Part shown: piece after piece, positions 1-33,993 of the stretch
Layout of the letters: each line of letters opens with the position of its first letter
How positions within the stretch are numbered: position 1 is the first letter of the stretch
Assembly: GCF_004366375.1 (NCBI RefSeq)
Contig: NZ_SOEF01000030.1
Coordinates: 1 to 33,993 of the forward strand
Source of the DNA: Halanaerobium congolense
GTDB lineage: Bacteria; Bacillota; Halanaerobiia; Halanaerobiales; Halanaerobiaceae
Length of the DNA: 33,993 bases
Direction: 5' to 3'
Program-made: the position numbers and the translations under genes
The notes under the pieces: model-generated
The model's input: the letters and a program-made list of their open reading frames with translations, nothing else
What the model was told of the DNA's origin: nothing
Database searches by the model: none

Positions 1-5
1 AAATC

Positions 6-24
6 TTTCACCCACCGGGTGAAA
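6..24. terminator. Perfect 8-bp hairpin at the left edge, possible terminator
   Basis: TTTCACCC and GGGTGAAA form a perfect 8-bp stem around an ACC loop. It is followed by the A/T-rich run AATAATATTTTG rather than a clean T tract. It could be the terminator of a gene left of the window or a palindrome from a transposon end. Nothing else is recognisable in bases 25-89. Confidence 0.3.
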
Positions 25-89
25 ATAATATTTTGATAGAATGTTGCTATATTAGGACTGATAATTTATTTCGTGGTTGCTATGAATAA

Positions 90-2099
90 TTCAGGTTAGA
101 GATTCTTAAAAAAGAAGCTTTTCGCTGGTATCAGGATTGGTTAGATTCTGAAATTGATTCTAATGAGCTTAAACCAGATAACTGGAAAGAAGCCTGGAAA
201 TTTAATATTCTAAAATCTTATCTAAAAGATATAGCAGATAAAAATGAGAAAATGTCTAAATTAGAAGCTGAACTTAAAGAAAATCAGGATAAGATTAGAG
301 AATTAAAAGAAGACATTGTGGAAGTGACTACCAAAATTAGTTTGATCAATAATATTACTCAAAAGAATATAGGGGCCTTAAAAAGCTGGAAAAGTATGGT
401 CAAAAAAATTGGAAAGGGTTATGGTAAATATGCCAGTAAATATGCTGCCAAAGCCCGTAAATATATGAAAGAAGCTAGAGATTCTGTACCTGCCTGGATA
501 ATGCCTGTCTATAAGGTTTCTGAGACAACAGTGAAAAAAATGTCAACTTTTGATGTTGTCATTATTGATGAGGCAAGTCAATCTAATGTAACTAGTTTAC
601 TGGCCCTTTTGCGAGCTAAAAAAGCAATTATTGTTGGAGATGAAAAACAGATTACTCCTTCTGCAGTAGGTAGAGATAAGCAGAAAGTTTTAGATTATAT
701 TACTCGTTATTTAGGTGATATTCCTTTTAGTGATAACTTTGACTTAGAAACTAGTATTTTTGAGTTAGCAGAAATATTTTTTGGGACAAAGAAATTGATG
801 TTAAAAGAACATTTTAGATGTTTACCTGAGATTATATCTTTTAATAATGATCTTTTTTATCAAAATAAAATAATTCCATTAAGAAATCCGGCTCAGAGCG
901 AAAAATTAGAGCCTGTTTTAGAAAATGTTTATGTAAAAGATGGTTATAGAAAAAATAAAGTTAATAAAGTAGAGGCAGAAGCAATTTGTAAAAAAATAGC
1001 AGAGTTAATAAAAAAAGATAAATATCGAGATAAAACCTTTGGTGTTATCTCTTTAACCGGAAGAGATCAGGCCAAACATATCTATAATTTAATTGATAAT
1101 TATATTAGTACTAAAGATCAGGAAAGAATAAGATTCCATGCTGGAGATGCTTATGATTTTCAGGGTGATGAAAGAGATATAATTATTTTATCAATGGTTG
1201 TTGGTGGTCAGGATGATAATTATCGAGCTTTATCCGGTAAAACCTATGAACAGCGAATTAATGTTGCAACCAGCCGGGCTAAAGATAAATTAATCTTATT
1301 TCATTCTGTGCAATTGGGAACTGATCTTAACAATCAGGATGATCTGCGCTATAAATTATTGAATTATATTAAAAATGGAATTACAGAAAAAGATTTAGAT
1401 GAAAATAAAAAGAAAAAATGTGATTCTGTATTTGAAGAAGATGTTTATGACTGGTTAACTAAACGTGGATATGAAGTTACACCTCAGGTAGAAGTTGGTG
1501 CTTATAGAATTGATCTGGTTGTTGAAGGAGAAAATAACAGACTGGCTGTAGAATGTGATGGTGACCGCTGGCATCCACCAGAAAAATGGTGGGCTGATAA
1601 AATGCGACAGCATCAATTAGAAAGAGTTGGCTGGACCTTCTGGCGCGTATCAGGTTCTGCTTTTTATAATGATCCAGATCAGGCAATGAGTTCTGTAATT
1701 AAAATACTTAATTCTTTAAATATAAAGCCTCAAAAAAGAGAAGAAAAGTTTGAAGAAGAGCCTAAAGAAATTGAAAAGAATAATAAGAATCAGGATAGAT
1801 TAAAAGAACAGAATCAAGAAAAGGATAATGAAAATGTTGAAGTTGAATCTAAGAGTTTTCAAGTAATTAGCAGTCAAAAAGAAATTACTGAAAATGAAGA
1901 TTTAAATCTACAGCTTGATTTTGGAGAAAGTTATGAAGAAGATATTGATGAGTTTGATCTACACGATATTGTAGAAAATTTTGATGGTAGAACAGGAAAA
2001 GTTTATGATATTAAAAATGATCATCTGATTGTTATTAACGAATCAGGCAAGATTGAAAAGTGGAAGATCGAAGATGTTGATTTGATTAGGCCCAGCTGA
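90..2099 (+). pseudogene. 5'-truncated SF1 helicase with C-terminal Vsr-like (MTES_1575-type) nuclease domain
   Basis: The reading frame is open from base 90, after an in-frame TAA at 87-89. The first ATG is at 252 and has no convincing ribosome-binding site, so the natural start was probably further upstream and is lost. Counting from ATG 252, residues 1-75 are coiled coil. The helicase motifs follow: IIDEASQS (about 104-111, Walker B), GDEKQITP (129-136) and VATSRAKDK (338-346, motif VI). Walker A, which precedes Walker B in SF1 enzymes, is absent from the visible sequence. Residues about 390-490 are a Vsr/DUF559-like endonuclease domain with YRID and AVECDGDRWH, as in the REase_MTES_1575 family fused to DUF4011-type helicases. 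An acidic linker and a small C-terminal domain follow. The next gene starts 21 bp downstream. The product can hardly be an active helicase; the nuclease part could still fold. Confidence 0.75.
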
Positions 2100-2120
2100 G
2101 TTTAGCAGAAAGGAGCAGTT

Positions 2121-4415
2121 ATGAATTATCAAAAAATGAATCTAGGTTTTGATAATCAAATTAATTATAAAAAATTAGCAATAGACTTTATTAAAGCGGA
2201 AACAGAAAAAGAAATTGATTCTATCTTAAATAAACATGAAATTTTTGCTGATGATAATAACTGGCGAAATTATGGTGATTTAGATAATAACTTTGGCACT
2301 ATTGGTAATCAACAGAGTGATTCTACTTTAGCTTTAGTAGAAAAAATAATCAATAGTATAGATGCAGTTTTAATATCTGAAGCTAAAAAAAACGGTATAG
2401 ATCCTAATAGTGATGCTGCTCCTAAAACTATGAACCAAGCAGTTGAAAAGTTCTTTAATATTCAAGATGGTGAAATTTCTCTTCTTAGTTCAAAAGAACA
2501 AACTAAACTAGCTGAAAAAATAAACTTGATTGCAACAGGATCCCGTCAAAATCCATCTTATATTATTTATGATAAAGGTGAGGGGCAAAGACCAGAAGAC
2601 TTTCCGGATACTCTATTAAGTTTACATAAATCAAACAAAGACAAAATTTTATTTGTTCAGGGTAGATTTAATATGGGTGGTACTGGTGCCCTTCCTTTTT
2701 GTGGTCAGAAAAATTATCAGTTTGTCATGTCTCGAAAACATCCTAAGATTGATGATTCAAATAATGAATGGGGCTTTACTTTAGTTAGAAGAAGACGCCC
2801 CAAGGCTGGAGAGAAATCTTCGGTTTATGAATATTTTGCACCAGACCAGAAAATTGTAAGTTTTAAGGCTGATAACTTAGATATATTACCTGATAGCAAG
2901 TCTGGAAAATATAAGAACAAAATAAATTATGGAACTCTAATTAAGCTATATGAGTATGATATAACTGATAGAACTTTAATTACTTTTGATTTATATTATA
3001 GCTTAAACAGAATATTATTCAATATGCCAATTCCTGTCCGTTTAGTAGATGCTAGAAATTATAAAGGAGATCTAACTGAGACTACTTTAACTGGAATGAC
3101 AGCTAGAATAGCAAACAATCCAGATATATATAATCTGATAGAAAAAGACTTTCCTATTTCTGAAGATCTTAAAATTAAGGGCTTAGGAACTGTTCATGTA
3201 AAAATTTGGTTATTTAAAGATGGTAAAGAAGAACATTTTTTAAAAGCGTCTGAAGCAATTATTTTAACAATAAATGGTCAGGCCCATGCAACTTATGATC
3301 GTAGATTTTTTACTAGAAAAAGAGTAAAAAAGGATTGGATTAAAAATTCATTGTTGGTTCATCTAGACTGCAGTGATTTTTCTAAAGATGTTAGAGAAGA
3401 TCTTTTTATGGGTTCTAGAGATAGATTACGAACTGGGGATAAATTAAGTAAAAAGTTAGAAAAGGAATTAGAAAATCTATTAAAAAATGATGTTTTATTA
3501 AAAAAATGGAATATAAAAAGAAAAGAAGAAAAAATGAAAAAAACTTTAGAAAAGAAAGCTGAGGAAACAAAAGATCTTTTCCAGGAATTAGTTAAGAAAA
3601 ACTCAGAAATAGCTATTTTATTTGGCCAGGGAAAGAAATTAGCCAATCCCTGGAAAATTGGAGATAACGAGGATCAATATGAAGGAAAAAGATTTCCAAC
3701 ATATTTTGAATTGATAAATCCTAAAGATGGTAAAAAGAATTGTCCAGAAAATAGTTACTGTCGAGTTGTTTTTGAGACAGATGTAGAAAATGAATTTTTA
3801 GATAGAGCTAATGATCCTGGTGAACTAAGAATTTCTAATGATAGTCTAATTAAAAGTAGGAGACTAAGAAACGGCAAGCTTACTCTAACAGTAGTTCCAG
3901 AATTAATTTCCTTAAAAGAGGGAGATAGGATTACGATTGATGTTGAACTAGACAGTTTTGGTGCTGCACCTACTTTTGTGGATAGTTTTATTTTAAATAT
4001 AACTGAAACTGATAAAGGAAAGAAAAAGAAGACTAAAACTAATAAACCTAAAGATAAAAATGATAATTTAAATTTACCTAATATTTCTTTATTAGAAAAA
4101 GAGGATTGGCCTGAAAAATGGAGTGAAGATAGTACAATTTTAATTAAAGAGTCAGATAAAGACTTGGATATTTATATAAACAGAGATAATGTTAATTTAA
4201 AGAGAACTTTAAAAACTAAAAAATTAGATCAGAGTGAAATAGAGCTCTATGAAGAAAGATTTAAAATAGCACTAGGTTTAATAGGCTTTTCTATCTACTC
4301 TCAGTTAGAAGATGAGCAGGATAAAGAAAAAGTGATTCAAAAAACTACTAAGCCCATTTCTCAGATTATATTGCCCTTGATTGAAGAATTGGGAGATTTG
4401 TCAGATTTGATGTAG
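2121..4415 (+). CDS. GHKL (Bergerat-fold) ATPase, defence-associated, 764 aa
   Basis: The N-terminal part is a GHKL ATPase (Hsp90/MutL/histidine-kinase fold). The N box is EKIINSIDAV at about residues 74-83 (E74, N78, D81). The G1 box is DKGEGQ at 151-156. The ATP-lid box is GRFNMGGTGA at 181-190. Residues about 470-525 form a lysine/glutamate-rich coiled coil. The C-terminal third is a second region I cannot assign, with a lysine-rich linker near residue 640. No membrane segment or kinase-type phosphorylation site is visible. The ATG has a good ribosome-binding site (AAAGGAG). It lies 21 bp after the helicase-nuclease remnant and 33 bp before the DUF262 gene, so the three are probably co-transcribed. 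ATPase assignment is firm; the biological role is unknown, with defence inferred from context. Confidence 0.8.
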   Translation: MNYQKMNLGFDNQINYKKLAIDFIKAETEKEIDSILNKHEIFADDNNWRNYGDLDNNFGTIGNQQSDSTLALVEKIINSIDAVLISEAKKNGIDPNSDAAPKTMNQAVEKFFNIQDGEISLLSSKEQTKLAEKINLIATGSRQNPSYIIYDKGEGQRPEDFPDTLLSLHKSNKDKILFVQGRFNMGGTGALPFCGQKNYQFVMSRKHPKIDDSNNEWGFTLVRRRRPKAGEKSSVYEYFAPDQKIVSFKADNLDILPDSKSGKYKNKINYGTLIKLYEYDITDRTLITFDLYYSLNRILFNMPIPVRLVDARNYKGDLTETTLTGMTARIANNPDIYNLIEKDFPISEDLKIKGLGTVHVKIWLFKDGKEEHFLKASEAIILTINGQAHATYDRRFFTRKRVKKDWIKNSLLVHLDCSDFSKDVREDLFMGSRDRLRTGDKLSKKLEKELENLLKNDVLLKKWNIKRKEEKMKKTLEKKAEETKDLFQELVKKNSEIAILFGQGKKLANPWKIGDNEDQYEGKRFPTYFELINPKDGKKNCPENSYCRVVFETDVENEFLDRANDPGELRISNDSLIKSRRLRNGKLTLTVVPELISLKEGDRITIDVELDSFGAAPTFVDSFILNITETDKGKKKKTKTNKPKDKNDNLNLPNISLLEKEDWPEKWSEDSTILIKESDKDLDIYINRDNVNLKRTLKTKKLDQSEIELYEERFKIALGLIGFSIYSQLEDEQDKEKVIQKTTKPISQIILPLIEELGDLSDLM

Positions 4416-4448
4416 ATATAATAAATCATAAATATTGGAGTGATTAAA

Positions 4449-6164
4449 TTGGGAAATAAAATCCATGCAGAAGAAATGAAAATTGAAGAAGTGTTAACCG
4501 GAAATAGTGAATATTATAAAATACCTGATTATCAGAGAAGATTTTCATGGAAAAGAGAGCAGCTTGAAGATTTTTGGTTTGATTTAAATTCATTAGAAGC
4601 TGATGAGGAACATTTTTTAGGATCAATAGTTGTTATAACTGGAGCTCATAATATTGGCTTTAATGAACTAGAATTAGTTGATGGACAGCAAAGATTAACT
4701 ACAATTATGTTATTATTAAAAAATATTCAAAAGAAGTTTAAAGATAATCAAGAATATAATGAAATGGCAAAAATGATAAATGCTAATTATTTATTTACCA
4801 AAAACAAAAAAGCTAAAAGGAGAATTCAGTTAGAATTGGGTAAATTAGATCATTCTGATTATGAAAATATTATGAATGATAATATGAAAAGCATTGATAA
4901 TCAAAATTTAATTAATGCTTATAAATTTTTTGAAGAAAAACTATCTAAAATGACTGAAAAAGAAATTGAAGAAGTTTATGATAAATTATTAGAACAAATT
5001 TTAGTTGTGTTAATCCAGGCTCAAAATGAAAAATCAGCCTTTAGATTATTTGAAACTTTAAATGACAGAGGTTTAGAATTATCTGCCATAGATTTAATGA
5101 AAAATTATTTACTTAAAGTAGCAAATAATAATGAAGATGTGGATACAGACTTGATTAAAGAGAATTGGGAAAATATTATTTTGAATATTCAAGATGTAAA
5201 TAGGAAAGTCAGGTTTTTTAGGCATTATATAATGTCGAGTGAACCAGTAACTAACAGTAAAATTACTCAAAGAAGAGTTTATGATAGATTTAAAGAAATA
5301 ATTAATGAAGATTTAGCAGATTATAATCTAACAATAGAAGATTATATAAAAAATATGGAAGAAAAATCTGAGTTGTATAGAAATATTAATAATGCAAATA
5401 TTGGTGATGATTTTTTTACTAAAAATCAGAGAACAATTATAAATGATCATCTCAATAATTTTAATGCTATTGGTGCCTTGCCAGCTAGAACACTATTATT
5501 AAAAGCTTTTGATCAGACATTAAAAAAAGAGCTTTCAGTTCAGGATTTGACCTCTATTTTAGAATACATTGAAACATTTTCTATCAGGCGAATTGTTGGT
5601 CAATTAGCTACAGGTGAGTTAGATACAATCTATAATTATTTAGCAGTTAATGCTTTTAGTGAAGATAATCCTGAATTATTTATAAAAAATTATTTTAAAA
5701 AGAACATGCCAAGTGATTCAGAATTTGAAAATAATTTTAAAGAAAGAGATTTCAGAAATAATGATCAAACTAAATATATTTTGGACACTTTTGAGAAAAA
5801 GCATTTTATGAAAAATGCTGCTGGTAAATCAATTAAGGAAAGGTCAGAGGTACATATTGAACATATTGCACCGACAAGTTCTTTTACTGCTAAAAAGTAT
5901 AAAAAGTGGGCTGATTATTTAGATGTAGATAAAGCTGAATTTGAGAATTTAAAAACTAGAATAGGGAATTTAACTTTACTAGAATATAAGTTAAATATTA
6001 GAGCTTCAAATAAGCCTTTTAAGCAAAAGAAAGAGCGTTATGATGAATCTAGTTTTAAAATGACAGAGGAAATTATTAAAAATTATTCAGAATGGAAATC
6101 TAATTCTATTTTACAAAGAAGTGAAGAATTATCTAAAATTGCTGTTGATATTTGGTCTTTGTAA
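4449..6164 (+). CDS. DUF262/DUF1524 (GmrSD-like, BrxU-type) nuclease
   Basis: This looks like a one-polypeptide GmrSD-type enzyme. Members of that family are NTP-dependent type IV restriction endonucleases against modified phage DNA, and BrxU is the one found inside BREX loci. The N-terminal DUF262 domain shows PDYQRRFSW (about residues 26-34) and LVDGQQRLTTIMLLL (about 76-90), the ParB/sulfiredoxin-like nucleotide-binding region. The C-terminal DUF1524 domain has the His-Me finger pattern VHIEHIAPTS and a downstream IGNLTLLE motif. Nearly 570 aa fits the family. I chose TTG at 4449 because GGAG at 4437-4440 sits 8 nt upstream; the GTG at 4440 overlaps that ribosome-binding site. It closes the left cassette and is separated from brxF by about 80 bp containing a promoter candidate. 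Substrate modification cannot be read from sequence. Confidence 0.85.
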   Translation: MGNKIHAEEMKIEEVLTGNSEYYKIPDYQRRFSWKREQLEDFWFDLNSLEADEEHFLGSIVVITGAHNIGFNELELVDGQQRLTTIMLLLKNIQKKFKDNQEYNEMAKMINANYLFTKNKKAKRRIQLELGKLDHSDYENIMNDNMKSIDNQNLINAYKFFEEKLSKMTEKEIEEVYDKLLEQILVVLIQAQNEKSAFRLFETLNDRGLELSAIDLMKNYLLKVANNNEDVDTDLIKENWENIILNIQDVNRKVRFFRHYIMSSEPVTNSKITQRRVYDRFKEIINEDLADYNLTIEDYIKNMEEKSELYRNINNANIGDDFFTKNQRTIINDHLNNFNAIGALPARTLLLKAFDQTLKKELSVQDLTSILEYIETFSIRRIVGQLATGELDTIYNYLAVNAFSEDNPELFIKNYFKKNMPSDSEFENNFKERDFRNNDQTKYILDTFEKKHFMKNAAGKSIKERSEVHIEHIAPTSSFTAKKYKKWADYLDVDKAEFENLKTRIGNLTLLEYKLNIRASNKPFKQKKERYDESSFKMTEEIIKNYSEWKSNSILQRSEELSKIAVDIWSL

Positions 6165-6184
6165 TAAGATATAAAATAAAGGAC

Positions 6185-6213
6185 TTAATAACAATTTCTT
6201 GAATTATTATAAT
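6185..6213 (+). promoter_or_regulatory. Candidate sigma-A promoter of the BREX operon
   Basis: TTAATA (6185-6190, four of six matches to TTGACA) is followed by a 17-bp spacer and a perfect TATAAT at 6208-6213. It lies about 30 bp upstream of the brxF ribosome-binding site, in the only sizeable gap between 2.1 and 18.5 kb on this strand. It would allow the BREX genes to be transcribed independently of the GHKL cassette. Confidence 0.5.
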
Positions 6214-6243
6214 TAATGATTAAAAATCTAAAGGGGTGGTTTG

Positions 6244-6711
6244 GTGACACATATAGATGATTTAATTAAAAGTAATAGAGGCAGTCATTACAAACTTTTA
6301 ACATTAGTAGGAAGTGAAGAAAATCATAAAAATAATATAATTGATTATTTAAAAAATAATGGCTGGGATGTTTATGATATTGAAGAAGTAATTTTAGATT
6401 TAGTAGAGAATATACCTGAAAACAAAATTGGTTTAAAAATTGGTGATAAGATAAAAGAATGGCTTAGTGATCAAGAAAATAAAATAGTAATTACTAATAC
6501 AAGTATAATCTATTCTCCAGAATTAAATTTAATTAATCCTGTTGAAACATTTAGATATGCTATGCGAGGAGACAAGGAAGCCGTAATATTTATTGAAGGT
6601 AAAATGAGAGATGATAAAGTGATATATTCTACCCCGGATAAACAGGATCATAAAGATATTGATATATCTAGAATTGTCTCTGAAAGAATAACTGAAGTTG
6701 AGGTGAATTAA
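6244..6711 (+). CDS. brxF: BREX-3 protein BrxF
   Basis: A small protein of about 155 aa that opens the operon, exactly where BREX type 3 loci carry brxF. The family is described as P-loop containing, but the expected GxxxxGK[S/T] after the first strand is replaced here by GSEENHKNN (about residues 24-32), with no GKS/GKT. The middle and end still follow the layout I recall for BrxF: a hydrophobic strand before an asparagine (IVITNTS), then a V-F-I-E-G-K strand and a Y-S-T-P-D turn. GTG 6244 is preferred over TTG 6241 because AAGGGG at 6231-6236 gives 7-nt spacing. The gap to brxC is 3 bp. Identification rests mostly on position and size; sequence resemblance is moderate. Confidence 0.7.
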   Translation: MTHIDDLIKSNRGSHYKLLTLVGSEENHKNNIIDYLKNNGWDVYDIEEVILDLVENIPENKIGLKIGDKIKEWLSDQENKIVITNTSIIYSPELNLINPVETFRYAMRGDKEAVIFIEGKMRDDKVIYSTPDKQDHKDIDISRIVSERITEVEVN

Positions 6712-6714
6712 TTA

Positions 6715-9700
6715 ATGAAAGTTAAAGATTTATTACATTTAGAAGAATTGGATAAAGTTATTGATATTGATACATATATTGAAACTGAGGATAAAGCAAA
6801 AGATACAATTGAAAAATATGTAATAACAGATGATTTAAAAGGACATATTCAAAGAATAGCAGAAGACTTAAAAAAACCTAAACATAAGTCTTATCAAATT
6901 ATTGGTAACTATGGTTCAGGTAAATCTCACTTTCTGGCTATTTTAGCAGCAGTAATTGATAATCATAGATTAGCTGATAGTTTACAAGATGAAGAAACTA
7001 AAGAAATATTTAAAGAGAGTTTAGATAGAGAATTTGCAGTTGTGCATTTTGAACTTCAACCAAGTCAACATACTCTAAGTGAATTTTTCTACGATAGACT
7101 AACAGTTAAACTAAAACAAAATTATGGTATTGAAATACCGGAGATTGATGCTGGTGATATTTATGATCATAAAGAAAAAGTAAAAGAAATATTGGATATT
7201 ATTAAATCTGAAAATCCTAAAATGGGATTAGTAGTAATTATTGATGAAATTTCTGACTTCTTAAAGTCAAAACCTAGTAAAGAGATGAAATTTGCAGACA
7301 CTCAATTTATGAGAGTTTTAGCACAAGCAAGTAACCAAATGGATTTTATGTTCTTAGGTTCGATGCAGGAAAATGTATTTGAAAGTGATGAATTTATTGA
7401 AGAGGCTGAAAGCATTGGCAGAACTATTCAACGTTATGAAATTATTACTATCTCTAAAGATGATATTAAAAAAGTATTATCACAAAGAGCCTTAAAAAAA
7501 GATATTAGCCAAAGGGATCAATTAAAAGATTTGTTAGATAAGTATGGTCAACAAATTCCTCAAGTCCAAAATAATTTAAATGAATTTGTTGAATTATTTC
7601 CAGTTCATCCCTATATTATTGAAGTTTTCAATTATTTACCTTATTTTGAGAATCGAGGTATTTTAGATTTCACTGTTAAAGAAGTGAAAAATATTTTGGA
7701 TGAAGAATTTCCAGCCTTTGTAACTTTTGATAAAATTTATAATAAGATGGCTAAAGATCATAACATTAGACAACTCGATGAAATAGCCCCTGTAGTTAAT
7801 GCTGTAGAAACTTTAAATAGTAAAGTTGATTTATTAAGACCAAATCACCAAGAAGATGCAAAAAAAATAATCAATGCTTTAGCTGTATTAAAAATTTATG
7901 GTAAGACAACAAATAATGGTGCTAATCCAGATGAGTTAGCTAATGACTTAATGATAATTTCTGATAATATTACAAATGTAGATAGAATTAGAATGATTTT
8001 AAAGAAATTAAGAGAAGTAACAGATGGACAATTTATTAATAAGACTAAAAATGATTATTATTATTTGGATTTAGACCATGATATTGACTATGATGTAGTT
8101 ATTCAAAGAAAAGCAGAAAACCTTTATGATGGTGCTGAAGATGGTGTGCTATTAAACATTCTAAAAGATAATTTCTATTTAGATTCAGATTCAAATCATG
8201 ACAGAGTCTTTGATGATGATAGTTATTGGAAAGAAAAGAAATCATTTAGAGAAGGCACTTTTATTTATGATGATAATTCAGTTGTTTTAGAAAAGGGTGA
8301 TGGAGATTTTAATTTTGTTATAGTTTCTCCATATCAAAAATCAGCAACAATAAAAAGTGATTTTGATACTGCAATTTTAAATCTAGAATATAATGAGGAA
8401 TTAGATAATTTACTTAGTAAGATAGCTGCAGTAAATTCTCTTAAAAGTGGCAGTAATTATCCTAAAAGTATAATGGATAAAAAGAAGAGGAAGTTTTTAG
8501 AAGAGGCAAAAGAAAAACTACTTAAGTTATTGCTGTTAACTAATATCAAAAATGGCGGGGATTATGATAGTACCAAAAAATTATTAGCACAAGAGCCAGA
8601 CACTTTAAGTGCTTATTATGAAGCAGTTAAACCAGCTGTATTTGGACATGTATTTAATGATAAATATCCTGAGTATCCTGATTTGATAAACCGATTATCT
8701 CCAGAAAATATTCAGGGAGAAGTAGAAAGAACAATAGATAGTATCTTAACTGGTAGAGAAGAGATTTCATTAAGTAATTCTCAAAATTTATTGTCTTCTC
8801 TTAACTTATTAGATGATAATAATTATCTAGATACCAGAAATTCTAAGTATGCTAATATAATTTTAGATAAGCTTAAAGATAATAAAGGTAAAAATATTAG
8901 TATAAATAGATTAGTTGAAATGTTAGCAGAACCACCATTTGGTTTGCAAAAAGAATTAGTATATTTGATTCTGTTTGTAATAACCTATAATGGAGAGGCT
9001 AATTTAAAACACAATAATAGAGGTTCTGTAAGAACTTTAACGGCATCTGATTTAAAGCAATTTTTCAGTTCAGGTTTAGATAAATTTGAAGAGATATCTT
9101 ATGTAAGTTTAGAAACTGATTTTCCTGTAGATGCTATTATTGATTTATTTAAAGTTTTAGATATTAATCCTGGTTTAGTAAGACAAGAAAATAAAAGGAT
9201 TAATGCATTAAAAACATTTAAAGAAAGAATTGATGATATTAAAAATGAGATAGAAGAAATTGATAAAAAACTGAATAAGTTAAAAATGAAACCAAATGAT
9301 TTTTTCGACATAAATAAATTAATTAAAAAAAGAGAAGGCTTAAAAAATATTCCGATTGATTTATTTTCAAAGGTTAATACTATTACTGATTTCAAAAAGA
9401 TTAGTTTGGATAAAGATGAATTAAAAGATCTTGAACAAGGACTTAAACTTTTAGAGCATTTATTTGGGTACTTAAATGACTTTGAAGAGTTTATATATGA
9501 TGAATATCTATATATGGAAAAAGCTTTAAAGCTGATTAAAGAAAATGCTAGTTTTTTTGAGGATGAATCTATCGATAAATTAAAAGAAATAGCTGTTGCT
9601 TGTGAAGAATTGCTAGGAACAAACGACAATGATTTAATGTTATTATTAGAATATGATCAAAGAAGATTGTTAAAAGGAAAATTAAATCAATTTAAAGATA

Positions 9701-10371
9701 AGTATAAAGCTATATATTATCGTCAACACCGGAACAAAGTTGGAGAAAATATTGAATGGTCTAAATTAGAAGAAATAAATAATAAAAAAGAATTAGAACG
9801 CTTAGAAAAGCTTAAAAATATTACTGGTATAAATACTAGAAAGTATAATAACTTAAAGGTGAAAATTAATAACTTAGAAAGAGTTAAGTGTACAAATTTA
9901 AAAGAAGAATATCTAGAAGAAAAAATTAACTGTCCGCATTGTAATTTCCCAGAAAATATAGATAGTAATTTTAATGATTTAAATGACACATTAGACGATT
10001 TATTTAATCAAGTAATAGAGATTGAAGAAGAGTGGGAAGGTCAAATCATTTCTGAAATAAGAAATTATGAGGATAATATTTCTAAACTGACTAGCTCTGA
10101 ACAAAATATTGTTGATGAAATATTAGAAAAGAAAGAATTGCCTCAAACTATAACAAATGAGATAATCACAGTATTAAATACTCTATTTTCAGAATTAAAA
10201 GAAGTAGAGGTAACTCCTAAACAATTAATGGAGATTATATTTAAAGATCAGGGTGTTTTAGATTATGATATGTTTGATAAAAAGTTATCTGAAATTAAAG
10301 CTTGGATTTTAGAACATGGAGATAAAAATAATATTAGAATTAAGTTTAAAGAAATTGATGAGGAGGAATAA
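6715..10371 (+). CDS. brxC: BREX system ATPase BrxC (PglY-like)
   Basis: A 1218-aa P-loop ATPase, the normal size of BrxC, one of the two proteins common to BREX types (with PglZ). Walker A is GNYGSGKSHF at residues 64-73 and Walker B is LVVIIDEISDF at about 172-182. The pattern IGNYGSGKSH close to the N terminus is typical of BrxC/PglY. The long middle region is helical, followed by coiled coil around residues 830-1060. One CxxC (NCPHCN) lies near residue 1070, with an earlier cysteine before it that might complete a zinc site. The ATG follows GAGGTG by 10 nt. The stop is 3 bp before pglXI and overlaps its ribosome-binding site region, so expression is probably coupled. BrxC is thought to form the ATP-dependent core of the BREX complex. 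Confidence 0.93.
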   Translation: MKVKDLLHLEELDKVIDIDTYIETEDKAKDTIEKYVITDDLKGHIQRIAEDLKKPKHKSYQIIGNYGSGKSHFLAILAAVIDNHRLADSLQDEETKEIFKESLDREFAVVHFELQPSQHTLSEFFYDRLTVKLKQNYGIEIPEIDAGDIYDHKEKVKEILDIIKSENPKMGLVVIIDEISDFLKSKPSKEMKFADTQFMRVLAQASNQMDFMFLGSMQENVFESDEFIEEAESIGRTIQRYEIITISKDDIKKVLSQRALKKDISQRDQLKDLLDKYGQQIPQVQNNLNEFVELFPVHPYIIEVFNYLPYFENRGILDFTVKEVKNILDEEFPAFVTFDKIYNKMAKDHNIRQLDEIAPVVNAVETLNSKVDLLRPNHQEDAKKIINALAVLKIYGKTTNNGANPDELANDLMIISDNITNVDRIRMILKKLREVTDGQFINKTKNDYYYLDLDHDIDYDVVIQRKAENLYDGAEDGVLLNILKDNFYLDSDSNHDRVFDDDSYWKEKKSFREGTFIYDDNSVVLEKGDGDFNFVIVSPYQKSATIKSDFDTAILNLEYNEELDNLLSKIAAVNSLKSGSNYPKSIMDKKKRKFLEEAKEKLLKLLLLTNIKNGGDYDSTKKLLAQEPDTLSAYYEAVKPAVFGHVFNDKYPEYPDLINRLSPENIQGEVERTIDSILTGREEISLSNSQNLLSSLNLLDDNNYLDTRNSKYANIILDKLKDNKGKNISINRLVEMLAEPPFGLQKELVYLILFVITYNGEANLKHNNRGSVRTLTASDLKQFFSSGLDKFEEISYVSLETDFPVDAIIDLFKVLDINPGLVRQENKRINALKTFKERIDDIKNEIEEIDKKLNKLKMKPNDFFDINKLIKKREGLKNIPIDLFSKVNTITDFKKISLDKDELKDLEQGLKLLEHLFGYLNDFEEFIYDEYLYMEKALKLIKENASFFEDESIDKLKEIAVACEELLGTNDNDLMLLLEYDQRRLLKGKLNQFKDKYKAIYYRQHRNKVGENIEWSKLEEINNKKELERLEKLKNITGINTRKYNNLKVKINNLERVKCTNLKEEYLEEKINCPHCNFPENIDSNFNDLNDTLDDLFNQVIEIEEEWEGQIISEIRNYEDNISKLTSSEQNIVDEILEKKELPQTITNEIITVLNTLFSELKEVEVTPKQLMEIIFKDQGVLDYDMFDKKLSEIKAWILEHGDKNNIRIKFKEIDEEE

Positions 10372-10374
10372 ATT

Positions 10375-12861
10375 TTGAATAAAGAAGATATTACACCATT
10401 AGAGAAATTATTAGACGGAGCTAGAGATATAGATGGATTCCCAATAGCAGATGATAAAGACATTTTAAAACTATCAGATCCACCTTATTACACAGCTTGT
10501 CCTAATCCATATATCAATGACTTTATTGAAGAATATGGAACAACATATGATCCTGAGAATGATGATTATGAGAGAAAGCCCTTTGTTGGTGATGTTAGTG
10601 AGGGGAAAAATGATTCAATTTATAGAGCATATAGTTATCATACTCAAGTACCTCATAAAGCAATTCAAAAATATATTAAACATTATACAAAAGAAAATGA
10701 CATTGTTTTTGATGGCTTTGCAGGTACTGGTATGACAGGAGTAGCTGCCCAAAAAACACAACGTAATGCTTTATTAGTAGAATTATCTCCGTATGCTAAT
10801 TTAATATCAAGCAGTTGTAATAATAAAAAATTAAACAAAGCGGAATTAAAAACAATTACAAAAAAAATAATAGATGAGCTTAAAAATGAATGTACAGAAT
10901 TATATTATACCGAGCATAAAGAAAATAATGAGTTAGGTGTTATAGACTATGTAGTTTGGAGCGATGTCTATGAATGTCCTTATTGTAATACTGAATATAT
11001 TTTATGGGATGAATCTGTTAAAAACAATGGTGAGAAAAGAGAAAATCAAAAAAAATATAAATGTTCTAGTTGTGGAGCGGAAATCTCTAAAAAAGAATCA
11101 AAAAGAATCTTTCATGAATTATATGATACTGCTCTTGGTAAGAATGTTTCCATAGCAAGACAGGAACCTGTTTTAATTTTTTATTCATATAAAAATACCA
11201 GATATGAAAAAATTCCAGATGAAAAAGATATTAATAAACTTAAAAAAATAAGAAGTAAAGAAATACCATATTGGTATCCAAATAACAAGTTACCAGATGG
11301 TTATAACACTTCTCAACCGATAAAATCTCATGGTTTTACTCATGTACATCATTTTTTTACCAAACGAAATATATGGGTTTTAAGTAAATTTCTTTCTTTA
11401 ACAGATAAATATTCTAAGAGAAAATCTATCCGAAATTTTTTATTAAATGCATTATTAGCATCACTACCTAGAGCTTCAAAGAGAAACAGATACATACCAA
11501 AGTATGGAAATCGTCATGTAGGAACTTTATCAGGTACTCTATACTGTCCTTATTTCTTTGAAGAAAATAACCTAATTGATGCCTTAGAAAGAAGAATAAA
11601 CAAAATGATTAAGGGAACTTTAAAAGAAAACAATAAAAATGTATTTATATCAAACCAGTCAATTACAAATTTAAATTTAGAAGAAGACTCAATTGATTAT
11701 ATTTTTACAGACCCTCCTTTTGGTGCGAATATAATGTATTCAGAACTTAATTTTTTAATGGAATCTTGGATGAAAGTTTTTACTAATAAAACAGATGAGG
11801 CAATAATAAATAATAAGCAAAAGAAAGATCTTAATGATTATACATCATTAATGACTAAATCCTTTCAAGAGATGTATCGAATTTTAAAACCTAATAGATG
11901 GATAACTATTGAATTTCATAATTCTAAAGCTTCCATTTGGAATGGTATACAAGAGTCTTTAAATAGAGCTGGTTTCATAATAGCTCAAGTAGCAACTCTA
12001 GATAAAAAGAAAGGAACAATCAAACAATTAAGTAGTCCAGGAGCAGTTAAAAATGATCTTGTAATTAATGCATACAAGCCAAAAAAAGAATTTGAAGATA
12101 AATTCTTAAAAAATGCTGGTGAAGGATTAGAAGCAGATTTTGTAAAAGAACAGCTAAAACATTTGCCAGTTGAAGCTAATATAGAAAGAACAGAACAGAT
12201 GCTTTATTCTAAAATGTTAGCCCATTATGTTGAGAATGGATTTAAGATAAAATATGATGCTAATAATTTCTATAAGTTATTACATGATAACTTTGTAGAA
12301 TTAGATGGTTACTGGTTCTTAGAAGATCAGGCTGATGAATATAGTGAGTGGAAAAGTTCGCTTAAACTCGATGAAATAGAAGACATTAAAAAAGGTAATC
12401 AGGTATTATTTGTTGTTGATGAGAAAAGTGCTTTAACCTGGATCAATAACTTTTTAGATGAACCAAAAGAATATGGAGAAATTTATACTAGTTATGAGCA
12501 AATAGCAACACAAACTGATGATAAGATACCTGAATTAAGAGAATTACTAGATCAAAACTTTATTTTAGAAGACGGAAAATATAGAAGACCAAAAACTAGA
12601 AAAGAAAGAGAAAGTATAGAAAAAAGTAGAACTAAGAATTTAGAAAGGGCCTGGAAAAAATTATTGGACCGTGCTAAAAACGGTAGTAGAAAGATCAAAA
12701 ATATAAGAAAAGAAGCATTAATCCATGGCTTTACTAAATGTTATCAACAGGAAAACTATGAGGATATAGTAACTGTAGCAGATAGATTATATAAATCTAC
12801 TCTAGAATCCAGTGGGGATATACTTGACTTTGTAGATATTGCTCGGATGAAAACAGAGTAA
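10375..12861 (+). CDS. pglXI: BREX-3 adenine-type DNA methyltransferase PglXI
   Basis: The modification subunit of BREX type 3, expected to methylate a non-palindromic host site so that self DNA is spared. The SAM-binding motif I is VFDGFAGTGMTG at residues 111-122. The catalytic motif IV is TDPPFG at 445-450, where most relatives have DPPY. A four-cysteine zinc ribbon is inserted between them (C201, C204, C230, C233). An earlier SDPPYYTACPN at about 34-44 is a DUF1156-like N-terminal signature. The C-terminal 250 aa are probably target recognition and complex contacts. The start is TTG 10375 with GAGGAGG 8 nt upstream; no ATG fits the ribosome-binding site. A 14-bp gap leads to brxHII. All catalytic residues I can check are present, so the enzyme looks active. 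Confidence 0.92.
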   Translation: MNKEDITPLEKLLDGARDIDGFPIADDKDILKLSDPPYYTACPNPYINDFIEEYGTTYDPENDDYERKPFVGDVSEGKNDSIYRAYSYHTQVPHKAIQKYIKHYTKENDIVFDGFAGTGMTGVAAQKTQRNALLVELSPYANLISSSCNNKKLNKAELKTITKKIIDELKNECTELYYTEHKENNELGVIDYVVWSDVYECPYCNTEYILWDESVKNNGEKRENQKKYKCSSCGAEISKKESKRIFHELYDTALGKNVSIARQEPVLIFYSYKNTRYEKIPDEKDINKLKKIRSKEIPYWYPNNKLPDGYNTSQPIKSHGFTHVHHFFTKRNIWVLSKFLSLTDKYSKRKSIRNFLLNALLASLPRASKRNRYIPKYGNRHVGTLSGTLYCPYFFEENNLIDALERRINKMIKGTLKENNKNVFISNQSITNLNLEEDSIDYIFTDPPFGANIMYSELNFLMESWMKVFTNKTDEAIINNKQKKDLNDYTSLMTKSFQEMYRILKPNRWITIEFHNSKASIWNGIQESLNRAGFIIAQVATLDKKKGTIKQLSSPGAVKNDLVINAYKPKKEFEDKFLKNAGEGLEADFVKEQLKHLPVEANIERTEQMLYSKMLAHYVENGFKIKYDANNFYKLLHDNFVELDGYWFLEDQADEYSEWKSSLKLDEIEDIKKGNQVLFVVDEKSALTWINNFLDEPKEYGEIYTSYEQIATQTDDKIPELRELLDQNFILEDGKYRRPKTRKERESIEKSRTKNLERAWKKLLDRAKNGSRKIKNIRKEALIHGFTKCYQQENYEDIVTVADRLYKSTLESSGDILDFVDIARMKTE

Positions 12862-12875
12862 ATTGAGGTGGAATT

Positions 12876-15740
12876 ATGAAGCTAGGAAGTAAAGTAAAAT
12901 ATAAAGATAAATATGGTATTGGACAAATAATTTCTAAAGCTGAAATTTTCAATAATATTTATTTTGAAGTTTTCTTTAAAAAAGTTACTAAAACAATACA
13001 AGTAAAAAAAGAGGATCTGGAACTTTTGCCAGATCCTTCTTCCCTATTAGCTGCAGGCTATAGTTCAGATCCAAATACTTTTTTTCTTAAAAATATGGCC
13101 CATAACTTAGAACAGTTTTATAATAACCAAGATGTAATATCTTCTGTAAATTTTAAGATTCAGCCCTTACCACATCAAATTTTAGCTTTGAATTTTGTGC
13201 TTAATAAATTCAAAACTAGATGTTTATTAGCAGATGAAGTCGGATTAGGTAAAACTATAGAGGCAGCTTTAATCTTTGAAGAACTAAAGTTAAGAGGAAC
13301 AGCTAAAAGAGTATTAATCATTACACCTGCTGGATTAACTAATCAATGGCAGGAGGAAATGAAATTAAAATTTGATGAAGACTTTTATATTTTAAACAAA
13401 GATAAAGCTAATGCTTTGGAAGATCTTCATGGTGAAGAAGGTAATATATGGTTTGAATTTGATCAGGTTATAACTTCAATTGACTTTTTAAAATCGAATA
13501 AATTATCTGATGAAATTAGTGAAGCTGAGTATAAGAGAAGAAAAGAACATAATGAGAAAATATACAATAGTTGTATTGATGGAGATTGGGATATAGTTAT
13601 CTTTGATGAAGCTCATAAATTAACAAAATATAAATCTGGCCGTGAAACCGCCCGTTATAAATTAGGAAAAGAACTTGCAGAAGTTACTCCAACACTTTTG
13701 CTATTAACTGCAACACCGCATAATGGTAAACCAGCAGTTTTTCAAAATATGTTAAAATTAATTGATCCCCATTTATTTTATAATAGAGATAATCTTGTTC
13801 CTGAAAAGGTCAAACAAGTAACTGTTAGAAATAAAAAAAGAGCAGTTGTAGATATGGAAGGTAAACGCATCTTTAAAAATAGACTTACCAATGAGGTTAG
13901 AATTTCTAGAAACAACAGCAGTGATGAAGCTGAAAAAGAATTGTATGATAATATTGTAGATTATGTTTCGGAATATTATGATTTAGCTAAATTTGAGAAA
14001 AATTATCCAATGATTTTTCTGTTAATGCTTTATCAAAGAATTGTTTCCAGTAGTAGTAGAGCAATTAAAAAGACTTTAGAAAAAAGATATAAAAAATTAA
14101 AAAAAGTAAAAGATATTTCTCGCAGATTAAATAGTCTTGATTTAGAGGATTTAGATGAGCTTAGTGGTGAAGAACAGCTTGAATTTATTGAAAGTAATAT
14201 GGCTTTTTTAAAAAATGATAAATATCTAAATAAAGAAATTAATATAATCGAAAATTGTATTAAAAGTGCTGAAAAATCTTTAAATGGTAATGATGATGCT
14301 AAATTAAAGAAATTGCTTGAAATTATTGATTTTGCTAAGCAAAAAGAAAAAGATCCGGACTTGAAAATAATTGTTTTTACAGAGTTTATAGAAACACAGA
14401 ATTATATTTTAGAATCTCTCGAAAAATTAGGTTATAAAACAGCACATATTAATGGCAAATTATCATTAGAGGAAAAAATATTGCAGAAAAATAAGTTTAA
14501 AGAAGAATCTCAAATATTAGTATCCACTGATGCTGGTGGAGAAGGTATTAATTTACAGTTCTGCTCTTATATGATTAATTATGATTTACCCTGGAATCCT
14601 ATGAAATTGGAACAAAGAATAGGAAGAATAGATAGAATTGGCCAAAAAGAAGATGTTAAAATCTTTAACTTTATTTTAAAAGATACAGTGGAAGAACATG
14701 TTAGAGAAATTTTAGAAAATAAGCTTAGAATTATAAAAGACCAGTTTGGAGAAGATAAGTTTGGAGATGTTCTTTCAACTTTACAGGAGGATTTTAATTT
14801 TAATCAATTATATTTTGATGCTGTGATCAATGATGAGCTGGAAGAAGAAAAATTAGATCAAATTGGTGAAGAAATGTATAATAAAGCTAAAAATATAATT
14901 GAAGACGAAGATTATTTAATTCCTTTTAATGAAAAGAATGAATTAAAAAAAGCTGATAAAAAAGTAATTGAAGAAGTGCCTAAAAAAGTTAAATCTTTTA
15001 TAAAATTATTTTTCAAGTCAAATAATATGGAGTTAAATGAATACAGTAGGGATGAAAATATTTATTATTTTCAAAATAATTTTGCGAACGAAAAATTCAA
15101 AAATCATTTTTCTAAGGTAATCTTTAAACCCAGCAAAGGTTTAAATACTGAAGAGGCAGATTTATTTAGTTTAAACCATGATTATGTTAAAGAAGTTATT
15201 AAAAAATCAAAAAAAGAAGGCTATGTCTCTGCATTTGAAATAAATGATAATAGATTTGCAGGTAAAAGCGGATTATTAAGTTATTGGAAGCTAAATATCA
15301 CGAATAATTTCAACTATAATTATACTGAATTAATTTCAATCTTTATAGAAGATACTGAAAGATTCAACCGGCGAATTTCTAAAGCATTTGCTGATATAAG
15401 TGATTTTAATAATTTTAATCTAGGTGTCTTACCAGATTATAGTCAAATAAAATGCTTAGAAGAATCGGCAAAAAAAGAAGCTGAAAAAGAGGCTGAAGAT
15501 ATATTTTTATCAGAGAAGTTAGATTGGACTGACAAATTAAAACAACAGAAATCACAACTTGAAGAATATTTCAAACAGAAAAGGGAAGCAGTTGAAAATA
15601 TAAAAGTTGAAAATATAAAAAAAGGAAAACTTTCAAATTTAGCTTCTGATTATGATTTAGAATTAGAACAATTAAAGGAGAAAGAAGAGTTATTTCCTAA
15701 GTTAGATTGTGTCCAGTTAGCTTATGTAGAATTTAAATAA
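12876..15740 (+). CDS. brxHII: BREX-3 SNF2-type helicase BrxHII
   Basis: A 954-aa superfamily 2 SNF2/RapA-like translocase, the helicase that marks BREX type 3. Residues 1-50 form a small SH3-like domain (KLGSKVKYKDKYGIGQIISK). The motor follows: Walker A ADEVGLGKTIEA (119-130), DEAH 244-247 and motif III LTATPHNGK near residue 280. In the second RecA domain are FTEFIETQ, STDAGGEGINLQF (about 550-562) and motif VI QRIGRIDRIGQ (about 580-590). The last 300 aa are a family-specific region ending in coiled coil. The ATG follows GAGGTGG with 5-nt spacing, 14 bp after pglXI. The motor motifs are complete, so activity is expected. Confidence 0.92.
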   Translation: MKLGSKVKYKDKYGIGQIISKAEIFNNIYFEVFFKKVTKTIQVKKEDLELLPDPSSLLAAGYSSDPNTFFLKNMAHNLEQFYNNQDVISSVNFKIQPLPHQILALNFVLNKFKTRCLLADEVGLGKTIEAALIFEELKLRGTAKRVLIITPAGLTNQWQEEMKLKFDEDFYILNKDKANALEDLHGEEGNIWFEFDQVITSIDFLKSNKLSDEISEAEYKRRKEHNEKIYNSCIDGDWDIVIFDEAHKLTKYKSGRETARYKLGKELAEVTPTLLLLTATPHNGKPAVFQNMLKLIDPHLFYNRDNLVPEKVKQVTVRNKKRAVVDMEGKRIFKNRLTNEVRISRNNSSDEAEKELYDNIVDYVSEYYDLAKFEKNYPMIFLLMLYQRIVSSSSRAIKKTLEKRYKKLKKVKDISRRLNSLDLEDLDELSGEEQLEFIESNMAFLKNDKYLNKEINIIENCIKSAEKSLNGNDDAKLKKLLEIIDFAKQKEKDPDLKIIVFTEFIETQNYILESLEKLGYKTAHINGKLSLEEKILQKNKFKEESQILVSTDAGGEGINLQFCSYMINYDLPWNPMKLEQRIGRIDRIGQKEDVKIFNFILKDTVEEHVREILENKLRIIKDQFGEDKFGDVLSTLQEDFNFNQLYFDAVINDELEEEKLDQIGEEMYNKAKNIIEDEDYLIPFNEKNELKKADKKVIEEVPKKVKSFIKLFFKSNNMELNEYSRDENIYYFQNNFANEKFKNHFSKVIFKPSKGLNTEEADLFSLNHDYVKEVIKKSKKEGYVSAFEINDNRFAGKSGLLSYWKLNITNNFNYNYTELISIFIEDTERFNRRISKAFADISDFNNFNLGVLPDYSQIKCLEESAKKEAEKEAEDIFLSEKLDWTDKLKQQKSQLEEYFKQKREAVENIKVENIKKGKLSNLASDYDLELEQLKEKEELFPKLDCVQLAYVEFK

Positions 15741-15755
15741 GATATAGGTGATATT

Positions 15756-17588
15756 ATGGAGAAATGGTATAATAAGATAATTGAAAAATTAAATGAATAT
15801 CAACATGAAATAATATTTGTTATAGATGATGACGATTTACTAGCTAATGATTTTTTAGCTGATCAGCTATCAGAAAGTTTTAATGAACTTTATTATTATA
15901 CAATGGAGTTAAAACTGAGAAAAAAGATCAAAAATATTAATTCTTCATTACTAGTGATAGTAGAATCAGATAAGAATTTATCAAGTTATTTTTTGGATCA
16001 TTTTAGAATAGTCAAAATTTCTTTAGAAGATGTTTTCCCTTTATTAAATAAAAGAGCAATTGATTGGATTTCTGATTCAGAAATAAGAGATCTTTATAAT
16101 CATTATCAGCATAACTTCAAAAGATATGAAAAATTAAATTATAATAAAACCTTAAAATATGCTTTAAAAAATTTATATAGTTTTTCTTTCCCAATTGATA
16201 GTTTAGAATCATTAATTTCATTATTAATGAAATTTTATTTTAATCATAAAAAACTTAAGGGTGCAATAAAAAAAATAGTTGCAGAAGATGGTAAAAAATT
16301 AGATGTAAATATTAATAAACTAACAAATCAAAAATCTTTTTTCAATTGGTTGGAAGAACAATGGTATCAGTATATCATTAATCAGAATTCTAAGTTAAAT
16401 TTTGATGATAAAAAAATTCAATATATTTTAGATAATTGTTTTGAACAGGGCTATATGAAAAAGTTAGATTTGATGGGAGAAAATATTGATATCAATTATG
16501 TTAAAAGTAAAATAACCAATAATTTCAGTTTTAATAGTGGTATTATAAATTTTGATAAATTATCTGTTAAAGAATTTTTTGAGAAAGAATATGATTTATT
16601 AAGTAGTTTATTAGATAAAGAAATTAAGAGTGTTGCTTGGGGAAATATTGCAAAAAAATGGTCACATTTAGTTTACTTAAATGAAAATAATAAGTTAGAT
16701 AATGATTTAAACAAGCTTGCAAAACGAGTTGATAATAAGTTTTTGGAATTTATAGCTAATAAGTATAATGACTTAGTTTATGATCAAAGATTTCAACATG
16801 CTCCATTGAATAATAAAATTTTATCTTATTTATTAAACGAAGATCAAAAAACAGCTTTAATTTGTTTGGATGGAATGAGTTATAAGGATTGGTTTGTAGT
16901 TAAAAACTATTTGGATAAAAATTTGAATCTTAAATATCATGAACATTTTTCTTATGCTATAATACCGACTATAACTTCTTATTCACGTAGGGCGATCTTT
17001 TCAACTGAAACTCCATTAGAAGATGAGGGTAGATATGATGAGGAGAAGCTATTTAGAGAAAATGTATTAGAAAATAAAAAGACAAAAAATCAAAATATAT
17101 TCTTTGATAGAACTAATGAACCGAAAATTTTTGAGTTATTAGGTTATGAGTATATTGGATTGATTTATAATTTTGTTGATGAAATTGCTCATCAAGCTAC
17201 AAGTGAAAGTCTAAAATTTAATAATTTGAAAAACTTTCTTGATGAAAGTGAATTTTCAGCTGTTATTAATAATTTAATTGAAAATAAATTTAGAGTATAT
17301 TTATGTTCAGATCATGGGAATTTATATTGTGAAGGAAATGGGTTTAATCCCAGTAGAGATTTAATAGAGAAAAGAGCATCTCGCTCAGTATTATATAGAA
17401 GTCGAAAATTAGCAGAAAATGAAGAATTTGAAAATAGACTGATTTTAAATTTTCCTAATATTATTGGTGAAGAATACATATTAACTATGAAAAACCGAAG
17501 AAAATTCGGCAACAGTGAAGCAGGTTTTACTCATGGAGGAGTAAATATTGAAGAAGTAATAATACCATTTATAGAGGTGATTGGATGA
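15756..17588 (+). CDS. pglZ: BREX protein PglZ, alkaline phosphatase-like
   Basis: PglZ is the second protein shared by BREX types. The PglZ domain occupies roughly residues 360-600 and carries the metal-binding framework of the alkaline phosphatase superfamily. These are LICLDGMS with D372, the TITSYSRRAIFS segment that supplies the Thr/Ser nucleophile region, CSDHGN with D519 and H520, and GFTHGG with H593. The N-terminal half is helical with no recognisable catalytic motif. At 610 aa it is shorter than the 800+ aa PglZ of BREX type 1, as expected for type 3. The start lies 15 bp after brxHII with TAGGTG upstream. Its TGA overlaps the ATG of brxA (ATGA), which indicates translational coupling. 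The exact biochemical role is not settled for the family. Confidence 0.93.
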   Translation: MEKWYNKIIEKLNEYQHEIIFVIDDDDLLANDFLADQLSESFNELYYYTMELKLRKKIKNINSSLLVIVESDKNLSSYFLDHFRIVKISLEDVFPLLNKRAIDWISDSEIRDLYNHYQHNFKRYEKLNYNKTLKYALKNLYSFSFPIDSLESLISLLMKFYFNHKKLKGAIKKIVAEDGKKLDVNINKLTNQKSFFNWLEEQWYQYIINQNSKLNFDDKKIQYILDNCFEQGYMKKLDLMGENIDINYVKSKITNNFSFNSGIINFDKLSVKEFFEKEYDLLSSLLDKEIKSVAWGNIAKKWSHLVYLNENNKLDNDLNKLAKRVDNKFLEFIANKYNDLVYDQRFQHAPLNNKILSYLLNEDQKTALICLDGMSYKDWFVVKNYLDKNLNLKYHEHFSYAIIPTITSYSRRAIFSTETPLEDEGRYDEEKLFRENVLENKKTKNQNIFFDRTNEPKIFELLGYEYIGLIYNFVDEIAHQATSESLKFNNLKNFLDESEFSAVINNLIENKFRVYLCSDHGNLYCEGNGFNPSRDLIEKRASRSVLYRSRKLAENEEFENRLILNFPNIIGEEYILTMKNRRKFGNSEAGFTHGGVNIEEVIIPFIEVIG

Positions 17589-18292
17589 AAGGCTTTGATA
17601 GACCGTTAAAACCAGAATGGATTTATAAGACTATTGATATTTTAGAAGTTGGAGATACAATTTATAAAAAGAGAGATAAAATTGATAATATTTTAGTTGA
17701 ATTAGATGGTAAAACTGGTAAAAGAAAAGTTATTACAGTTATGGGAAGATATTTCTTGAAAGATATTGATAATTCAAGGGGGAGGAAAGTTACAGATAAT
17801 TTGATATTCAATATGGTTAAAGAAGAATCATTTGAAAGAGCTAAACCATTAATGCTTTTTAATTTATTAGTGAAAGCTCCAATATTACAAAAATTTTCAA
17901 AAGAAATTTATAGAAATTATAGCAGCAAAGAAACCATTGATGCTAATTATTTAAGAGAAAAGGCATATCAAAATATTGGGGAAAGAGATATTGCTCGCCG
18001 TTCTTTAAGAAATTTTTTAAATACATTAGTTGACTTTTCTCTAATAGAAGTAGAAGGTAATAATTATACTTGGAAAGAAAAATTTCAAGTTGATGAGGAA
18101 TTGATGGTAGATTTTTTGAAATTATATGGAAAACACTATGTTGATTCTCCACAAATATCATTGCTAGATTTACCTAAACATATCTTTTTCTATTTTGAAA
18201 CACCTGATTTGTTGAAACTAGCTCAAAAATACAATAATGTACATTGGCAGTATGTGCGAAGGATTAATGCTGCTTTAATAACAATGAAATAA
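17585..18292 (+). CDS. brxA: BREX protein BrxA (DUF1819 family)
   Basis: A 235-aa protein that closes the operon, matching brxA at the end of BREX type 3 loci. BrxA of type 1 is a helical DNA-binding protein. Here the chain is rich in predicted helices, with DIARRSLRNFLNTLVDFSLI (about 138-157) resembling a winged-helix segment and a conserved-looking PLMLFNLLVKAPIL near residue 100. There are no catalytic motifs. It shares four bases with the pglZ stop. The ribosome-binding site GAGGTG lies inside the pglZ coding region. Identification is by combined size, position and DUF1819-like character. Confidence 0.83.
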   Translation: MKGFDRPLKPEWIYKTIDILEVGDTIYKKRDKIDNILVELDGKTGKRKVITVMGRYFLKDIDNSRGRKVTDNLIFNMVKEESFERAKPLMLFNLLVKAPILQKFSKEIYRNYSSKETIDANYLREKAYQNIGERDIARRSLRNFLNTLVDFSLIEVEGNNYTWKEKFQVDEELMVDFLKLYGKHYVDSPQISLLDLPKHIFFYFETPDLLKLAQKYNNVHWQYVRRINAALITMK

Positions 18293-18314
18293 ATTTTAGA
18301 TTGGAGTTAAGATT

Positions 18315-18475
18315 ATGGATAAAAAATTAATAAAAAAAATTATAAAATTCAGAGATGATAGAAATTGGTCTCAATTTCATAATCCTAAAGATCTAGCTAT
18401 TTCTATTTCTCTTGAAGCTAATGAATTATTAGAGTTATTTCAATGGAATAGCAGTGAAGAGACAGTAAATAAAAA
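18315..18475 (+). pseudogene. MazG-like nucleotide pyrophosphohydrolase, 5' half only, cut by IS3-type element
   Basis: The first 54 residues match the start of MazG-like/dCTP pyrophosphatase proteins. They include the RDDRNWSQFHNPKDLAISIS helix, the metal-binding-type ELLELFQW and SSEETVNKN. The remaining helices, with the second E-x-x-D pair, are missing. The frame then runs into the IS end and stops at 18509. The ATG follows GGAG and lies 22 bp after brxA, so the gene was the last in the BREX transcript. Enzymes of this family hydrolyse (d)NTPs and recur in defence islands. The product is not expected to be active. Confidence 0.75.
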
Positions 18476-18501
18476 TGAGCTAGCCCCTCTAATCTTGGAC
18501 A
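18476..18501. repeat. Left terminal inverted repeat of the IS3-type element
   Basis: This pairs imperfectly with the complement of 19489-19515, sharing the CCCC block and the terminal TTGGACA. The left copy is the more diverged from the TGTAACGCCCCCT form I expect for this IS group. Confidence 0.5.
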
Positions 18502-18549
18502 AGCTTTAATATGATTTGTTAAACACAAATTCTCAGTAAATTTAATTAC

Positions 18550-19443
18550 TTATGCTGCAAATTTAATTCCTGAAACTAAGTTATTCAGGATGTTTTTATG
18601 ATAAACTGCTGGTGGTATTTTACCAACAGATGAATGTGGTCTTCTGTTATTGTATTTATCAATAAATTTAGCAATAGAATTCCTGCAGTGGGTTATGCTG
18701 CGGTAATGTTTTCTATAGACTTCACAATCCATCTCCCAGAGCTGGTTAGGTCCAGTTAGTTCATGTTTTTGTCTTAATTGATATTCTTTCGGTTTTGGTA
18801 CTATCTTATCCTGCAGGAGGTCTAAAACCTTCATAATGCGGTAAATTCGTTTGTGATTAACTTTTAGATTTTCTGTATAGTTCAGGTAATCAGTTACCAT
18901 TCTGTAGCCTAGATGAGGAGACTCATCACAGTAATCTTTAACCAGTTGAACAACATCTTCTTCTGGTACTAGATTACCATCTTTATCATAAGCTGGATGA
19001 CCAGTATAAAGTTGATCTTCAGTCTTATTATTTTCGTCTTGATCATTATTCTGACGGTAATAGTAAGTGCTTCTGGCTATATTAAAAGTTCGACATAGTT
19101 CTGTAATAGTATATTCTGATTTAAGCTGATTAATTATCTTAATTTTATCGGGAGTATTTAGTTCTGCCAGGGCTTTTTTTAGAATTTCCATCTGGACTTT
19201 CTGCTGACCAATGATTTTTTCCATCTCTTTGATTTGTTCATCTTTTTCTTTAAGCCTGGCTTCCTGTTCAGTAATAGAATCACCACTGAGCTTGCTCATA
19301 CCTCCATCTAAAAATTCATTCTTCCAGAGATAGATGGAGCTGCGGCTGACATCATATTCATCGACTAGATTAGATATTTTTTCGCCTTTGATAACTCGAA
19401 GAACAATTTCCATTTTTTCATCAGGATCATAAGTTTTAGCCAT
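18550..19443 (-). pseudogene. IS3-family transposase, OrfA+OrfB fused frame with the DDE core deleted
   Basis: A 297-aa frame. Residues 1-50 are the OrfA helix-turn-helix (DEKMEIVLRVIKGEKISNL) and 60-95 a leucine-zipper-like coil. From residue 105 there is an OrfB N terminus (HTH_21: LCRTFNIARSTYYYR, then SPHLGYRMVTDYL). The integrase core begins with NQLWEMD, giving the first catalytic aspartate. It jumps within about 20 residues to the terminal FIDKYNNRRPHSS motif, which normally lies some 120 residues later. The second Asp and the Glu are therefore gone. The ATG follows GGGGG with 9-nt spacing. The protein may bind its ends but cannot catalyse transposition. Confidence 0.85.
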
Positions 19444-19488
19444 TTGCTTTTACCCCCTATAATTATTATAAGATGTTTGATTGGTGTC

Positions 19489-19515
19489 TGTCCAATACTC
19501 TTAGGGGGCGTTACA
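19489..19515. repeat. Right terminal inverted repeat of the IS3-type element
   Basis: On the minus strand it reads TGTAACGCCCCCTAAGAG and then TATTGGACA, a well-formed IS3-type end with a terminal TG. It lies upstream of the transposase start. Confidence 0.6.
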
Positions 19516-19869
19516 TATTCAATAGTCAAAGTAAGAATAAAAAATCATTATTCACCGGCAGAAATTGAACAGCTCATTGGAAATCATTTAAAAGTTCCAG
19601 ATACTAAATATTGGAATTATGATAAGTTTGTTTGGAGAGGTGCTCATTTTGCTTGCTATAATTGTTATGAATTAGCTGATATAGAATATAGATCAATTTT
19701 TAAATCTAAAGTAGATTTATTAATTGCGTCTGTTTATAATAAAGATGTAAATTATTTTTCTAATATTGTTGAATCGGTATCTAGGGATGTACATTGTTAT
19801 TTTATTCAGGATAACAGTTCTAATTATGGAGATACTAGAGTGACTCAACCTACTAAGACTGCAGTATAA
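19516..19869 (+). pseudogene. Nitrilase-like domain fragment, possibly from a DRT type 1 (RT-nitrilase) protein
   Basis: The frame is open through the IS end but gene-like only from about 19519. It has a carbon-nitrogen hydrolase look: FACYNCYELADIEYRS (candidate catalytic cysteine), then VDLLIASVYNKDVNYFSNIV, then HCYFIQDNSSNYGD, in the order CYE / strand / QxN seen in nitrilases. The N-terminal part with the catalytic Glu and Lys is missing, removed at the IS boundary, and the C terminus stops early after TQPTKTAV. The wording YNKDVNYFSNIVES resembles, from memory, the nitrilase tail of class 1 UG reverse transcriptases (DRT1). No RT motif remains to confirm this. A stand-alone nitrilase is the alternative. 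Confidence 0.5.
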
Positions 19870-19873
19870 AAAA

Positions 19874-20279
19874 ATGTCCTGTGAATTATCCAATTGGGTT
19901 GGAAAAGCTTATAAAATCCCTCGTTCTTTAATTAAAGAGTCTGATGATAGAGCTGATCTACAAAATATTGGAGTATATTTTCTCTTTGGCAAAGATCCAA
20001 ATAACTAGTGAGGGTTTTGTAGTACTAAAAGGATCTAGAATGTCTAATAATACTGTTGATTCAGCTCAAAATTGGGTAATTAAAAAGAGAGAAGAGCTAT
20101 TAGAAAAAGAAATTGTAGTTGAAAATGATGAAAATTATATTTTCAAAAAAGACTATTTGCTTTCTAGTCCTTCAACTGCAGTTGCAATTGTTATGGGGAG
20201 AAATGCTAATGGTTTAAGAGAATGGAAATTAAAAAATGGAATGACCTTAAAAGAATTTGAACAGCCTGATGAAGAATAA
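19874..20279 (+). pseudogene. GIY-YIG nuclease/DUF4357 gene with internal deletion and frameshift
   Basis: From ATG 19874 one frame gives MSCELSNWVGKAYKIPRSL, ending GVYFLFGKDPNN and a stop at the tag near 20008. That is the start of GIY-YIG/DUF4357 proteins up to the first half of the GIY-YIG signature. The second frame, read from about 19990, gives KIQITSEGFVVLKGSRMS and runs to the stop at 20277-20279. It is the DUF4357 domain ending EWKLKNGMTLKEFEQ. The nuclease core between them, with the YIG, Arg and Glu motifs, is missing and the two parts are out of frame. Such proteins often accompany restriction systems. The product is dead. Confidence 0.7.
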
Positions 20280-20303
20280 ATTTTAATTATAAAAAAGAAA
20301 AAA

Positions 20304-20324
20304 CACCTGATAAAATATCAGGTG
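20304..20324. terminator. Strong bidirectional rho-independent terminator
   Basis: CACCTGATA and TATCAGGTG form a perfect 9-bp stem with an AAA loop. On the minus strand it is followed by TTTTTTCTTTTTT, a textbook terminator for the gene at 20409-20936. On the plus strand it is followed by CCTTCATAATTTTAATTTT, which could also stop transcription from the DUF4357 remnant. Confidence 0.85.
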
Positions 20325-20408
20325 CCTTCATAATTTTAATTTTGCCCATTTAAGGACTCTTTATAATTTTATTTTCTAAATTAATAATACTATTTTATCA
20401 GTCAATTG

Positions 20409-20936
20409 TCAAGCAGTTTCAAACAAAAATTCACTTATTTTTTGGTTAAGATCTGCTGGTTTTTCTTTGATGTCATATATAGATTTTTGTTCATTAATTC
20501 GCTGGATATCAATTGCTCTCATATCACTTAAATGAAGTCGAGAAGTTTTATCATTTTTAAAATCTTTAATTTTAATATCAATTTCAATTTTAGAATTAGG
20601 AGGATTAGAATTTTCTTTTACTGATGTTGTAGGAATAACCAAATATTTTGATCCAAAATCTTTTAATATATAGCAGTAATGACCACCATAAATTTCTTTT
20701 GGATATCCTCTTCTTAAATTAAAATATGCAATTTGTCCTGTGGTTGGCCTATTTGCTGGTTTTATTTTATAAAAAGAAGTTGATGGATTATTTGTTTCGT
20801 TAGGAACAATTATATTATAAAAAAAGTGTAGTTCTCTAATCCAATATTTTAATTCTCTAGCAAAACCGTTAATATCATAATTTTTAATTTTTTTGAGCGT
20901 AGCTTTAGCTTCCTTCATGTCATCAGTAAAACTCAT
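20409..20936 (-). CDS. PemK/MazF-like toxin-domain protein
   Basis: A 175-aa protein with an N-terminal helical extension (1-60) and a PemK/MazF-type SH3-like core. The core has PTTGQIAYFNLRRGYPKEIY (about 63-82), HYCYILKDF, YLVIPTTS (about 97-104) and a late SDMRAIDIQRI (about 137-147). These match strand order GDI-V / R-V-I / V-PLTS / D-x-x-R in MazF-type RNases, although the canonical GSEQ-G-RP is altered. The ATG has GGAGG 10 nt upstream. It is transcribed alone, opposite to its neighbours, with its own terminator. No small antitoxin gene lies beside it, which is unusual for MazF. It may be a defence effector or a non-toxic relative. Confidence 0.65.
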   Translation of the reverse strand: MSFTDDMKEAKATLKKIKNYDINGFARELKYWIRELHFFYNIIVPNETNNPSTSFYKIKPANRPTTGQIAYFNLRRGYPKEIYGGHYCYILKDFGSKYLVIPTTSVKENSNPPNSKIEIDIKIKDFKNDKTSRLHLSDMRAIDIQRINEQKSIYDIKEKPADLNQKISEFLFETA

Positions 20937-20999
20937 ATTTGGTTCACCTCCATTAAATTATATTAATTATAACATAATTTCTATAAAAAGGAAATAAAT

Positions 21000-21016
21000 T
21001 TCTGTAAATTTCAGAA
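21000..21016. promoter_or_regulatory. Dyad in the divergent promoter region between the PemK-like and mcrB-like genes
   Basis: TTCTGTAAATTTCAGAA has seven of eight symmetric pairs and could be an operator. It lies in the 113-bp divergent gap. A TATAAT for the minus-strand gene is at 20966-20971 with only a poor -35, and a TATTAT at 21017-21022 could serve the plus-strand gene. No regulator is encoded alongside. Confidence 0.3.
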
Positions 21017-21049
21017 TATTATACGGGAAAATAAAAAGAGGTAGATACA

Positions 21050-22486
21050 ATGTCATCAATTAAAGATTACTTAATCAAAATAGTTTCAGAATATAAAGAA
21101 GCAAGATTACACGAAGAATTTGCTGGGCATGAACTAGGAGACTTAATGCGACATCAGTTGCCAGAATTTCTAGAAGAAAAACTTTCTTCACATTATAAAA
21201 TAAATGATTATATAATCAAAGGCTCAATTGGAATGGGGAATTGGGCTAAAGTTCCCTGGCTTGCAATAATGAATAAAGATGTAACAACTACAACTCAAGA
21301 AGGGGGTTATGTAGTTTATCTCTTTTCACAAGATATGGAGAGAGTCTACTTAACCTTTAACCAGGGAGTAACTCGCAGTACCAAAGAAGAATTTATAAAT
21401 AACCGTGATAAATTAAGAGCTGAGATGGATTTAGATGGTTTTAAAACAGATAATGAAATTAATCTTGCTGAATCTGGTAAAGGTAAAGCTTATGAGTTAT
21501 CAAATATCTGTTATCAGAAATATTATGAACAATATTATTTAGAACTAGATGCAGTTGAAATTGAAACAGGAGAAGGAGTTTCTGAAAAGATGGATGACTT
21601 AAAACAAAAGAAAAACTAACTCAAATCAAAAACTACATCAAAGCTCAGGGTTATATCTATCCCGATAACCTAATTGAAAACTTCTATCTTTCTCTAAAAA
21701 CAAAGCCATTTGTCCTGCTTGCTGGTATCTCAGGTACAGGTAAAACAAAACTGGTAGAACTATTTGCCAGAGCAATTGGCTGCAGCTCAGAAAATGATCG
21801 CTTTAAGTTGATTTCAGTTAAACCAGACTGGAATGACAGTGCAGATCTTTTAGGTTACAGCAATATCAGAGGAGATTTTCAGCCTGGCCCGATCTTAGAA
21901 ACAATCAAAAAAGCTGCTGAAGATCCTGCTAATCCCTATTTAGTCTGTCTTGATGAAATGAACTTAGCCCGAGTGGAATATTATTTTAGTGACTTTTTAT
22001 CAAAGATGGAAACCCGTCACTATGATGGTGACCAGATAAAAACAGATAGGTTACTAAATGAAAATGATTTTGATCAAAATGACAGCAATGATTCTAAGGC
22101 TAGATACTCAAATCTACATATCCCGGACAACCTCTATCTCATTGGAACGGTTAATATGGACGAAACAACCCATCCATTCAGCAAAAAGGTATTAGATAGA
22201 GCAAATACAATTGAATTCAATCAGATCGATTTAACAGCCTTTTTGGAGGAAGATTATTCTGATCAGGCTCAGAGCTTAAAAGTCACTAATCAATTTCTAA
22301 AAACTAAGTATTTAAATCTAAAAGATCTGCTGCCTGCTAAAGAAGTTGAAGTCAGAAGAACAACAGAAGAACTGGAACTATTATCAGGCAAATCAGGAAA
22401 GCTTTAAGTATCCGGAGTCAGCAGAAAAAATAGCATATATGCTGCGGCGCTTTGAAGAAGATGGTTTTACTTCTTACTGGCTGTAA
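21050..22486 (+). pseudogene. McrB-like GTPase gene, broken by a frameshift and an internal deletion
   Basis: The first piece (21050-21619) is a MrcB N-terminal (DUF3578) domain with GSIGMGNWAKVPWLAIM near residue 57. It stops in an A-rich run. The reading shifts there and continues as KEKLTQIKNYIKAQGY into the AAA+ GTPase module. This has Walker A GISGTGKTK near 21730, LVCLDEMNLARVEYYFSDFL (Walker B and McrB signature) near 21950 and GTVNMDETTHPFSKKVLDRA near 22150. It ends at 22407 after VEVRRTTEELEL. In yet another frame FKYPESAEKIAYMLRRFEED ends at 22486, the usual McrB C terminus; some 100 codons before it are missing. No mcrC follows. A good ribosome-binding site (GAGG) precedes the ATG. 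No functional product is expected. Confidence 0.8.
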
Positions 22487-22516
22487 AAAAATATATTTTT
22501 TAAAAGAGGGGTTATT

Positions 22517-25500
22517 ATGTTTTATAAAGCTAATATTGATAAATCTAATAATATAAGAGAATATGAAGAAACTTTTATCAAATTAATTCCTAAAATATCA
22601 TTATTGGGGCAAATAGATTTAAATGAAAATCAAATAAATAATATTAGTGAGATTATGAAAGATAAAATAAAAATTTTAAATACAAATCCTTCTTATCTTA
22701 AACGAAAAGCTCCTATTACTACTGCACTCTTTTTGTTATATACCGGAATTAAAGATTATCAAGAGGGCAACTTCTGGGGACCTGTATATAAGGAACTTGA
22801 ATTAGAAGAGGACAATACACGGTTGCATGAAAAACTAGGAGAAGTATTTTATTATACCCTTGAAAAATATAATTTAATTAAATTGGACCCAGGTAGAAAT
22901 AAATATGTCAATCAAATACTGGCCCATGCTTTAATAGTTAATAATTATTTACAGGAGTATTTTGAGGAGTTTTTATATAAAGAATGTGGAGATTTCCTGG
23001 ATTTTTCTTTCACTATAGAAGATGTAGAAAAAAGAATTGTTAATATTCGTAAGGATCATAAAGGACATAAAAATTTATGTGAAGATATCTCTACTCTTAA
23101 AAATAAAACAAAAAATCTCAGAGCAAAAATTAATGATTATCAGCTTGCTTTAGAGAATCATCAACAATTAATAAAAATAAATAAACTTATTAAAAATAGA
23201 AATAATATAACAGAAATTGATCAATTATTGGAATTACCATCTGATTTTTTAGAACAAAAAACTAACAACCTTGCTGCTGTAGAAGGTGAAATAAGTAATT
23301 ATAAAGCTAAAATAATGGAAATTGAATCAATAAAGAAAAAAAGTAATGAATTACTTAAATTACAGAAAGAAGAGCAGCGAAAAATTAAAAATCTAAAAAA
23401 TAAGAAAGAAAAAATACAGGCTAAAATAAGAGAAGAAAGTAGTGGAATATTTGATCAAGAATTAGATTTAACAGTTGTCAAGGTAATAAAAAATATTAAT
23501 TTTGATGAACTTTCAATAAAATTGTCTAATTATAAGAAGTATAATAATTTTAAAATTGATGCTGAAACTCTTAAAGGTATTTTTAGTAAAATTATCTTTT
23601 GGTTTAAAAATCAATATTTCATTTTAAAAGGCGAAAAGAAAAAAATAAAAAGTGATATCCAGGAAATACTTAAAGATTTACCTTTAAAAAATCACATATA
23701 TAATGAACTACCATCAGTATTTTTTACTAAATTAAAGTCAATAAATGATTTAATATTAAAAAAAGGAAATATAGAAAATAAGGTAAATAAATCAAAAGAA
23801 ACTAATTCAACTTATCAAAAGAAATTAGAAGAGAAGCTTTCTTTTTTAGAGCCAGAAACAGGAATTAATTATTCGTTTATTGAAGCAGAATTAGCTAAAA
23901 AAGCAAAAATTATAGAAGAAAAAATTTCAGCTTTAATCTATCGAAAGCGTTCAGTGTTAGAAGAAATTAAAAATTATAAAATGAAATTAAATATCATTTC
24001 AGGAGATAAAGGTATTGAAATTGGGAAGAGTATTTTAGAAGAAGAAAGAAAACTGCGAAAGAAGTTAAATAAATTAAAAAAAGAATTAGATTATCAAGAA
24101 CATAAATTAAATAATTTGCTAGATATTGTTAGTTCTAAAAATAAAAATGAAATAAAAAATTTATTAATTCATTTAAAATCTGATTTAAAAAGCAAAAAGA
24201 AAAAATTGAAAACTGATCAAAAAAAATTAGAAGCCTATCCTGAGCGACTATATTCTTTAATTGAACCCAGCCGTATTTTTCTTTTTCAAGCTGAAGATAT
24301 AGCTGTAGATTTTGTATATAAATCTTTAATCACCTTAAAAAAAGAAAAAGATAATAAAAGTCCTTCAGTTCTGACAAATAGAATTAACGAAAGATTAAAA
24401 AAATGGTGGAATGACTTTGATAAAGCAAATTCCCCAAATGATAATGATGGAATTTATAATAAGAATCCATATTTAGAATATATTAATGAAAAAAATGAAT
24501 TATTAATTTCAGTACCAGAGCAAATAATAAAATATCCCCAATCCAATAAATTAAAACAGCCAATTTTAGTTATCAAAGATAAAGACAATGAAGTTATTAA
24601 AAAAATAAAACTTGATTTACAGGTTCATAAAAAAGATTTATTGAAAACTGAATTTAAAAAAATAAAGTTTCCTCAGAATCAGAAAATGATTTCTTTAGAA
24701 ATTATTTTTAAGGACGAAGTAATATTAGAAACTGAATTTGAACGAGAAAACTTCTATTTCTTGCAATCAAATAGAGTACTCTCGTTAAATCCTTTAGCTT
24801 ATCAGGAATTAGGTTTAATTTTAAAAAATAACTTTAAAATTGAGCCTCAAAATATTGTTATGCAGAAAGAAAGCTTATCTGGTAATTTTTCAGAATATTC
24901 CTATTATCAATTATGTATGGATGATCTTGAAATTTTAAATATACTAAATGAAAATGGTTTTGTGATTGAAACCTTTAAGAAGACCAACTATATAGAGCCT
25001 CAATTAATAGCAGGAGAGATCAGCAGCAATTTAAAAAGCAAAAATAAAAAAGTATATTTAGAAAAAGCACCAATTTTATTGTTTACTATTAAAGAATTAA
25101 CAAACCTAAGACTATGGCAGCTAAGGATATCAATAAATAAAGGTGAAAAAATTGTTAATATTAATTTAAGAAAATTAGAAAATCAGATTAAAATTAAAAA
25201 TAAGATGGTATATATTTATTTAAATAATTTCTTCAATTATAAATATGGCTTATATGAAGTAAGATTAAGAAAAAGAAGTTCAAAGCACAGTATGATTAAA
25301 AATATTGATTTTTCTTTTTTAGTTCTTCCTAAATTCAATATTAAGTATGATAAAGATGTTTATCCTCCAGTTATTAAGACAGAAGATTATGCTGAGGTAA
25401 AATTAAAGTTACCTGAGAATTATTATTTTGATTATGAAGATGGAGAAGTAGTCAGCAAAAATCAGCTGCTAAAAATACAATTTAATCCTGGAATTAAATT

Positions 25501-26617
25501 ATTGAATGGTTATTTTATTTCTGAAATCAAAGATAATGAATTTAAAGTTTCCTTATCCCTGATTATTCCTATTATTAAATGGGAAATAAAGAGTCCACAA
25601 TTAAATTTAACAGATCAAAGCAGAGTTAAAGAAATTTGGCATGAGGATCTATATAATCAGGAAGAAGCTCAACTTGCTATTAATAATATTGATAGATTTG
25701 ACTTTGATAATGCAGATTTGATTTTAAATAATGATCAACAAAAAATTAGATCTAAAAAATTAGGAAATAAACTCATCTTTGATTTAATGAGATTTGCTGA
25801 TGATATAAAAAATAGCAATAATTCAGTACAGGAGATATCTTTAAAAACAGGAAATGATAATGTTTATGATTTATTCAAGATTAGAACAAAATGGGAAATA
25901 ATAAATCCTTCTGTAAAATATAGAAAAGAGGAAAATATAGTTAAAATAGGATGGCAGCAGTTAGGAAGAGATCACGGTAAAAATATAATATTGTGGAATA
26001 AGAAGAGCAAAGAAAAGATTTTTTCTGAAGAAATCAATAACAATAATAAATTAATAGTCAATTTAAAGAAAAAAATACTTCCTAATCAATACCGGCTTCA
26101 ATTTAAAGAAAAAGATACCTGGAATTCAGGAGAGGCTAAATATCCAGCAGATAATACCTTGAATGTTTTTGATTTAACTATTGGAGATAAAAAGGATTTT
26201 ATTGCAGTTATTAAAGATAAAGGACTTGTTATAACTAAAGTAGAAGACGAAAATGGAGATAAATTTCCTTTAAACTATGATTATAAAATAACAGAAATTA
26301 GAGATGCTTCTAAATTAGAATTTGAAAATGAGGAAAGATATGAAGGAAATTTAATAATTTGTAATAAAAAAGACAACAATTTACAGCCTGAAAAATTAGA
26401 ATATAACCCTGTAAGTTTTTATTATAAATTCGAAAATTCTGTATTATCTCTTTTTGTTGATCGAGAAAAAGATGGTTTTACTTATTGTAAAAAATGTCAA
26501 AAATTATTTTGGGATACTATTGATAAAAATCATTCTGAATATAAGCACAGCAAATATCATATATTAGCTGTTAGATACTATGTTGACTATAATAGAATTA
26601 GTGAGGAGTTGAAATAA
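22517..26617 (+). CDS. 1366-aa coiled-coil protein of unknown function, partner of the DUF1998 helicase (DruH-like candidate)
   Basis: A long intact frame I do not recognise by name. Residues about 60-155 are a helical domain with ITTALFLLYTGIKDYQEGNF followed by W87. Residues about 165-600 are lysine/glutamate-rich coiled coil in several blocks. The second half (about 620-1310) is strand-rich, with segments such as YGLYEVRLRKRS that look like repeated beta-sandwich domains. The C terminus has a single CxxC with later histidines (YCKKCQKLFW, about 1332-1341), a possible zinc knuckle. There is no Walker motif and no signal or membrane segment. GAGGGG precedes the ATG. It runs directly into the DUF1998 helicase (the start of which overlaps the stop region). 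That pairing recalls Druantia type III, DruH plus DruE; homology to DruH is a guess. Confidence 0.6.
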   Translation: MFYKANIDKSNNIREYEETFIKLIPKISLLGQIDLNENQINNISEIMKDKIKILNTNPSYLKRKAPITTALFLLYTGIKDYQEGNFWGPVYKELELEEDNTRLHEKLGEVFYYTLEKYNLIKLDPGRNKYVNQILAHALIVNNYLQEYFEEFLYKECGDFLDFSFTIEDVEKRIVNIRKDHKGHKNLCEDISTLKNKTKNLRAKINDYQLALENHQQLIKINKLIKNRNNITEIDQLLELPSDFLEQKTNNLAAVEGEISNYKAKIMEIESIKKKSNELLKLQKEEQRKIKNLKNKKEKIQAKIREESSGIFDQELDLTVVKVIKNINFDELSIKLSNYKKYNNFKIDAETLKGIFSKIIFWFKNQYFILKGEKKKIKSDIQEILKDLPLKNHIYNELPSVFFTKLKSINDLILKKGNIENKVNKSKETNSTYQKKLEEKLSFLEPETGINYSFIEAELAKKAKIIEEKISALIYRKRSVLEEIKNYKMKLNIISGDKGIEIGKSILEEERKLRKKLNKLKKELDYQEHKLNNLLDIVSSKNKNEIKNLLIHLKSDLKSKKKKLKTDQKKLEAYPERLYSLIEPSRIFLFQAEDIAVDFVYKSLITLKKEKDNKSPSVLTNRINERLKKWWNDFDKANSPNDNDGIYNKNPYLEYINEKNELLISVPEQIIKYPQSNKLKQPILVIKDKDNEVIKKIKLDLQVHKKDLLKTEFKKIKFPQNQKMISLEIIFKDEVILETEFERENFYFLQSNRVLSLNPLAYQELGLILKNNFKIEPQNIVMQKESLSGNFSEYSYYQLCMDDLEILNILNENGFVIETFKKTNYIEPQLIAGEISSNLKSKNKKVYLEKAPILLFTIKELTNLRLWQLRISINKGEKIVNINLRKLENQIKIKNKMVYIYLNNFFNYKYGLYEVRLRKRSSKHSMIKNIDFSFLVLPKFNIKYDKDVYPPVIKTEDYAEVKLKLPENYYFDYEDGEVVSKNQLLKIQFNPGIKLLNGYFISEIKDNEFKVSLSLIIPIIKWEIKSPQLNLTDQSRVKEIWHEDLYNQEEAQLAINNIDRFDFDNADLILNNDQQKIRSKKLGNKLIFDLMRFADDIKNSNNSVQEISLKTGNDNVYDLFKIRTKWEIINPSVKYRKEENIVKIGWQQLGRDHGKNIILWNKKSKEKIFSEEINNNNKLIVNLKKKILPNQYRLQFKEKDTWNSGEAKYPADNTLNVFDLTIGDKKDFIAVIKDKGLVITKVEDENGDKFPLNYDYKITEIRDASKLEFENEERYEGNLIICNKKDNNLQPEKLEYNPVSFYYKFENSVLSLFVDREKDGFTYCKKCQKLFWDTIDKNHSEYKHSKYHILAVRYYVDYNRISEELK

Positions 26618-29439
26618 ATGAGTCTTGATCCTATAAAAAGTACTAACGAAATAGTAGGTAAATATATTGATTATTTAGCAACTACTTTTTCTCTAAAAGA
26701 TTCAGAACTTCAAACACAGTTGATAGATAACACCAACCCAGTCAGAAAGATTATAAAGATAACAACAGTTTATCATATTTTTTAGTTGTTGATGATCAAG
26801 CTTTTAAAACTATAGATAATGAAGATGAAATTAAAGCAATAAACGAAAATAAGAGTTATGAAGAAGAATATTTACTTTGTCCGAAGTGTGGTAATATAAG
26901 GGCTAATGGAAGTTTGTTTTCTGGTTGTGATTGTAATCTTAATCCAATTAAAGTTATAAAAGTTGCTGCTAAAAAAGGAAAAGTTCATAAATGTTCAGCA
27001 TGTAGATCAGTTAGAAGTATCGGCTCTATAGTCTGGAGATTTCTTTTAGGAGGAGATGCTGTTACAAGTGTATTAACAACTTCTCTCTACCAACAGTTAA
27101 CTTCTGAATTAAAAATAGAACAAAAAGAGGTAAATGAAAACAATGTTGGCTGGGATCTAAAGCCAATGAAACTAAAGCCTGGGAACTTTTCCAAATTCTA
27201 TTACACAGCTTTAGAAAATATGGAGCAATACTATTTCCTGATAATATTTCTCCAGAAGATCCTTTCTTTGAACCCCGTAATAGAGAATATTATTTTAAAA
27301 AACAATCTTCAGAATATAATATTTATAGCTGGCTCCCTACCCGAAAGGGAATATTAAACTCAAGATTAGATTTCTTACAGCGTTTATCAGAAAAGGGCTT
27401 AGACAATAAACTATCACGAAAAGAATGCCTGGATATTTTGCGGCAAATTTGGGATTCAGGTTTAAATATTGATAGTGAATCAAGCATGTTTAATGGTTAT
27501 TTTTCCACTATTCATAGCCAAAATCTAGGTCAAATGTACCGTTTGAAACTGGATTATTGGCAGCTAAAACCTGCAATTGTTGATTCTTCAATTGATTGGT
27601 TTTATTGTCCTACCTGTAATCGAATTACTCTTCATAATGTTAAGGGCACCTGTCCAACTTATCAATGTTCTGGTCGATTAGAAAAATGCAGTCCAGAAAA
27701 ATTATATAAAAATAATCATTACAGGAATTTATATTTAGATAAGCTGCCAGTTAAAATGAAAAGTAAAGAGCATACAGCTCAGTTAACAACTGAAGCTGCA
27801 GCAGATATACAAAGTCGATTTAATAATGGAGATGTAAATGTTTTAAGCTGTTCTACTACATTTGAATTAGGAGTAGATGTTGGGGAATTAGAATCAGTTT
27901 TTATGCGAAATGTTCCTCCAACACCAGCAAATTATATCCAACGTGCAGGCCGGGCTGGAAGAAGGACTGATTCTACAGCGTTTTCTCTGACTTTTGCTCG
28001 TAGAAGATCACATGATTTAACTTATTTTCAAAATCCTTTAGATATTATTAGCGGGAATATTGAGCCTCCCCATTTTAAAATTAAAAATGATAAAATAATT
28101 AGAAGACATATTTATGCTGCAGCCTTAGCTAATTTTTGGAGAGAACATGCTAAATATTTTGGTGCTGTAGAAGATTTCTTTTTTTCTGATGGTATTGATA
28201 AATTCTACAGATACTTAAAAGAAAAACCGATTGAATTAAAAATAATATTAGAAAAAATTATGCCTGATGCTTCTGAGATTGATTTAGATAATTGGAAATG
28301 GATCAATAAATTAATAGGCGAAAAGGGAGTTATGAATTTAGCTCGTTTAGAATTAGAAAATGATATTGAGCAGTTAGAAAAGGTTCAAGCTAATTTAGTA
28401 GAGCAAAAGAAGTTTGGTAAAGCAAATGTTATCAATAGAGTTAACTAGAGATCTTAAAATAGCTCTATCAGAATATGCTCCAGGCAGTCAAGTAGTTGCT
28501 GGGGGGAAGTTATGGACAAGTCGTTATTTAAAAACTTTACCAAATAAAGATTTAATTAGACGTAAATATGCAATATGTGAACATTGTGGTCATTATCAGA
28601 GTGAAATAGCAGAAACTGAAAATGAATTAGATAGATGTCAAGCCTGTGGTGAAAAAATAGGGAAAATGAAGGGTACTTATATCACGCCTGAACTTGGATT
28701 TATATCTGATAAACCCGAAGAACCCAAATTGAGTAGACCAGAGAAAACTTATACAAGCAGACAATATTTTACTGGAGAATATAATCAAGATTCTGAGTTA
28801 ATAAAAGAGTATAATTTTAATGGAATTGAGGCACAGCTCATTTCAGCTAAAAGAGGAAAATTAGCAGTAATTAATCATGCCGGATTTAATAAATTTTCAG
28901 TTTGTCAAAATTGTGGTTATACCGAAATTAATACTAATAAATCTATTAGTAAACATAATACTCCCTGGGGACAAGATTGTACAGGTAAAAGAAAAGTTTT
29001 TTCTTTAGGATATGAATATAATACTGATATTTTTCAATTGAAATTTAAAAACTCATATTTTGATCAGGAAAAAGATGGATATTGGGAATCAGTTTTATAT
29101 GGAATGTTGGAAGGTATTAGTCAAGCTCTAGGTATTGAAAGAAGAGATATTGATGGCTGCTTATATCCTTATACTGGAGATCCTTTAAATCCTGCTTTAG
29201 TTTTCTATGATACTGTTCCAGGAGGTGCCGGACATGTAGAAAGAATTATTAAAAAGAATAATTTTGAAAAAGTATTAAAGAAAACTAGAGAAATAGTAAG
29301 CAGATGTAAATGCGGTGGGGATGAAGGAGATACTAGTTGTTATGGTTGTTTAAGGAATTATAGTAATGAATACTGTCACGATATTTTAAAGAGAAAATAT
29401 GTCATAGAATTTATTGATAATTTGAAGTTGATAGATTAA
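26618..29439 (+). pseudogene. DUF1998-containing SF2 helicase (DruE-like), fragmented
   Basis: Four pieces in different frames can be followed. 26618-26785 encodes the N terminus (MSLDPIKSTNEIVGKYIDYL). From about 26750 to 27357 comes a cysteine-rich region (LLCPKCGN, CDCN, KCSAC). From about 27220 to 28448 (first ATG 27438) come a zinc ribbon (YCPTCN), motif V STTFELGVDVG and motif VI YIQRAGRAGRR. The last piece, 28414-29439, is the DUF1998 domain with ICEHCG, PGGAGHVERI and CKCGGDEGDTSCYGCLRNY. Walker A and the DEAH box are missing entirely, and shorter gaps lie at the other junctions. DruE-type helicases are 1800 aa or more; here about 900 codons remain. The N-terminal and C-terminal signatures fit a Druantia helicase, with other DUF1998 helicases possible. 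Not functional. Confidence 0.75.
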
Positions 29440-29654
29440 ATTAAAAGTCAAAAAATTAATCAGCAGAAAAATAGCATATATGATGCAGTTAGTGCCAGGG
29501 ACCAGTTAGTTGTATTTATTCTGGGAGCAGTTGAGCAGCGCAAGACAAAAGAGACTGAAATTATTGCCAGTGTAAATCTGATTAAAAAGAATACTTTCAC
29601 AAAAAGTATTAGGTCTGGAAATTTTCAGGTTCTGGGATTTTATTTTTTTATAAA
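29440..29654 (+). other. Non-coding gap with a short open remnant
   Basis: After the DUF1998 stop one frame stays open (ARDQLVVFILGAVEQRKTKE and onward) but has no start or ribosome-binding site and no family I know. It may be the tail of a lost gene. It begins with a 20-odd-base stretch resembling the 3' end of the mcrB-like gene at about 22420. Confidence 0.35.
29590..29610. terminator. Hairpin, possible degraded terminator
   Basis: AATACTTT and AAAGTATT form a perfect 8-bp, A/T-rich stem around CACAA. There is no immediate T tract; a T-rich run comes about 30 nt later. It lies between the defence island and the next gene. Confidence 0.3.
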
Positions 29655-29683
29655 TGTTCTTTTTTAAGGCTTTATGTTATAAT
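29655..29683 (+). promoter_or_regulatory. Candidate promoter of the pRiA4b ORF-3-like gene
   Basis: A perfect TATAAT at 29678-29683 has TGTTCT at 29655-29660 at 17-bp spacing; the -35 is weak. It lies about 45 bp upstream of the gene's ribosome-binding site and after the last defence-island gene. Confidence 0.45.
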
Positions 29684-29723
29684 ATTGTAAAAACAGTTGG
29701 GTTAATTTTTCATCCCGATAAAA

Positions 29724-30887
29724 TTGGAAAGGAAGGTGAAAACTATTATAAATAAAGTTAAATTTGAAACTAAAATAATAAGTGACTTTGATAATTTTCT
29801 GGATAAAATTAATAAAGAAAAAATTAAAATCAGCAAAACTCAGGAATTTATTAATGGGGGAACATTACTGGAGTTAAATGAACTGATGGAGACAGATCAG
29901 CTTTCTGAATGTCATAATAGAACTCCTCAATATAAATATTTACTTTTAAATTTCTTTTATTATCTTGCACTTGCCGGTAAAGTTTTAAAAATTGATTACA
30001 GCCGCAGCACTAAGTACCTAATTAAGAGTAAAAACTTTGATGCTTATAAACAATTATCAGAAGCAGAAAAATATTTATTTCTACTGGAAACATTCTGGCT
30101 TGACTGTGATCTTGAGAAAATGCAGACTCCTAAAAATGATAATAATATTGAAATTAATTTAGAAAGATATTTAAATAAGTTAATGGCTAATGAAGATTTA
30201 ATTGTTAATGATCAGCTAAAATTTTATCTGGGAGCTTTTCTCAAATATTTAAATTATTTGGGGCTTTGGCGGATAGATTTTATGAAACTCAGGTTAACTG
30301 AAGCTGGAAAATCAATAATTACAATCCTGATAAATAATTGGTCCTTTAGAGATTACAATTTACCTTTTTTAAGGAAGATCGGTTATGAATTTGGAATTTA
30401 TGGTGCCAGAATGGCCTATCAAAATCCATTTTGGATCGATTTTGCTGATATTTTTCCAGAAATCAGCGGTACTATTCCAAGAGCTGTAGGTAAAAAGGTG
30501 CAAGGTAATTATATTTTTAAAATTAAGCTGGGGAAAGTTTGGCGCAAGGTGAAAATTGCTGCTTCCGCTGCGCTTGCCGATCTACATCAGGCAATTCAAG
30601 CTGCTTTTGATTTTGATGATGATCATCTTTATTCATTTTTTATGTCAAATAAGCCCTGGGATGGTCCGGGATATGGTCGAATCGAAGAGGGTAGAGGGTT
30701 TAATGCAGTAGAAAAAAAGCTTTCTGAGTTGGGACTGGAAGTAGGTCAGGAATTTTTGTACATTTTTGATTATGGAACAGAATGGAAATTTAAAATTAAA
30801 ACTGAATCCTATCTGGATGAAGCAGAACTTGAGCAGGCAGAGATTATTGGTTCCAAAGGTGAAAATCCTGTTCAGTATCCTTTTTAA
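29724..30887 (+). CDS. Plasmid pRiA4b ORF-3-like family protein
   Basis: A 387-aa protein whose C-terminal 120 residues are a pRiA4b ORF-3 (PF07929-type) domain. It has YIFKIKLGKVWRKVKIAA, LADLHQAIQAAFDFDDDHLY, and FLYIFDYGTEWKFKIK near residue 345. The N-terminal 250 residues are helical and unassigned. The family is common in mobile and chromosomal contexts and has no established activity. The start is unclear: TTG 29724 has no upstream ribosome-binding site, GTG 29736 sits on the AAGGAAGG sequence, and the spacing best suits the non-canonical ATT at 29745. It has its own promoter candidate and seems independent of the defence genes. Confidence 0.75.
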   Translation: MERKVKTIINKVKFETKIISDFDNFLDKINKEKIKISKTQEFINGGTLLELNELMETDQLSECHNRTPQYKYLLLNFFYYLALAGKVLKIDYSRSTKYLIKSKNFDAYKQLSEAEKYLFLLETFWLDCDLEKMQTPKNDNNIEINLERYLNKLMANEDLIVNDQLKFYLGAFLKYLNYLGLWRIDFMKLRLTEAGKSIITILINNWSFRDYNLPFLRKIGYEFGIYGARMAYQNPFWIDFADIFPEISGTIPRAVGKKVQGNYIFKIKLGKVWRKVKIAASAALADLHQAIQAAFDFDDDHLYSFFMSNKPWDGPGYGRIEEGRGFNAVEKKLSELGLEVGQEFLYIFDYGTEWKFKIKTESYLDEAELEQAEIIGSKGENPVQYPF

Positions 30888-30984
30888 GGGGAAAATTTAC
30901 AATTTTGTAATAATAGAGTGATATTATTTAATTAAAACAATTATGCAGTTAATTACTAAATATTTGTTGTATACTAAAATTATC

Positions 30985-31007
30985 GGGAATTGCAAACTAA
31001 AATTCCC
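30985..31007. other. Inverted repeat between genes
   Basis: GGGAATT and AATTCCC pair across a 9-nt loop about 100 bp after the pRiA4b-like gene. Only TATTATT follows, so it is a poor terminator. The rest of 30888-31096 is A/T-rich and shows nothing I can assign, apart from being the likely end region of the IS21 remnant. Confidence 0.3.
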
Positions 31008-31096
31008 TATTATTGCAGAATGAAAAAGTCATTGCAGTCACTCCAAAATACCGTACCCTTATATTAAGTCAACCACAACTTATATAAGGAAGGAAA

Positions 31097-31291
31097 ATGG
31101 AGATGACATTAACAATGACTGATATTAATGATATCAAAGAACTATAGTTTAAGAAAGATGTGAATGTGGCTGAAATAATGAGAAAAACGAATCATGATCG
31201 TAAAACAATTAATAAATACTTTGATATGACTGATTATGAAGTTCGCCACTTAAATCTCAGCTTTCCACAAAGTAATACTGGTTATGTTTAG
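31097..31291 (+). pseudogene. IS21-family istA transposase N-terminal remnant
   Basis: From ATG 31097 (AAGGAAGG just upstream) the frame reads MTLTMTDINDIKEL, then an in-frame TAG at 31145-31147. It resumes with VAEIMRKTNHDRKTINKYFD and stops at 31289-31291. This is the helix-turn-helix start of IstA; the catalytic domain and istB are absent. It is inactive. Confidence 0.65.
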
Positions 31292-31404
31292 CTTTTTAAA
31301 GGTGAAAATCTGCAGTGTTTAGAACAGGGCATGAAAAGCAAATCTCTAAGATAGCTGCTATTACAGAGAAAAAACAGAGTTACTTTACATTATCTAGCAA
31401 TATC

Positions 31405-31452
31405 CGTAAAATCTTATTTATCGTTTTCTGTAAAATCTATTTTATCATCTAC
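31405..31452. repeat. Two imperfect tandem 24-bp copies
   Basis: Copies begin CGTAAAATCT and TGTAAAATCT and match at about 18 of 24 positions. They lie in the otherwise featureless 31292-31517 gap between the istA remnant and amrS. They are probably transposon-end debris. Confidence 0.35.
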
Positions 31453-31485
31453 AGTTTTTCTTTACGTGCAGTTTGACGAGTGGTC

Positions 31486-31501
31486 CCAGCTGAAAAGCTG
31501 G
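31486..31501. terminator. Hairpin downstream of amrS
   Basis: CCAGCTGAAAAGCTGG is a perfect 6-bp stem with a four-base loop, extendable by flanking GGTCC-like pairs with a mismatch. It lies 16 bp after the amrS stop on the minus strand. No T tract follows there, so termination is doubtful. Confidence 0.3.
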
Positions 31502-31517
31502 TCCTATTCTATTAAGC

Positions 31518-32387
31518 TCAGACATTTCCCATGTGAACATATTTGAGCCCGGCTTTTTCTCCGATGGATTTTGCCATTTTAATTGTCTCTATTGGAGTTC
31601 TAGATCTATCCTGCATTTTCCAGCCTGGATAAAAACGACTTACATGCCAGGCGACATTGCTGCCTAATTCATCTGCAATAAATTGGGCTATTTCTTCTAA
31701 CTGATCTTTTTTATCATTTAAATCTGGTATGACAAGAGTGGTCACTTCAAGATGGACTCCAGCCTGATAAAGATACTTTAGATTTTCTTTAATCGGTTCT
31801 AAGCGGGATCCTGTGTATTTTTCATATAATTCAGCTGGCCCTTTATAATCAATATTTGCTGCATCAAGATAAGGAATTATTTCAGCCAGAGTTTCTTTAG
31901 TCATATAGCCATTGCTTACCCAGACATTTTTAAGATCCTTTTTATGAGCAATCTTCATAGTGTCTAGAGCATATTCCAAAAAAATTGTTGGTTCAGTATA
32001 GGTATAAGCTATTGACTCACAGTTATTATTCAGCGCCTGCTCAACCACATCTTCTGGAGGAAGATTTCTACCATTTACAGCTTTATCTGGCTCTGGACTC
32101 TGAGATATTCTCCAGTTTTGGCACCAGCTGCACTTCATATTACAACCTTCAGTACCGATTGAAAAAGCCTTTGTATGTGGCAGAAAATGATAGAGAGGTT
32201 TTTTCTCGATCGGATCAATATTAGCAGCAGCTGTCTTCCCGTAATTAAGAGCATAAAGTGTTCCTTCTTGATTTTCTCTTACTCGACAGATACCTCTATT
32301 TCCTTTTTTGATCACACATCTGTGGCTGCAGACAGAACATTTAACCTTCTGGTCATTCAATTTCTCATAAAGCATTGCTTCTTTCAT
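31518..32387 (-). CDS. amrS: AmrS-like radical SAM protein of the AmmeMemoRadiSam system, C terminus shortened
   Basis: A radical SAM enzyme with the cluster motif GCNMKCSWCQNW (CxxxCxxC). The family's N-terminal cysteines appear in KCSVCSHRCVIKKGNRGICR, followed by EKKPLYHFLP, YTYTEPTIF and NIDYKG. ATG 32387 is chosen because AGGAGG lies 10 nt upstream. The frame is open for another 24 codons, but those codons lie in an IS200/IS605 end. The chain stops after YVHMGNV, where relatives continue about 30-40 residues with a CPxCG motif, so the C terminus is probably lost. The core barrel is intact, and activity is uncertain. Partner AMMECR1/MEMO genes are not in the window. Confidence 0.8.
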   Translation of the reverse strand: MKEAMLYEKLNDQKVKCSVCSHRCVIKKGNRGICRVRENQEGTLYALNYGKTAAANIDPIEKKPLYHFLPHTKAFSIGTEGCNMKCSWCQNWRISQSPEPDKAVNGRNLPPEDVVEQALNNNCESIAYTYTEPTIFLEYALDTMKIAHKKDLKNVWVSNGYMTKETLAEIIPYLDAANIDYKGPAELYEKYTGSRLEPIKENLKYLYQAGVHLEVTTLVIPDLNDKKDQLEEIAQFIADELGSNVAWHVSRFYPGWKMQDRSRTPIETIKMAKSIGEKAGLKYVHMGNV

Positions 32388-32393
32388 AATTAT

Positions 32394-32460
32394 TGAACCT
32401 CCTCGGGGCAAGCTCTCGAGGATTCCTGCTTCTAAGAAGTGGTAATCCACCATCTCCACA
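32394..32460 (-). mobile_element. Right end of an IS200/IS605-type remnant (omega-RNA 3' region)
   Basis: On the minus strand the sequence after the tnpB stop contains GTGGATTACCAC, then GAAGCAGGAATCC. A stem TCCTCG/CGAGGA follows around an 11-nt loop, and then GAGGTTCA. This is the usual right-end layout of IS605-type tnpB elements, in which the hairpin and GGTTCA close the element and the guide begins just beyond. The boundary at 32394 is an estimate. Confidence 0.5.
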
Positions 32461-32494
32461 GGCTTAAAATTTCGTAAGTCTTACGGTATATCCT

Positions 32495-32846
32495 CTAGCT
32501 TGCCTTTTGTATTTTTAACTCTTCATTTAAAATATTTATACTGGCGTTAATATCCCTGTCATGAACTTTTCCATATTCAGGACACTTCCACTTTCTAATA
32601 TTTAGATCTTTAACTTTTTGAGATTTCCTGAATTTAACCCATCCCAATTTAGGCAGCTTAATCTTATTATCCTTTATTTCAATATTGGTAGTTCCACTTT
32701 TTCTGATAAACTTATTAGTCCGATAAGAGTTTTTAATATTCTTTTGGATTTGAACTGGGGAAAATCATATTTGCCGCTAAAAAATTATTAAAAGCTTTAT
32801 CTAAATCTTTAAGAACATTTTGTAAAGCAAATTTATCTGGAGTAAT
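32495..32846 (-). pseudogene. tnpB (IS200/IS605-type) remnant, frameshifted and internally deleted
   Basis: The upstream piece reads ITPDKFALQNVLKDLDKAFN. A frame change leads to NSYRTNKFIRKSG and LPKLGWVKFRKSQ. After a large deletion comes RKWKCPEYGKVHDRDINASI and a stop at 32495-32497. The last segment is the TnpB zinc finger plus the third RuvC motif (HDRD); the second zinc-finger CxxC has become CPEYG. The N-terminal part, the first RuvC aspartate and the Glu region are missing. It is not a functional nuclease. Confidence 0.8.
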
Positions 32847-32895
32847 GTATAATAAGTTGTGTAAATTAAATTTAGCTATTTTTTAAAGTAAAAAA

Positions 32896-33061
32896 GAGGA
32901 ATCCTTCTTTGAGTGGTTGAATATATTTATTAGCGTAATAAAAAACACAACCACTAGGAGGACTCCTCATGAAAAGTATAACTGAAAAACCCAACAATGG
33001 TCAAGTAAATCTTGATGATGATATGATCAATAATTTGATCAAAAATTTTCTTGTTAGCTAG
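32896..33061 (+). mobile_element. 5' end of another insertion sequence with fold-back leader (IS256-like?)
   Basis: Arms 32896-32919 and 32948-32968 are inverted repeats (AGTGGTTG/CAACCACT perfect, then GAGGAATCC against GGACTCCTC imperfect). The right arm contains AGGAGG, directly before ATG 32969. The frame gives about 30 residues (EKPNNGQVNLDDDMINNLIK) and stops at 33059. That start looks like a mutator/IS256-type transposase N terminus, but the piece is too short to be sure. The rest of the gene is gone. Confidence 0.4.
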
Positions 33062-33390
33062 CGTATAATTGTCAATAGTTTTTTAGAAAAAATGCACAGA
33101 GATACCCATTTTACCTTAATGTAAAATTATGGCAACAACCTAACAAGAAACCATATGATATTTAAAATCATCAACAAATTAGTTTTTGTCCGAGAGTTCC
33201 TCGCCTTTTTTATCACATTGATGCAACCTGGCGTTAATACTAACTTTTTAAGTTTAACGTACTTAATCCGCATTTATGATGGCGAGGGGTATCACGCTAT
33301 ACAACGAGGTTATGGTTATCCTCCAGGAAATTACGATATCCCCTCAGCATAAGAAAACTAATTTATTTTGTTAATGAAATATATTTGTAG
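33062..33390. other. Non-coding tail of the IS110-family element
   Basis: These 329 bases hold no credible gene; the 65-codon open stretch at 33155-33352 has no ribosome-binding site and no family resemblance. It contains ATTTTAC/GTAAAAT (33108-33127), CTAACAAGAAA at 33140-33150 inverted relative to 33047-33057, and several G-rich short inverted pieces. Its place, just after an IS110 transposase stop, makes it a candidate site for the element's structured non-coding RNA. The left limit of the element is not certain. Confidence 0.35.
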
Positions 33391-33993
33391 TTAACCAGTT
33401 AATTTTGAAGAATTAACGCCCGGATAATTTTCCAGTGTTTTTAAAGCAATTTCTTTGTTTTCTGGGCTATCAATTTTATCAAAAATATTACTGGTTAACG
33501 ATTCGCCTTTCCACATGGGAGGATCAAATAGTTTGTGATCTCTCAACATAGCAAAGGTTACTCTAATAAATTTATTGCCAGCTGCAATATATATCTGGTT
33601 TGGATTTTTGTCTCTTTTCCGTAACCTTTCTGCATAAGATTTGAAGTAGGGATTAGTTTTACCAGTAGCTAGACTTTTTCCTACCAGGTAGACAATGTGT
33701 CTGAAAGATGGATTACCCTGTTTACTAATAGAGCCATATCTTGCTTTTTTACCGCCTGATTCTTTAACCAGGGGATTGGTTCCAGCTGTTTTAATGACCT
33801 GGCCTGCATAATCATATTGAGTGGCTGGACCCATTTCAGCACTGAATTCTGCGGCTGTTACAACACCAATTTCAGGAACAGACAGAAGTAATAATCCAGG
33901 ATTTTGAACTAAAATATTTTCTATTTTATCTCTTAAAAGTTCAATTTTTTGATTGGCATTTTCATAATCTGCAATTGTCATTGTTAGAAGTTC
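33391..33993 (-). CDS. IS110-family transposase, C-terminal part, runs off the window
   Basis: The frame stays open to the window edge, so the N-terminal DEDD (RuvC-like) domain is outside. The visible 200 residues are the Transposase_20 (IS116/IS110/IS902) domain. It has LLLLSVPEIGVVTAAEFSAE, IKTAGTNP, then RYGSISKQGNPSFRHIVY with the candidate catalytic serine, and LRKRDKNPNQIYIAAGNKFI. The C-terminal tail is longer than a minimal Tnp domain. Nothing in this part is broken, so the element may be intact. Confidence 0.85.
   Translation of the reverse strand, partial: ELLTMTIADYENANQKIELLRDKIENILVQNPGLLLLSVPEIGVVTAAEFSAEMGPATQYDYAGQVIKTAGTNPLVKESGGKKARYGSISKQGNPSFRHIVYLVGKSLATGKTNPYFKSYAERLRKRDKNPNQIYIAAGNKFIRVTFAMLRDHKLFDPPMWKGESLTSNIFDKIDSPENKEIALKTLENYPGVNSSKLTG

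Follow-up and report, generated by a model that had tools for sequence, protein, structure and literature searches.

The stretch of Halanaerobium congolense DNA analyzed here (33,993 nucleotides, hereafter the window) almost certainly carries a complete anti-phage operon of BREX type 3, set in a horizontally shared defense island; that it is active, what motif it methylates, how it works, and whether an adjacent GmrSD-type enzyme cooperates with it are matters of inference. Comparison with a genome from another genus makes it moderately probable that whole BREX types are exchanged naturally: in a recently shared island, gmrSD and BREX-3 in the window, versus BREX-1 in the other genome, lie between flanks that are 93 to 97% identical, with BREX-3 as the likely earlier occupant.

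Operon layout and family assignment

Six uninterrupted open reading frames on the forward strand, brxF, brxC, pglXI, brxHII, pglZ, and brxA, occupy positions 6244 to 18292 (Table 1), approximately 12 kb in which no stop or frameshift interrupts the coding sequence. An earlier sequence-only reading of this DNA had noted tight spacing and an overlap of the last two genes; the measured gaps from brxF to brxA are 3, 3, 14, 15, and −4 bp, the last being an ATGA overlap. Each gene is preceded by a purine-rich ribosome-binding site. We place the start of brxF at a GTG with a good ribosome-binding site (AAAGGGGTGG), the alternative being a TTG at 6241. A candidate promoter, TTAATA-17-TATAAT, lies upstream of brxF at 6185 to 6213 (25 matches versus 14 in shuffles), but such sites are common in A+T-rich DNA, making this weak evidence.

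Table 1. Features of the window around the BREX type 3 operon
Feature	Position	Strand	Description
IS1380-like insertion sequence end	1..97		Terminal repeat CCTGAATTATTCATAGCAACCACG; 5-bp target duplication TTAGA
Hhe/ProA-like SF1 helicase-nuclease	96..2099	+	C-terminal 667 codons of 1586 aa; MTES_1575 nuclease domain
GHKL-ATPase-like gene	2121..4415	+	764 aa; intact in the window, internally deleted in G013
Exchanged stretch	4422..20177		18.9-kb BREX-1 cassette in its place in G013, with 93-97% identity in both flanks
gmrSD-family type IV restriction gene	4440..6164	+	574 aa, intact; Pfam GmrSD_N and GmrSD_C; 79 bp upstream of brxF
brxF	6244..6711	+	155 aa from GTG 6244, 156 aa from TTG 6241; eroded Walker A (VGSEENHKNN), a trait of its clade
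brxC	6715..10371	+	DUF6079 ATPase, 1218 aa; Pfam PF19557 766 bits, PADLOC BrxC 1513 bits
pglXI (BrxXI)	10375..12861	+	Predicted adenine methyltransferase, 828 aa; insert target-recognition region with Cys 201, 204, 230, 233; PADLOC PglXI 4e-287
brxHII	12876..15740	+	Swi2/Snf2 (RapA-like) helicase, 954 aa; PADLOC BrxHI/BrxHII 2e-200; SNF2 and Helicase_C
pglZ	15756..17588	+	Alkaline-phosphatase-fold metal enzyme, 610 aa; NCBIfam BREX_PglZ_3 375 bits
brxA	17585..18292	+	235 aa; ATGA overlap with pglZ; PADLOC BrxA 5.5e-93
IS3-type transposase relic	18550..19443	-	Most of integrase core missing; downstream of brxA

The sequence-only reading had claimed a complete, intact type 3 operon in canonical order, and had named a search with BREX models as a check. 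That search (PADLOC, NCBIfam, and Pfam) bore the claim out: BrxF, BrxC, PglXI, BrxH, PglZ, and BrxA were matched in that order, which is also the order in most other BREX-3 loci. In addition to the PADLOC scores in Table 1, BrxF (6.9e-52) and PglZ (7e-159) matched their PADLOC models, and both exceeded the NCBIfam cutoffs for BREX_3_BrxF (NF033453; 72 bits, cutoff 50) and BREX_PglZ_3 (NF033449; cutoff 250). The Pfam DUF6079 match of BrxC extends over residues 1 to 1211; the NCBIfam BREX_BrxC score is below its cutoff (64 versus 400 bits), whereas the Pfam and PADLOC matches are strong. A Pfam search for DUF499 in BrxC returned no match. PglXI matched Pfam N6_N4_Mtase, and the helicase matched SNF2, Helicase_C, and a RapA model over residues 54 to 776. 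BrxHII of BREX type 3 is a Swi2/Snf2 enzyme with RapA-like architecture and a Tudor domain at its N terminus; in the window's helicase, the likeness to RapA is seen over the residues just given. Its best PADLOC model is labeled BrxHI; going by domain make-up (SNF2 plus RapA-like), the helicase is BrxHII. A search of solved structures for a sequence match to BrxA found none.

Catalytic residues and integrity

The sequence-only reading had found all catalytic motifs that it could check in BrxC, PglXI, BrxHII, and PglZ. Alignments with relatives drawn from whole genomes showed the presumed catalytic residues of these four proteins to be invariant. The residues compared comprise the Walker A (GNYGSGKS) and B (VVIIDE) motifs in BrxC; FxGxG (D113-G119), DPPF (D446-F449), and four cysteines (C201, C204, C230, and C233) within a large insert in PglXI (nine sequences); DEVGLGKT, DEAH, and QR.GR.DRIGQ in BrxHII; and D372, T407, D475, H479, D519, H520, and H593 in PglZ, whose metal-site residues align with those of PorX in a solved structure (7PV7).

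Against their orthologues in G022, a genome of the same order, all six genes have dN below dS (dN 0.18 to 0.52, dS 1.0 to 1.9, with synonymous sites near saturation). This pattern points to long-term constraint on every gene, which is not proof of present use. Of the ongoing selection suggested earlier, long-term constraint is all that can be measured: recent selection does not follow from intactness, and the comparison with G022 is close to dS saturation.

The operon had also been described as the one fully preserved system among wreckage. The wreckage is real: the helicase is cut by an insertion sequence, mcrB (21050 to 22495) has lost two segments that are present in the intact 595-aa copy of G013, and a Druantia DruE helicase within 22517 to 29439 lies in at least two pieces (27438 to 28448 and 28414 to 29439). 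The GHKL-like gene and gmrSD, however, are intact as well, so the operon is not alone in its preservation. An open 1366-aa gene without a family match precedes the DruE pieces and is possibly a DruE partner. Farther on (31000 to 33993), dense relics of family-wide repeats occur, with an IS110-type transposase where the contig ends.

With so much decay nearby, the operon could look intact and yet be silent or inactive, a recent pseudogene in decay as its neighbors are. The broken helicase, mcrB, and DruE genes would fit that reading, as would a BrxF without Walker A. We nevertheless regard it as unlikely, given the length of coding sequence free of stops and frameshifts, a ribosome-binding site for each gene, the retention of every motif, and a Walker A loss that is common to the whole BrxF clade.

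BrxF and its P-loop

We gathered 80 named BREX-3 loci by a genome scan with the nine-sequence PglXI alignment; a scan of named genomes with a three-sequence BrxC alignment found no relatives. Aligned with its nearest relatives, the window's BrxF shares with them the lack of Walker A, which makes the absence a clade trait; erosion of the P-loop by damage was therefore rejected. Across the gathered loci, which include some near-copies, 29 of 80 BrxF proteins keep Walker A (GxxxxGK[S/T] or AxxxxGK[S/T]) and the others have it in eroded form; L121 was discounted since the reading frame used there is the N terminus of BrxC. The Walker A-bearing proteins cluster on the BrxC tree (examples are L047:6277-6753 and L048:12509-13045). 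BrxF is regarded as an inactive STAND protein (PMC12839542). In some BREX-3 lineages, then, it may be a P-loop protein that is active, and in others, that of the window among them, one that is not.

Upstream neighbors

Three co-directional genes precede brxF. The closest, gmrSD, is a probable accessory of the BREX-3 cassette. GmrSD enzymes are described as complementing BREX against phages with modified DNA (PMC8565348), and the island on a multidrug-resistant plasmid in that report, which joins BREX to the type IV enzyme BrxU, resembles the window in having a GmrSD-family enzyme adjoin the BREX genes. The pairing of BREX with BrxU was characterized with BREX type 1 (per PMC12839542), whereas that in the window involves type 3 and goes back far enough for a relic to persist in G022.

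The GHKL-like protein has N box, DxGEG, and GxxGxG motifs that are conserved in its homologues. It had no family match in PADLOC, Pfam, or NCBIfam, no solved structure was matched in a profile search, and single-sequence structure prediction gave no usable fold (mean pLDDT, 33). We use the name GHKL on the strength of the motifs alone.

The helicase-nuclease is present only as its C-terminal part on the window contig (C30); its N-terminal 919 codons are on contig C23 of the same genome, and the gene is full length in G013. The IS1380-like sequence at the start of the window recurs at many contig ends, and the transposase of a full copy matches DDE_Tnp_1_4. Since the two helicase halves are separated by this element with its TTAGA duplication, C23 and C30 would adjoin in the chromosome, where the insertion appears to have split the gene. 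Contig C23 also encodes a 1304-aa protein with weak BrxC-like matches (L077:8410-12324), which might be the ATPase of another system in this genome, either BREX-like or BREX-related (BR). Genome G278 has a divergent BREX-3 operon whose brxA is followed, approximately 20 bp on, by the start of an Hhe-like helicase gene (L190:1536-6784), a pairing that is independent of the one in the window.

Probable exchange of BREX types between genera

G013 belongs to another genus of the same family, its rpoB region being 81% identical in DNA, versus 89% within the genus. Contig C14 of G013 matches the window at 97% over 96 to 3012 and 3914 to 4421 and at 93 to 97% over 20178 to 22495, and it matches contig C23 at 98 to 99.8%. 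Within the genus, the BREX-3 operon was found only in the genome of the window (1 of 12 sampled). This sparse occurrence, together with flanks far more similar to G013 than rpoB is, argues for a recent transfer of the island.

Between the matching flanks, the window has gmrSD, BREX-3, and the IS3 relic, while G013 has brxA, brxB, brxC, pglX, pglZ, and brxL (BREX type 1), followed by mcrBC-like genes. The left break falls just past the GHKL-like gene's stop codon and the right break inside a DUF4357 gene. Losses among the neighbors differ: the window has a broken helicase gene and a broken mcrB, and G013 has lost 901 bp from within the GHKL-like gene. Each genome keeps one BREX operon whole.

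The direction of exchange can be read from G022. There, a helicase that is 61% identical in its C-terminal part lies beside BREX-3 (BrxC, 58.5% identical; PglXI, 74%), and between helicase and brxF we detected a gmrSD relic consisting of the last 32 codons and the stop (E = 1e-7 within a 221-bp stretch). The order helicase-gmrSD-BREX-3 therefore appears to be old. This suggests, from one outgroup and draft assemblies, that BREX-3 is the older occupant and that the later arrival was more likely BREX-1, in G013.

The same comparison bears on whether the helicase-nuclease, the GHKL-like protein, GmrSD, and BREX-3 act as one nine-gene system. These genes are co-directional and closely packed from 252 to 18292, the helicase and the gmrSD relic stand beside BREX-3 in G022, and a related helicase follows brxA in G278. 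Against this, the same helicase and GHKL-like gene adjoin BREX-1 in G013, and the helicase is broken in the window while BREX is intact; we consider a single functional unit improbable, slightly more so than a silent operon. The trio of helicase, GHKL-like gene, and gmrSD was found in none of the 80 other BREX-3 loci, and no BREX gene was seen near the GHKL homologues of four genomes (G147, G393, G435, and G331) in the available stretches, some of them short contigs. The trio was thus rejected as a fixed part of BREX-3.

Defense loci with exchangeable content are reported from a variable locus of Streptococcus suis (PMC5398294) and from the StySA BREX locus of Salmonella (PMC9009780). The window resembles what those reports describe in that different systems occupy one site between shared flanks; it differs in that the systems exchanged are two BREX types, in different genera, and that the flanks are approximately 93 to 97% identical.

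Relation to known BREX type 3 loci

All six genes were detectable in 34 of the 80 gathered loci, and 29 of these have exactly the window's order; brxHII follows brxA in four of the exceptions, and the fifth has an additional brxHII match. The other loci are cut by contig ends, are without brxHII, or have members too divergent for the search. G022 has a 234-aa gene without a Pfam match between pglXI and brxHII (L007:11428-12132), the position at which BxaP is reported (PMC10799925).

On a tree of 81 BrxC proteins, that of the window groups with other BREX-3 BrxC proteins with a support value of 100. It falls in a well-supported clade of 11 sequences from its phylum and some archaea, and the remaining 70 lie outside this clade; identity is 35 to 68% to the nearer relatives and drops to approximately 25% for most of the others. 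BrxC, full or partial, occurs in 6 of 59 genomes of the class and in 46 of 398 in the phylum sample.

A six-gene BREX type 3 locus has been described (PMC10799925, PMC12839542), and a survey reports the same core with a four-cysteine insert and a RapA-like helicase (PMC12839542). The window agrees in genes, order, families, PglXI insert region with four cysteines, and, over the residues matched by the RapA model, a RapA-like BrxHII, and differs in its small BrxC clade with a BrxF lacking Walker A. The operon itself is thus of an already known kind; the context is the new part.

A type 3 BR system (DUF499 ATPase, DUF1156 methyltransferase, RapA-like helicase, PglZ, and iSTAND) has the same component classes, and PglXI and the helicase weakly match the NCBIfam DUF1156_antiphage and DISARM DrmD models, but it is very improbable and was refuted by the family of BrxC (DUF6079, not DUF499), with PglXI lacking a DUF1156 match in Pfam, BrxF and PglZ exceeding BREX-3 cutoffs, and brxA present. 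By its protein families, the operon is BREX type 3 proper.

Discussion

Other BREX types are described as marking their own DNA by methylation, with a BrxC-centered complex excluding unmarked DNA and PglZ acting as a metal-dependent nuclease (PMC12205998, PMC12839542). By analogy, PglXI would methylate one adenine in a short asymmetric motif of host DNA. A complex of BrxC, BrxF, BrxA, BrxHII, and PglZ would inspect incoming DNA and block unmethylated phage, with BrxHII as a putative DNA translocase and PglZ as a putative metal-dependent hydrolase or nuclease. The adjacent GmrSD-type enzyme may cut phage DNA whose modified bases evade BREX.

Type 3 BREX is less explored than type 1 in the literature, and an intact, compact operon from a divergent clade would be a useful test object. 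If the exchange between genera is true, the accessory module of helicase and GHKL-like protein would be indifferent to BREX type, and BREX types would compete for one niche. The paired islands allow one to ask whether BREX types are interchangeable and whether the GmrSD and helicase companions help both.

What the first reader, a model, noticed from the sequence alone, without database searches (positions are those of the whole stretch)
6244..6711. BrxF without a recognisable Walker A
BrxF is described as a P-loop protein, but the expected nucleotide-binding loop is GSEENHKNN, lacking GK[ST]. The rest of the operon is intact, so either BrxF tolerates loss of ATP binding or this lineage uses BrxF as a structural subunit.
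Basis: partly seen in the sequence, partly recalled or inferred. Interest (0 to 1): 0.5.

Follow-up and report, generated by a model that had tools for sequence, protein, structure and literature searches.

The report
BREX-3 BrxF with lost ATP site
A small protein of a bacterial anti-phage system has lost the loop with which its relatives should grip ATP; the loss is inherited by a whole lineage with working-looking operons, and fits a protein that serves as a docking piece for a partner ATPase rather than burning ATP itself.

Summary
The gene at 6244-6711 is BrxF of an intact type-3 BREX operon; its phosphate-loop position reads GSEENHKN. No canonical loop lies elsewhere, and the Walker-B aspartate is gone too (T84). 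This is not damage: all nine complete members of its clade share both losses, operons are intact where contigs allow a check, and brxF is under purifying selection (dN/dS 0.07-0.12 in three clade pairs). AlphaFold2 with 7 sequences (pLDDT 91) gives an AAA+ core whose best PDB match is BrxB of type-I BREX (9zll, Z 10.6), published as an inactivated AAA+ that caps the BrxC ATPase and holds PglZ (PMC13326643). The likeliest role is the same: a nucleotide-free BrxC-PglZ adaptor. 'Inactive BrxF' is already in print (PMC12839542). New here: the family is mixed. Of 56 BrxF genes beside brxC, 22 keep a strict Walker A and 34 do not, with at least four state changes on the BrxC tree. In 40 Walker-A-bearing proteins with that region, none has an acid after the Walker-B Asp, so even these may bind but not hydrolyse ATP.

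The parts
6244..6711 (+). brxF, 155 aa, dead AAA+ fold; GTG start (TTG at 6241 possible)
   Evidence: AlphaFold2 model mc1db54cd7448 pLDDT 91.1; Foldseek rank 1 and VIA Z 10.6 to BrxB 9zll
6310..6333 (+). position of the Walker A loop, residues 23-30 GSEENHKN; in the model only residues 23-25 are loop, helix 26-38 follows at once
   Evidence: alignments; secondary structure
6481..6498 (+). Walker-B strand, residues 80-85 KIVITN: Asp replaced by Thr84; the following Asn85 kept
6565..6567 (+). Arg108, just after the helix before strand 4; Arg in 9/9 of the window clade, 21/25 of other Walker-A-less, 24/28 of Walker-A-bearing BrxF
6652..6654 (+). Lys137, column of the Arg in the motif HPEYRxY, which may correspond to the C-terminal YYR arginine of BrxB
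   Evidence: (weak)
6715..10371 (+). brxC (DUF6079 AAA+), Walker A GNYGSGKS and Walker B VVIIDE intact
10375..12861 (+). pglXI methyltransferase
12876..15740 (+). BrxH Swi2/Snf2-type helicase
15756..17588 (+). pglZ, BREX-3 type (NF033449 over cut-off)
17585..18292 (+). brxA

Best explanation
The gene is a genuine type-3 BREX BrxF that has lost nucleotide binding. It keeps the AAA+ alpha/beta core and works as the counterpart of type-I BrxB: a non-hydrolysing subunit that docks on the AAA+ domain of BrxC, stops further BrxC stacking, and tethers PglZ, so that BrxC's own ATP cycle controls restriction. Shown here: identity, loss of Walker A and Walker-B Asp, conservation of the loss in a clade, intact operons, purifying selection, and fold match to BrxB. 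Inferred from published work on type-I BrxB (PMC13326643): docking to BrxC, capping, and bridging to PglZ.
For: Clade of 9 complete proteins, all without Walker A and without Walker-B Asp, support 100/100 in the BrxF tree and 100 (SH-aLRT) in the BrxC tree. dN/dS 0.09, 0.12, 0.07 in three clade pairs. 22 of 34 Walker-A-less loci show BrxC, PglX, PglZ and BrxA each as one long frame. BrxC has Walker A in 55 of 56 loci whatever BrxF looks like; the exception has a broken brxC. Best PDB match is BrxB: Foldseek rank 1, probability 0.99, E 4.4e-3; VIA Z 10.6, 141 residues, rmsd 3.3, next non-BREX Z 8.4. The N-terminal PglZ region that BrxB binds is present in all 36 PglZ aligned. No BrxB gene (PF08747) was found in the own genome, so BrxF is the only candidate for that role.
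Against: No interaction was tested; no complex was modelled. Sequence profiles of BrxF and BrxB do not match significantly (hhalign probability 0.7-4.2 %). The C-terminal Arg that may correspond to BrxB's ATP-contacting arginine is absent in the window clade (0 of 9), so if that Arg is needed for capping BrxC, this clade must do it otherwise. The Foldseek E-value is above 0.001.
Confidence: 0.75

Rival explanations
1. Pseudo-ATPase sensor: the degenerate P-loop domain recognises invader nucleic acid or nucleotides and triggers PglZ (the 'iSTAND sensor' proposal).
For: Proposed for BrxB/BrxF-type iSTAND domains in PMC12839542 (section 21); BrxF is fast evolving (window protein about 20 % identical to three members outside its clade).
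Against: No ligand data. The structure paper on type-I BREX shows BrxB as a BrxC- and PglZ-binding subunit, which needs no ligand.
Confidence: 0.15
2. Decaying gene: BrxF in this lineage is on the way to a pseudogene and the system works without it.
For: Both nucleotide-binding motifs are gone; one clade member (L005) is a broken gene.
Against: Open frame end to end in the nine complete clade members, dN/dS near 0.1, confident compact fold, brxC next to brxF in all 34 Walker-A-less loci fetched.
Confidence: 0.04
3. The window BrxF still binds nucleotide through a non-canonical loop (K29 in place of the Walker lysine).
For: K29 lies in the Walker-lysine column of the alignment.
Against: That column is K in only 3 of 9 clade members; no following S/T; loop cut to three residues in the model; Walker-B Asp absent in all nine.
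Confidence: 0.04

Closest known systems
BrxF of type-3 BREX (NF033453; PADLOC PDLC02496-02499)
   Same: Family score over cut-off, gene order brxF-brxC-pglXI-brxH-pglZ-brxA
   Different: Belongs to the PDLC02498 branch; lacks Walker A, Walker-B Asp, the conserved Trp at column 117 and the HPEYR motif that Walker-A-bearing members keep
BrxB of type-I BREX (PF08747/DUF1788; PDB 9zll, 9zn5)
   Same: Top fold match, dead AAA+ core with cap hairpin; same operon role proposed in PMC10164562 and PMC12839542
   Different: No significant sequence match by profile comparison; BrxB's C-terminal YYRAF arginine has no Arg counterpart in the window clade
ORC/Cdc6, RFC, Hda and DnaA AAA+ domains
   Same: Next fold matches; Orc2 and Orc3 are also AAA+-like without the conserved features (stated in PMC10164562, passage seen)
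   Different: Here no lid domain, 155 residues only, no working motifs

Membership tests
BrxF (type-3 BREX) | Score over the curated cut-off of NF033453 (50 bits) | tested here: met
   72.2 bits; PDLC02498 6.9e-52
BrxF (type-3 BREX) | Sits directly upstream of a DUF6079 BrxC in a brxF-brxC-pglX-brxH-pglZ-brxA operon | tested here: met
BrxF (type-3 BREX) | P-loop (Walker A), as in the NCBIfam name | tested here: not met
   GSEENHKN; but 34 of 56 brxC-linked BrxF fail the same test, so the name does not state a defining feature of the family
Inactive STAND/AAA+ (BrxB-like iSTAND) | AAA+ alpha/beta fold most like BrxB, with a beta cap after strand 4 | tested here: met
   strands 112-117, 120-122, 125-128; 9zll Z 10.6
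Inactive STAND/AAA+ (BrxB-like iSTAND) | Loss of Walker A and B residues | tested here: met
Inactive STAND/AAA+ (BrxB-like iSTAND) | Binds the BrxC AAA+ domain and the PglZ N-terminus | not testable with these tools
   known for BrxB only (PMC13326643, passages seen)
BrxB (PF08747) | Sequence homology to BrxB | tested here: inconclusive
   no Pfam match; hhalign not significant

The most novel reading that the evidence does not exclude
In type-3 BREX the BrxF nucleotide site is an evolutionary switch. Walker-A-bearing BrxF proteins bind ATP but cannot hydrolyse it (Walker B reads D-N or D-S, never D-E or D-D), giving a locked, ATP-filled subunit in the BrxC assembly; several lineages, the window's among them, have dropped the nucleotide and replaced it by protein structure (helix 1 extended into the loop), making a nucleotide-blind cap. 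The family would then not be uniformly 'inactive' as printed, and comparing the two kinds would tell what ATP in the adaptor is for.
Probability: 0.35. Interest if true: 0.5.

Novelty: new member of a known kind. Interest (0 to 1): 0.33.

Why it matters
The NCBI family name calls every member 'P-loop-containing BrxF' while a 2026 survey calls BrxF inactive; both are half right. A family in which the ATP site has been lost repeatedly while the operon is kept is a natural experiment on whether the BrxB/BrxF adaptor needs nucleotide at all, and points to BrxC as the motor of the core complex.

Tried and rejected
Searches of viral contigs with the window protein, one relative, one Walker-A-bearing member, and the clade alignment found nothing; the Walker-A-bearing alignment found three loci. 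The window protein had no match in plasmids, and a Walker-A-bearing member none in phages. PDB sequence searches with the window protein or alignments gave no credible relative; hits of the Walker-A-bearing profile were to generic P-loop proteins. The single-sequence AlphaFold2 run failed (pLDDT 40.6) and was replaced by the 7-row alignment. A residue-level map of BrxB Arg onto BrxF rests on a non-significant hhalign and on motif likeness only; the residue printed as R182 in PMC13326643 could not be matched by number to the deposited sequence, in which the arginines nearest the C-terminus are those of the motif NYYRAFR. The link of Walker A with the Walker-B Asp (kept in 21 of 21 with Walker A, 14 of 34 without; Fisher p 5e-6) and with the C-terminal Arg (16 of 21 against 6 of 34) is strong by plain counting, but only four independent pairs exist on the tree and the sign test cannot reach significance. 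The dN/dS script stopped at its eighth pair on a zero division, so five of twelve planned pairs, among them all Walker-A-bearing ones, were not computed; two other Walker-A-less pairs gave higher values (0.25 and 0.43, few changes). Changes of state on the BrxF tree: 8 in the best tree, but starred branches force only 2. I considered that Walker A was gained rather than lost; parsimony alone on the BrxC tree does not exclude it, but a regained GxxxxGK[ST] at the right place is implausible.

Full report
What is at the place. The frame 6241/6244-6711 codes for a 155-residue protein directly upstream of brxC. PADLOC and NCBIfam both call it BrxF; Pfam has no model that matches. The operon is a complete type-3 BREX set: brxF, brxC (DUF6079), pglXI, brxH, pglZ, brxA, with a GmrSD-type gene and a helicase-nuclease gene upstream. 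The residues in the phosphate-loop position are GSEENHKN, and there is no GK[ST] in the protein.

Relatives. A search of 398 genomes of the same phylum with NF033453 found matches in 66 (61 over the cut-off); 5 of 59 genomes of the class had one, 4 over the cut-off; a search of 101 relatives with PDLC02498 found 5. The own genome has one BrxF and no BrxB by PF08747. With three loci from genome contigs and six plasmid regions of named organisms, 79 BrxF-like sequences were aligned (L003 was left out as a copy of L072, and weak partial matches that were not fetched are not in it). By the strict rule (GK[ST] in register) 42 have a Walker A and 37 do not; the script's looser rule (K followed by S/T) counted 44 and 35, because L035 and L040 read KKS. 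Six short fragments were dropped from the tree.

The family is mixed. 56 BrxF loci have brxC in the stretch: 22 with a strict Walker A and 34 without. Eight of eleven members of two further Walker-A-bearing groups were checked and have no brxC near; these 'solo' proteins are set apart from BREX BrxF. Two more Walker-A-bearing loci (L120, L139) have no brxC in the stretch but other BREX pieces. Sampling is from one phylum plus plasmids of Alphaproteobacteria, Gammaproteobacteria and Enterococcus, so the proportions are not those of all bacteria.

The window's clade. Nine complete sequences (window, L001, L002, L053, L054, L058, L072, L073, L074) form one group with support 100/100 on BrxF and 100 on BrxC. 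All nine lack Walker A and have T, N, I or Y instead of the Walker-B Asp; all nine keep Arg108, and they read N-[TS]-x-I-[LI]-x-S-P-E where most other BrxF have D-N-x-E-[IL]-L-F. A tenth member, L005, is broken off and was not counted. Clade members come from the window's class (including a Halanaerobiales MAG), a Peptococcaceae genome and another Firmicutes MAG, at about 36-61 % identity to the window protein.

How often was it lost. On the BrxC tree of 55 rows the Walker A state needs at least 4 changes, all forced by starred branches; if only losses are allowed, I count about nine by eye on that tree. On the shorter BrxF alignment (motif columns left out) the best tree needs 8, bootstrap range 6-9, starred branches force 2. 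BrxC, in contrast, has Walker A in 55 of 56 loci, the exception being a broken gene.

Function is kept. 22 of 34 Walker-A-less loci show BrxC, PglX, PglZ and BrxA each as one long frame, against 11 of 22 Walker-A-bearing ones; many of the rest are cut by contig or locus ends, some have broken frames. dN/dS of brxF in three pairs of the window's clade is 0.07-0.12, like that of brxC in the same pairs (0.10-0.12); window against L072 gives 0.09 with near-saturated dS; three other Walker-A-less pairs gave 0.14, 0.25 and 0.43.

Structure. AlphaFold2 with four clade members and three Walker-A-bearing proteins gives pLDDT 91.1, pTM 0.86. After strand 18-22 only three residues are loop before helix 26-38, so the phosphate loop is largely replaced by helix. 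Foldseek ranks BrxB of 9zll first (E 4.4e-3, probability 0.99), then ORC subunits; VIA-align gives BrxB Z 10.6 over 141 residues, then the BrxC-BrxB fusion in 9zn5 at 9.6, then RFC and Hda at 8.4.

Mechanism. In type-I BREX, BrxB has an inactivated AAA+ domain, binds the BrxC AAA+ domain across a BrxC-bound ATP, excludes a further BrxC subunit there, holds PglZ, and stimulates BrxC ATPase (PMC13326643, abstract and passages seen). PMC10164562 (passage seen) and PMC12839542 (section 21, section 25 part 1 and passages seen) name BrxF as the type-3 counterpart, the latter as an inactive STAND. The window protein fits this without need for nucleotide. A caution: in BrxB the invariant C-terminal YYRAF arginine resembles the Arg of HPEYRxY in BrxF; it is Arg in 22 of 28 Walker-A-bearing BrxF (one of these has no residue there), 6 of 25 other Walker-A-less ones and 0 of 9 in the window's clade. 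If this equivalence is right, the window's clade has given up that contact as well.

What is new. The literature seen says BrxF is inactive; the annotation name says P-loop. The alignment says both occur. In the 40 strict Walker-A proteins with the region (11 solo ones among them), the Walker-B Asp is always there, followed by Asn in 39 and Ser in 1, never by Glu or Asp, which predicts ATP binding without normal hydrolysis (inference). I found no statement of this in the papers that hold BrxF and BREX (6 listed; passages of three opened), nor in the listings; supplements and figures were not available, so those of PMC12839542 are unseen.

Verdict. Observation correct; an ordinary member of a known kind (dead AAA+ adaptor), with a useful twist at family level.

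Noticed in passing
window 27438-28448 and 28414-29439: Two overlapping frames match successive parts of Druantia DruE (positions 949-1260 and 1337-1674 of PDLC00013), without the N-terminal part: looks like a broken or partial DruE.
   Followed up: partly
L123-L127, L129, L132, L133 (BrxF-like L034, L050, L051, L049, L061, L059, L046, L048): Solo BrxF-like proteins with intact Walker A and no brxC in the fetched stretch; they pass the NF033453 cut-off, so BrxF annotation outside BREX loci can mislead.
   Followed up: partly
L088, L089, L074, L080, L101-L106 PglZ: PglZ of several Walker-A-less systems lacks a segment of roughly 100 residues after the N-terminal domain; the 12 Walker-A-bearing systems aligned keep it.
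   Followed up: no
window 2121-4415: 764-residue frame at the head of the operon without a match in PADLOC, NCBIfam or Pfam, and no relative among the fetched operons.
   Followed up: no
window 252-2099 and 4440-6164: Helicase fused to an MTES_1575 nuclease and a GmrSD-type gene directly upstream of brxF, possible accessory effectors.
   Followed up: no
L005 (G071): A brxF of the window's clade broken off after about 60 residues, with a frame on the other strand just behind that reads like a transposase (by eye).
   Followed up: no
window 18550-19443 and 33391-33981: IS3-like and IS110-like transposase frames flank the stretch downstream of the BREX operon.
   Followed up: no
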